Part shown: positions 1-64,000 of the stretch, piece after piece
Layout of the letters: each line of letters begins with the position of its first letter
Numbering within the stretch: position 1 is the stretch's first letter
NCBI GenBank assembly: GCA_902728285.1
Contig: CACVBU010000812.1
Coordinates: 660,849 to 724,848 of the forward strand
Reading direction: 5' to 3'
Origin: Clytia hemisphaerica
Taxonomy: Eukaryota > Cnidaria > Hydrozoa > Leptothecata > Clytiidae
DNA: 64,000 nt
Notes under the pieces: model-generated
Databases searched by the model: none
What the model was told of the DNA's origin: nothing
Seen by the model: the letters and a program-made list of their open reading frames with translations, nothing else
Translations under genes and position numbers: made by a program

Positions 1-946
1 CGTTAAACTGTCTTTCGTAAGAGGTATATATTTTCCGAATAACTTGAGTGAGCTGATATATTGTTAGAAAATAGAAGTTTCAACTTATTTTTTAGACGAA
101 AATTGTGACTTATGATTACAATTCTATGATATTCTGCAAAAGTTAACTTACTTGAGAAACCAACCAACCAAGTTAATTTGGTCATAAAAGCTTGACTTGA
201 CATCCAAAGCTACAGTATACTGGATTGTTTTGAATCCATTAGAAATTTCAGTTAATAGAGTTGTAGGATGCCAAAATGTTTTTAATTTCCGTACATGGTT
301 TGTTGATCTGTTTTGACAGACGTGTAGCTATCGCCGATCCATCTGAGAAAAAAAGTTTCATTATTAAATTTCTAAATTTGAAAAACCAATAATTCATAGT
401 TTTCAAAAAGATCTTGATGGTGGTTTCAAGATCCTCTTTCTTTTATCAAAACTCTCTTGGGAGATTTTATCAATGGATAATCGATAGTCAAAAAATTTTG
501 ATCGACAACAAGTCGAATTTTTGTGAGCTTTTCAATTACATGATTAAAATTTCGCGTTTGGAGCTGTTCGATCTAATGATTTTTCGTATTACTTTTTCAA
601 ATAGAGCAAATAGAGGCAAAGAATATGTTTGAGCTTAAGTGAGTATTTGAGTTATAGGAGTTCGAATAAACCTGCATCTAACTGTCATTTGAAAGGATCA
701 ATTCAGATAGATTGCCAAAATTTCTTCCCTTAAAGTAGTTGTAGATTTTGTCGAGTATTACATTTGGACTATTGTACACTTAATTATTACCTGCATATCG
801 TTTTTTAAAGCTAACAACACCAGTCGTTCGGAGCATCGGTGATATAACGTACTAGTCATTTCGGATGATTTGATTTTTAAATAATTGACGTGTTGTTCTT
901 TATATTCTGGGGAGGATACTGTCCATCTTGAATTTATTTGATAAGT

Positions 947-1890
947 CTGAAAAAAGGTCATAAAGTTGTCATAAAGAGGAACTGACTAGAATCAAAGTCA
1001 ACTTCCTGCAAATAATTTTGGCAAATAGGGTTCCAGTTGGAGAACAAAGCTAAAAGCAACATAATTTAAGTTGCTTGGATGAAAATCAATAAAAATATTA
1101 TCGGCAATAAAAAAAATATTGGAAATTGAAGAAATTATTGCTAGTAAAAAAATTATTACCAATAACTTTTCTCATTCAACAAGTTTTCAGTAAAAGTTGG
1201 ATGTATTTTTTGTGGTTATTGTCCCCCATATAACTAAGATTAAAAAGTGCACGTTGCGCGCTTTCCACACAGCCACCTGATGATATGTATATAGCTTTTT
1301 AGATAGGCTGTTGCTCATCCCCTATAAGCGAAGAGCATTTTAGTCCCAATAAATAACCTGGTGGGCGGTTCTCATCTGTGAAGAAAGGGAAGAAACTTGG
1401 GTTTTTTTATATACTTTTGTGCTTAAAAAGTAGGTCGGTACTTTGGGGAAATAAAAATAAAACGGTCAGGGATCATTGGCGTGGTTTTGTTTGCTTAAAA
1501 GAACTCAACTTAAAGGAACTCAAGCAGACACAGTTTAAATGCCTATTTCTCAGCTAAAGAATTTCGAATTAAATCACGTGACTTTTGTAGGATCTAAGAA
1601 ATTACCGAATATTGTCACGTGGTCTTTTCAAAGAGAGAAAATACATTCAACATGTGCTGAAAACTTTTTGAATAAGAAGAAAAAATTATTAACAATTCTT
1701 TTGTTATTGGTAATATTTTTTAAATGTAAATATGGAAAATTAAATACAAATATAGGAAATCGAATATAAAGATGGGAATTGAAAATAAATATGGTATTAA
1801 GGCAATTGAAACCAAATAGTCACCAAATATATTTGATCTTTACTGATATGGCAAAAGAAATATCGATTTATTGAAAGGTAAAAGATGGTC
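947..1890. other. Intronic AT-rich stretch of the KDZ remnant, no gene seen
   Basis: Lies between predicted exons 2548-2428 and 946-791. No open frame with splice signals was convincing. A 76-codon frame at 1539-1769 is lysine-rich and looks like chance. Confidence 0.5.
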
Positions 1891-1891
1891 G

Positions 1892-2428
1892 TTATAACCT
1901 GGAAAGATCTAGTTTCAATCACCAATTCCGCCCTTCTCCTATTTTTCTCAATTCCTTATCTCTAACTCTGTTTTTACTGATTACTGGACTTAGTTTTTTC
2001 TGAATTTGACTATTTGAAGCTATTTTGCTAATTCTGAAACTATACTCCCATACCTCGGTTCGAACCTCCAAATGCAAGCAATCTTAGTTTCCAAACCCGA
2101 CGCCTTACCACTTGAGCTATCGCCGCACAGCCAAATCACGCAATTCATAACATATTATACCAAACTGGCAAAAGACGGGGGTAATGTTATTATAATATGG
2201 GTAAAAGTACCCCTTTTTAAACCTGACTGAAATTCGAGCCGTTACTAGCAACCCTGCGGGGCCCAAGGCGCCGAGTATGCACCCGGCACAGTGACAAGCC
2301 GTTACTAACAACCCTGACTCTAACTGATAATCGAATCCTGACCCCCGGAAAATTACCACGGACTAGAAAGAACGAAAAAAATTGAAGGGGCGGAATTGCT
2401 GATTGAAACTAGTTTTCACCTTATAACC
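1892..2428. mobile_element. MITE-like element with about 40-bp inverted ends and a tRNA-like core
   Basis: The left end (TTATAACC then CTAGTTTCAATCACCAATTC) is repeated inverted at the right end (GAATTGCTGATTGAAACTAG then TTATAACC). Its right edge abuts the donor site of the KDZ exon ending at 2428, so it sits in that intron. The core holds a tRNA-like block (see 2055-2128) and GC-rich segments near 2240-2300. No transposase frame is present. Confidence 0.6.
2055..2128 (-). repeat. tRNA-like / tRNA-derived SINE head
   Basis: On the minus strand an A-box-like TAGCTCAAGTGG (2120-2109) is followed by a perfect B-box core GGTTCGAACC (2066-2057), the spacing of an internal RNA polymerase III promoter. 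The interval resembles tRNA-Ser (GGCGT before the anticodon arm, loop with GGA). The acceptor stem does not close and the anticodon and T stems are mispaired, so a functional tRNA is unlikely. Confidence 0.5.
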
Positions 2429-3146
2429 TTTTGACTTTTTGTTTGTGAACTTCAATATCAGATGTCATAGTGCTTAACATAACCAGGGACAGTTCTTTGT
2501 TGTATTCTCTCAGTTTACAATAGTAGGAATGTTGCCAGTCAATCAAATCTGAAGATAAACAATTATTCATGTGTATAAATAAAAAAAAACATTTCAAATT
2601 AAGGATTTCTACTTATATACAACAAGCTTTTTTATCGTTATTATGATTAAGGTGCTTTATAAGACTTATAAGGTAGTTATTTGTTGCTATTTGATGATAA
2701 TATTGGGTTCAAATTAGCATACAATAATTTCAAACATGATTATTGTGTAAAGCAAATCTATACTCTTAACCTCTTGAGGGTGAGGTTTGTTTGCCATGAT
2801 GTCTTCTTCCACCTTCCATGATTTGATTGTTTCTTCATTTACCACCACTGAAAAGGAGTCGATAAAATCTGATTCATTCATCCGAACACTTGTGATCTAT
2901 AAGCAATGTTCAAATTAAAAAAATCATCAAACATCACAAAACAGTCACATGGACATAGTGTACAGAGGGATTTATGTCATCACCCTTTACGATGGTGGCG
3001 ATCATGTCAAAAAGATTTCATATTTATGGCAATGAATTTAACTTACCAGGTAGACCGGAACATAAAGCTTGTATTTCAGATTCGCACGAAGTTAGAGTTT
3101 CGTTAGCTTTATGATAGAGAAACACGAGATAATGATAAATATTCAA

Positions 3147-3174
3147 CAAGTATGTTATGTTATGTTATGTTATA
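3147..3174. repeat. TATGT pentanucleotide microsatellite
   Basis: About five tandem copies of TATGT, between predicted exons of the KDZ remnant. Confidence 0.85.
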
Positions 3175-4399
3175 GAATTTATATTAGGAGGCTGTAATCA
3201 GTTTTTGACCCTAGTTTTGAACGAATAATTTAGCCTTTTTAAGAGGTTTAAAAATTGGACTATAGAAGTTCTAACATTTTCAGCTAAAATTCTTACCAAT
3301 GTTACCCATTTTCTTTTAACCAATATGCATCAGTGCATCACTGAAGATCCGTGTGGTGCGCTGGGGTCATTTCTTTTGTAATCTTTGAGAAAGATCTAAG
3401 GTAAGACCAAAGACGTTCCATGTGCTCACCATCCATTAGGCCGAAGCTGTCGAGTCTTCGAATTGAGTTCTTAACCTATATTAAGATACATGAAAAGAAA
3501 GCATTTTCCAAAAGAGAAACAATGCTAGATGATTTCGTTCGCGGCAGACTACAAAAATGTTCTGTATGGCTTCGGTTTTCACATCTTTAGCATACTACTC
3601 TTTCATTGAATACATTTCATCACCATCAAAACTTTGCATTTCAAGATACTTTTCAGAAAATACCAAATACCTGACAATCTCCTTTATGACCATATGAATG
3701 AAAAACAGGGATGGCGAATTGGAAATCTTTATAGGTAGTAAAGTTGAGAATTAAAGGCTGAGAATATTGACACAAAGCTAAACATAATGGCTTGGTGCTG
3801 AGAATACCAAAATGTGAAGGCAGGGTAGGGTGGTATTGAAAACTAGGAGTTGGAATTAAGTTGAATCTTCAAGCTGAAAATGGAAATTGGCGGTGATGAG
3901 AAGTTCAAGTCAAAAAAATAAATACTAAATGAGTTAAATAAATTAGATAAATAGCTATAAACATTTAAAATATTATGGTTTCAGAGAGAAAGGCTTCAAC
4001 ATGAGTGATGTAAGAAAGAGTAAGGTGAACAAAGGCAGAGAATTTAAAATTAGTGAGAGTAAAAACATGGGTGAAGGCTAACCTAAACTTGCAACAAAAT
4101 AGGAAGTTTCATTAGCTTCATGCAAAATAAAAAGGTAAGATAAATTAAATAAATAAAAATATATGTAAATAAATCACTAAAAGTTAGAAATGCTAGAAAT
4201 TATACTAGAAATTACTCCTTGTGTTAAGTAAGAGTTAATTGGAAAAGGCTTCAAGAACGTAAATTGATGCTGACCTGGGAATTAGTGTTAAACGAGCTCG
4301 AACTAGGACCAAGGCAACCTGGTGTTAGTGATTAAGAAAACACAAGAGGCTGATACACAAGGAAAAAAAAACATACCATATGATCTAGTTTCTGTCAAA

Positions 4400-4790
4400 A
4401 TAAGACGAAATTTCGGTTTTAAATTCATTTCTATTTTCAATATTCAATACTTCTTTTGGCAACTTATTCCACCATTTAACAGTTATGGACAGAAAAGAAT
4501 CTCTGTATGCTATTACTCTGCCGTGTATTGGCTGGTATTAAACACTATCACGAACTTGTTTTGGGAGAATGCTCTGCATTTCCAACTTTCCTGATCTTAT
4601 GTCATGAAATACAGCAACAGAATCAACTTTTCTTTGGTGTTCCAAAGTTTTAGATCATTCAACATTCTAGTAGGAGAAAACAAAGCGGGCTCCTTTACGT
4701 TGGACCATTTCAAGATTATCACATAAGGCTTGGCTCGATACTGGGATCCACACTGGAGATGCATAGGACAGGATAAAATATACGAAGATA
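4400..4790 (-). pseudogene. LINE reverse-transcriptase C-terminal fragment (CR1/L2-like)
   Basis: The minus strand reads LSYASPVWIP then LEMVQRKGARFVFS, followed in shifted frames by a segment like LEHQRKVDSVAVFHDIR and finally SFLSITVKWWNKLPKEV. The pattern 'YASPVW...LExVQR+AAR...SF..tv..WN.LP' is the conserved end of non-LTR retrotransposon ORF2. Several stops and frame changes mean it is dead. It lies within the span of the KDZ remnant, same strand. Confidence 0.65.
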
Positions 4791-5461
4791 TGTAATATCT
4801 GTCATTTTAGAAAAAGAAAAGTGTTGATATATAAATAACTCAAACTGATAAAAACGAAAAAAAGTTAAGAATATTTTTGTTAATTGTGTATATTTACGAT
4901 TTTTTTGGTACTTTTAATTTTTTAATCATTCCGAAACAGAGGGTATTTTAGCAAAAAGTTAAAGGGAATTTAAATAGTGGTATGTGAAAGAAAAACCTAA
5001 TCCAAATGAAGATAGAAGAAAAGTAATAGTGGAGAAACAATGAATTGCACAAAACTTTTTTGATAAACACACTTCCGTACAATCATTTACACAAGTTCAT
5101 CAAAATACATAAAAGATGGGGACAAATACAAAAGCAAACACATCAAATGAATTAAAAAAAGATACAAACACAAAAAACCCGAAGTCCCAGACTTGTGACT
5201 GGCATAGTGACTTTCCACGTGTTTAAGGGCCCATACTCATAGTCGCCTTCGGAAAACATAATAGAAAAAGGAACTGACCCGCAGCTTCCAAACAAATAAC
5301 AGACAACAAACAGACACTACAACAAAATACAGTACAAAAGGGCAGAAAGACGTACACTACAGGTGAAACAAACATTTGTAACAAACACAATCTCACACAA
5401 AAATGGAAAAAATCACACAAAAACTGAAAAGAACAGAATCGTAAGTTGGACGCGAACCCGG

Positions 5462-5578
5462 TTCGGCGTGCCGCGACGGGAGGACTGCACAGGGAAAAGA
5501 AAAGTAGGAAATGAATACCTCCGATGTTAATGCTAATTCTTTAAACAGAAAAAAAAGAAAAAGACACACACACACACA
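5462..5578. repeat. GC-rich patch with a B-box-like site and a CA microsatellite
   Basis: The minus strand of 5440-5500 contains GGGTTCGCGTCC, close to a polymerase III B box, in an unusually GC-rich context. A short CA repeat follows at about 5564-5579. No A box was placed confidently, so a SINE is only possible. Confidence 0.3.
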
Positions 5579-5599
5579 TACAATACACAAGAAACAATT

Positions 5600-5857
5600 T
5601 CACAATTTGAAAATATGTAAAAATTCTTCGACGGTTTTCCCATACTTCATAAAACAGTCAGGAAACCTGGAAAAACATTTGACAACTTGCTTCTTCAAGA
5701 AAGCGTTTGAAGCACCCTGGTTTCGCATTCGAATGAAAAGCTCAGTGATTCTAGGAGTCAGATCTTCAAACATGAGTGTGCTACGTGCTATCCGTAAAAT
5801 TTCTGAAAAGACGGATCCATAAAAAATGCACGATGGGATGTTACTGTCGGCATGTGG
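5600..5857 (-). pseudogene. Retroelement reverse-transcriptase tail fragment
   Basis: Open minus-strand frame with RMPHADSNIPSCIFYGSVF, then EILRIARSTL and LFIRMRNQGA. The pattern (P.a.SNIP......E.lRI.R.t.......l..RM..QG) resembles the region after the catalytic YxDD in reverse transcriptases of Penelope-like or related elements. It abuts the donor side of a KDZ exon and shares its frame only by intron read-through. Element class is uncertain; no catalytic motif is present. Confidence 0.45.
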
Positions 5858-7202
5858 CATCCTTACAATATATATATATAATACCTTGGGATGTGATTTC
5901 AGCACAGAAGGTATATCATAAATGAAATGGACATCCAAGTTTCTATTGGCAGTTTCTTTCAAAAAACATTCTAATATAAACACAGCATAACCCAATCTAG
6001 AAAATCAAATAAAATAGATGGGATAACCTTTTAACTTTCGGCACAATATATACTTTGTTATTGGAGCTAGGATGATTGTAATATCCTATAAGAGCAGATG
6101 AATAAACGAACGTTTACCTTTCCCCGTGCCTCATGTTCAAAAACACCTTAGGGAATTCATGTCGACAAGTAATACTCAGTTTGTTTGTTTTTCGCTTTGA
6201 TCTCAGATTACTGCCAGCCTGAAAGTTACTGCATTCCTGTAAAAAATAACGATAAGGATTCATCAGGGTCTAGGAAAAAATTAATGTTTTTGCCTTAGTT
6301 TCCCGTCCAAATAAGTCAGTTTATGAACTCAATAGTGCAAGTTTATTACAGAAATTGTAAAGCAAAAGGCCGCAATAAGTTCTGAAGTTATAGGTTTTCT
6401 GATTCAGAGCAAGAAGGTTAAATTCGAACTTGCGTTTACTTTAGTTTTTAAAGAATCATCGTAGCTGTCCATGTAGTTGCTTATTTCTTCATCTGGGATA
6501 AATAAATCCTTGAAGCTAAACGTTTCGACTTTGAAGAGGATGTTTTTAACACTAGACCAAAATTAGCATCAAGACTGTAGAACACACTTCCATTCTCCTT
6601 GAAAATCAAAAGTGTAGAGGTTCATAAATATAGTTCCGACAAGCAAGTTATCAAAACAGTAAGCTACAATCTCGAGTTTGAAGTTTGAAATACCTTAAGT
6701 TCATTAATTTTTGCGCAACACTTAGAAAAAGGATATTCGCGCAATCTTAAATTTTCGCGCACCTTGCAATTGTTGCGATATTTAGCTATTAAAACGGATC
6801 AAGCTCTGTATGTTTGAGAAGCTACAAAAATTACTGAATATTAAACAAAATTAAAAATCTTCTACCTTTGGACAAGAAGCGCACTCTTCCAATCCAGAGT
6901 ATCCTTTGCAAATATTTTTGAGATTGACTAACTGCCGGCGAAAATTCCGAAATTGATCTATGCAGTCTGTTTGTGTCATCCGATTAAGGTACTTTCTCTA
7001 GAAAACAAACGATTCTTTTACAAATATTTCTCGTGTCAGCGTCTCAAAAAATGGTTCGGGCGATAAGGAGAAGTTGGAGATGGTCTTTTACGTAAAGTAG
7101 CAAACATCCGCTGGTTTTAGAAAAATCAATTCTAATTGGCTTTTTGAACCCTTTAACCAAAAGCTTGGATTCCGGAAACGAAGAGTCTATATATGGTATA
7201 GC

Positions 7203-8760
7203 ATGTGTATTGAAAATACATTTGCAGGTAATTTTATTGAAACTACAATTTGGGTTAATTTCTCAACCAACGGCAGGCATCAGTCGAACATTATCAAGAA
7301 TCAAGAAGACAAGCATGACATCATTGCGTCAGAGAAGAAACTTCAAGATCTTGGTTTTGTTGATTATGTTCATAATCTACCAGCTGACCAACAACAGATG
7401 CTCAAATCCAGTACCGTCCAAAACCTCATACCCTGGCGAGCAGTGTGGAAGTTATCATCACTCAGCACTCCATGTCGCATTTTTTTTGATGCGTCACAAC
7501 CAACCCAATCAGGATTCAGTCTCAACGATTGGCTAGCCAAGGGAACAAACAATTTGAACAAACTTCAGGAGATGATGATCAGATGGTCCATCCGTGAAAT
7601 TGGTTTACACAGTGACGTCAGTAAAATGTACAAAACTGTCAAGCTCGACCCAACGCATTGGACGTTGCAACGCTACATATGGCAAGATGAACTAAATCCA
7701 TCAATGATTCCCAGAGAGAAAATAATCAAGACACTGATCTACGGAATACGTTCCAGCGGTAACCAGGCTGAACGTGGATTGCTTCAAGTTTCCGAAACCT
7801 TCAAAGATCAATATCCAGCTGCCAATCGAATTCTTCAGGAGGATGTGTACGTCGACGACTGTATTTCTGGCGACATCAACACAGAGGAAGCATACAAACG
7901 AGCAGACGGGCTAGAAGTTATCACATCCAAAGGAGGCTTCAAGCTCAAAGGAATCACCTTATCCGGTGCAGATGGAGTATCAGTGGCAGTCGGTGGTACT
8001 CAAAGTCTGATGAAGTTTCGATCTCAATCTTAGAACTGAACTTCTCACCAAAGAGAAGAGGAAAGAAATGTTCAGCTGCAACCAATATCATCCCAGAAGT
8101 ACTCACACGTCGCCACTGTGCATCAAAGGTGGCTGAAGTTTTCGACATTACTGGCAAGCTATCACCATATCGCTGCTATGAAATTCGATCTACGAGAGTT
8201 ATCCAATCTTCAATTGACTTGGGCAGATGCCAAACCAGATAGCCTACGACCAATTTGGATATCATATTTCGAGATGATGGAAGAACTTGGAAACATCAAA
8301 TTCAAACGTGCCATCGTGCCTATCGATGCTGTATCCCTTAACATCGAAACGTTGGATTTCGGAGATGCAAGTAAAACATTGATCTGTGTATGTATATACG
8401 TTCGATTTCTCCGCAAGAGTGGTCATTATTCCTGCATGTTATCATTTTCAAGAACCAAACTCGTACCAAAAGACATGACATTACCACGTGCTGAACTTTA
8501 TGCATCTCTAATGGCTACCCACACTGGAGAAGTTTTTCAACGATCGCTCAAATGATACTTCAAATCAGCAACAAAGTTTACTGACAGCCAAATATCCCTG
8601 TATGGATAACCAACGATCAAAAAGTGCTCAGACAATGGGTCAGAAGTCGTGTCATTGAGATCAATCAATTCACAAGCAAAGATGACTGGTTGCACGTAAA
8701 ATAAAGTGACATTATTGCAGATATAGGAACCAGGAAAAGAGCAACTTTGAATGATGTCAG
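7203..8760 (+). pseudogene. BEL/Pao retrotransposon polyprotein fragment (RT to RNase H), broken
   Basis: The frame at 7203-8033 carries Pao-type reverse transcriptase signatures: STPCRIFFDAS, SLNDWLAKG, DVSKMYK (first catalytic Asp), TLIYGIRSSGNQAE and YVDDCISG (catalytic YVDD). It continues in a second frame from about 8025 (LNFSPKRRGKKCSAATNI...) and a third from 8170 to 8555 (DFGDAS..., then TLPRAELYASLM), the RNase H junction typical of BEL/Pao. Recognisable sequence continues (FTDSQI...) to about 8760, where a hAT-like terminus begins. At least two frameshifts and a missing N-terminal protease and C-terminal integrase make it inactive. No LTRs were identified. Confidence 0.8.
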
Positions 8761-10030
8761 CAGAGGCGGATCTGGGATTTTTCTGAGGGGGTTCAAAAAT
8801 CTCTTTTCAAAAAATAATTTTCGGAACAAACGTTTTGGGCGTAAATTTTGCACCCGCCATGTTTGGGCGGTGTCACCTTTTTTCCATTCAACATGGGGAA
8901 CGTTAATGAGCGCCTGCACGTCTGCAGTTCCCATTACCTATGAACTCCAAACATAGGCCTCAGCGGGGGACCATGCAAAAAGTACGTTCGTAAAGTACGC
9001 TCGAAAATGGCAAATTTTTTACTCCCCCTCCACCCTTGTACGCTTTTGTACGCTTTATTCAGCGTACGTACGCTTTTTAGTACACCCCCTAACCAAAGTC
9101 GAAACTTGTAACTCTTACAACAGTAGAATATGTAGGTATCCAATCGTATTTATAACAAAGTCTCAAGAAATTGAAAGAATCTATAAGATGAACAAAAATA
9201 CCAAAGGAGAAATGAAAAATAACAATCGCAAAAACCATTTTTTGATGTGAAAATATTGCGGTTTTCTCTCAAAAAAGACAGTTTAAGAAAAATTACGAGC
9301 GTACGTACTTCTCCTCAAGGACCCCCCTCCCCCTCGTACGTTTTTGGGAGTACCTCCCCCCCCTCTCGAGCATACATACTTTTTGAATGGTCCCATGCGT
9401 TGAAAGGAGGGCGGTAGGCCAATTTTTTTTTGACCCGGCTTGAACAGCCAGATGCTGAACGTGTAATAATCGTTTGTGGTGATATTCATATATACATTGG
9501 GAAATTCCCTAACTGCAATTGCGCACATCTAGTTTCTTCTTTTCAATCTTATCACACAAAATGTTCATAAAACGCAAATATAGTTTTCTTATATTTCTTT
9601 GGTTTAACCTTTTATTTTGATGAAACAGACACCCAGAGCATGCTCAGAACTGCTTGTTTGGTGTATATTCTTTTATATATTCATTGTTCTTGCAGAAAAT
9701 GTTTTTGAGAAAGCCATAAATAAAAGAGCAAATAAATGGTTTTGAAGAAAAGTTTGAAGAAAAAATAAGACAATTTATAATATTAAACACTTTACACACT
9801 TCAGTTTCATTTCGTGGATATTTAAAACATAGTAAAAAAGTTCGATAATTTATTCTTATAACTATTTTTTATGGAATTTTTTTGTAGCGAATTAATTGGC
9901 TGACAATCAAGCAAAAACTTTTCATGTTGAGTATGTTTACATTATAAAACCAGAAATGGATAATATTTTGAAAACAGTGATCAAGTTAAAAAATAAAAGA
10001 GATTATTTATATAATACATACAAGGGAATA
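8761..10030 (+). mobile_element. hAT-like non-coding element, copy 1 (interrupted)
   Basis: Starts with CAGAGGCGGATCTGGG, a terminus of the kind seen on hAT elements. It matches 56944-57787 closely over its length, apart from an insertion at 8967-9393. Similarity to copy 2 stops after TACAAGGGA near 10030. No right terminal inverted repeat or 8-bp duplication is visible, so both copies look 3'-truncated. No transposase frame is present. Confidence 0.7.
8967..9393. mobile_element. MITE nested in hAT copy 1
   Basis: Absent from copy 2 at the matching point near 57140, so copy 2 serves as an empty site. Its ends are inverted repeats (GGACCATGCAAAAAGTACGT at left; the right end read in reverse gives GGACCATTCAAAAAGTATGT). 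The interior has repeated GTACG motifs and C/G runs. Confidence 0.75.
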
Positions 10031-10040
10031 AAAATACGAT

Positions 10041-10320
10041 TTGTCAGAAATTTTCGTGGCCAGAACTTTTGATGTTAAATGGTCGCAAAAAAAACTTTAG
10101 GTTACTTCGTGAAAGTTTTGGTGTAATTTTTGGCCAAATCTTCGTGTCATTTTTTCTATACTTTGGTCGATAGAATTTCGTTCTCAAAAAAATTAATTCA
10201 AGTGAAATAAATTGAAACTGCTAAAACTCGCGAAATTAAATACCTGTGAAATATGAAAAATTTCGCTAATGGCCTGGCGAAGTTTTCTGGCAGTGAAAAT
10301 GACGGAAAATCTCTGACATC
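10041..10320. repeat. Possible MITE (GTCAGAAATTTTC termini)
   Basis: GTCAGAAATTTTC near the left edge and GAAAATCTCTGAC near the right edge form short imperfect inverted ends. The interior carries CGCGAAATTAAAT-type motifs found elsewhere in the window. Boundaries are approximate. Confidence 0.35.
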
Positions 10321-11520
10321 AAAGTTTCATGAATAGGATTATGCGTGAAATTCAATCCCATTAAAATAAATCAAAAAACTAATCCAAACTGATATGAAAC
10401 TTTATAGTAGATCGATATATCTTAAAAATTGCAAAGGTCCTCAGGCATACTTAGGCTCTTAATATTGAAAAACTAATTTTCCCGTTTTTTGCGGTTGAAA
10501 ACCGTTGACACTGTGTACATTCTTTTTATTTTCCTTTAACTTTTGAAGGAATTTTTTAACTGTAACAAGAAAGCCTACGCGGCGTAAAGGCCCAACAGTG
10601 TTGGAAGGTTCAACATATTTTTTCGTTGCAGACTCGCATGCAAATTTACAGGAGTAAATTTTTTTGATGTACATACTGACTCGAGTCACGCGAGCAATAC
10701 AAATTTAATTACTTTAACATTTTTGGAGGTATTAATTATATGTGGTTTTTTCTTACGCATGCGCACATTGAAAGTCAGATAACTCGATTTTAGCCTGGAC
10801 GCGTCAATTGATAATTGTGTGCATAGGCCCCGACAAAGTCAAATCTTTTCGACCAGTTGCGTTTTAAAGGCCCATACCGCTGCGCACTGGGCCAATAAGT
10901 TTGGTATCGTTAGAAAGATATACGTGTGTGGAATGTTTTGAACTAAAAACTTTTCGGAAAATATTCTAAATTGAAGATGAAAAAGGAGAAGAAATATGAA
11001 GATCGTTAGAATTGTGCAATAATTATCATTTTCTCTTGATCCTTTAAAGAATATTTTTTATGCCAATTTGATGTCAGAAACATTTCTGCGAAAAGATTTC
11101 TCAAAAATATTCATTCACTGAACAGATATAGTTCTAGACTGATTGACCTCTAAGAAGTGTTTTTTGTTGATAATTTTGACTGCATGAATATCTTTTATCT
11201 TTATTTTTAGAATTTTTTTAAAGAAGTTATTATTTTAAATCATTCCACTCGCTAATATCTTTCCACCAATACCAAATTCATTTCAAGTAGAGAATTCCTT
11301 CAAAAGCTATAAGGAAAACAGGAAAAGAAAAAAGAGTGTACAACGCTCTGGTACGCTTATCGAGAATAGACTTTAATTTGAATAGATCCCGTTTTCAGTA
11401 TTTTAAATAGCTGATTTTCATAAAAGAACAGTTCAGGAAAAAAGGGGGGTAAATACATTACAAACCATCGTAATTGGCCATTTGAAACAAAAAAAAACAC
11501 TAAAAAGTTAAAGTAATTTA
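10321..11520. other. Intergenic, no supported gene
   Basis: AT-rich DNA. The 76-codon minus frame at 10459-10689 has no recognisable motif or convincing splice signals. Confidence 0.5.
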
Positions 11521-11522
11521 CA

Positions 11523-11902
11523 ACCTCTTTTCTGTAAAGCTTCAATATTTGCTTTAGAAAGTCCATCTTGAGTTACTTTTGGAACTGTTAACTCAGAAAA
11601 TTGAAAGTTTCCTTTTTGCTTTTTTAAACAATTTGTTAGGTAGTGCAGATATAGATTACCAACCTCTGTTTGCATTTTTCTTGGACGTTTTGTTGAAGAA
11701 GGGTTGGCGCTCTCCCCTTGTTTTAAAAGCTACTAACTCGTGAGAAAAAGGGATACGACAAGATGAGCACATTTTTTACCAACGCAGGACAGTTTTTATG
11801 ATCCGACCTCAAAACAAGGGTGAATCCAGGCGAAGGATCATGGTCAGGATCTAGAATGTCATCCACACATATCTTTGGTGGTGGATGCGCAACTTCTCAT
11901 CA
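11523..11902 (-). pseudogene. Candidate exons of an unrecognised (possibly transposase) gene
   Basis: Minus strand: an open stretch from about 11902 (ICVDDILDPDHDPSPGF, then LRSDHKNCPALVK) shifts frame into a second stretch (SANPSSTKRPRK, then FQFSELTVPKVTQDGLSKAN and IEALQKR) that ends at a GT donor near 11523. Composition is protein-like and non-repetitive. The stop and shift between the parts suggest decay. No family is claimed. Confidence 0.35.
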
Positions 11903-11944
11903 CAATTAAGGCAGTCCGCAGAATATCCCTAAAATCTGTAACTC

Positions 11945-12430
11945 TATACAGAAGCAGCCGGCGAAGCAATTTTTTAGAATTATGTGTTCTTATCTTCTAG
12001 GAGATACAAAATTGACTGTAGTTCTTGACAACTTGAAGATTTTCTAGGAGCCGAGCATCTTATACATAGATTTTCTATGCTCAATAGGGAAAGTTACATT
12101 TCTTACTAGTGATGTGTTCTTTTTTCTAGGGGAGACTTTTTTCCCAGCAGTACCAAAAATTCTTCCACTGTGCCACGTTAAAACGGTCTCCGTTAACAGC
12201 TTTCCACTACCGATGTGTTCTGGCTTCTAGCTTGAGAGTAAATGTTGTTGGTAGACATTCCCCTTACTACTTACGTGTTCTGAAATTCTAGGAAATGTTA
12301 TACTTTTGATAAGAGAACACGTCCAAATATCTAGCAACGTGTTAAGATTTTTGTCAGAACACATCTCAATTTCCAGCTAGATGCTAGGGATTTCACAAGA
12401 ACACATCTAAATTTCCAGCAGAACACCCGG
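11945..12430. repeat. Cluster of GATGTGTTC / GAACACATC motifs in opposed orientation
   Basis: About four GTGTTCT...TTCTAG units are followed by about three to four GAACACATC...TTTCCAGC units, giving an inverted array. The left end has AGCAGCCGGCGAAGC, which matches in reverse the right end of a related cluster at 29396-29800. Probably one non-autonomous element family with subterminal repeats. Confidence 0.6.
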
Positions 12431-13580
12431 AGATTATTACCAACCTTGTTCCCCGTGTATCCCAGGCTTTAGTTACGTTCCTGAATGACGCCTAAGAATA
12501 CCCAGGCGTTGGCTTCTATATTTTTCACCGCTGTTAGTTTTTTAATGTTTCAATAGCATAATTTATTATGTCTATTCGGGAGACACTACTTTAATATAAT
12601 AAAGTTTTTCGGCCTTTGCGAAATGGCCTTAGCCGCGAAATATTTTCAAAATAAAATAAACAAGCTAGATACTAAATGGACGCATGATTGATGATTAAAG
12701 TTAGATAGCAATGAGAAGAAAAATGAAAACAATCAGTCTGAAAATAAGAATGGAAAAAATGAAAAATGAAATCTCGATAAAATGCCAAAAAAAAAAGGTT
12801 TTTCGGGCATATATTTTTTTTCTCGAAAATTGGGCTCCGTCACATTTAGGGCCTTACTATTTTGCATCTTTGTTCCATAAATCTGAAAAAACTAATAAAC
12901 CAATCTAGAGAAAAGCTGGTAACAGACGGACCGACGAGCGATCGGACAAAGGTTAATTTATAGGGCCAAGTAACCCCCTTTTAAAATGTTTACTGGCATC
13001 AAAGAAGCGCTGATATTATGTATTTCAACAGCCAAAATGCATGATTTGACAGTAAAAGGCACAAGATCGTGATAAAAGTGTCTTCCGAAAGGGCCATCCG
13101 CGAAATTAAGTCTCCGATAAATCTTCGCGGATAAGCTCAACCACAAAATTCAATCCCCGGGAATTTTATCCCATTAAACTGGTCAAAATTGTATCATCAA
13201 GTAATAAGCAAATAATAAAAATGAAAGCAAACAAGATGATCATAATCGAATTTTCCTTTTGAATATAAGGCGCTTAAATCCTGGAAAAATTAATCCTTAC
13301 CAAAAATCTCCCAATCCAAGACGAAAATTTCAAACAGTCTCTATTATTTCAATCATTTTTTAAAGTGTTTCACAATAATACAAGACTCTAAAAAATTTAC
13401 TGATAAGTGATAGTACAATCTCAAAAAACGAATAGACTCTTTTTTATAAGCATAACGTTAATAAGCATATTTCAAGGTCAAATTCGGTAAAAAATAATCA
13501 TAATGCTAAGCATACCTACAAGCTGAAATGCAAAAAAAAAACTCGTGCAGGTTCTTTTCAAATGCTAACCTTTTTAGGAT
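12431..13580. other. Intergenic, AT-rich with CCGCGAAATTAA-type motifs
   Basis: No supported gene. 13090-13150 contains a CCGCGAAATTAAG motif related to the MITE family at 13581 and 49406. Confidence 0.5.
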
Positions 13581-13856
13581 TACCTTAATTTAAGAAATTT
13601 TGGCGGAAATAAAACTAAGTTCCCGCCAAATTAAATTCTCGATCGATTAAGTTTTTTTTATGTCCGATTTTTCACAATTTACCCCCGATATCAATGTTTT
13701 CACCCTGATTTCGGATTTAAAGATCCCTCATCCGCCAAATTAAATTCGCGCCAAAATTAGCTCTTTCCCTGATCCGCCAAATAAAATTACCTACGAAAAA
13801 ACTTTTTTAGCCATCCGCCAAATTAAATTTCCGCCAAAATTTCTTCCCTTAAGGTA
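13581..13856. mobile_element. MITE with TACCTTAA ... TTAAGGTA ends
   Basis: Left end TACCTTAATTTAAGAAATTT then TGGCGGAAAT; right end CCGCCAAAATTTCTTCCC then TTAAGGTA, an inverted repeat of about 30 bp. Three CCGCCAAATTAAAT motifs and variants lie inside. A related 131-bp copy is at 49406-49536. Confidence 0.65.
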
Positions 13857-14206
13857 CTTTTAAAGCTGTTTCAGCTTTCTTAAACCAAAGATTTTCGCCT
13901 GCTGCGCTGAATTACAATGAAAACTTTCATTTTTTGAGCCAAATCAATGTTCAAATATTCCAAAATGTCCGAGTAACGTTTTACCAATTACAGACCACGT
14001 TACTGGTGACAGTTAACTGGTCACTTCAATATAGCCAAAATCACCAAACAAGGAATGTTCAAGCAGTGTCCTCTGCAATAGCACAACTTACTCACTACAT
14101 ACCAAGCCAGTCTGGTTCTGGGCGTACTCATTATGACGTACCTCAAAACCGAGTACCGTTGCGTATTAGTATTCTGCTTGTCCATTGTAAAGCAACACGT
14201 TTGAAC

Positions 14207-14300
14207 CAACATCCAACCGAGTGATCCACCAACATCCAAACGAATGATCCACCAACATCCAAACGAGTGATCCATCAACATCCAATCCAAATGATCCATC
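14207..14300. repeat. 23-bp minisatellite, about 4 copies
   Basis: Tandem GAGTGATCCACCAACATCCA-type units with small variation (CCACC/CCATC, GAG/GAA). Confidence 0.8.
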
Positions 14301-14570
14301 TATCATTGCAGTGCAATTGGTGATAGCAGACGACCTATCACAAGGGGCATGGTGTTCTCTTTGATAATGTGGGCACACATGAGGCGGTGGGCATTCACAG
14401 GAGGAGACGACGTGGTGTTGAAGTGACATCCATATCGACGACCATCAGTTGTTGGGCAAGGGGTTTGTTGACCAATTTTGAAACGAAAAAGAGTTTGAAT
14501 ATAATTAGAATACATTTGAACCACAACAACATGTACACAAACTCCTGAAACAAAATCATGAAATCATTTA

Positions 14571-15604
14571 TTAGGTGGCCTGGACAGAAACATAGGAGGG
14601 TACACCACGTTTGTCATAGGTGAGAAACTTCTTTGGTTTCCTAATACGTTTTGGACGAACAAATTGATATAGTTGAAGACATTCATGATATGCGAGTTGG
14701 TTGCTTGATGTCGAAGGTTCATCCTCAAATTCATCCTTGGAGCCGTCGGAGATTTCATCTTTAGTACTACTCAATAATTGATCTGATATGATAGGGGAGA
14801 TACTACGATGACCAGATTCTTTTAGAACCACATCCTCAGCATCAGAATCTCCTAGTTCAGACTGATCTTGCAAACCAGCGTTATCAGGATGAAGGTACCC
14901 GCTCGAGTCATCACTGTGAGCCCTCTGACTCAAACCTGAGGAGGTACCTCCGAATCATCTAAAGTACAAACAGGCCTGCTCGAATCACCAACGGAATGAG
15001 AAGGTACCGCCGAATCATCAATCAGCCCACCGTTAGTTGTATGGAAGTACCCGCTCGAGTCTAGTGCTCGGTGAACCTCCTGGTTTGAATCACCAACGGA
15101 ATGAGAAGGTACCGCCGAATCATCAATCAGCCCACCGTTAGTTGTATGGAAGTACCCGCTCGAGTCTAGTGCTCGGTGAACCTCCTGGCTCGAATAACCA
15201 ACGGGATGAGAAAGTACCGCCGAATCATCTAAGGTACAAACAGGCCTGCTCGAATCATCACTCAGCCCACCGTTAGTTGTATGGAAGTACCCGCTCGAGT
15301 CTAGTGCTTGGTGAGCCTCCTGGCTCGAATCACCAACAGGATGAGAAGGTACCATCGAATCATCTACGATTCCGGTGCTTGAATCATCAGGTGTAGGTCC
15401 ATGCTGTACAATATGTATGAGTGGTGTCTCAAAAAATTCAAGATCTGCGCTAGACAACTTGCTCATTTCCCTTGCTTGATTAACAGATTCTTGAACTGTC
15501 ACAGTGGGTTCAATGACAACAGGGGTCAAAGTAGTATGACTCTTGTTCGCCTCGATTCTAGTATGTGCTCTCCTTTAGCTTTTGAACACCTTTTTCATGT
15601 GACA
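14571..15604 (-). pseudogene. C-terminal end of a retroelement polyprotein with tandem DSSGYFHTTNGGL repeats
   Basis: Two minus-strand frames: 15604-14930 (no ATG; opens after a stop near 15607) and 14933-14571, overlapping and offset. The first holds three to four degenerate copies of a roughly 34-residue acidic, Ser-rich unit (DSSGYFHTTNGGL...DDSAVPSHSVGDS), corresponding to DNA repeats 102-138 bp apart. The second ends RPKRIRKPKKFLTYDKRGVP, a basic tail typical of the C-terminus of Ty3/Gypsy-like pol proteins downstream of integrase (established pattern, recognised by eye). A stop codon overlapping an AATAAA (14572-14567, minus) ends it. Upstream pol domains are not in place, so this is a fragment. 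Confidence 0.5.
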
Positions 15605-15639
15605 CTGCTAATTGTGCGTACCCTATTAGTGTACTATCT

Positions 15640-17418
15640 TTAACACGCTTTTTATTACTGTACTATTTTATTACTGTACTATCTTTGAAATTTTTAAACT
15701 TTTATGAATTTTAATCTAATAAATCTAATTTAAATTGTATAAATTACCTATTTATTCTAATTTTTTATATCTTTATCTTAGCTATGAAACATTTTCATTT
15801 TTGTATTTTTACGTAGAATTTGCGAGATTAAGTAGGCATTTTTTTGTCTTATGCAAATATAAAACTAGAACTAGTACTAGTTAATGTTTAGTTGTTTACA
15901 TTTGACATCCCTTCATGGTGACTCACGAGTATTTTGCAGAACAGATCAGTGTCTATGAGTCACCAGTCCACCATGCCCCTTTCTTGAGTGTTCTGTGTTT
16001 TTGTCTTTGCTGCCCATGCTCTTTGGGGCCTGGTAACGAGTTTGACCTTTTTGACCAGGCTCAATAAGAGCATGTGGATTTCACAGAGTTCTGGTTGAAG
16101 ACCATACATGCTGTACCATTGTTAGAGTAGAAAATATCTTTAGTTTATGTCATTTTGTAAATGACTTGTGTTTTCAATTTCTTCTGTCCAGTACTATCCA
16201 CCAAACGTTTTCAGTAGCTTTCGGGTTACTACATACACTGTTGAATGTCTCATTGATATTAGAGTTTAAACGAATCAAGTGTAGAAGACTATGCAAAAAA
16301 TCAACCATAGAATCATAGTAATTATTGTTTAAACACGATAACATCACCGAAATCGAGACAATTCAAACTATAATTCCTCAAAACTTCTGAAATCATACTG
16401 AATCTAAACGGGAAAGGAATATATTTTACCTTTAACGGAGAGAGTATCGGTACATATTTAACAGAACATTTCAAAAATTATTCACAGGGGGAGGGACAGT
16501 TACACACAGTTTGTCTTCAAATTGGATAGTAGATTAACTTAATTAGAGTTTGGAAGTTTTAACTTTCTTTAACTTAGATGTATTAGGGTATCTCGTCATT
16601 AGGCATTAGACAAAATGAGTCAGTAAGAGATTTCAGAAGTTTTTTGTAAAATATAACAAATTTAACAAGGTCAAAATTACATTACAAAAACACTTTCTAC
16701 AAATTTACATCATTATATTACATTTTTTTGTTAAATAAGTCCAATAAGTCTAACAAGAACCGTCCACTTCCCCATCCCGCATGAACTGTAAAAAATTGGT
16801 GGCGTAAAAAATATAAAAGTTGCGGCGCTGGAGCTATAAAATATTAATACATTCGAAACTCCCTTTGAATGAAATTCAACAGAATCCAAATACGTAAAAC
16901 CCAACCATGTACACAAAGCTACTTAGAGAAGTGACGATAATTTTTTTTAACGTTCGCAAAGTACATAAAGATAATCGTTGTTTTAAGGCTCTAAAACATG
17001 CTAAAAAGGAGTTTCACTCCGCCAAATTAAATAGCGTTTTAGAAAACAAAAATTAGATTCCCATAAGGCGAGGCCAATTTAATTTGTTGTTTTACGGGCC
17101 AAGCAAAAACTACTGAATCTTGACAAAAATGCGAAATAGAAAACAAAAAGACACAAAAGGCTCGAATTCGTGGATAAAATGAAAAATTAAAGCAATGAAA
17201 ATAAAAATGTACTGCCAAAATCAATTAAATTTTTATTTCGATTTTTTGAATTTCAGGGTCGCTAAAACAACTAATCAAATTGGTCTCGCCTAAGATAGTC
17301 ACAATATAGAAATATAAAATGTTCAAAATTTCCAACAAGAGTGTGCTTCCTCACTTCGTTACTTGTTAGTACGATCATAAAAAATACCAAAAAACAACAT
17401 TAAATAACGGTTCTAATA
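15640..17418. other. Intergenic, no supported gene
   Basis: AT-rich. Contains a GCCTGGT...ACCAGGC inverted pair near 16030-16065 and a CCGCCAAATTAAAT motif near 17020. It may hold the 3' flank of the transposon-like unit at 17419, but no terminal repeat was identified. Confidence 0.5.
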
Positions 17419-20400
17419 TTAGAAAAATAAACCATCTGCGAGTGAGCAATACGAGCAGCGCCAATTGTCGATGTTTTCTTCATTCACACAGGACTTGTGG
17501 AATAAATCGTCACATGTTGAGCACTTAAGCATTTTTTTATCATCAGGAAGTGAACATAAACAAGAAACTGATATGTATCTGACTGCCTCTCGTTTGATAC
17601 TTCTTCTGTGGTTTGGTCCAGAAATGCGTGGAAAAGGTTTGATCATTCCATCTGTGAAACATTTGCTCATGTGACTTCTCATTTCGCTCTGATCATAACA
17701 AGCTTCGATAGGATTGTGTCCATTCACAATATCAATGGTGTACGCGACAGCAAAAAATCCACAGTCGTTACCGCCAACTTGTTTATACACTTCGGGAAAT
17801 GTGATTTCGAGTTTCTTGTTTAAAATCGCCATTGGATAGCATTGACAAAGTTGTTTAGCCAAAGCTGGCAAAACTTTCGTGTACAAACTGTCATAAACAA
17901 TAACTTTGCCTGCCTTCAGCATAGATAACACCCAATGATTCGTACCATCATGATGGATCTGTAGACCATCGCAGTCTTTAGGTGCTGGTTCAAATTTATT
18001 CCGTTCTGCCAGATAGGTACTTTGAAAGCCTTTCATTTCTGGATGTTGTTCAGAGATTTTATCTTGTGCCCGATTTATCAACTCGCCACTTGCCCATTCG
18101 TTTTTTCTCGTAGATGGATGCTCTTCCTTTTTAGAAAACGAAAACGATTTTAAGGTAGTGACTGATTTCTGAGAATTTTTTTTCTTCTTCTTTGTATTTC
18201 CTGGCTTTGTTGGAGGATCGATAGCTTTCCTTTTCTTCCCCTTTTTGCCAAAGAAATCTGTTCTGTCGCAAGCAGACGTGGTGGTAGCAAAAACGGTCTC
18301 TTCTCGATCGAAAGCTTTCCTTTTATTGAAATTGATTGGGCGGTCGAAACAAGAGCTTTCAAGCCAAATTGGTTGGTGATCAGAATCCTTGAATTTTACC
18401 AAGTAGACATACTCATGTGATTTGGCATCCACTCTTCTGTCTGATACGTCTTCAACTTCTTGAAACTCATCAGGTAATTGGTCTTTAGCTATCTTCTTGG
18501 CCAAAGCTAAATCCTTCGATTCTTCATGGCTTTTGACTGTGGTATCTACAACTTTCTTAAAATTTGGCATGACTTCCAGACAATCGTCTTTGTTTCGCTC
18601 AAGCCCAACTTCCCCATAGATATTTGTTACTTTCAACCACTTGCTGACCAAGATCTTTTCTGGCAATCGGTAAACATACTGGCGCAATTTTTGAAGAGGG
18701 ATTAAGCGACAAGTTGCATTCTCGTCTTCACTTGATACACTCATCACTGAATTACCATTACTATTCAATGTAGCCACTTTACAAACCACTGTTTCATTCG
18801 AGATCTTTGCAACAACATAGCGGAATATAATCACATTGTGATCCTCTTTTATTTCTTTCCGGTCAGGGAGATAATTAGCAGCGATGTGTCGCCTTGAGCG
18901 TTCCCGAGAAACATACTCTCTTGGTACAAGCATTTTCAGGGCCTGCGTCAAATGGATGTAGCCTAATTTCCCGTTTATATATCTTGAAATAAGCCACTTA
19001 TTGTTTTGAGGTTCTTCAGATTCGACGGTATCTTCTGTGTTGGCTGTTGTTGAAGGTTTAGGTGATCCCGGATTTGTTTCAATATTTTCTTCTCCGCAGC
19101 TTTCGAACTCTTCAGACTCGCGTTCAGCCTTGAAATATTCATTTATCTTCTTCTCCTTATCCATAACAGACTGTGTTAGAAGGATCGATGGACTAATTTC
19201 TGTCAACATTCGAAGTGCATAAACATTGTCAATAGACCCATCAAAGCAGTTTTCTTTAGGAATGGAATCCGTACCATTCTGATGCAGAAAATCAAGACCG
19301 CATTGGTTTTCCAACCATTGAATTCCATCCTCGCAATATTCCCTGTACAATTCAACACCCATTTTGACTCCATCTTTGTATGCTTGCCGTTGATGGTTTA
19401 GAAACTCCAGGAATGTATTGGGGTATTTGTATTCTGTTACTTTTGCGCTTTGAAGTTTATGAGACAATCTTCGGCGATTTGTTGAGTTTAGCTTTTTGGC
19501 ACCTGCAGCAATAAGTTCCTCTTCCACTAAATGGTTCATCTGGACTTTGGAAACACGATGAATGATATCCAAAAGTGTTGGTTGGGCGTCCAATGACTGG
19601 AATTGGTTCGTCTTACCCTGGACTTCACTGGTGATGCGCTCTGTGGCTTTGGTTCCACATTTGAATGGAGATAACGCAGTCGGGCCAAGATGTTTGAAAT
19701 GTAAAAAAATGGTCAGCATGTAAGATGTTGCACTCGCAAATAAAATTTCCGCAGTTTTGTAGCAACCATAAGTTAAGAAGAAACTTCTCTTTGCTGGCTC
19801 CTTTGCAGCTTTCGGTGCAGCTGTCAATCTTTTCTTCTTAAGCTGAAGTATCTTCCTCCAAATTCGCAGGACAGTTATGCCAGTTGAGATACTTGTTTGC
19901 ATGTATATTGGATCGGACGATGGGTTTAAAAAGGGCTCGAACAAATAGATGACGGCACGCAAGTAAAGCACAGTCCCCTCTGCTCCATTCACATTCTTTT
20001 CCAGCATATCAGCGACACTAGGTTGAAATACTTTAATTGCAGCATCACAATTTTGATCTAGGTAACGCGGAAACAACAAATCATTGTTGCTGAACGGGCA
20101 CTCTAATGAACTTTCCGTTTCGTCGCACTTTAGTTTTAACTCTTTCAGGTGCGTTATGGCAGCACTGTATGTCACTTTGGGGTTCGGGAAAAAGTTCATT
20201 TCCAACGTATTGTATTTGAGACATCTCAAAAAGAGGCGCAATCCATGGTCGTAATCGAGAAATGCTATTGAAGGCAATGGACCGAAGTAGGGTGAAGCAT
20301 AACAACTTTCTCCAATGCCCAATGTTAAGTACTTAACGCCTTCCTTCATAGCTTCCTTGTTGGGTGACATCAAGGATAATGCGGCTGCCAATTGAAAGCC

Positions 20401-20814
20401 AGCAGAGTCGGTTGAGTGACCGATCAAATTCAACGGGTTGATTTTTAAGCTATTGTCTTCGTTCAAAAAAGATTTTGTTCTAATCACATCCCAGATCTTA
20501 AGTAGATGGGGACCACAATAACCAGAGTTAGGGGTTGGCCATACAAGGAACACAATTGGTTCACTCGCTATTCCAGATCCTGATGTAAAATTGTGGATTG
20601 CGGTGTCTTTGGCAAGTTGATTTGTTTTAATAATTCCATCCACATAATCTTTCAAAGCAGAGTACTGATCAATTGAATTCTTTGAAAGGATATCATCTAA
20701 ATACTTTCTTTCGTCATTCCATCGGTTCAAATCAGCAAAGTAAACTTGTGATTCACCCCAGATTTCATTTTTAGGAGCAGATTCTTCAGTAAAGCAAACT
20801 GTATGGATTCCCGC
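17419..20814 (-). CDS. Large transposon-type protein: unknown N-terminus, chromodomain-like, Ulp1/C48 protease, PHD finger
   Basis: Open frame with no ATG at its head; it follows an in-frame stop at 20817-20815. Numbering from a TTG at 20730 (1103 residues): residues 1-550 are of unrecognised family (GHSTDSAGFQLAAALSLMSP, then LDYDHGLRLFLRCLKY). Residues 758-796 resemble a chromodomain (EVEDVSDRR...YVYLVKFKDSD...IWLESSCF). A Lys-rich nuclear-localisation-like stretch lies near 825-855. A Ulp1-type cysteine protease follows with His932-Trp, Asp947, Gln984 and Cys990 (QVGGNDCGFFAV), all catalytic positions present. A PHD finger ends the protein (CLC, CSTC, HKSC, CSYC, 1057-1095). Ulp1 domains cleave SUMO-type tags and recur in large eukaryotic DNA transposons; the role here is inferred. 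No internal stops. The start is probably reached by a frame change or intron from the small ORF at 20888. Confidence 0.75.
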   Translation of the reverse strand, partial: AGIHTVCFTEESAPKNEIWGESQVYFADLNRWNDERKYLDDILSKNSIDQYSALKDYVDGIIKTNQLAKDTAIHNFTSGSGIASEPIVFLVWPTPNSGYCGPHLLKIWDVIRTKSFLNEDNSLKINPLNLIGHSTDSAGFQLAAALSLMSPNKEAMKEGVKYLTLGIGESCYASPYFGPLPSIAFLDYDHGLRLFLRCLKYNTLEMNFFPNPKVTYSAAITHLKELKLKCDETESSLECPFSNNDLLFPRYLDQNCDAAIKVFQPSVADMLEKNVNGAEGTVLYLRAVIYLFEPFLNPSSDPIYMQTSISTGITVLRIWRKILQLKKKRLTAAPKAAKEPAKRSFFLTYGCYKTAEILFASATSYMLTIFLHFKHLGPTALSPFKCGTKATERITSEVQGKTNQFQSLDAQPTLLDIIHRVSKVQMNHLVEEELIAAGAKKLNSTNRRRLSHKLQSAKVTEYKYPNTFLEFLNHQRQAYKDGVKMGVELYREYCEDGIQWLENQCGLDFLHQNGTDSIPKENCFDGSIDNVYALRMLTEISPSILLTQSVMDKEKKINEYFKAERESEEFESCGEENIETNPGSPKPSTTANTEDTVESEEPQNNKWLISRYINGKLGYIHLTQALKMLVPREYVSRERSRRHIAANYLPDRKEIKEDHNVIIFRYVVAKISNETVVCKVATLNSNGNSVMSVSSEDENATCRLIPLQKLRQYVYRLPEKILVSKWLKVTNIYGEVGLERNKDDCLEVMPNFKKVVDTTVKSHEESKDLALAKKIAKDQLPDEFQEVEDVSDRRVDAKSHEYVYLVKFKDSDHQPIWLESSCFDRPINFNKRKAFDREETVFATTTSACDRTDFFGKKGKKRKAIDPPTKPGNTKKKKKNSQKSVTTLKSFSFSKKEEHPSTRKNEWASGELINRAQDKISEQHPEMKGFQSTYLAERNKFEPAPKDCDGLQIHHDGTNHWVLSMLKAGKVIVYDSLYTKVLPALAKQLCQCYPMAILNKKLEITFPEVYKQVGGNDCGFFAVAYTIDIVNGHNPIEACYDQSEMRSHMSKCFTDGMIKPFPRISGPNHRRSIKREAVRYISVSCLCSLPDDKKMLKCSTCDDLFHKSCVNEENIDNWRCSYCSLADGLFF

Positions 20815-20888
20815 TTATCGCGTTGTTCAAAGAGTGAGATGAGATCGATAGTCATTTTCTTAATGTCGTCATCCAGATAGGACTGCAT
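20727..20888 (-). CDS. Small linking ORF (53 aa) starting on a TAATG overlap
   Basis: The ATG at 20888-20886 shares a base with the TAA that ends the upstream 765-aa ORF. The product begins MQSYLDDDIKKMTIDLISLF and continues EQRDKRESIQFALL; it is acidic/amphipathic and protein-like. Its last 30 codons overlap the open head of the 17419-20814 frame, which is at -1 relative to it. A -1 shift would fuse the two. I see no canonical slippery heptamer, so a mutation, an assembly indel or a short intron are equally possible. Confidence 0.45.
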   Translation of the reverse strand: MQSYLDDDIKKMTIDLISLFEQRDKRESIQFALLKNLLLKMKSGVNHKFTLLI

Positions 20889-23185
20889 TAGAATTTTTTG
20901 CCTTTTTTCTTGAAGAGAGTTTTGGGCTGCATACTTCGGATGTTTCTTTTATCCTTCAATTCTTGAACAAAATGATGATCCCAGAAAAAATGACATGCTA
21001 CTGTTCTTCCTTTTCCAGTCGACTTGAAGTAATTACTGATGTATTGATCTGGTTTCTTTTTTAAACTTGCTGAAAAGTCCTGACAGACTGACCTTTCAAA
21101 AAATTGAATCGCTTCTTTATGGTGCGATGTAATTGAGTGATCATAAAGCTGACGAAAACCTTGAAATCTGCCGAGACCGACATTGCATCCACTACCTTGA
21201 GATTTCATGAAGTCACCATACAAAGGACATATTTCACAAGAAAATTCAAGATGACATTGCGAGTCAGCAAGTGTGAACTGCGGAAGCACATAGCCAAGTT
21301 TGAGAAAATCGAAGAAATTTGAAGATGAGCTGCATACAGGAATCGGTGTAAAAGAACCGCAAAGGAATGACTTCAGTCTTTTTTCCGTTTCAGATGTAGA
21401 AAACTTTGCCCGAGTGAAAATTGTTTCGTATTTTGTCGACGTTATTTCCATTGGAGGAAAAACTGAATCCAAGAATCTGTCAAATGTTGTGCAATCAGAA
21501 GGCATATTAACTGATGTCATGGCCTTGTAATTTTGAAAATGCCTCGAAAAAACAAGAGCATTAAATTTGTGTGATTCTTTTTTTTTCTGTCTGAATGAAA
21601 ATGACTTTTCATGATATACGGGCTCATCAAGTTTATTTCTCATTGTATCTGCTTTTTTATAAAAATCAAAAAGTGATTTCTTTATCTTATCTTTTCTGGT
21701 CTTCAAAGCAACGTTTTCTGGATTGACAGAGTTTGGAGCGATATCAGGACTGTCAGCATTTATGATGAGAACATCAGCACTGTCAGCATTCGCAGTGAGA
21801 GCTTCAGGATAGTTAGCTTTCGCAGTGAGAACGTCAGGATAGTCAGCATTTGCATTGAGAACTTCAGGATAGTCAGCATTTGCAGTGAGAACGTCAGGAT
21901 AGTCAGCATTTGCATTGAGAACTTCAGCATTGTCAGCATTCGCAGTAAGAACTTCAGCATTGTCAGCATTCGCAGTAAGAACTTCAGCATTGTCAGATTT
22001 CGCAGTGAGAACTGTAGCATTGTCAGCATTCGCAGTGAGAACTTCAGGATAGTCAGCTTTCGCAGTAAGAACTTCAGCATTGTCAGCTTTCGCAATAAGA
22101 ACTTCAGCATTGCCAGCTTTCGCAGAGAGAAGAACTGCAGCATTGTCAGCATTCGCAGTAAGAACTTCAGCATTGTCAGCATTCGCAGTGAGAACATCAG
22201 CATTGTCAGCTTTCACAGTAAGAACTTCAGCATTGTCAGCTTTCGCAGTAAGAACTTCAGCATTGTCAGCATTCGCAGTGAGAACATCAGCATTGTCAGC
22301 TTTCGCAGTGAGAACTTCAGGATAGTCAGCTTTCGCAGTAAGAACTGCAGCATTGTCAGCATTCGCAGTAAGAACTTCAGCATTGTCAGCATTCGCAGAG
22401 AGAATTTCAGCATTGTCAGCTTTCGCAGTGAGAATTTCAGGATAGTCAGCTTTCGCAATAAGAACTTCAGCATTGCCAGCTTTCGCAGTGAGATCTTCAG
22501 CATTGCCAGCTTTCGTAGAGAGAACTTCAGCATTGTCAGCGTTCGCAGTAAGAACTTCAGGATTGTCAGCATTCGCAGTAAGAACTTCAGCATTGTCAGC
22601 ATTCGCAGTAAGAACTTCAGCATTGTCAGCTTTCGCAGTGAGAACTGTAGCATTGTCAGCATTCGCAGTGAGAACTTCAGGATAGTCAGCTTTCGCAGTA
22701 AGAACTTCAGCATTGTCAACTTTCGCAGTGAGATCTGTAGCATTCGCAGTAAGAACTTCAGGATAGTTAGCTTTCGCAGTGAGAACTTCAACATTGTCAG
22801 CATTTGCAGTGAGAACTTCAACATTGTCAGCATTCGCAGTGAGAACTGTAGCATTGTCAGCATTCGCAGTGAGAACTTCAGGATAGTCAGCATTTGCATT
22901 GGCAGTGGTGAGAACTTTTTTGCTACTGGAGCTTTGTTTAAGATTCGATAGATTGACACCAGTAATAATCTTTTCATACTTTCTCTTTCGATTTCTTTTT
23001 CTACCAATCGTGTAAACGATATTTCTCCTGGCAAGATTTCGTTCTAAAGCTTCTTGAAAGAGTTCATTGGATGTACTAGTTTTTGAAGATTCTGCGTCAT
23101 ATTTGCATTTGATTTTCGATATAGCGCAATACTGTCCATCAGTTTTAAACAAGTTATTTGAAAACCAAGAATTTAGCTCATCCAT
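20888..23185 (-). CDS. 765-aa protein with about 38 decapeptide repeats and a C-terminal CxxC...H...HH segment
   Basis: ATG start at 23185. Residues 1-95 are a charged head with basic stretches. The centre is a tandem decapeptide array (consensus ADNAEVLTAN / ADYPEVLTAK), perfectly in frame. After it comes a non-repetitive C-terminal region of about 245 residues containing CEICPLYGDF...YDHSITSHHKEA, a possible zinc-binding knuckle. The protein ends Lys-rich at a TAA overlapping the next ATG. Same strand and directly upstream of the Ulp1/PHD ORF, so probably the first gene of one transposon. No database family recognised. Lack of stops in 766 codons despite a hypervariable array argues that it is, or recently was, translated. 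Confidence 0.7.
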   Translation of the reverse strand: MDELNSWFSNNLFKTDGQYCAISKIKCKYDAESSKTSTSNELFQEALERNLARRNIVYTIGRKRNRKRKYEKIITGVNLSNLKQSSSSKKVLTTANANADYPEVLTANADNATVLTANADNVEVLTANADNVEVLTAKANYPEVLTANATDLTAKVDNAEVLTAKADYPEVLTANADNATVLTAKADNAEVLTANADNAEVLTANADNPEVLTANADNAEVLSTKAGNAEDLTAKAGNAEVLIAKADYPEILTAKADNAEILSANADNAEVLTANADNAAVLTAKADYPEVLTAKADNADVLTANADNAEVLTAKADNAEVLTVKADNADVLTANADNAEVLTANADNAAVLLSAKAGNAEVLIAKADNAEVLTAKADYPEVLTANADNATVLTAKSDNAEVLTANADNAEVLTANADNAEVLNANADYPDVLTANADYPEVLNANADYPDVLTAKANYPEALTANADSADVLIINADSPDIAPNSVNPENVALKTRKDKIKKSLFDFYKKADTMRNKLDEPVYHEKSFSFRQKKKESHKFNALVFSRHFQNYKAMTSVNMPSDCTTFDRFLDSVFPPMEITSTKYETIFTRAKFSTSETEKRLKSFLCGSFTPIPVCSSSSNFFDFLKLGYVLPQFTLADSQCHLEFSCEICPLYGDFMKSQGSGCNVGLGRFQGFRQLYDHSITSHHKEAIQFFERSVCQDFSASLKKKPDQYISNYFKSTGKGRTVACHFFWDHHFVQELKDKRNIRSMQPKTLFKKKGKKF
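21745..22910 (-). repeat. 30-bp coding minisatellite (about 38 units)
   Basis: Units read (minus strand) as decapeptides ADNAEVLTAN with Y/P, V, D and K variants. One unit is shortened to ATDLTAK and one lengthened by a codon (LLSAK), both keeping frame. A four-unit block (ADYPEVLTAN, ADNATVLTAK, then two DNAEVLTAN units) recurs, showing higher-order duplication. Because 30 is a multiple of three and the unit lacks stops in several frames, long shadow frames exist on both strands. Confidence 0.95.
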
Positions 23186-23599
23186 AGTGCACTAAAAATT
23201 ACATACATATGTTTTAAAGAGTATGTAAGAAAGACAAGAACTTTTTCAGCAAGTACTTTTTCTTTTTTATATAAGGTATTTGAATTTGAGGGAATCAGAA
23301 GCTATATATACTAACGTTTACTAAAAGTAGTAAATAATACTTTATTTCAAGTCCCGTAGTGTTAGCTACTAAAACAGTGAATAATCACAATACTGTATAA
23401 ATAAATTCAAACATTTCAACAGGGCCCAAAGGACGAGGGGTAAGAAAAGAGTAAAAGGTAAAGAGAGCGTTTAAAATTCTACAAGAAGAGAATTAAACTA
23501 GACCAATAAAAGAAGGGTTTACGTAAGGGTTTGGACTATAATTTTGGTATTCTTTCTTTTCGAAAGAAAAAAAACAGAAAAATCTTCGTACTTTTGTCC

Positions 23600-25600
23600 C
23601 TGTTCTCTATATCTTATAACTTAAAAAAAAAAAGCGACACTCTGTGATACTTCTAAACGTGATAGGACTATCAGGTGTCACTATCAAAAATTGGCTTTTG
23701 CTTTTTGCTCTAAATATATAATTAGTAAATGCTGCTAAAAATTTGTATTTTCATGGTTTTCTGAAAAAAAATCAGCGACACTCTATGATACTTCTAAACC
23801 TAATAGGACTATCAGGCGTCACTCGAGTGTTGAAGATTATTATCAAATATTGGATTTTGCTTTTTGCTTTTAAACATATGTAGTAAACGCTGTTAAAAAA
23901 ATTGTATTTACATGGTTTTCTTAAAAGAAAATCAGCAACACTCTATGATACTTGTAAACCTGATAGGACTATCAGGCGTCACTCGAGTGTTGAAGATTAT
24001 TATCAAAAACTGGATTTTGCTTTTTGCTTTTAAACATATGTAGTAAACGCTGTTAAAAATTTGTATTTTCTGAAAAAAAATCAGCGACACTCTATGATAC
24101 TTCTAAACCTAATAGGACTATCAGGCGTCACTCGAGTGTTGAAGATTATTATCAAATATTAGATTTTGCTTTTTGCTTTTAAACATATGTAGTAAACGCT
24201 GTTAAAAATTTGTATTTACATGGTTTTCTGAAAATAAAATCAGCAACACTCTATGATACTTCTAAACCTGATAGGACTATCAGGCGTCACTCGAGTGTTG
24301 AAGATTATTATCAAATATTGGATTTTGCTTTTTGCTTTTAAACATATGTAGTAAACGCTGTTAAAAATTTGTATTTTCTGAAAAAAAATCAGCGACACTC
24401 TATGATACTTCTAAACCTAATAGGACTATCAGGCGTCACTCGAGTGTTGAAGATTATTATCAAATATTGGATTTTGCTTTTTGCTTTTAAACATATGTAG
24501 TAAACGCTGTTAAAAATTTGTATTTACATAGTTTTCTGAAAAGAAAATCAGCAACACTCTATGATACTTCTAAACCTGATAGGACTATCAGGCGTCACTC
24601 GAGTGTTGAAGACTATTATCAAAAATTGGATTTTGCTTTTTGCTTTTAAACATATGTAGTAAACGCTGTTAAAAATTTGTATTTTCATGGTTTTCTGAAA
24701 AAAAAATCAGGAACACTCTATAATACTTCTAAACCTAATAGGACTATCAGGCGTCCCTGATAGGACTATCAGGCATTACTCGAGTGTTGAAGATTATTAT
24801 CAAAAATTGGATTTTGCTTTTTGCTTTTAAACATATGTAGTAAACGCTGTTAATGGTTTTCTGAAAAAAAATCAGCGACACTCTATGATACTTCTAAACC
24901 TGATAGGACTATCAGGCGTCACTCGAGTGTTGAAGATTATTATCAAAAATTGGATTTTGCTTTTTGCTTTTAAACGTATGCAGTAACCGCTGTTAAAAAT
25001 TTGTATCTTTATGATTTTTTGAAAAAAATCAGCGACACTCTATGATACTTCTAAACCTGATAAGACTATCAGGCGTCACTCGAGTGTTGAAGATTATTAT
25101 CAAAAATTGGATTTAGCTTTTTTGCTATTTAAAAAATATATAATTAGTAAACGCTGTTAAAAATTTGTACTTTCATGGTTAAAAGAAATCAGCGACACTC
25201 TATGATACTTCTAAACATGATAGGACTATCAGGCGTCACTCGAGCGTTGAAGATTATTATCAAAAATTGGATTTAGCTTTTTTGCTATTTAAAAAACATA
25301 TAATTAGTAAAGGCTGTTAAAAATTTGTACTTTCATGGTTTAAAAAAAATCAGCGACACTCTATGATACTTCTAAACCTGATAGGACTATCAGGCGTCAC
25401 TCGAGTGTTGAGGATTGTCCAAAAATTGGATTTTACTTTTTGCTTTTAAAAAATATGTAGTAAACGTGTTAAAAATTTGTATTTTCTTTTCATGGTTTTC
25501 TGAAAAAAAATCAGCGACACTCTATGATACTTCTAAACCTGATAGGACTATCAGGCGTCACTCGAGTTTTGAAGATTAACATTTAAAATTGGCTTTTTGC
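23600..25600. repeat. Satellite array A, about 13 monomers of roughly 150-163 bp
   Basis: Monomers begin near 23631, 23773, 23935, 24083, 24240, 24390, 24549, 24708, 24870, 25030, 25190, 25352 and 25513. Each has CACTCTATGATACTTCTAAA, a hairpin CCTGATAGGACTATCAGG (8-bp stem, 2-nt loop), CACTCGAGTG, and an AT-rich tail with TTTTGCTTTTTGCTTTTAAA. One monomer near 24735-24780 has an internal duplication of the hairpin. It lies 0.4 kb upstream of the decapeptide-repeat gene, so it could be a subterminal array of that element or an independent satellite. Confidence 0.9.
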
Positions 25601-25619
25601 TTAAAACAAAATAGTAACT

Positions 25620-27380
25620 GCTATCAAGATGAAATTTCATGTTTTATTTTTTTAAAGAAATCAGTAACTCTTTATTACCCTTACCCCTCATCCATATTTC
25701 AAATATTCTAAGATACCCAGAAAGATCTCACAAGGTCAGCTACCTATTACTTTTTAAATCTTACACTCCCTACATGACTACTCTATTTTTCCAAAACGAC
25801 CTAAAGAAATCCAACACTTTGCAGTTATCTTCCAGTCTGCAGTTAACTTGCTGCACATATTACCTTTTTCTTACTCCTCCCTTTGAGTGATATTGGAAGC
25901 CTCTATCAATCCCTTAAAAAAGATTCAAATTATGAATACTATAAATTAAAATATTTTCAAAATAGAATGGATGATAAAATTGCTCTCGTCAAACTCTCAT
26001 GTAATGTATGCGAATTTCAAATTATAATCACATCTTTTGTATAATACTTACTTTCTATAAATACTTACACAAAATAATCGAGAGAAACAATTCAACAAAT
26101 TCAAGTTTGCAATACGTTCATCAGTTCAAGAAACCTATGATTTTGAAGAAAACAATTTTCCTAGCATGTTTAAATTGAAAGAGCACGAGAAAAATACTGC
26201 AAAATATCCAATTAGTACAGTAAACTTAGAATTTCAAGTATACTTTCTTGTTTGATACTAAATAATCTTTTGCCAGCAATTTAAGATTCAAGATTTTTTT
26301 TATATGTATCAGTTTAAAATAGAATGACCCATCATTGTTCAGGCAAGGTCTGGATCTTCTTTTGAAGTTACTATTGGAGCTATGAGCTTAGTTCCTTAAG
26401 GACGCAAAAGATATGGTTTAGGTGGTTTACTGTACTTTCCCTTGTAAAAAGTTCAGTTTTTATTCCAAAAATTTTTATGTCCCCTTTGTGATGTAATTTT
26501 CCAAAAGATTCTTTCTTTTGGAAATCTCTATAGAGTGAAAATTTTACAGTTCTAAAGAAAAGATGTCCACACCCTCAAAAGTTCAAAAGTTATCCAGTCC
26601 TGATTTAAATATCTTGAAAACTTAGTAACTAAAAGGGTTAATACAGACAAATGTCATGCAACAATTTTAAAACCTTTTTAGTTCCCTTGTGTAATTTTGT
26701 AATCTGAATGTAAAAAGTTGCCTGATGGTTCATGTTAAAGATGAATTTCCACAAAAATAGAAAACATGCTTTAAAGGTAAACAAATGACTTGCTAGTGGG
26801 TTCCAAGTTTGCTGAGTTTCTTTCTCATTTTGAGTTTCAGAGTGGGGTTCATTGAGAAATTCCCAGGTAGTTTAGGTACACAAGGTTACTACATTATAAA
26901 ATCTTTCAATTTTAAATATGTTAGACTGAACAATGAACATTTGGTAGTTAGGGTATCATGTTGGATATTTAAAAACTCTACCATAAAAAAATGACAGGTT
27001 TATGCATAAGTATTATAAGTGTACATTCATTTTTAACTACTATCATTGTTTTGATGCTGAAGTTTTTAATTATATTCAACATGACATCCTAGCTAGCAAA
27101 TGGTCTATGAGCCGGGGGGTGGCACCCAAGGTAGATGACCTACTTATGTGCACCCCTTAAGGGTCCCTTTTCCAAGCTTGTTAGGTTGGGTCAAAATGAG
27201 CAAAGATGGGGAAAAGTGCACTACACTCTACAGGGTGTAGAATTTGAAAAATCATACTATATTTTGCCTGAAAATTTACTCAAATTAAGCTAAATTTTCC
27301 CTGCACTGTAAGGGTCCGATATCAAAGGCCTGATTTTGGGCCGCACGTATAGTAATTTTTTAATCGAGTGTCCGCTTAGG
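25620..27380. other. Intergenic, no supported gene
   Basis: AT-rich; frames of 60-83 codons at 25639-25890 and 26809-26994 lack motifs. Confidence 0.5.
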
Positions 27381-27410
27381 TCTATGAGGTTATATAATAT
27401 GCACACTTAC

Positions 27411-27492
27411 CAATGCTCACAGCTTTGAAAAAAATCTTCACAATCATCAGGTTGGGCAGGTTACGATTTGCAAGGTGATTTGTGTGTAGAAC
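27411..27492 (-). CDS. Candidate internal exon, unknown gene
   Basis: Minus strand: a pyrimidine-rich acceptor (TTTCTTCACTTCAG) opens a frame reading VLHTNHLANRNLPNLMIVKI, then FFKAVSIG, ending at a consensus donor (ATTG/GTAAGT). The frame stays open upstream to 27579. No partner exons were assigned; the CpG-rich start at 29307 is on the same strand. Confidence 0.3.
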
Positions 27493-27582
27493 CTGAAGTG
27501 AAGAAACCAGCAAAGCTTGAATGGCAACTGTACTACAAGACATGCATTGAAAGTCGAATATTGCTATTGCGAAAGACACATC

Positions 27583-27665
27583 ATTTCATACGAGCCCACT
27601 AAATGCAAAGTTCCAATATGATCAGAAACCCAACACTCAAACCACTGCGCTACTGATACAAGCCA
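27583..27665 (-). repeat. Possible tRNA-derived SINE fragment
   Basis: The minus strand has an A-box-like AGTAGCGCAGTGGTTTGAG. The B-box position has only a degenerate GGGCTCGTATGA. Low support. Confidence 0.25.
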
Positions 27666-27938
27666 GGAGAATTTCTCTGGTGGCTGCTATTTATTATTGT
27701 ACAAACTACAGATTACAAACTACACTATATTAAGAGAAAATCACAAAAGAGTGTTTGTTTCAATCGAGCTCCAACTCTGAACCTAACTGATAATGACCCG
27801 ATTCCCAGCCAATTTGAAACCCAACCACACCCATACCCAACCCTACTAGGTTGCCTGCAGGTCCTGACACTATTCCTGCATGCCGGATCTGAAAATATAT
27901 TTGCATTGTGTTATTTGCTTATGGAGAAGCCATCACCA

Positions 27939-28122
27939 TAGACCTTTTTTCAAAGAGGCCACCCTGTTGAATAATTATGTGGTCCAGCAGAAAAATAATG
28001 ATAAAACCATGCATAATTATTACAATATGCATGATACAGTAATTATGCATGCCTCTAACATTGTTTTTATGGCTGGACTACATAATTATTCAACAGGACG
28101 TCCTCTTTGAAAAAAGGTCTAT
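27939..28122. mobile_element. Tc1/mariner-like MITE with TA flanks
   Basis: TA followed by GACCTTTTTTCAAAGAGG at left and CCTCTTTGAAAAAAGGTC followed by TA at right; the inverted similarity extends about 50 bp on each side (GTTGAATAATTATGT / ACATAATTATTCAAC). Non-coding, nearly palindromic. Confidence 0.8.
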
Positions 28123-28218
28123 TTGACCATGAGGATTGGAATAGGTCTGATGTAAGTATTTTGGTATTTTGGTAGCAAGTTTAAGAGAAATAGTTTATAG
28201 CCATCATAAATAAAGTAT

Positions 28219-28460
28219 AATATCGTGAAGTTGGGTAACTTGCATCAGTGGAGGAAAACTTGCATAACCATCAAATGACTGACTAAATTAAAGTAGCAAA
28301 ATTTTAAAACAAATCAACTAAGCAGCTCCGCTCGCAGCCCTTCTCTACCATATTTGTTTTGATTTAAGTAACTTTATATTTTAATGACCAGCCAGATTAT
28401 TCATTTGAGGGTCATGCATGTTAGCCTCCACTGATGCAAGTTACCCGATCTCACGGTATA
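28219..28460. mobile_element. MITE family member, copy 1 (partner at 54023)
   Basis: Inverted ends GGGTAACTTGCATCAGTGGA and TCCACTGATGCAAGTTACCC. The interior is clearly similar to 54023-54265, including TTTGTTTTGATTTAA and CATTTGAGGG blocks. Confidence 0.8.
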
Positions 28461-28559
28461 ATTTGGGGTTGAGGGTAAACTGTTCATCTTTTCCCAGACA
28501 AAAAAAGCTTCTTTTTACTTGGCTTTGTCAATGCAGTACTGTGCCAAACATAGTATCAC

Positions 28560-28561
<2 letters not shown>

Positions 28562-28591
<30 letters not shown>
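28562..28591. repeat. CA dinucleotide microsatellite
   Basis: About 15 CA units in a row. Confidence 0.95.
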
Positions 28592-28592
<1 letters not shown>

Positions 28593-29159
28593 CACTGACA
28601 ACGAACAACATACTCACCTACCTTAATTCAAATTCGTAAATTCTTGACAAGAAATTTTGCCATACCCATACCCCAACAACCAACTGAACCAACAACCTAA
28701 CTTACTTTCGTTACTCGCACACATTGACATATCAGGCAAACTTAAAACTTACCACTAGCACTACTTCTGTTTTACTATACAGAGTACGTACAGTCCAGAC
28801 AGTAGTCTAATACTTATTTCCCTGCCTTACTTTATATATTTTGGAATAAAAATTTCAGACATACCTTGTATGCTATGATTTCTTAATGATCACCACTGAT
28901 AGCAGCAAGTCATCCTTATCAAACTTGTGTGTTTGTTTGTTGCCCATGTTCCTGATGTTCAATGTTAATGTTTACAGTTTGACAGTCGGTTCTTGTTTTG
29001 CCAGTCTGTTGGTAATTTTCTGAATTATTAATGTCGCTGTGAGCGGCTACCATACCAGCCTGTTCGCGCGGTTTCGATGTTGGCACATGGACTCTAAGTT
29101 TTGCGACGCCATGTGTAGCATCAGATAGAGGTCCAGTACCGTAAATATTTTTATATTAT

Positions 29160-29307
29160 ACACCCCGCCGCCCGCCGCCCGGCGCGTAGCAACAACCGGT
29201 GGGGTTTTCGCGTGTTGGCTGTCAGTGCTATTAATCCTCGAATCCTGCGAAGAGTTGTCTGAGTTCGTGAGTTTTAACGTACCCAAACTCCTCTTCGATT
29301 TGGCCAT
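29160..29307 (-). CDS. CpG-rich candidate first coding exon
   Basis: The minus ATG at 29307 opens MAKSKRSLGTLKLTNSDNSS, then QDSRINSTDSQHAKTPPVVA, then TRRAAGGG, entering a GC-rich tract with a weak GT donor near 29160. The GC/CpG content stands out from the surrounding AT-rich DNA, as promoter-proximal first exons often do. The Ser/Asn-rich sequence gives no family. It could equally be chance. Confidence 0.3.
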
Positions 29308-29395
29308 CTAGGCATTTTTTCTGTATGTTTGATTCATTCAGAAAACATACGCAAAAAATCTTTATATATTAATTAATTTTCCAAATTCTCAGTCA

Positions 29396-29805
29396 GAACA
29401 CATTTTAACGAAGAGTCGAAAATACTTCTATTTATTTTCCAGGGAGTGGATAGGAAAGTTAAACTTTTCCAGAACCGAAGAACACATCAGCCCGAGAGAA
29501 CACATCAATCAATATTTTATATCGAACACATCTATTTTTCATTTTTCATGAAACACTTCATGAGTTTTTTTTGTATCCTTATCACATTATCATCAGAACA
29601 CATCATATTTTTTAGACATTTGCTATTTGGATATCATCATGCAAGCTTTACTATTTTACACGCCTTTCCTTCTAAAGAACACATCAAAATTTCTAGCTGG
29701 TGGTTAATACGGAACTTGTAAGAACAGATCAAAATTTCTAGCCGAAACATACACACAGAACACATCGAAAAAAAAGGTCGCCTCGCCGGCTGCTTTCGTC
29801 TATAG
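29396..29805. repeat. Cluster of about 8 GAACACATC motifs, same orientation
   Basis: AGAACACATC recurs at about 29396 (variant), 29472, 29488, 29523, 29594, 29676, 29719 (variant) and 29756, some followed by AAATTTCTAGC. The right end GCCGGCTGCTTTCGTCTATA matches in reverse the left end of the cluster at 11945. No coding content. Confidence 0.65.
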
Positions 29806-29809
29806 CTAC

Positions 29810-31149
29810 GCGTCATTTTCACTTTTTTTACTGTTTACTTGTTTAAAATTTTTCGAGATAAAATTCAATGATTCTAGAATCTAAATTCATCCATTTTACT
29901 TAACTATTATACATAATGAGGCTCAAAAACGTAATTTCGTCATACTCTCAATTTGACCGGTTTTTGACGTATTGCATACGTATTTTTGATCAATCCTTAC
30001 GGTTTTTTTACTTTTCTTCAAAGCTGATACCATTACCGAACGAATCACGTTTAAGTAGATGGTACCTGATCCCTTTATACCCTAAAATTTTAAGTTTCTT
30101 TATGAAAGAAATCGATACTTCTGTCTTTGCCGCGAATTTATCAACCTGTGCGCGCGCGGCCGCCGATCTACCTCGACGATATAAGTAAGTATTTTATATA
30201 TGCTTTCGAATGGTACATGATATTTAATATAAAGATATGACTTTGTGCATGCAAGAGTATTAATCAAAATTTGATGTAGTCGATTTCTATCAATTCACGG
30301 GGTTTGACCAATTCTGCAGACCCGAATATAAAAATCGTACCCAAGCTCTTTTCTAATCGGCCCAGGCCCTGGATTTGCTATGGACCAATCAGATGCGTTT
30401 AATTTTCGCGCTACATTCCTGACGAAGGTAGAGCGGGAAAAGAATTATTTATCAAACAAACCAAGTAGAGAGCAGAGGTTGGTAGCTAATAACAGATTAA
30501 TTGAACCTGTTTAATCTGAATAAGAAGCTATATTTTTGGTTTTGAGTGTAAGTATACTGATTGGTGTATCTTCTGAGGTATGTATTTTCATTGGATTTAT
30601 ATCACTTGAGAATGTTGTGCTTTTCCAAATTTGTTTGGCTGGGGCGGATATGATAAAAAAGTAGAACTTTGTTAGGGGGTAAAGAAAGAGGGATCCCAAA
30701 ATACAATGGTATTTTTCTATGTTTCAAATAATTAGCCATATGCCTTACAATCCCAAGAATTTCAACTTTAATGTTATAACTTTAATTTAGTCCAGCAGTG
30801 AAGTAAGACTCTTTTGTATTCTTCTCTCTGGCATCTGACTGAGAGACTAGGGATAGTACTTGGTTGAGCAATTATTCCCCAGTCAGGTAAAAGTGTAATC
30901 TTTGAGATCCAGCAATTCAGGAATAAAGTTTATGACTCTCCGAACGTAGTTATTTCAGTAGAAATCATATATCAGGGTTGGTTTTGGGTGGTAGACGGAA
31001 AACTTACCAAAGGCCTTCAGTCTCGAAGTCCACAAAAACCAGTCAAATCTTCAAACTGGTGTGGAGTCACTTAGAATTTGATTTAATTTATTGATTCTGT
31101 TTGATATAATCTAAGAGACATTTTACAGGCGTTTTATAGAGAGAAGAAA
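29810..31149. other. Upstream flank of the kinase ORF; no gene
   Basis: A CCAAT motif (GGACCAATCAGATGCG) lies near 30390 and a short GC-rich patch near 30150. The 90-codon frame at 29916-30188 has no recognised domain, although it ends next to a GT donor. Confidence 0.4.
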
Positions 31150-32340
31150 ATGGGAAGATATAAACAAGGACAAATCAACCGTAAATTAAACAAAAAGAAA
31201 AATTCAAAATTGCACAAGAAAAAAGTCAAGCAACAACTTGCTTTAGCCAAAGATGAGAACATTCAAATTCAAAACAAAAATCAGAAAATTAGAGAAGAAA
31301 ATCAGCAAATAAAATTAAAAAATATAGAGGTGGTGACTGAAAACATCAAAATCAAAGATCAAAGTGAAAAAATAAAAAATGAAAATAATGAAATAAAATA
31401 TGAAAATGTGAAAATCAAGGGTGAGATCGTGAAGATCAAAGATGAAAAATCAAAAGTTTTACATGAAAATACAAAAATAACAAAATCTTTAAAGATCACT
31501 AAAAAAGAACTTCAAGATGTCACGAAAAAACTTTATCATCATTCCGATTATTTGACCTCTGTTTCCAAAAAACATGCTACTGCTGAAAAAGATAAATCTT
31601 TCAATACCAAGCAAAATGAACTTTCTGAAGATGTTGTTCAGGTTTCTGAAAATAAACTTGGTGAGGGGACATTTGGTAAGGTTGTGGTTGGTTGTATGAC
31701 CCAGCTTGGTATAAATTGTGCTATTAAGTCAGGGAAGAAACATTTTGATGCATATTGTGAAGCTACTTTCCTTCAAAGACTGCAAGGGTCAAGGTTTTTC
31801 CCATATTTGTTCGGAATTTTCAATTACATGCTTGTTATGGAGTACATTTGTTTTTCTGATGGCGCGCTAACTATTGATAAAGCCAGAATTGATCATTTGT
31901 TTAACCAAGAATCATGGACAATGATTTGCTACCAAATGTTTAAGGCACTTGTCTACATTCACCGTAAAGGATTCTTACACAATGATATTAAAAGCAATAA
32001 TACTTTGTTACGATCAGATTCTACTCCAGTTATAATAGATTTTGGAAAATCCACTCTGCGCTCTCAACCTCAAGAATATAGACTTACAAGTGAACAGAAA
32101 GAGCGTTATAATGCGAGGTACCCATATTTAGCTCATGAACTAAGGAATGGTTCTGGTTTGAAAACATCTAAAAGGACAGACATTTGTTCTCTTGGCTTTG
32201 TTTTCAATTTTGTTGCTGATAAGGAAAATATGCTGTTGCAAGGTTTACAGAAGTCAATGCAAGAGATTTGCCCAGCCAAGAGAATTACTTCTCCTCTTAT
32301 TTTAAAGGAATTTCAACACTGGGAGAGTAAACTTATGTAA
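31150..32340 (+). CDS. Coiled-coil protein kinase-like protein (396 aa)
   Basis: Single-exon ORF from ATG to TAA with no breaks. Residues 1-30 are very basic. Residues 35-130 are a long charged helix with recurring IKxEN/IKxKN units, a likely coiled coil. Residues 165-390 form a kinase fold: Gly-rich loop GEGTFG (171-176), Lys193 in AIK, likely helix-C Glu204, catalytic loop LHNDIKSNNTL (HND in place of HRD; Asp279, Asn284 kept), DFG (297-299), AHE in place of APE (328-330) and TDICSLG. Catalytic residues are present, so activity is possible; loss of the HRD arginine suggests activation not dependent on loop phosphorylation (inference). Substrate unknown. It may be host or element-borne. Satellite B starts just downstream. 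Confidence 0.8.
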   Translation: MGRYKQGQINRKLNKKKNSKLHKKKVKQQLALAKDENIQIQNKNQKIREENQQIKLKNIEVVTENIKIKDQSEKIKNENNEIKYENVKIKGEIVKIKDEKSKVLHENTKITKSLKITKKELQDVTKKLYHHSDYLTSVSKKHATAEKDKSFNTKQNELSEDVVQVSENKLGEGTFGKVVVGCMTQLGINCAIKSGKKHFDAYCEATFLQRLQGSRFFPYLFGIFNYMLVMEYICFSDGALTIDKARIDHLFNQESWTMICYQMFKALVYIHRKGFLHNDIKSNNTLLRSDSTPVIIDFGKSTLRSQPQEYRLTSEQKERYNARYPYLAHELRNGSGLKTSKRTDICSLGFVFNFVADKENMLLQGLQKSMQEICPAKRITSPLILKEFQHWESKLM

Positions 32341-32429
32341 TTTTTAAAACATTTTCAATGGACATGATTAGCCTAAAAGCTCGGACAATTTTATTTCATC
32401 AAACATTTTCAATTTTTTTTTTCAAATTT

Positions 32430-33790
32430 TGAATAGTGGTTCACGAAGGCAAGGCTTTCCTTTTTTATTTTAATAGCTTTCAAGGTTTCTCTTTGATCTT
32501 TCTTCAGATTATTTTTTTTTTCAAATTACGTAGTGGTTCCATGGTCATCACTTGTGGTGGCAAGAATAGGCATGGTCATTTCGATGGCAAGCTTTACGTA
32601 ATTTCAAGGTTTCCTTTTTTTATTTTAATAACTTTCAAGGTTTCTCTTCATTTTTTCTCCAGAATAATTTTTCTTTCAAATTACGTAGTGGTTCATGGTC
32701 ACCATTCGTGGTGGCAAGAATAGGCATGGTCATTTCGATGGCAAGCTTTACGTAATTTCAAGGTTTCCTTTTTTTATTTTATTAAATTCCCGAGTTTCTC
32801 TTCATTTTTTCTCCAGAATAATTCTTCTTTCAAATTACGTAGTGGTTCATGGTCATCACTTGTGGTGGCAAGAATAGGCATGGTCATTTCGATGGCAAGC
32901 TTTACGTAATTTCAAGGTTTCCTTTTTTTATTTTAATAACTTTCAAGGTTTCTCTTCATTTTTTCTCCAGAATAATTTTTCTTTCAAATTACGTAGTGGT
33001 TCATGGTCACCACTTGTGGTGGCAAGAATAGGCACGGTAATTTCGATGGCAAGCTTTACGTAATTTCAAGGTTTCCTTTTTGTGTTTTAATAACTTTCAA
33101 GGTTTCTCTTCATTTTTTCTCCAGAATAATTTTTCTTTCAAATTACGTAGTGGTTCATGGACATCACTTGTGGTGGCAAGAATAGGCATGGTCATTTCGA
33201 TGGCAAGCTTTACGTAATTTCAAGGTTTCCTTTTTTTATTTTAATAAATTTCAAAGTTTCTCTTTGATTGTTCTCCAGAATAATTTTTCTTTGAAATTAC
33301 GTAGTGGTTCATGGTCACCATTCGTGGTGGCAAGAATAGGCATGGTCATTTCGATGGCAAGCTTTACGTAATTTCAATGTTTTCTTTTTTTATTTTAATA
33401 ACTTTCAGAGTTTCTCTGTGATTTTTCACCAGAATAATTTTTCTTTACAAATTACGTAGTGGTTCAAGGCAAGGTCATTTCGATGGCAAGCTTTACGTAA
33501 TTCAAAGGTTTCCCTTTTTTAATAATTACTTTGTTCAAGGTTTTTCTTTGATTTTTCTCACAAATATGATTTTTTTTAATTACGTTGTGGCTCAGTAAGG
33601 TTATTTAAATGGCAAGCTTTACACAATTTCAAAGTTTCTATGGGTTATTAATATAAATTTTCAAGGTTCTCACATTGAAATTTGCATCCTTAAACCTCAT
33701 ATTCTTCACTTGTGGTGGCAAGACTAAGCATGGTCATTATGATGGCAGGCTTTATGTAATTTCAAGTTTTTCATTTTTTCATTAAAACCT
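32430..33790. repeat. Satellite array B, 154-bp monomers
   Basis: Near-identical 154-bp units (for example starting at 32695, 32849 and 33003), about five well conserved, then two to three degenerate ones to 33790. Each holds TTACGTAGTGGTTCATGG, a hairpin (CACCACTTGTGGTG in several copies), GGCAAGAATAGGCATGGTCA and T-rich runs. Short ORFs in the array (about 60 codons each) are an artefact of the repeat. Confidence 0.92.
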
Positions 33791-33799
33791 TTTCAAGGT

Positions 33800-34367
33800 T
33801 GTCTTTGGTTTGTTACTTAGGCGTTTAATTTCCTTGGCCTCTTTTATCAAGTACTGTATTTTAGTTGTTTAACTGATATTTCAATTTCCTTAGTAAATTA
33901 GTTTTTTTTAAATTTTGCATCATTTAAGTTTAAAATTTCGAAAGTTCAGTAGTAATTTCTATTTAAAGTTTTGATTAATGTATTTATTTATATATTTATT
34001 CATATAAAGATATCAAAATAGTATAGTGATTTGGTACTTAGAAAGATTTTTTGGTAAAATTATTCACATTTTCATAAGCTAAGAACCATTCATAAGTTTT
34101 CTTCCTTCAGCTCTTTTCCTGTCAGAAGAAAATTCCAGTTTCATCCCGTTTGAAAATTCAAATTACAAGGATGTCTTAGTTACTCATTCTTACTTAGTTT
34201 CAAGTCGAAGGGGAAGCAAGTTTAAAATCTTCCAAAAGAATAAACTATTTAGGGGTTCTATATGTTTCAGAAACCTGAAATAGTAACCCTTCTATTGATA
34301 TATTTCACTTTCTGGTATTTATTTGTTCATTTACACAGATAAAAGAATCACAGAATAAACTTGCATC
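33800..34367. other. AT-rich spacer upstream of the 216-aa ORF
   Basis: No gene or repeat recognised. Confidence 0.5.
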
Positions 34368-35018
34368 ATGTCAAAGTCAAAGTCCATTGTTGGCCCAGTG
34401 GCATGTGGATTTATGAGAACTGTCATGTTCCAGCTTAATGTGGCTGATGCAAATAAAAGTTTTAAAAAGTTAAGCACTACTGAAATATCTCAGAAATTGA
34501 AAGCCCAGTTCGAGGAATTTCAAAACCTTTTCCAAAGTAGCAAGACTCAAAATATTGGTTATGCATGGTATAGAGCAAAAGTAGACAAAATTAAAGGGGT
34601 TATGCAAACAATAGGAAAAGCTTCAGCTGAGAAAAAGCAGAACATTTTGAGTTCGTTTGGGAAGAGTGCTTGGGCTAGTGTCACAGATAAAATGAAAGAG
34701 AAACATGACATTTTCCATTGCAATGAATGTTTGAAAAAGTATGCTGAAGTTTTAAGGTTGTTTCCAGTGAGGAAAATGAACTTGGTAGGCCAGAGCCTAG
34801 CAAAGAAATTTGGACTAAAGAAAGAGAAAGAGGAAGTTGTAAAGAAGATTGCACAGGAAAAAGTAAAGGAGCTAAACAAAGAGTTTATGAAAAAGTATAA
34901 TTGGAAATTTGGAAAGGCAGCAGGTATACAGAGTGAAGGAGAATTGAAGAACAACGAGAGAAAATCTTACATGAAAGCAAAGAAAGACATTGAAAAATCA
35001 TGGAAAAAACATCAGTGA
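34368..35018 (+). CDS. Orphan 216-aa Lys-rich protein
   Basis: Intact ORF starting MSKSKSIVGPVACGFMRTVM and ending KSWKKHQ, with an AATAAA at 35043-35048, 25 bases after the stop, as expected of a real 3' end. Overall basic; predicted helical from composition (KLKAQFEEFQ, KKEKEEVVKKIAQEKVKEL). A CNEC pair (HCNECLKKY) might bind metal. No family recognised. It lies between the kinase/satellite block and the multi-exon locus at 35435, same strand, so it could belong to either unit. Confidence 0.55.
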   Translation: MSKSKSIVGPVACGFMRTVMFQLNVADANKSFKKLSTTEISQKLKAQFEEFQNLFQSSKTQNIGYAWYRAKVDKIKGVMQTIGKASAEKKQNILSSFGKSAWASVTDKMKEKHDIFHCNECLKKYAEVLRLFPVRKMNLVGQSLAKKFGLKKEKEEVVKKIAQEKVKELNKEFMKKYNWKFGKAAGIQSEGELKNNERKSYMKAKKDIEKSWKKHQ

Positions 35019-38000
35019 TGAGGTTTGAATCCATATTTTTGTAATAAAAGCAGCTAAGAACTTTATTAAGCTGAATCTTGAGCTATCTATTATTTTTAAA
35101 CAATAGGAGACAGTCTTAAAAAATTAAGCAATTACTTGAAATTAGCCAAACTATTTAATTTTGATTTGAAATCTTTATCGAATCTTTTAGTACCATGAAT
35201 TTTCTAATTTTCGATTTTTTGGGAGTTATATTATTCAAGATGCTGTAGGGGGGGGGTGTTACTTATGTTACTTTCCTTTGTCCAAGAAAACAAGGTTAGA
35301 AAAAGTGGATAATTTTGAAGAAAGAAAATGTGACAATTGGTTGTCAGGTTTGTTTCGAGTTTTGAGTCAATCCAGCTCTAATATTATAAACTTGATTTTC
35401 TAGAATCTTACCTTATCTACTTTGTTGATTTTAGCGTGCTCGGAGGAACAAAATCAAAAGCCCAGGCAGGACGCGTTAGAAAAACTAAAGGTTTCGAAAG
35501 TTATAGAGAGGCACAATTGAGAACGAGTTTGGAAAGAGAGAAAGTAACAAAAGGTTTAAAAAGACCACGCAGACATGTTGGAAGAAATTATCAATGGAAA
35601 GCTGAAGAGTGTTTGGAAAAGGTTATCACTTAATAAATTAAATATAAGTAAAGTAAAATAGAAAAAAAAATTAGTTATCCTAAAGTCATTATTCAATATC
35701 TACCTTTTTTGGTTCTTTCTGCTGTAGATTACGAGAAAGGAAAAAGTCAATTAAAATTTTTAGCTAATTTTTCGAATATTGCGTTACTTTATTCAAAAAA
35801 TCCGTCAACACCCCACAACTGTTCTCAATTTCTTCTGAATTCGTTCTTTTTTTTAGGTTCGTAAATTCCCAAGTGGCTCGTTCATAAACTTTCGTTCATT
35901 AGCAACTGAGTTCGATGTCAAAAACGCTAAAGGTAACTGCTTTAAAACTGGTTAAAACGAGATAACATGGCTCTTGTTATCGTAATCAGATCTTGTCAGT
36001 GTCTTGTTACTTGCGGTTAAACATTAGCCCTGTGATTTCAAAGAAGACTCAAATGTTAAGTAAATTCCATTTATTTGATTCATTGTAGGGGAAATGCCGG
36101 GAAATGCAGGACAAGTTGTACGGACATATCTCGAAGAAAACGGAATCAATATGGAAGAATTCATCATTTTTGGTGGTGGCACTAAGCGCATAAGAAAAGC
36201 TAAGAAACGGTAAGCAACCTGTTATGAGATGTCAAATTAACGCTCCTATTTTGTCAATTTTTTTCTAATTTCGTGCCCTGTTTGCAAAGCAATTCGGCCG
36301 TGAAAGTAAAACCATTCGTTTTAATCAAGATGACGTCGGGATTGAAAGCATTTATTTTAGGTTAGATGTGTTTAAATTCTTTCAGGATATTGGATTCGAA
36401 CGTAACCGTACCGGTGGATGAAAGCATTTTGGAGATAAACGCAAACCTGAATTCATTGATCAAAGATGTAATTATGTCTACTTTTGAAACATTTTCGTGT
36501 GACACATTTTGTGAAGTTATCTTTTGCTTGACTTGAAATCGAAATCTTTCTCAGTCTGGATTTTTGTCATAGGAGGGATGAATCAAGGTCGATTTTTATG
36601 ATGATATAATTTTTGTTCTTATTTCAATTCCCTGAACTCCTCCTCCCTAAAAAATAATTAGCAAGATCGTCTTTGCAGTTAAATTTTTACTTAGGGTAAA
36701 TATTTTAATTTTTACTTAGGGTAAATATTCCCTTGGAACGTTGGTAGTCCCGCAATCGTACGATTACATTGCAATAAACACTGACCTTGATGGTACTAAG
36801 ACGAGTGAAACAAGACAATTCATTGTTTCAGGTACATGATTTTTATAACATATAGGGCTAGAGTCCTCAAAATCATTTTTGTTACACAAAATATCAACAA
36901 CGCCATCCTTCTTCGTTGCTTTCACCACAATCGTTATTAATCGAGAATTTCAATATTTAGGTTTATTTTCTCTACCATGCTTATTCATTTTGTTGTTATT
37001 CATATGTATTTCCTTTGATTTTAAAGGCAGGAAGTTTTCAACAAATGAGGTCCGCAACAGAATGCTCCGCTCCCAACGTCCCTACTTGAGAATTCATTCT
37101 AGTGAATACTTTGACGCGATGGATGAAAATAATCTTTCAGCCGAGCGCGAGAGGATCGGAGAATTGGATGCAGATGCAAAAAGATTATACGACTTTAATC
37201 GACAGAGGGTTATTGCATGTTGGCACGATACTTCTCCTATATCCGGTGCATCTCATCTCCAAATCACATTTTGCACTCTTTACGACAAAGCAATATTTTA
37301 CACGCAGGAGGAATATTTGGCAAAAACAGGTAAAAACTTTATCCAATGATTTTATATGTGTGTGCTTTAAAAGCACCGCAGAAAGAAAATGTATGATAAT
37401 AAAACCTTGTGTTTTTCATTTCCTGATTTCCGTCCATGTAACGTTTCGACCATTGTGTTCCTAAAGCCTCTTCATCCACCGAACAAAATAAAATTGTTTT
37501 TCTTAATCTAGAAAATTTGAATAAAAATCTTTGATTTCACGAATAAAATTTGAGTCGAAAATGGGTCGCATATTAACGATCATTCTAAGCTAAATATATT
37601 TGAGATTTTTCCGCTCTAACCCCGACTTTGATGGTCGATTTTGCTCAATTTTTTCATAATTCTGAGATTTGGCTAGTCAGATTGATTTGAATGTCAAAGC
37701 GAACTTCTGAAAAGATAGCCATAACTACAGTATAGCAACAAAGGCCATAAATCGCTGAATTTGCGAACATTTGTAAGTTTGTACGGACGCCTAACAAAGC
37801 TTTTTATAAAATGAGTTATTAATTTGACAATCGAGTGGGATTTATTTTCGCGTATGACATTTAAAAGATGATATATACATGATTTTGTGCCTTTTTTATC
37901 ACCGAAAGTGTGCATGGTTATTGAGCTAATGTAATAACTAAATATTTTATAAGGTTTGAAATTCTTTGAGACGTCGTTTAAAATTGATTCTCGAAAGGCT

Positions 38001-38130
38001 ATACTCATACAGGTTATACAAATCCGCCAGAGGCGTCTAGGGCAAATCTCCTCGTCAAAAAAGAGATAAGGCATGGGGATGATGTTGGCAGATTAGCACT
38101 CTGATCTCATTCACAGATGATACTGAGATC

Positions 38131-38443
38131 TACTCTTAGGTGCCAAATGAACGGGGGGGGAGGGGTTGTAAAATTTTCGAAATTTTAATAAACGGGGGGG
38201 GCCTAATTGCCGGGGGGGCTAATGGCCGGGGGGTTGGAAATTGTACTTCTGAAAACCCAAAATGAGGTAAATATAGGCTAAAATCAGGCTATTTAGAGCA
38301 AAACAAGGGGCCTTCTCTTTGACAGCTGAAAATATTCTTAAAAATTAATAAACAGGGGGGGGTCCTAATAACGTCTGGGAGGTTGGGAGATTTTCGAAAA
38401 ATTAACAAGCGGGGTGGGGCTGTTTATTTGACACCTAAGAGTA
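38131..38443. mobile_element. G-run-rich MITE
   Basis: Inverted ends TACTCTTAGGTGCCAAAT and ATTTGACACCTAAGAGTA. The interior has several runs of 6-9 G (for example near 38152, 38196, 38213, 38228, 38357). Inserted in the 37330-40365 intron. Confidence 0.65.
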
Positions 38444-38782
38444 CGCATGCTCAAAGTCAAACAATGTTTAAGGGCTAATTATAAGCTATCCAAAAAGGCA
38501 GCTTTTGAGAGCAGAATCCCGAAAGCACCATTTCGTAATAATGCCATAGGGCACTTTTCTATAAGTACCGCAATGTTTTGAATTCCCGGTGGGTGCCAAA
38601 CTCCAAGCAAATTCTGATACTCCACGCATGGCACGTATGCACTCTGAGTCTTAATCCCATGGATCGCACCAAAATCTAGCGCCAATCACAAACGTGAAAC
38701 ATTAGATCCCAGTCATTTTCGTTTTGAGGCAACGGTAGTGTGTCATATTCGCCAGATCCCTTTAGAGCTGTCACATTCGCCA

Positions 38783-38944
38783 TACAGTTGACGCTCTTTA
38801 ATTCGACGTTCTACTATTCGATAGGCTCCCTTATTCGATGAAATGTAAAGTCCCTGTCAACATGAAACTCTCATAAACGGCGCTCCCTTATTCGATGAAA
38901 ATCCAATTCCCCTTGAAGATCGAATTAGAGAGCGTCAACTGTAT
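38783..38944. mobile_element. Tc1/mariner-type MITE with TA flanks
   Basis: TA followed by CAGTTGACGCTCTTTAATTC at left; GAATTAGAGAGCGTCAACTG followed by TA at right. 162 bp, non-coding, with internal TATTCGAT repeats. Confidence 0.8.
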
Positions 38945-39112
38945 ATATATGGAGCAGAGCGTGATATGCGCAGAATGGATCTGTTATGAGATTAGGCCTT
39001 TAACCCCACAGTTTTTATTTGACGTCAATTAGATAAGACGCTTTTGCAACGCTCTTCGAAAAAATGGCTGAAAACAAATCAAAACATCAAAATTCATGAA
39101 AATAACATCAAA

Positions 39113-40213
39113 ATGGATAAAGATCAGCCTTTCGAAGCAGCCTTACCACCTCAAGCTTGCACGCCGTCAAGATGTACCAATGACGAAGACCTGGATCGCT
39201 TAACATGCAAAAAATGTAAAAGATCGGTTCATTATGAGTGCACACAGCTACCTTTATATCAGCTACAAATATTCGTGACATCCTACAACGATCATTACTT
39301 ATGTTCAAACTGCGTACGAATAACGAAAAACCTAAGAAATAAAGTGGGAAAAAACACTCAACATATGATGCAAAATGAACTTAAAAAGAAAGACGACGTC
39401 ATACAAAAACTGAACAACGAGGTCAACACCAACACAAAAATCCGTGATTCCATCAAAAATGACCTCAAAACCTTTCTGGCAGGAAAACTACAAGAAATGG
39501 AGGAAAAGACAAGAAAGATGATAAAGGAGGAAATTAAGCAGACAGCAGAAATAATGACGGAGACATCAAAGAAAACATACGCCGAAATTACTAAGAAGCA
39601 CAGAGCAGACTTAAGATTTACCGAAGAACAAAAACGGAAGGAAGAAAGTGAAAAGAGAGACATAGACTCTAGGAAACTAAATATCATCGTTCACGGGTTT
39701 CTCGAATACTCAGGCCCAGATAAGGAAGAAGAAGAAAATGGAGTAAAATACGACAAATTTCGGTTCCGAGAACTCCTGGAGGACATCAATGTTCCAGAAA
39801 TAAATGTTACTCACCACAGATTAGGAAACAGAAAAATAAAGAATGGCCGTCCTCTTAAAGTCACCCTTCAAAGTCAGCATGACAAAGATCTTATCATGAA
39901 GAATTTATACATGCTGAAAGAAACTTGTTTCTTTCAGGTAAGTATCACAGAAGATTTTACTATCAACGAACGGAAAAAGATAAAGGAGATGCACGAACAA
40001 GCGAAGAAACTTAACAAAGACAATAAAAATAAAGACTTCAACTGGCGCGTAAGAGGAAGCCCAAGAACAAAACTACGCATCGTTAAAAAATTTCAAAACC
40101 AAACAAAAATATCTTCAAATTATAAACCAAAATACTCTACAGAAGAAATCGTCAGCGATTGGGCATCAACAGATGATGTAGACTATAAATCGTCTACAGA
40201 TGATGATGAATAA
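39113..40213 (+). CDS. LINE ORF1-type protein: PHD-like finger, coiled coil, RRM-like core
   Basis: The ATG at 39113 gives about 366 residues; the open frame extends further upstream without an ATG in frame. The N-terminal zinc finger has CTPSRC, CKKC, HYEC and CSNC in C4HC3 (PHD) order. A Lys/Glu-rich coiled coil follows (KKDDVIQKLNNEVN through EEIKQTAEIM). Then comes an L1/CR1 ORF1-like core: LNIIVHGFLE, RELLEDINVPEINVTHHRLG, RPLKVTLQSQHDKDLIMKNL, ending with a basic tail and an acidic C-terminus. Such proteins bind RNA and chaperone nucleic acid in LINE retrotransposition. The ORF is intact. Confidence 0.75.
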   Translation: MDKDQPFEAALPPQACTPSRCTNDEDLDRLTCKKCKRSVHYECTQLPLYQLQIFVTSYNDHYLCSNCVRITKNLRNKVGKNTQHMMQNELKKKDDVIQKLNNEVNTNTKIRDSIKNDLKTFLAGKLQEMEEKTRKMIKEEIKQTAEIMTETSKKTYAEITKKHRADLRFTEEQKRKEESEKRDIDSRKLNIIVHGFLEYSGPDKEEEENGVKYDKFRFRELLEDINVPEINVTHHRLGNRKIKNGRPLKVTLQSQHDKDLIMKNLYMLKETCFFQVSITEDFTINERKKIKEMHEQAKKLNKDNKNKDFNWRVRGSPRTKLRIVKKFQNQTKISSNYKPKYSTEEIVSDWASTDDVDYKSSTDDDE

Positions 40214-40296
40214 TTCATTTTGTAAATAGGCAGTCGAACTCTATTAGCTTTAAAGCTAGTACAGATTTGTACACATTTTTCGACTTTAAGGAATAT

Positions 40297-40320
40297 AAAC
40301 ATTAACATTAACATTAACAT
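40297..40320 (+). repeat. ATTAAC simple-repeat tail of the LINE
   Basis: About 3.5 copies of ATTAAC at the 3' end, as in CR1/L2-type LINEs that end in short tandem repeats instead of poly(A). Confidence 0.75.
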
Positions 40321-42238
40321 TGGATGGCCAACTTAAATCTACTCGTGTTATTGCTTATATCATAGGATTAAACGTTTGCGTCCAGTCTGAAGTGGAAAAA
40401 CCGGTCACGTATCTTTTAGCGAGATGCCCCTCAAGTGGTTTACAGCTCTGTTACAGTGACACGAGATTGGAAGATATAGTAGAGTGGCACAAAACGAAAA
40501 TTGAAATTAGCGCTGGTATCAAATTAGTCGACCGCATTCGCTTCTTCAAAGGCAAGCTACCTTATAACGGAAGAAATTACGACAGAAAAATCCAATACAC
40601 TCTTCTCGAGATGCATAAAAGTATTGCAGAGCTTGTTTTCAAATATTGTTGCCTAAGTAACTCAACATTTAACATGTACTCTCGGGTTGTATGCATCTCG
40701 ATAAGAAGAGTGTATTTGGTGAATGGCTAATCCGACGAATATCTTTCGGCCGGAATTTAGTCTTTTTAAGTAATTAGTCGGATGAGCACAAACTTAGTAC
40801 CGACACAAATTGTATTGATTTCCGGATGGAATCATCGAGATACGGGGTCAAAGGTCTTTTTGAGTGGGAAAAAACCACAGATCTGTAAAGCCCGAAGGAC
40901 TAGATTTGCGACTTTTATCGAAAAGTGAAGCCTAGGTTTGGAAGTATTTCCTACCAAAGTCACGTGACTAAAATATGCAATTTCACCGGTTTGAGAGATG
41001 TGAAATAGCGTTAAATAATAAACGCCTACTTTTTTTGAAATCGCCAGATTTCGAAGAATGTACTGCGAGAAAAGGGCGCTACTTTTTATCCCTCATTCCA
41101 AATTACTTCTTCTGGCTTTGAACAAGTTGAGAATGGTCATCTTAAATGCATTCCTCATCCAAAAGATTCTTTCCTAGCTCTTCAGTTTTTCAAGTCAATA
41201 AGCCAAGGTCTGGAAATAAATGCAAATCTAATTTTTAACCTCGTAAAATTTATCTCTATAGGTGATGGCCCTGCCTGTCAATTAGAGTCCGGACATCAGA
41301 AAGGAGGACGTTACTTTTCGTGGAGGGGTGAAATGAATGCCGACATGGGTCATGACCTGACATACATGTTTGGTTGTAAAAGGCCCAATCTTCAAGAGAG
41401 GATTGATAAGCTGATTAAAACTAGGTATGGAGAAAGATGGAAAAATAGTGCGTGCGTCAAAAACTAATTCGATAATAAAAAGATCCTCAAACACATTTAA
41501 GTAATATTTAACTGGAAAATTGAACATCAGGCTGAATAGGAAATAGTGTAAACAAATGCGACAAATAAAAAATCAATTTATTCTCTGATAATTAATTTTT
41601 CTAATTACAGTTACGGAAGAGAGTGCGTCTAAACATTCAAATCTTCGATTCTTGATCACATCTCTAAAGAAAACATCGTGAAAGAGTTGAACAAACGAAG
41701 TATTCCAGCAAATGATAAAACCAGAAAGGATATCCTTCTACCGCAACTTGAAGAAGAAATGGCTGGCATCCAACATCTTCCAGCCTTGGTTTTCGAATCT
41801 GCTGAGACAAATCTCACGAAAGTTGGTCTTCAAGATTACGAAATTTTAGGATGTGATCCATTGCACACGCTGAAGGGTCATATTGCAAACCTGTACAAAG
41901 AAATTCCAAGGCACCTGGAAACAAAAAAGGAAAAGAAAATGTTTAAAGATTCTGTTGTTGCCTCCTTCCGTGGCAAAGAATCCAAGAATGGAGCAGACCA
42001 TAGAAAAAGCCTCATTGAATTGACAATATTCTTGGATGGGGAAATCGATGACGGGTATGTCAAATTGCTACGGCAGCTTAGTGAGATACAGGAAATTATG
42101 TACGCTGGGGAGGATAAGAGAACAGGAAAATCAGTGCTTCGTTTGGTATGGGCAATTCATATTTGAAAAAGGGCAAATACTAAAAAGGCATCAGATTTAT
42201 TTTCTCATTAAAATAGTTAATTTTTGTTCAAATTCCAG

Positions 42239-45075
42239 GAGATTGACAGAGGCATGGAAAAACCTTGACGATACCAACATACCTGCATGTGTTTTGGTAA
42301 ACGAAGAAGGTGTACGTAGGCACCTTGAAACCCTTAATACCCCGAATCCATTTGCGTCACAGGCAAGTAACTCAATCCATTAGGTCTATATATTTATTTT
42401 ATAACTTTGTAAATCCTTACCAGCTACCTTTCTGATTATACTGTTTTAAAAATAAAAGACTTATTATTCGAGATCGTCAATCCATATCAAAAGGCACTAG
42501 ATTTGAGGAGGTCTGGAATCAAGGAAGTCGTGCATGTTTTGTTGGAAATAATTATGTTATAATATAAGTTATAAACAATAATATGGACTTTGTCTTACCT
42601 TCAGCCAACCATTGGAATGAATGTTCAAGAGACATCAGAGTCAATACGTGCTGCTACTGAAGACACAGAATCAGCACACCAAGGTAATCTTAGCAACATC
42701 TGCAAATTAGAAAAAGAAGATGAGCGTTGAATTTATGAGTGATTTAATTTCAGTGCCTCCTCATCTTTTAAGTAGGCAATGATGAACAAAGTGATGAAGA
42801 GATGAGCGATGACGAAGAGAGTGAAGTAAGTGTCCAGTGAGCGAGAGTCAAGTGACGAAGAATATGAAAAAAATGTTGATGGTTTCATGCTTAATTCGGA
42901 CATCGGTAAGCACTTAATAATTTCAGACTTCAGTATCAATTTGTCAAACAAAAAAGAAAGGAGACGGCTCCTTTGCAAAATAATCAAAATTAGACGTTTT
43001 GCCTACCATTTTCGAGTATGTCACAATTGAATTTAAAGATATAACGTACTTACTAATATTCATCCTTCGTTTCAGTTCAAGACCAATTGCTGAATGACAC
43101 CAATCTGGAGAACGATGCCAAAAACAATTTGATGCATGCTAATACGGATGGTCTGCGTGAAGACACGTTTGATCTGGAGCACTGCACCGCCAATGATTCG
43201 GAGGAAGGAACCTCAAACGATTTTGAGAACGACACAACAAGTAGTAAGTAGCAAAGGAAACTATAAAGAAAGTAAGATTAAAACTATAATGGATAGAATC
43301 TTCAAAAGCCTTATCCTATAGCCTTGTATGTCATACATCACACTGCATCACAGTTTCTTTAAATGCCAGACCACATATCATAGATATTCTAAATTCCATG
43401 ACTACAAAATGCTTTATTTTGTTTTGATTAGGCATAACATCAGCAATGAACATTTCAGGAATCAATCAAAGTGGAGGTAAAGAATTTCAGACAAACCTGA
43501 GCTTTTTGTTGAAATCTTGGAAATTAAGTATCATACAAATGACAGTGACAACCTGAAGAAAAAGAAATTACATTGAATTAATAAACCCTCTATGAATAAG
43601 TCTCTTTAAATTTCAGAAATTCGAATGCCTCAAAAACCAGCTACACCAGCGAGACCATTGGCAAATATGACATTGTCATCAAACCAAAGTCAAGGTAACA
43701 TATCTTTGTGTGCCCTAAATTATTTTCTTGTATATCTACATATTTGAAATTTGAAATTTGTAGCAAAACGTGTAAGATAAACAAGTAAATTTTAGAAAGG
43801 GGAGGTAAATTTTAGAATTTCAAACAAAAGACAAACCTGAGCTTTTGTTGAAATCTTCATGGAAAATAAGTACCATACAAATGACAGTGGCAACCTGAAG
43901 AAAAAGAAGAAATTGAAATGAATCAATAAACCCTCAATGAATGAGCCACTTCAAATTTCAGAAATTCAAATGTCTATCAAACCAGCTACACCAGTTACAC
44001 CATTGGCAAATATGACATTGTCATCAAACCAAAGTCAAGGTAACATATCTATGTGTGCCCTATTTAATTTTCTGGTACATGTACAATATCTAAAATTTGT
44101 AGCAAAATGCTAAGATATATAAACAAGTAAAAATTTCAGGAATTTAAAAATTGAATCTAAAACCAAAAAAAAGTTCAAGAAAATGTTTTCTTTTTTCAGA
44201 AATCAGATTACCGAGAACGCCAGCAACACTAATGACAAGAAATAGAGGTAAAGCGAAACTGTTCTTGACAATTCAACTGATAGATATGATTTTGATTTTT
44301 ATTTCTTCAAAGTTATTTTCCAACTTATAAAATGCATTTTTTTTCTTAGATGTTCTGGAGAGCACACCAAAGTCATCAAAAACCAAGGCAGCAACTTCTA
44401 GCAGATCAATAACTTCAAAAAGCAAGAAAAAAGAAAGTGAGAATTTTCTTGAATCTATCAATCATTAATAACATGGTTATTTTGCTTCTGCCACTAGAGC
44501 ACTCTTTGTAAAGAAATCGTCAACTTAAACATTTGGTTTCCAATGCGCCATAGTTTGGGATTGGCTGTCAGACAAAATAAAAGTAATTAAAAAAAATTGC
44601 TGATTTTTTCCAACAAAAAAGGTGTCAAAGTAGACGTTTTGTCTGGATTGGTACTGTTTTGGTGTCCTGACTAGTGAAATTTACCAATTTTAAGTAGTTA
44701 ATGGTTGTTTTTTGTCTTTCAGATGTTATTGAAATCACGAAAAAGAAGCCAGAATCTCGAACATCACAGCTTCTCACATCAGTTTTTGGCCACGAAGACA
44801 AGTTGATTCAAACATACTGTCTTGCTAGAGAAAAATTTAAACTAAACAAGGAGTTATACCGTGATAGATTGATGGATTTGAGTGCTAAGTTGGAAGTTAA
44901 GTTGAATATTGCAAGAGAAGAGGCGGAGAAAGAAATAAAAGAAATTGAGATAGAAGCAATGGCAGAAAAGAGCATTAAGTTAAAATTTTCAATTGGCAAA
45001 GATAGAGTGTATGAACAATTGAAAAACAAACTTTTAGTATTGAATTGTTTGAAGAAAAATTTGAGGATCAACTAG
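42239..45075 (+). pseudogene. Multi-exon gene segment with small symmetric exons and coiled-coil C-terminus
   Basis: Predicted exons: 42239-42362 (RLTEAWKNLDDTNIPACVLV), 42605-42683, 42776-42905 (needs a 1-nt shift), 43076-43243, 43432-43476, 43617-43694, 43962-44039, 44200-44247, 44350-44436, terminal 44723-45075. From 42605 on, exons end in phase 1, and the exons from 42776 on also begin in phase 1. The product is acidic/Ser-rich (SDEEMSDDEESE), then Pro/Thr-rich, then a helical tail (LMDLSAKLEVKLNIAREEAE). AATAAA at 45241. Intron 42363-42604 has a GC donor (CAG/GCAAGT). It probably continues the 35435 locus, but the frame does not match at the 42145/42239 junction, so exons are missing there or the locus is damaged. 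No family recognised. Confidence 0.5.
43470..44100 (+). repeat. Tandem exon-plus-intron duplication (about 330 bp unit)
   Basis: Exons 43617-43694 and 43962-44039 are both 78 nt and nearly identical (shared ANMTLSSNQSQ ending). Their upstream introns are also similar (GACAAACCTGAGCTTTT, ATACAAATGACAGTG, AACCTGAAGAAAAAGAA). Confidence 0.85.
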
Positions 45076-45446
45076 AAAGTATACATGTTTTTCTTTTTAC
45101 ATGAACCTTGCAAAAAATTCAGTGTAAAACATGTATAATTGTTTGTTTTTTCATATCAATAATTCTTAAACTTTTGTTTTTAACTTGTAATCAAATTTTT
45201 AATACAAAATGAGAATGCTCACCTAGTTCTAATTTGTTTGAATAAAACAAAATCAAGAAACAAATAGTGTAAAGATTCTTTACCCATGGGTGCCCTTTTG
45301 TTATGTTTCCATCATTTATCAATGATTGAAAATATTTTTCACAGCCAAAGGAAAATTCACTCACTTTGTTCAAAATAGCCTAATTAAAAAACACTCACTT
45401 CTTCTTTAGAAGTTTCTTTTTTGTAGTTATATAATTCCATACTTTT

Positions 45447-46133
45447 TCAAAGTCAAACCAACGATGTAAAAATAATAGATAACCAACTACCTCTAGAAGG
45501 CACTTCTCCCAAAAGAACAACCATTGTTTTCCTATTGAAATGAGCACTCCTTTAAAAAGCTCTGTGTGCAGTGCGTGTTATGCTTTCAGCTAGATTTTGA
45601 CACACTTTTTGACATCCACTGAATTGATAGAAAATTTGAATTGTTATTTACTGCAAATTTTGGAATTTTTTTCAAAAGATAAAGGTACCAATCTTTAGAC
45701 AAATTGACTACGGATCGGCCTGATACCACTTAATCTTCATCTGGATAAGTAAACGCTCATAAAATGCTGATATCTGAAAAATATATGTGTGATTTGAAGT
45801 GCGATATCTCACGAATGAAAAGTGCATGAAGGTTGCCTGATACAAAATAAACAGATGAATGTTTATAGAACAATAATATCTAATTAAAAAATTCCTTCTG
45901 TGAGGCTGCCTATAGGAAAATACACTTTTTTTAACCCAAATTTTGGAAAAATATACATCACGTGATCGATTCTGTCTAATAAAAGGTAGCAAATGAAGCA
46001 AGTTTTTGTTTAATTGCACTTTTTACGATGCAAAATATCATTAATATTTTTACAACCGTAACACGGATGTTTTTTGAGAATCAAGGCAAGTTGGTTATCT
46101 ATTACTTTTACATCGTTGGTCAAACCTTTAAAA
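45447..46133. mobile_element. Inverted-repeat-bounded element (about 46-bp arms)
   Basis: The left arm contains AACCAACGATGTAAAAATAA then TAGATAACCAACT; the right arm holds the same sequence inverted (AGTTGGTTATCTATTACTTT, TACATCGTTGG). The interior of about 590 bp shows no convincing gene (103-codon minus frame at 45708-46019 without motifs). Confidence 0.55.
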
Positions 46134-46435
46134 AAAATTTGTAAACCCATTGAGTTTCATAGCTAATTTCTATTTTCTTTATTATCAATGCTTGGTCTAT
46201 AGTCTCTAACTTTAAAAATATGGAGTGTCATTACAACAAAAACCCTGATAGTTACTTATCGGAAATTTCACGCTGATTTCCATTATTTTCATCGTTTCTA
46301 ACCATATCCCTTGGCAGTTCGGACAGGGGATCACATGTACAGGCCACTTTCCAAAATGTTACAATATTATTTGCTATTTTGAGTTAAGAAAAACAGGATT
46401 TAAGCTAAAGCTTTTAACAGCCTTATACAGCCTGG

Positions 46436-46640
46436 GGGCTGTGTAAAATGTAACAACTATGAACCAAAATCACAATAGAAACAATGGAGCGTAATCCAAC
46501 CCAATTGTGTAAAATTTAACAACTATGAACCAAAATCACAATAGAAACAATGGAGCGTAATCCAACCCAATTGTGTAAAATTTAACAACTATGAACCAAA
46601 ATCACAATAGAAACAATGGAGCGTAATCCAACCCAATTGA
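46436..46640. repeat. 66-bp tandem repeat, 3 copies
   Basis: Three near-identical copies containing GTGTAAAATTTAACAACTAT and AACAATGGAGCGTAATCCAA. Confidence 0.9.
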
Positions 46641-46982
46641 ATAATTGAGATTCATTTATCAAACGTAATCGAATTGCAATCAAATGGTCAATTCCTGGGT
46701 AATATTTGATTGTGTTCCATTGCATTTAATTACATTTGATTGTTTCAATTGATAGTCAATTATGTTTGATATTAGTTTGCTGCTGTTGAAAAACCAGGAT
46801 TGCTATCGAACACTAGAACCGCAAGCATTCTTAAAGATTGAAGCGAATAATGATTTTCAACAATTTTTCAAGCAGGCTGTGAATGTTTTTTTCTGCATAC
46901 ATACATTTTCTTTCGACCCCTCCCCTCACCCCTGTATGTACGCAAGCATATGCTTTTCAAAGACAACCCCACCCCCTAAAGT

Positions 46983-47530
46983 CCAGACGTAATTAATCGA
47001 ACAGTTTGATTACCAACGAACTTTGTCCGACTTAATCAAACAACAAAAGTTTGATTCATTAATCAACCATTTAAAAAGTCGCTAAAATTGTGAGTATTCG
47101 ATTAAGTTTGACTAAACATATTTAGTTCGATAAAGTTTGACAACAAGAAATGTTTGAAAAAACATTGTTCAACAATTTTTCGACAACAAAAAATGTTCAA
47201 CAAAATTTGACAACAAGAAATAATGTTTGACAAATGCGACAGAAATTCCATTCGAAAAAGTTTGCCAACAACAAAGTTCGACAAATTCGACGGAAATTGT
47301 GCCTGCTTGCTGAGGCCTTTACTTTACTTTCTCATCATGCCAGATCATGCTAAGGTTTGTCTCAAAATATTGTTCGATTAAATTGGATTAAATTTGATTA
47401 ATATAAAAAAACTAATCGAACTAACGAACAACCGAAGTTCATTGAACATTAATCGAGCAACAAAGTTTGATTAAGTTTGACAAAGTTAAATTAAAAATAC
47501 AGTTCGATTGGTTCGATTAATTACGTCTGG
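46983..47530. mobile_element. CCAGACG-family MITE 1
   Basis: Perfect 20-bp inverted ends: CCAGACGTAATTAATCGAAC and GTTCGATTAATTACGTCTGG. The interior is full of short TTTGACAA/TTGTCAAA-like and ATCGAA motifs. Flanking hexamers TAAAGT and TTATGT match at 4 of 6 positions. Confidence 0.8.
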
Positions 47531-47562
47531 TTATGTGTGTACGTACTAATATCTTACTATGT

Positions 47563-48074
47563 CCAGACGGTGTCAATCGAGCGAATCGAAAACAGTATAA
47601 ATTGAACGCAATTGAATAATTCCAGATAATTGCAATTCGATTGTAGAACGCAATCGAACCGTTCGCTTGCTACGATTACGGTCGATTGCTTTGATTGCGT
47701 TCGCTTGTATTCAATTACGTTCAATCGTTCAATTGATTCAATTGTATTGGATTTTATTTGCTTTGGTACGGTACTTTTTAATTGCTCGGAGTGATCCAAT
47801 TTAATTTAATCGCAATCAAACTCAGTGAACATAATCGTAATCGAACAAATCAAAATTAATCGAATGTAACAGATAATCAATCGAAGCAATCGAACATAGT
47901 CAACTATCAATCGAACCAATCTAACCTTACTCAAACGTAATTGAACACAATCGAATATTACCCAGGAATCGACCGTTTGATTGAGATTCAATTACATTCG
48001 ACGATCGAGTTGCAATTATTCGATCGCATTCGATTACGATTTTTGTTTGAAGTTGTTCGATTGACACCGTCTGG
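47563..48074. mobile_element. CCAGACG-family MITE 2
   Basis: Perfect 18-bp inverted ends CCAGACGGTGTCAATCGA / TCGATTGACACCGTCTGG. Both flanks carry CTATGT, a candidate 6-bp target-site duplication. The interior is a mosaic of ATCGAA/TTCGAT motifs. Confidence 0.85.
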
Positions 48075-48189
48075 CTATGTGGACGCCCCTAGAAGTAATC
48101 AACCAAGCAAGATCGAACATAATGGTTGTATACAATCAAATGACAAATCCTGGATAATGTTCGATTGCAATTCGATTGCGTTTGAAAAT

Positions 48190-48323
48190 CCAGACGTCCG
48201 CGCTCGATAGGATCGATCATCGGAACGGCTCGATGAAGGATCGATATGTGATCGATGGATTACTTAACGATCCAGATAGCCGTGCCGTGCCGATGATCGA
48301 ACCTATCGAGCGCGGACGTCTGG
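48190..48323. mobile_element. CCAGACG-family MITE 3 (134 bp)
   Basis: Perfect inverted ends of 22 bp beginning CCAGACGTCCGCGCTCGATA and imperfect similarity to about 42 bp. Both flanks carry GAAAAT, a candidate 6-bp target-site duplication. Rich in GATCGAT-like motifs. Confidence 0.85.
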
Positions 48324-48491
48324 GAAAATTAAATCAATCGATGCTCGATTACCTTCAAAAGTTTACTTTAATTTGATTTTTAAAAGCACTGTTGTTCACA
48401 AAAGGCGAAGCGGAACAGCCAGTTTTGTTTTGATGTAATCGCGCATGCGTAAACTCTAAGTTTAATTTTTGACGGCAGCCGAAATCTAAAG

Positions 48492-48660
48492 CCTCCACCG
48501 GTGTAATTATTAAAACACCGGTGGACACCGGTGGACACCAGTCTCGAATCTCTAAAAAGTGCCACCGGTGAAGAGTGGTTGAAACCGGTTGCAAAATCAT
48601 TCGCCACCGGTGGGAAACCGGTGGGACCACTGGTTTTTTTCGACACCGGTGTGATGGAGT
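48492..48660. promoter_or_regulatory. ACCGGT palindrome cluster 1 (8 sites in about 170 bp)
   Basis: CACCGGTG, AACCGGTT and related sites recur eight times. The core is the Grainyhead/CP2-family consensus (AACCGGTT). Regulatory function is inference; it may simply be a repeat. Confidence 0.45.
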
Positions 48661-49405
48661 ATGTTGGAAATCGCGTGGCATGACACATATGGTCGAGGGA
48701 AGGGCCGCAACCTTATGATTATTGGTTAAACCAATTGTGCCAAAACGTTCATTCTGAGTCCCCTAACAAAAATCTACGACTGCTTCATGACACCGGCCAA
48801 GGGCAAATTTAATTGGGTGAGTACACCCAAAAAGAAAGTGATTTTTCTGAATGACCTTAGAAATGACAAGGGCGGTGATGATAAGGTAGTGTCCTGAAGC
48901 ACGTTTCTTAACTTCCCAGATGGGTCTACCATTAATGTACCCACACCCAAGAACAACCACCCAGCAGATTTTGAGTGGTCCACTAGACAACCGGTGTTTG
49001 CGACTGCGGAACAAAAAATTGTGAGAGTGGTCAACGTGGAATTTATTGCCGGGGAGACAGACCAGATGAACGAGCGCTGGGAGTATCTCACGTTTAACCA
49101 TTAGTTTTTAAACGAAAAAAACAACATCAATTACAATATCACCAACTCATTTTGGATGCGTAATCGAATCGAAATTTCTTTGGAATGTTAACAGTGCTCG
49201 ATGGTTGGGTTCTGTTGGGACCAACGTATACTCCGTTACTGTTTGGCTTGATGGGTCGAGGAAAGACAAGTCCATCTCTGGTTCATTCTCTGTACACTAA
49301 AACAAAAGTTCGTTTGCAAGGTTATTTTTAATTCAACCAAGGACGCTGATTCAACTGTATGAATAAGAAATACTCTCAGGATACCCCAACCTTATTTTTC
49401 GCCAA

Positions 49406-49536
49406 TACCTTGAGGAAAGAAATTTTCGGAGGATGAAAAATTACGCCAATCCGCTAAATTAAATCCCCGCGAAAATTTACAAAATTGCCAATCCGCGAAA
49501 TTAAATTCCCGCAAAAACTTCTATTCCCTTAAGGTA
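49406..49536. mobile_element. MITE with TACCTTGAGG ... CCTTAAGGTA ends (131 bp)
   Basis: Related to 13581-13856 by termini and by internal CCGCGAAATTAAATTCCCGC motifs. Confidence 0.55.
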
Positions 49537-50805
49537 TTTATCGCAGACAAGTGCTTATAGAAATAACGTGTAGCCCGCAAACTGTTACCCGCACACGCCC
49601 TTGTGAGACTATTTGAACTGCAGAAAAAAACTGCAGAAAAAAACTGTAGAATTTCTGAGTATGCATACAAATTTGAGTTACCTGCCATGCCCAATCGACA
49701 CCTGCTGTGTTTTTTTGAATTTTCAATTTCTTCACCGGTGCTGTTTCTTGTGTAATGAATATTTCTGGCTCTTTTTGTGACCTTCTTTTCTTCTTTTTCG
49801 ATTTTGGTTTCTTACCAGCATTTTCTGGTATTTCGAAAGCGTATGCTAGTGGTCTAGCGCGCATGAACTTTTCGAAGTATACATCTCTTTTTTCGTCATT
49901 CCATGAGCACCAGGTACCCGGCTCAACAGCCAGATATTGATAATCTGGCGCCAAACGATATTTTCCGATTCCACGGATAGCTCTTCGAGCCTCGGTGTAA
50001 TAAGACTGGACACATTCTCCAAGCTTTTCAGATACATCAGCCATATGTTTTGGGATCTGGTCCTCTTTCAATTCCTTTCTCTCAATGCGGTGTTGGTTCT
50101 CCAATGCGTTGGTCGTATATCGTTTCGTTATCCCATGGGCGTCTCTAGCCTCAATCACCAAACACTCGTTAAATTTTTCAACTCGATTCTTCCGAAACCA
50201 ATCTGTGAAGCCTGGGGCAAGATTTTCCCAAGTTGGTCTCAAATTCTCGATTCTTGCACTCAAGTCGTTAGAATCAACTGCATCAGCAAGTCCTTCTTTA
50301 AAAATGATATCTTGCTGACTGCCGTATATATCTGCCATTATGCGCTCTGGATTTGCATCGTTTTCGAAGCTCTTTGGTGTCGTTATCTTGCAAATGTTTT
50401 GTGCACCACAAACTATCAGACGTCCGAAATATATCTTTGAAACCTGAAGTTAATGAAAAATGCAAAACAATTTTTAATCCTTCGTTGATTTTCCTTCTGA
50501 AAGCTCATTTTACTGGACACTTAAAACCATGAATCTTGAAATTATAAAAGAAAAGTCTTGGTTCTGTTTTTAGGAACATAGCTTTGAATTGATACAGTGG
50601 TTGATATGTAAAAAAGGTGGAGACTTTAGGTGGAAACTTTTTCAAGCAATGTTGGACGCTCAAAAGGTTAAGTATTCTTCCTAACGTTATATTTCGTATC
50701 AGGTATGTAAAAACCTTCCGACTTTTACTATTTTTAGTAGGAAAAGCGTGAGGGGAGGGAAGGGGGGATCGAGACCCCAAGACCTCTAAATTTACAAGTG
50801 TTAGG

Positions 50806-51345
50806 AAGCGGTCATAAAAAATCATCTAGAGGGGGTCGGTCGCACCCCTCCCTCGATATGTCGAAAAATATTTCGAGCCCCTCCTAACCAAGCCAAAAAA
50901 ATTTCGCACCCCCCCCCCCCCCCTTAGAAAGATTTTAACCTGTTAAAATTAATTTTTAATCTGTTTTGAACTGACTTTCCTGAAAATCTAAGTTCTCAAA
51001 AGCCTATAAAAAAGGTCAGATTTAAAAATTACTATAGTGCAGGGACAATGCTCCTCATCAGCCCTTTCTGTTTATGCGGACCCTGTGATTTCTTGAGATA
51101 AAGACCAAAATTTCAAGCTAACTTTCTTAAAATTTGAGACCTTACTAATAAGTAAATCTTTAAAGTTAATCAATAAAAATATTAAAAAAAAAGCTCTCAT
51201 AAATGGTTAAAAAGACTTCATTTAAAATCTTCTTAAGATGGCAAAACATTTTGAACCCCCTCCCCCTAAGGGTGGCAAAATATCTTCCACCCCTCTCTAG
51301 TAGATACTTTTTGATTGCTCCCTTATGACCTTCTAGCACCGAAGT
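50806..51345. repeat. Possible element with G/C-run subtermini
   Basis: GGTCATAA...CTAGAGGGGGT near the left and an inverted AGAGGGGTGG-like/GGTCATAAGG pairing near the right suggest degenerate inverted ends. Contains a 15-C run at 50909-50923. Weak. Confidence 0.3.
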
Positions 51346-52012
51346 TTCTTAAATATTATACATTGAGTGGATAAATTTTCATTTACCGTGATTGCGAAAA
51401 AAGGTCCCACGAAAATTAGTTTATTTTTGAAAAGAATTGTCTCACGAAAATATCTGCTTGCGAAAATTAATCCGCTTAAGTTCTCTGCTCATTTAAATAG
51501 AATACCAAAGAAGAGCTGTTGAATTGTTTGGCTTATAAAATAATTTTAAACCAAAGTCACTTTGACAAAGTGAATGCGAATCTTACTTTCGCTTTTTCGT
51601 TATTCTTTGAATAGTGGTATGTCATTTTAGTGTTTTAGAAAACGGTTCAAATTACCTTTAAATACTTAAAGAATACACGTCTGCGACTACTAACATATAA
51701 GTTTTCCTTCAAATGACACTTCTTTATAGCTACTTGTTTCAAATAAACATCCCTCCTAGAGTGGAGGCGTTAGTTTGAAGAAGGCGTTTGTTAAAATTTT
51801 AGTTCATGGTGGGGTGTTTATTTGAGGGGGCCTTTATTCGAAGTAATACGGTAGACTTAAGATTCGTTTACACTTGTTCATAAAGAGTTCGTTTATCAAT
51901 AATGTCATGCCAGTCCCGGACAAAAGGTCAATATATTTTTTCAAAATAGCGAAATAAGATATTAATTTGCATAGTAAAGACAAGTTGAGCGTGAAGTTGA
52001 GTAAACCTAGGT

Positions 52013-52092
52013 CCCAGCTGGCACACAACGTTGTTTCAACGTTTATCTAACGTTATAAACGTTCAAATAACAACGTTGTGTGTCAGCTGGGC
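52013..52092. mobile_element. 80-bp palindromic MITE (CAACGTTG type)
   Basis: CCCAGCTGGCACACAACGTT at left and AACGTTGTGTGTCAGCTGGG at right, with further AACGTT palindromes inside. Sits in the intron of the MULE-like gene. Confidence 0.8.
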
Positions 52093-54022
52093 TTTTGCAG
52101 GTGTCAACCAATCGCACAAATAAAAATAACAAAACAAACCTTTGTGGATAGCCTTATCCAAGTCATGCCCAATTTTATTGATCTCGATGAGGTCAGGATC
52201 GGCAATGATTAGTTCGCCGGCAAAACGTCGGTAAGACTATTTTTTCTAAAATGCCAGAAGGACGGACCAGGGAATTGTGGATGATTTTTTGATTTCGCAT
52301 CAATCAACGCCAGATTTTCATATGTTGAATCTGTGAGAAACAGGTTTTCGCAAATGTCGAAGGTGGTGTCCACTGAAAACACAGCTTTTTCGTCAACGCA
52401 ATGACGTTTAAGGTCAAGTAGTTGATAATCAGAATAGTTCAGTGCGCCGTACTCCTTATTTGTGAGGAAAAACTGTTTCGAATAGCTTCCTGGCTTCTTT
52501 ATGTAGATGACAATAGCTTCACCTAAGGTTTTGGGAGTAGGACCTTCAGCTTGGATTTGTTTAGCATTAGCAGTTGTAACAGCGCGTCGGTTGTCGATGA
52601 CTTTCGGGTTTTTAATGGTTTCAGATAGGCTGTTGGTCTCTGTCTTTGCCAATTTTCGGTAAATTTTTGCTGTCGAATGTCCCTTTTCTATTCCAACATC
52701 GATCTCCTTATTGATGGATGGGTAATGACGGTAGTATAACGGTGCTTCTGAATGTTTGGCATTTCCATGCTTTGGCATAACAAAAACATCATTGTCATTT
52801 ATAGTGGTAGCTGTATTCTTGTACGTTACCAAGTAAAATGTATGATACTTCTGATCAAAAACGTTTCTAACTTGAGTTATAATGTGTGTCAATATGGGAT
52901 TGTTTTTGTTTTTACGATAACTACGTTTTAGTTCGTAGACATCAACTCTAGGCACCCTCCTCTTCGTGCTGGATAAATCCTCTGGTGAATTAACTTTAAG
53001 ATAATAGCAATTGTCAGTTTTGTCATATTCAACAAACTTAGCTTTCTTTGAGCCAGTAATTATGTTATTTTCCCAATAATAGTGTTTTTTAGGATTCCCC
53101 GTACTCACATAAGCACCGTTATCGTCTGCTTTTGCAGAATCAATTTCGATTTCTCATCTGTCGAGGACAAAGACCGCATTCTTTTGAATTGATTTCGGCT
53201 TATCATGGCGTTGAAATTTCTCGGGTTGGTTGATAAGAACATCTAATATTTTGGTAGGGCTCCAACTATCTTCGTCAATCACTTCTTGGTCACTTAAGTC
53301 TTCGTGTTTTATAAGCACGTCCGAGTGGTCTGGGTTTGTGACTATTTTTGTAGATTCATTATTAACAGTGTTTGTATTTACAGTGTTTGTATTTTCGGTT
53401 TTTGTATTTACAGTGTTTGTATTGTCAGTATTGTTATTTACATCTCTGCTATTTACACGATTTAAACTGCGAAAATCGATACTTGGCGTGTCGTCATCGT
53501 CGCTACTTTCCTGAATAAAAAAAATTGGTTAAATTTTATGGTCAAAGTATTATGTATTCCATTCCCGCTTAAAATCATAATAATCAGAGGTAAACAACGG
53601 CTGAATTCTATTACAATTTTTAAACAGCCTTTTTGTTTTCAAAAGTCCTAAAAAATGCTAACTCTGATGCACCCCTAAATTGTTCAGGGAAAGGATTTTA
53701 GATAGCGCTAAAGGAAAAAATTAAGAAATGAGCACTAACGGTGCGGTCTTTGATTTTTTTCCGTGGAATTTTTTGTGGAATTTCATTTTGTTCATCAATA
53801 TCACAGCTAACTCTCAACATTTTGATTTCCCTATACCCACTAACGGTCTTTCCCAGTTTACGCGTGGTGACTTTGAATATGGGCACACCCCATATAAAAA
53901 AAACGTGTATCTGTTGGTCTGTTTGTTTTGATTTTCAAAATCTTGACAAATAAAGTGCCAGAGATAATAAAATAATGACTTTTTAAAAAAAATTGAAAAT
54001 GTAAATAACAACTTTGAACTTT

Positions 54023-54265
54023 ATATGGCAAGGTAAAGTCGGGTAACGCATCAGTGGAGGGAAACTTGCATAGCCATCAAGTGACTGACCAATCAAAACA
54101 TCAAAATTTCAAAACAAATGAACTATACGAGCCCCACCCACAGCTCTACTCTACCATTTTTGTTTTGATTTAACTTTGTATTTTATCATGTCCAGCCAGG
54201 TCAATCATTTGAGGGCTATGCATGTTAGGTCACTGATGCGCTGCAGTTACCCAATCTTATGGTAT
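54023..54265. mobile_element. MITE family member, copy 2 (partner at 28219)
   Basis: Shares inverted ends (CGGGTAACGCATCAGTGGAG) and interior blocks with 28219-28460. Lies between exons of the MULE-like gene. Confidence 0.75.
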
Positions 54266-54791
54266 GCGAGCAACTTACAGTAAAACAACATCAAATTTCA
54301 TCCATTCCAGAAATGTTTTTTCCTTTACCTCTGAAATTTTAGATTCTGGAAGATTTTTCCCTCCACCCGCGGCCAGACCCCAAAGCAAAGCCATAAGGCC
54401 TACCATGCAAGTTTTTTATACACGTGTTTTATCAAAATCAGGTTTAAAACTTGCTTACCATCACAACTGTGAATTGTTCCACTCCTTAACGTCTGGTCAA
54501 CTTGTTGTGAAACTTCAGTTCCAGGTTCAGTGCTATTTGGTGCTATCAACTTCATAGATAGGAGGCTACTAACCGAGTGATTGCTCCAAACAATAACGCA
54601 ATGTTTAGCTGCCATAACTCGTTATAACGATTCAGCAATAAATTAACAATTGTCAGCGATAAATTATATAACCGATTGGTATATCGAAAATGTAGTATAA
54701 ATGTCAAAAAATGTCTCTAAATGCTTGTGTCTTTATTGTGGTTTTTGTAGTCAAAGAGACTACGAAAATAAAGTGCACGAGGCTTCTCTCC

Positions 54792-55015
54792 CCGGGGGGG
54801 GGGGAGGGTACTAGGTTTGCGAGGTGACGGGTATGTCCGAGCCGAAAATCGAAAATCGACCCTTTGAGAGACAAAATTTTGGTGATTTTGGGACCCTTTG
54901 AGAGACTAACTTTTGAATTTGTACCCCTTTGAGAGACTTTTGAGGAATGAGAAAAGGTACCCTTATGGCTCGCACATACCCGGCACCCATTTTGCCTAAG
55001 TACCCCCCCCCCCGG
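54792..55015. mobile_element. G-run MITE with 10-bp target-site duplication
   Basis: Starts CCGGGGGGGGGGG and ends CCCCCCCCCCCCGG; inverted similarity extends inward (GGGTATGTCCGAGCC / GGCTCGCACATACCC). GCTTCTCTCC flanks both ends (54782-54791 and 55016-55025). Three internal CCCTTTGAGAGAC repeats. The duplication length fits a Mutator-like element. Confidence 0.85.
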
Positions 55016-55201
55016 GCTTCTCTCCAAGGGTCATCCTGGCCAATCTTACTAAAAAACTATTTTCCCTTTCTTAGATTTTGGTACAATGGAGTGGATAGAC
55101 TTGTGAATATCCCTGAAAACCGCTATTTGTCTGCAGACAAATTGTGCCATTCATAATGAACATTAGAGTTAATGACCCTGGTTTAATTTCTGGAGTGCCC
55201 C

Positions 55202-55759
55202 CTCAGGCAAATTAAGGCATGTCCAAATTTACCTTATTTTTTATCACCGTTTCCACTTGTCATAGTATATCACTTTATACATCGAAAGAAGCGTATTGGA
55301 GTGTAGATCACTGGAATAGCTGTGCCATAATTAATTTTTTCACACAAAAAAAGATGTTAGGCAAAAACCAAAAAAAGCTGACGTCAGCAAAACTTGTTTT
55401 TTAAATAACTTCAGTTTGGCTTATGGTATAAACATGAAATTTAGACGTCAGCAAAAATTCAAAAATAATTTTTTCTCAAAATGATCATTTTAATGTTGTG
55501 CAACTTTGGTCCAAATTTCATGTTTTTACCATAAGCCAAACTGGAGTTATTCAAAAAACAATGCTGACGTCAGCATTTTTTGGTTTTTGCCTAATATCTG
55601 TTTTTGGGTGAAAAAATTAATTATGGCACAGCTATTCCAGTGATCTACACTCCAATACGCTTCTTTCGATGTATGAAGTGATATACTATGACAAGTGGAA
55701 ACGGTCATTAAAAATTAAGGTAAATTTGAAAAATCTGGTCAGGCCTTAATTTGCCTGAG
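55202..55759. mobile_element. Foldback element, 558 bp with long arms
   Basis: CTCAGGCAAATTAAGGC at left and GCCTTAATTTGCCTGAG at right. The arms remain complementary for roughly 220-250 bp each (for example AGTGTAGATCACTGGAATAG / CTATTCCAGTGATCTACACT). Each arm holds a TGACGTCA site. No coding content. Confidence 0.9.
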
Positions 55760-56059
55760 CCCATCACATGTTTCCACCGATTGCAGCTTTATCATAGATC
55801 TTTCAATCTTAAAACACCCTGAGGATATCCTTTGTGACGAGTTTGCGACGAGTTAGGTTCTTGGAAGAACCATTGAAGCATTGTAGTCACCCATAGAAAT
55901 TACACCAATCTGTCAAAGCTAGTTGTTAGCATAACATCTTCTTTTAGCCAATACAAAGTGTTTGTAAGGTATCGTTTTACCGGCCCTGCTCATATAATAA
56001 AAGTGAAGACCCATGTCAACTCGAAGCATCAAAGTACCCCTCACAACAAAGTTTTCAAA

Positions 56060-56580
56060 AGTACAAAATAACTTCTCTCAGAAGAAGTATTGAAAGAAAA
56101 GTCACTAAACCGAGCTGTATTCAACGTCCGGCAAAGTGTTGGAGACGAAAATCCTGACTCTGTAGCATCCATACCATCAGGCAAGGATCAGGCTGCTTAC
56201 CTCAAGAAAAACTCGAAACAAGCGAGGGCATACGAGGATCCTCTTTATCAAGTGACACTAATAATGACAAGTTACAAAGAAGGAGATTACAGATTCATAC
56301 GGTCTTACACCAATGATGACTCAGTACCAAAGATGATTGCGTTCACAGATCAGCAAATGAACGAGATTAACAATATTTTTAACTTTTGCTGTATAATGAC
56401 AAAGAAGGCTTTAAATCTCTTCTATTTACAGACATAACATTTAAACTAGGCCCATTCTATTTACTTGTAACCTTGTACAATAACACAACTCTGTATACCA
56501 AAGGGACAACAACTTGTCCTGTTATGTTGGGTCCTTTGATGTTGTGCATGCTCAAGGATCAGTCAACGTATGTATGTACA
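56060..56580 (+). pseudogene. Second MULE-like transposase fragment
   Basis: 56090-56400 reads NRAVFNVRQSVGDENPDSVA then DPLYQVTLIM. After a 1-nt shift near 56388 it continues YNDKEGFKSLLFTDITFKLG, then NNTTLYTKG and CPVMLGPLMLCMLKDQSTYV. The DxTF...N..lY...cP...GP..lc..k....Y order matches the Mutator-like core, also seen in the gene at 49682-54615 (opposite strand). It ends in a stop. Further weak similarity may run to 56940, where hAT copy 2 starts. Confidence 0.6.
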
Positions 56581-56943
56581 TGATGACTTTTCCTCTATGC
56601 CACTCTTCTTTTGAGTTTTCGTCATCATTGTACTTTATCTCAAAATGGTGTCCAACAGCTTTCTCGCCTATCATCTCGTAAAAAAACATTCTGGAGGTGT
56701 TCAAAGTTAGAGGTATCATATGTAGAGCCAAGCAATATATGAAAAGTCATTTGTTAGTTATCCCATTTGCCATGAGATATATGAGTCAACAAAGCAAACA
56801 AAAACCAACAAATCATGTTTCTTCACTTTCATATCACATGGTGTTTATATGGGGTAAACATAAAGTCAATCTACAAGAAGAGCCATCTTCCTTTATTATG
56901 GAGTGTTCCAAAACTATTGGTAGGTTATTTGGAAGTAAAGAAA

Positions 56944-57787
56944 CAGAGGCGGATCTGGGATTTTTCTGAGGGGGTTCAAAAATCTCTTTTCAAAAAAAAA
57001 TTTTCGGAACAAACGTTTTGGGCGTAAATTTTGCACCCGCCCTGTTTGGGCGGTGTCCACCTTTTTCCATTCAACATGGGGAACGTTAATGCAGTCTGCA
57101 GTTCCCATTACCTATGAACTCCAAACATAGGCCTCAGCGGGTTAACATGCGCTGAAAGGAGGGCGGCAGACCAATTTTTTTTTGATCGGGCTTGAACAGC
57201 CAGAGGCTGAACGTGTAATAATCGTTTGTGGTGATATTCATATATACATTGGGAAATTCCCTAACTGCAATTGCGCACATCTAGTTTCTTCTTTTCAATC
57301 TTATCCCACAAAACGTTCATAAAACGTAAATATAGATTGAGCTTCTTATATTTCTTTGGTTTGACCTTTTATTTTGATAAAACAGACACCCAGATCATGC
57401 TCAAAACTGCTTCTTGGTGTATATTATTTTATATATTCATGGTTCTTGCAGAAAATGTTTTTGAGAAAGCCATGGATAAAAGAGCAAATAAATGGTTTTG
57501 AAGAAAAGTTTGAAGAAAAAATAAGACAATTTATAATATTAAATACTTAAAACATTTCAGTTTCATTTCGTGAATATTTAAAACATAAGTAAAAAAGTTT
57601 GATAATTTATTCTTATAACCATTTTTTATGGAATTTCATTGTAGCGAATTAATTGGCTGACAATCAAGCAAAAACTTTTCATGTTGAGTATGTTCACATT
57701 ATAAAACCAGAAATGGATAATATTTTGAAAACAGTGATCAAGTTAAAAAAATAAAGGAGATTATTTATATAATATATACAAGGGAAA
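56944..57787 (+). mobile_element. hAT-like non-coding element, copy 2
   Basis: Begins CAGAGGCGGATCTGGG and parallels copy 1 (8761-10030) without the nested MITE. The 76-codon frame at 57271 is disrupted in copy 1, so it is not considered coding. No right terminus seen. Confidence 0.7.
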
Positions 57788-57789
57788 AC

Positions 57790-58605
57790 AATAAGATGGA
57801 AAAATAAAAGATTGCCAAAAAGTGGAGTACACCATGAGTACTGATATAATGTGTTTTATGTGCAAATAGACTAAGAAATTCTAGCTCTCATTCAGAAATT
57901 AGATGAATAATCTCATAAAAAAGTACTTTTTACATTCAAAGTAAGAAGTTTGATTTTTTTAAGAATTATTAAAGGTACTATACAGTAATCATCAACAATC
58001 TGTAGGAAAGCACTTTTTCAACTTTTTTAATTTTATGGAGTGTTGTTTATAATTCTATTGGTAGAGATTGTTGTTATATATCATTTCATAAATTCTGCAT
58101 TCAATCGTACTCTTTTATGCTTACTTGTAGGGGGTGGAAGATGCAGTGGCAGTACTCTCAGAGAAAATTCATAAAATGGGGGGTCATTATTAACTGATTT
58201 TGGGGTGATTTTCCCAAAAAACCCAAGGAAAATGAAGGTTTTGGCACTTTATCAGGAAAATTTCATAAATTGGAGGTCATTACAAAATGCTAATTGGGTG
58301 ATTTTTACCAAAAAATTGCAAAATTAATTACCACCTACAATTAAGCACAAGAGGGTAATTTTTCAGAGGTCATACATGTCTCTTTTTGTATAAAAGTACC
58401 ATATATTTTCATATGATCACGTAAAAGTAATCTTAGTTTTGTTTTGCAAGTATAAAGTGACGTATGAACTCTCTCTTCTTATGACATGACGAAACCAAAA
58501 ATATTTCATCACATTATCTTAAAGCATGCATGAAGGTTCACCTTTCCAGAAATTTCATTCTTCAACCAAATTCAATCAAATTGCTAAAATGTTGTTCTCT
58601 AAAGC
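57790..58605. other. Intergenic, no supported gene
   Basis: AT-rich; two similar ATTCATAAATTGG...GGTCATTA blocks near 58170 and 58265. Confidence 0.5.
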
Positions 58606-58609
58606 CTGC

Positions 58610-58850
58610 TGTCCACTGGTGCTATTTTTAGTTATCGCGAAATGTTATCGCGAAACCTTATCGCATGTCTGAAGTTATTTTTAGATTTTACATGTCCACT
58701 ATAAAACAGTGTAATCGCAAAATAAAAATCATTTCCTCAAAACTTCAAGATGAGGAGGAAGAGCTACAGTTGGCGCTTCTTTCTTGCTTGCTTTTAAAAC
58801 ATAGGCAACGGAAGTCAGCAAAAGTGACATGCTTTGTATTAATTCGTCAA
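58610..58850 (+). other. Putative 5' end and N-terminal coding remnant of the PIF/Harbinger element
   Basis: CCTGCTGTCCACTGGTGCTA followed by repeated TTATCGCGAAA motifs resembles PIF/Harbinger termini. A frame at 58745-58820 reads EEEELQLALLSCLLLKHRQR, matching the usual acidic N-terminal start of such transposases. A matching right terminus was not found in the window. Confidence 0.4.
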
Positions 58851-58884
58851 TAAATTTGAAAATAAACTTTATGATTGCTTTTAG

Positions 58885-59977
58885 ATACCTTCGCATGTCT
58901 CCGGAACGCTTCGACCACCTTCTTAGTTTAGTCGGACCTCTGATCAAAAAGCAAGACACGAAATTCCGAGAAGCAATAACTCCTGGTGAAAGATTGGCCC
59001 TCGCACTGAGATTTTTGGCATCTGGAGATTCACAAGTGTCATTAGCATTCCAATTTCGAGTCGGTGACAAATCAGTCAGCTGAATCTTGAGCGAAACTTC
59101 TCTTGCAATCTGGAGAGTCCTACAGCCGATCTATGTTTCACCACCGAAAAAACCAGGTGAATGGAGGAGAATTGCAATTGATTTTGAAGATCTGTGGCAG
59201 CTGCCACACGTAGTCGGCGCAATCGACGGTAAGCATATTGCAATGGAGGCACCCTCTCGAAGTGGCAGTCTATCTTTCAATCACAAAGGCTTTTTCAGTC
59301 ATGTTCTAATGGCTGTATGCGATGCAAGGTATGGCTTTAGTCTTGTTGATGTTGGGCAGTATGGTTCCAGTAATGATAGTGGTGTCCTGGCTAATTCGGA
59401 GTTTGGGTGTCAATTGGAAAGTGGCACTGCAGGGCTTCCAGAACCGGAAATTAAAAAAGGCTACAATAATGGTCCCTTACCATATTACCTCGTTGGAGAC
59501 GCCATATTTGCTCTACAACCTTGGTTAATGCGACCGTACTGTGGTAAGTTTACAGAAGAGCAGGCAGCGTTCAACTGCGTTCGCTGCCGACGTTTCATTG
59601 AGAATACCTTTGGCATTTTAAGAGCACGCTGGCGAATTTTCAGTCGACCAATCAAAGCTTCGGTCGATAATATTGAGCGCTACACACAAGCTGCTATTTG
59701 TCTACATAATTATTTGAGGCAGACTGAAAACGCCTTATATTGTCCAAGTGGATTTATTGACTCAGAAAATGGCAGTGGTGAGATCAAACGTGGGGAGTGG
59801 CGAAGTATTGTTGGTTACGAAGAAAGTGGTTGTTTTAGATCAATTAATCGATGCAAAGGAGGAAAACGCAAACAAGATGCAAATAAAATGAGAGAAGCGT
59901 TAAAGCAGTACGTGAACAGTGATGAAGGAGCTTTACCTTGGCAATTATCCTATGTACGACGCACTGGAAACGAATGA
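58885..59977 (+). pseudogene. PIF/Harbinger transposase with a single in-frame TGA
   Basis: After an acceptor (TGCTTTTAG) the frame reads YLRMSPERFDHLLSLVGPLI..., meets TGA at 59081-59083 after GDKSVS, then continues in the same frame to 59977. The DDE superendonuclease domain is otherwise complete: VVGAIDGKHIAM (first Asp), VDVGQYGSSNDSGV (second Asp), NTFGILRARWRIF with its Glu (third), and the terminal ICLHNYLR helix. The TGA falls in the helix-turn-helix region, where related proteins have a coding residue. One point change is the only visible defect. Paired with a convergent MADF/BESS gene. Confidence 0.85.
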
Positions 59978-60323
59978 ACATCTTGGGGAAATTATTGAAC
60001 TCAGAACATATTTTTACATTATATTAAGCTTTGAACAGTCTATCTTTTGTTTGTGAAGTATACAACTATTAAAAAGTATTTTTTAAGAACAAAAAACAAC
60101 ATAAATCTCAATATTTTACACGTCTCAAGTATTGTATGTTAGTTTTGGGAATCAGAACGTACTCGAAAAGTCAAAGTGTCCAACAAAAGAAAGAATGTTT
60201 GTGTAGAATCCTACTTTTTACTGAAAGTCCATGTTATTTTGATTCATGTTTTGGAGGTTCGTATAAACTGCGTTTGAGTTAGCTATTTCCTCAATGGAAA
60301 TATTTGAACTTGGGGATTGAGGG

Positions 60324-61186
60324 CTAAAAATTGGTGTTATTCATTTGCTCGATTTGAAACCGATAAAGCAAATTGTTCACTTCGTGCTTGAACTGAAACT
60401 TTATAGGTCGCGATAATTTTTTCAGCTCTTTGACGATCATTTCACCGAATAGATCATCCTCATCCTTTTCTGTTTCAGCTTGGCTTGGGTTGGTTAGACG
60501 GTTGTTGATATTATCCATTGTGGAAAGAATTTTCTTCTCTACATCATCAGCTCTTTGATTCGGTTCCTTCTTTTTGGTCCATTTTTCTTTTCCTGTCACC
60601 TTGCTTGTTATTTTGGGTCTTATTTTGTTTACGTGTACAGTTTTATCACTTTCAGTGGTTAAGCTACCAGTTTCATTTGCAGCACCAATGCTTTTACTTT
60701 CACGGCTCAAGATATTTTCTTTTAAAAGGGTAAGCGTTTCCCTACGATTGAAAGAAGTAGCTTCGTCAATGGGGCGTGGAATCATTGTTTTCTTTGCAAT
60801 GTTAACCACGGTAGGTGATTTAGGTGGGTATTCTACGGACTCATTGCTATCGAAAAGTTGTTGTTCCAATTGTTGGTCTCCTCCACAAATTTGATCAAAT
60901 TCTTGCGTTTCTGGTGTTTCTTCAGGCGGCTCCTCATAATCGTCATTTACGTTGACTTGCATATAGTCACAGTTGTATGATGGTGCGTTTGTTTTCGTTT
61001 TTCTCGATTTCATAAATGGGTCCAGCCACGTTAGAAATACGTATCCTCTGAGGTCATTTTCTTCTTTAGCTACGTCGTCCCGGCCTTTTCCAGAGACGAC
61101 TCCTTTTTTATACGCTTTTTTGTACGTGTTTCTAATTCTGGAGTATCTTCTTTTCTTCAAGTTGTCCCAGGCTTTTTCAGGGGTAT
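60324..61186 (-). CDS. MADF/BESS-type Harbinger partner protein (3' exon)
   Basis: The minus-strand exon opens after an acceptor (TTTTCCAG at 61187-61188), reading TPEKAWDNLKKRRYSRIRNT then YKKA, the second half of a MADF (Myb/SANT-like) DNA-binding domain, followed by YVFLTWLDPFMKSRKTKTN. A disordered acidic middle and basic KWTKKKEPNQ lead to a C-terminal BESS-like motif (DDLFGEMIVKELKKLSRPIK). Such proteins accompany Harbinger transposases and carry them to the nucleus and to transposon ends (established for the superfamily). The 5' exon with the MADF start was not found. No breaks in the visible exon. Confidence 0.7.
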
Positions 61187-61426
61187 CTGGAAAATCAAAT
61201 TAATCATTCATAAAGATCCAACAACATTTTAGAAGTAGGATAGATATTTGGTAAAATTATAGTTATATTTATGTTTAAGCAAGAAATATTTATGTTTGGC
61301 GTTCACTTTTATCGGTCGAAAAATTAGGCAAGCATGACAATCTAGACTCATTTCTTCTTTGAAGTCACATTTACTTTTAAACTCTTATATGTGTCCTGCC
61401 AAGCGATTTCCATACAGCAAAAACAC

Positions 61427-61640
61427 ACACCGGTTTTGACTCGGTTTTGACTCGCAACACACCGGTTGAGATCGGTTTTTCCCGACTTAAACCGGTTTAA
61501 AACGGTTGAGAAATCGGTGTCAAAGTTTCTAAAATTGAGTATCTCGAGCTTGTTGATTTTTACATACAAACCGGTGCAAAACGGTTTGAAAAGTGATCTC
61601 TACCGGTTTTGGAACCGGGTCAAACCGGTTTACGGAGCCG
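61427..61640. promoter_or_regulatory. ACCGGT palindrome cluster 2 (6 sites in about 210 bp)
   Basis: Repeated CACCGGTT, AAACCGGTTT and ACCGGTTT sites; the half-site variant ATCGGTTT also recurs. Resembles the cluster at 48492, with AAACCGGTTT closer to the Grainyhead consensus. Confidence 0.45.
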
Positions 61641-62284
61641 ACAAAATCAAAACAAATGTTGATAAATTGCAGAATGGAATGAAAAGTGAAGATCCTATTG
61701 CGACATTACGTTCCGCATTTTAGCCTGAAAGCATGAGCAGTTTGAGCTCTGACCGTCTCTTTCGACGGAACCTTTCTCTTTGACCTTCACCTTGAGAGGT
61801 AGAAACAAAAGTTAATAAATTATTACAGTGTGTTTGTTGTCTTGGGGTGTTTCGATGATTGAGCAATCAATTTGTTGCTTGGTTTCTGTTTGTTGAAATA
61901 CCATTAATCTGAAGTACAGTAAGTGTGTTTTTAGATTTAGTTAGTTCTATTCAGTCTGTCTTGAAAATGAGTTTCTAGCAGGGTCCAAGCAAAAAAAAAT
62001 ACCGAAAAGAGGCAGGATTGGAGGTCAACATATTGTTCTTGATGTGATAAATTTAAAATTTATCCGTCGTCAAAAACTTTAAATTGTTTCAATTACTGAC
62101 TTAAATCCTGTGGTTGGACGGTGGTTTGGTTGCTGTCACCCAATCCTGAATTTAGGGCGGTGGGTCTGATGGTCTATCTTGAAGATTATAACTTTTGAAC
62201 AATAATCTTTACAAGTTACAATCGTTAAAATTAAGATGAAAAAGCTTCTTCAAAAGTAGTTCCTCCCAAAAAAAACAAATACCT
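61641..62284. other. Intergenic, no supported gene
   Basis: AT-rich, no motif recognised. Confidence 0.5.
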
Positions 62285-62733
62285 TTAAAGGCTTGTACTC
62301 ACTTGTTGAAAAAAGTGGCGTTTAACACTAGGGCGAACGGTTTAACTTTTCAGATCATCTATGTACTCACATGGTACTCACTGGGAGCTTTTTAGCAAAG
62401 AGAAGAGAAAGAGGGAAAAAAGTGAAACGAAATCGAAAGTAAAAAGCCAAAATTACTAAAGAATGAAAAGAATTAATCTTGTTTTACTTGGCGGTGTCTT
62501 TGAACTTTAAACGCACATATCAAAGTTTGTTGATATGCGCGTTAAATATTTTTTTCTAAGTTCGATAAACGCCGCCGGTGTTTTAACAAATTAAACGCCG
62601 GCGTAGAAATTAAACGTCAGCGTTTTATAATGTACTCACTAGAGATCTTAGGTTTTAGACGTGCGGCGTATAAAGTTACACGCTGGCGTTAGTGTTAAAC
62701 GCCACTTTTTCAACAAGTGAGTACCAAGCTTAA
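62285..62733. mobile_element. MITE flanked by TTAA with about 40-bp inverted ends
   Basis: TTAA at 62285-62288 and 62730-62733. TACTCACTTGTTGAAAAAAG then TGGCGTTTAACACTA at left; TAGTGTTAAACGCCA then CTTTTTCAACAAGTGAGTA at right. The interior has further GTACTCACT and CGCCGGCG motifs. TTAA flanks suggest piggyBac- or Kolobok-type mobilisation. Confidence 0.8.
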
Positions 62734-63605
62734 GGGAACCTTTTTTGGTGAGCACTAATTTGACGAACGAACTAATCTAAGATTTTTTAATTTCGGCGAG
62801 AACTAATTTTTGTCAACCAGGAATTTTTTAAACTTCGCCGAATCAAAGATTTTCTAATTTTGGTAAAAACTTATATTGGCGAATGGGCGAATTCCAGAAA
62901 ATTTTTGTTACCCCCGTCGGACGACGTGCATTTTTTAAATTTTTCTAGCCTCAGAAATAATTTTTCTTTTTCCAGTGGTGGGCGGAAATTCCGATAAAAT
63001 CCATTTACTTTTCCAAAATGCATCGGAAATTCCACTCTTTTTGCCTACGAGTTTAGAGCAGTTGAATTGGAATTGAATTGACGGTAAGAATTGGACTCTG
63101 TTAGTTATTCCCAAAGATTTTCCAACAAAAAATTATTCACAAGTAACATAATCTGACATAATGAAAAATTATACTAATTGAACTGGACTAATACATGAAT
63201 GGTGTCAAAAATAAACACTCCCATCCTGCTCAACTTGCATGAAAAATTTACAATTATAATCTGTAATGAAACTTAAACCAAACAAAACTTCTAGTTTGAG
63301 TTGAATCTTAGAAAATAAAACTTTGAAAATGGTTCAGGTCAAGTAGATCTAGACTTTAGACGATTTAAAAAATTAGAAAACTTATTTAACAAGCTATATG
63401 CAAAAAAAATTTTTCAATTCAAGAAAAAAATATGTTCACCAAGAATAAGAATGAACTACAAAATTGCTCAATAGAAGTTTCTTGGACAAATGGTTTGGAA
63501 AAGGGGCAAATATTGATTTGAAAGATCTGAGAATTTCAAATATGGATTCAAAAGTCAAAGTTTCTGGCTTAAATTAAATTAAATAACCTTTCTTACTATT
63601 TTTAG
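62734..63605. other. Intergenic, no supported gene
   Basis: Near 62985-63045 GCGGAAATTCCGAT and ATCGGAAATTCC form a short inverted pair. Otherwise AT-rich. Confidence 0.45.
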
Positions 63606-63739
63606 ACATTGGAACAGCTACACATCATACACAAACAGCTACACAACATACACAAACAGCTACACAACATACACAAACAGCTACATAACATGACACAAAC
63701 AATGCAAACGAGGATGCAGTTCTTTGGGAACTTATAGAG
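63606..63739 (+). CDS. Candidate exon with a 21-bp repeat (7-aa TATQHTQ units)
   Basis: Acceptor CTATTTTTAG and donor GAG/GTAAGT bracket a segment with four 21-bp units (ACAGCTACACAACATACACA). One frame reads GTATHHTQ then TATQHTQ twice and meets TAA in the last unit; beyond it the same frame reads NNANEDAVLWELIE up to the donor. Probably a damaged exon of a gene extending off the right edge. Confidence 0.35.
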
Positions 63740-64000
63740 GTAAGTTTTTCTTTGAGATTCACAAAATTTAAGAACGAACATTACGATGCATCTTAATCTA
63801 TAAAATACCACGGATACCAAACCTGATTAAAGAAAGTCAATTAGATTCAAACTATACTTGAAATTTTCCAAATAAACCTCGTCACGGTACGATTGCATTA
63901 ACTTTTCAAAATAAAGTGGATTTTTAAGCAGTTGACAAGTCAAAGCATAGGCTTATAACATCTTAATTCTTCAAAAGGGCTATATTATTACTTCTTTTTA

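Follow-up and report, generated by a model that had tools for sequence, protein, structure and literature searches.

A large DNA transposon with terminal inverted repeats in Clytia hemisphaerica: a degenerate copy with a broken gene for a putative transposase bearing chromatin and SUMO-protease-like modules

Introduction

The P element duplicates 8 bp of its target and has further sites just inside its inverted terminal repeats, and Ginger1 elements duplicate 4 bp. The signature of the P superfamily comprises D230, D303, a D(2)H motif at 339 and E531 (PMC8230255), and Galileo, which belongs to the same superfamily, is described with duplications of 7-8 bp (PMC4168063). In some hydra families of Ginger1 the transposase ends in Ulp1, that of Ginger1-9_HM with a PHD finger, and authors have suggested a role in transposition or repair (PMC2836005). 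For other groups, the target duplications described are 6 bp in IS3EU, together with inverted repeats of more than 30 bp, 7-8 bp in the KDZ families described, 2-5 bp in CMCT (CACTA, Transib, Plavaka and others) and 6 bp in hAT6 (PMC12730594). Dada elements are described as lacking terminal inverted repeats and as inserting into small RNA genes (PMC3706591).

Here we analyze a locus of the hydrozoan Clytia hemisphaerica in which two long adjacent open reading frames (ORFs) turn out to be the broken halves of one giant protein, located inside an element with exact ends and a 6-bp target duplication.

Results

The window, that is, the whole stretch of DNA analyzed, comprises 64,000 nucleotides of contig CACVBU010000812.1. 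A reading of these letters alone (the sequence-only reading) had placed a two-gene unit at 17419-23185. It had also proposed searching the genome for other copies and aligning their flanks. The actual element extends from 11949 to 29798 (17,850 bp), three times longer than that unit. Three close copies are present in the same genome, their best protein matches being 95-99% identical to the window. Homology to all three begins exactly at the left terminal base, 11949, and one of them, C489, stops at the base identical to the right terminal one, 29798. The ends form imperfect terminal inverted repeats, the left one at 11949-11990 on the plus strand, beginning CAGAAGCAGCCGGCGAAGC, and the right one at 29757-29798, beginning CGAAAGCAGCCGGCGAGGC on the minus strand. 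When the left end is compared with the reverse complement of the right end, 30 of 42 bases are identical, including 16 of the outermost 20, and the termini are CAG/CGA.

The element is flanked by TCTATA on both sides (11943-11948 and 29799-29804, plus strand). An empty target with a single TCTATA was detected at six other places in the genome with 1-2 mismatches (control, 0), and at the one empty site that was read (L090) 124 of 128 aligned bases matched the joined window flanks, with two 1-base gaps. The duplication and the empty-site paralogues thus indicate that the window element landed in a repeated sequence, of which 6 bp were duplicated. For the C254 copy, the distance between the two end motifs is 28.1 kb, of which the left part was read, and ATTAGT is found on both sides; a genome search for its empty site gave 0 matches. 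The C489 copy, whose left flank includes an N, showed no matching target duplication. For the diverged relatives with intact frames, and for the sister subfamilies, no element ends were detected in the sequence covered.

The end motif AAGCAGCCGGCGARGC had 165 exact matches in the genome and its reversed control none. About 100 of the 165 places were listed and 40 stretches were fetched at such motifs; one of them (L042) was the right end of the C254 element, and the other 39 loci were analyzed. Both ends were present, 391-770 bp apart, at 24 of the 39 loci, and at the remaining 15 the second end was not seen within the fetched stretch. An exact 6-bp duplication flanked 16 of the 24 short elements (AAAAAA in one case), compared with 1 of 552 mispaired flanks. 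Three more had a 6-bp duplication with one mismatch, and five had at least two mismatches at 6 bp, among them one with an exact 7-bp and one with an exact 9-bp match. The target sequences were varied. Judging by their shared ends, the short elements would use the large protein as their transposase.

GTGTTCT/AGAACAC sites are clustered close to both termini, eight of them at 11984-12426 and six, all AGAACAC, at 29395-29763. Within the element, 14 of the 16 sites lie at most 600 bp from an end, with 1.08 expected (binomial P ~4e-15, an optimistic value because the motif was a post hoc choice, made from the sequence itself).

Both long ORFs pointed out by the sequence-only reading are real and lie on the same, minus, strand. 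The first (20888-23185; 765 aa, ATG start) encodes the N-terminal part of the putative transposase and contains the decapeptide array, and the second (17419-20814; 1131 aa, stop to stop from 20814) encodes the C-terminal part; counted from a TTG start, the latter spans 17419-20730 (1103 aa). Used as query against the genome (417 Mb, 41 of 180 candidates scored), the large ORF gave at least 66 matched stretches and is therefore not a chance frame. In two diverged relatives, which share about 50% identity with the window protein, the coding sequence is one frame of 2,210 aa (L028) and 2,178 aa (L029).

The central part of this protein contains a series of conserved acidic residues that could form a DDE-type catalytic core. 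In L028 numbering, their order is S/TDEAR (D906), GHxxDSAGF (D1043), D1094-x-x-H1097 and GTKTTER (E1297), the catalytic role of E1297 being assigned by eye. In the window, on the minus strand, the putative second catalytic Asp lies in GHSTDSAGFQLA (20386-20421) and the DxxH motif in DYDHGLRLF (20230-20256), both near-invariant in alignment A1 and invariant in A4, and the putative catalytic Glu lies in GTKATERITSEVQGK (19612-19656), the E being invariant in A1 and near-invariant in A4. The core gave no match above cut-off in Pfam or NCBIfam, and no library searched assigns a transposase family to it. Sub-threshold matches varied by member, as with DUF3060 (E=0.029), found in L028 alone out of six. 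Two AlphaFold models, with mean pLDDT of 45 and 39, were unusable.

By eye, the surroundings of the core motifs resemble the P-like domains of the same genome. The element might be a strongly diverged P-superfamily transposon that gained the chromo, Ulp1 and PHD modules and whose duplication changed to 6 bp, a narrower form of the transposon reading, compatible with it, that we regard as a serious possibility falling somewhat short of probable. It draws on the motif order LPxKTC..GxN, DEA, LIG, AxH..G..P(L/I)xFxF, D-S/G-A, DxxH and an E with a hydrophobic stretch and QPT after it, as compared with the P-like domains of this genome and with the signature published for the superfamily (PMC8230255). 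Alignment with three P-like sequences by hhalign scored 22.7 between the first and second Asp, above the maximum of 20.2 among 40 column shuffles (probability 4.5%), and a reciprocal hmmsearch ranked three P-like domains at the top (E=0.067, 0.08 and 0.16), over the best reversed control (0.77). Against this, hhalign with seven P-like sequences scored 20.8, inside the range of 100 shuffles (maximum 21.1), the full 1,086-aa core aligned elsewhere, the E-containing domain gave no match (7.6 versus a shuffle mean of 8.9), and the forward hmmsearch placed shuffled proteins over family members. Moreover, the Pfam P-like models miss the family, although PF21787 has 150 matches in the genome, and the duplications described for Galileo measure 7-8 bp (PMC4168063) and not 6 bp. 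Since the statistics of P-likeness do not settle the question, we leave the superfamily unassigned. Among the 14 members scanned with Pfam, several of them without the N-terminus, there was no match to THAP or hAT models at E<=1, none to integrase models and none to KDZ.

The C-terminal part of the protein carries the modules that had attracted attention in the first place. The Ulp1 (C48) motifs HHDGTNHWVLS, YDSLY and KQVGGNDCGFF are located at 17752-17964 (minus strand), which bears out the His/Asp/Gln/Cys signature reported from the letters alone: a 14-row profile built from the relatives and the window finds 6dg4, an Ulp1-like SUMO protease, with E=6.8e-7. The window protein alone retrieved Ulp1-fold proteases from PDB at E=0.18-0.27, and four of the 14 members matched Pfam C48, the best of them at E=0.002. 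The predicted PHD-like C4HC3 finger is present at 17446-17562 (minus strand) with weak profile support, its Pfam match (E=0.0023; 18.3 bits) lying under the curated cut-off of 24; in PDB, the window protein matched the PHD finger of PHF2 at E=6.7e-4. Pfam PHD was matched in 2 of 14 members, and both the window protein and that of L013 end in the finger, which is absent after Ulp1 in L028, L029 and L030. As for the chromo-like segment, placed by eye at 18337-18459 (minus strand) in the window, Pfam Chromo reached E=0.0016 in one of 14 members.

Comparison of L028 with L029 over 2,155 codons gave a dN/dS of 0.224. The ratio was lowest in the core (aa 866-1340; 0.092), followed by the chromo-like region (0.110), Ulp1 (0.30) and aa 1-130 (0.43); the variable part (aa 131-385) had the highest value, 0.571. 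L030 versus L005 gave 0.116, and the values for L029-L033 (0.35) and L030-L035 (0.40) both derive from few changes. dS was saturated between the window ORF and L028, L034 and L012, as well as between L028 and L034, and comparing the close copies by codon-position counts gave no information. These data show that the core of the protein is under purifying selection.

The host-like chromatin domains of the protein, and the fact that the short elements are too small (391-770 bp) to encode it, would agree with a chimeric or domesticated host gene family passively carried within the transposon. We consider this very improbable, because the frame is kept across diverged subfamilies, several of them with recent copies 96-99% identical in DNA, and the core is the most constrained part of the protein. 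In addition, no other ORF of at least 200 aa was found between the window ends outside the repeat array and 14930-15574, although genes made of short exons could escape such a count. The latter segment (minus strand) is a second repeat-bearing ORF remnant downstream of the transposase, with counterparts of 446 aa in C489 and 637 aa in C254, stop to stop. The sequence-only reading had itself named single-copy host genes lacking flanking repeats as the outcome that would overturn it; the locus proved multicopy, with shared ends, duplications and empty sites.

The relation between the two ORFs became apparent from the close copies, whose protein identity to the window is 99% in C489, 98% in C254, plus a decayed end at 70%, and 95-96% in C349. 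In DNA alignments, each of the three has two additional pieces of coding sequence, 478 and 283 bp long, where the window's ORFs adjoin. The corresponding junctions in the window lie at 20902-20903 (478 bp) and 20731-20736 (283 bp), on the minus strand, with 1 and 6 nt of microhomology, respectively, as measured against C489. The microhomology and the frame-shifting lengths led us to read them as deletions in the window copy. The 283-bp stretch retained by the other copies encodes SDEAR, which holds the putative first catalytic Asp, and a search of the window frame for SDEAR found it absent. Thus, the window copy cannot make the full protein: its gene is interrupted by two frameshifting deletions, one of which took away the putative first catalytic Asp. 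The close copies are damaged as well. C254 has stops, the part corresponding to window 18422-18995 is missing from C349, and the frame of C489 is split. No uninterrupted full-length frame was seen in the four copies of the window's own subfamily.

The two ORFs are therefore fragments of a single gene and not the two-gene unit initially described; an independent decapeptide-repeat protein next to an independent protease-like protein, which would fit only the window copy taken in isolation, is ruled out by both deletions seen against the three close copies, and the two diverged relatives have one continuous frame. The repeat itself, a tandem array of 38 decapeptide (30-bp) copies at 21766-22898 (minus strand), does differ in length among copies, with approximate counts of 63 units in C489, 61 in C254, where the span is inflated by a stray match, 11 in C349 and 35 in the window by the same count. 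The variability that had been attributed to it is thus borne out as to length, within the large protein and not in a separate first one.

Discussion

The inverted repeats, fixed-length duplication, empty site, dispersed multicopy distribution and non-autonomous derivatives described here are features of Class II terminal-inverted-repeat DNA transposons, and the best reading of the window element is a degenerate copy of a large cut-and-paste transposon of this type. On sequence grounds, the ~2,200-aa protein would be its transposase, carrying out DDE-type cutting and joining. Taken jointly, the transposon, the split gene and the role of the large protein as its transposase form a reading that we hold to be highly probable; what the chromo, Ulp1 and PHD domains each contribute is less certain.

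A mechanism can be envisaged in which the N-terminal half, with zinc-finger-like motifs recognized by eye, would bind the terminal and the clustered subterminal GTGTTCT sites. The putative RNase H-like core (D906, D1043, DxxH at 1094 and probably E1297; L028 numbering) would then cleave the ends and insert them into target DNA opened by cuts with a 6-bp stagger. Contact with chromatin, and the removal of SUMO or a related modifier either from silencing factors or from the complex itself, may fall to the chromodomain, Ulp1 and, in some subfamilies, the PHD finger. The window copy would be movable only with transposase supplied by another copy. As suggested by the sequence-only reading, the unit belongs to a mobile element, and recent copies exist; the window copy itself is defective.

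In one chain, the protein combines a core resembling a transposase with a chromatin reader and a protease of the SUMO type. It has been a general suspicion that mobile elements bring along desumoylating enzymes as a means of surviving host silencing or repair, and here this becomes testable in one molecule. Direct tests of transposition can use the precisely defined ends, the empty site and the short elements as substrates. The locus is also a caution that adjacent long ORFs may be the wreck of one gene.

Were the core a new lineage, one superfamily would be added to the approximately 20 counted as recognized (PMC9587614). We put forward such a superfamily tentatively, as a proposal more doubtful than not: eukaryotic cut-and-paste elements of ~18-28 kb with 6-bp duplications, CAG/CGA termini, GTGTTCT sites clustered just inside the ends and one transposase of ~2,200 aa, in which a DDE-type core of its own lineage would be fused to a chromodomain, a SUMO protease and sometimes a PHD finger. 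Under the same tentative proposal, a fast-evolving N-terminal segment would take the form of the repeat array in the window's subfamily. A literature search at the level of titles and abstract openings found no description of the element, and nothing was found for transposase, Ulp1, chromodomain and terminal inverted repeats together. Relatives outside the genome were not confirmed among viral contigs (53 candidate stretches) or genome contigs (42), neither of which is a eukaryote collection.

The sequence-only reading spoke of a class that it could not name. The mobile element is indeed not named by any family library searched, and it differs from several known families as published. IS3EU elements share with it the 6-bp duplication and the inverted repeats, but the termini given for their fungal families are TAYGG..CCRTA (PMC12730594), versus CAG/CGA here. 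A 6-bp duplication is likewise found in hAT6; in the 14 members there was no Pfam hAT match at E<=1. KDZ (Kyakuja-Dileera-Zisupton) elements are, like this one, large eukaryotic DNA transposons, and Zisupton was the comparison offered by the sequence-only reading, yet the families described differ by their 7-8-bp duplications, and CMCT elements differ by duplications of 2-5 bp. Dada resembles it in its 6-7-bp duplication, large transposase and DxxH motif; in contrast, inverted repeats are present here and the targets are varied, and Rfam gave no match at gathering score within the window. Some hydra families of Ginger1 have a transposase ending in Ulp1, one with a PHD finger, but they are built on a Gypsy-type integrase core in elements of 2.6-7.1 kb, whereas the Pfam scan of 14 members gave no integrase match, and they duplicate 4 bp instead of 6 bp. 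Finally, the P superfamily (P element, THAP9, Galileo) differs from this element in its 7-8-bp duplications, compared with 6 bp, and the protein described here is set apart by its ~2,200 aa and its C-terminal chromo, Ulp1 and PHD modules, with no Pfam THAP match at E<=1 among 14 members, several of which lack the N-terminus; by eye, the D, D, DxxH, E order appears similar in the two, and both have inverted terminal repeats with further sites just inside.

Repeat-rich ORFs and tandem arrays around the putative transposase gene

Downstream of the putative transposase gene, the element carries a second ORF on the minus strand (window 14574-15574), which is made up of 105-135-bp tandem repeats and is also found in other copies (L024 1839-3749 and L022 4751-6088, two stretches of the same genome). 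Read from stop to stop, this ORF differs in length among copies, from 214 to 637 aa. In the close copies C489 and C254 it ends in a charged tail, GRPKRIRKSKKFLTYDKRGVPSY, whose look we take to be retroelement-like. The Pfam matches to this ORF look like repeat artefacts. In a sister subfamily, represented by L030, the transposase gene is followed by a repeat-bearing ORF of a different kind (L030 3154-3750), with a coiled-coil-like stretch and then an NMQHA pentapeptide-like array, and repeat-rich ORFs thus recur beside the transposase genes of this family. Upstream of the transposase gene, the element contains a 159-bp tandem array of 12 copies (window 23682-25602) that is common to its close copies.

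Neighbouring ORFs and other transposons of the genome

About 1.3 kb from the right end of the element, and outside it, lies a protein kinase ORF (window 31105-32340; Pfam E=3.5e-20). Further along the window, an ORF at 39023-40213 gave a weak PHD match (Pfam E=0.00046), and its relative at L034 2163-2927 (49% identity over 235 aa) gave a PHD match too; judged by eye, the window ORF looks like a LINE ORF1. Other transposon types were found as well, namely a DDE_Tnp_4 (Harbinger-type) transposase ORF at window 59084-59977 (Pfam E=8.2e-23) and a Transposase_21 (CACTA-type) ORF at L027 7458-8534 (Pfam E=2.7e-18), which lies past the right-hand limit of homology in the C349 copy. Genome-wide, the P-like RNase H domain model PF21787 gave at least 150 matches (of the 247 candidates, 150 were scored), which indicates that true P-like transposons are abundant alongside the family of the element.
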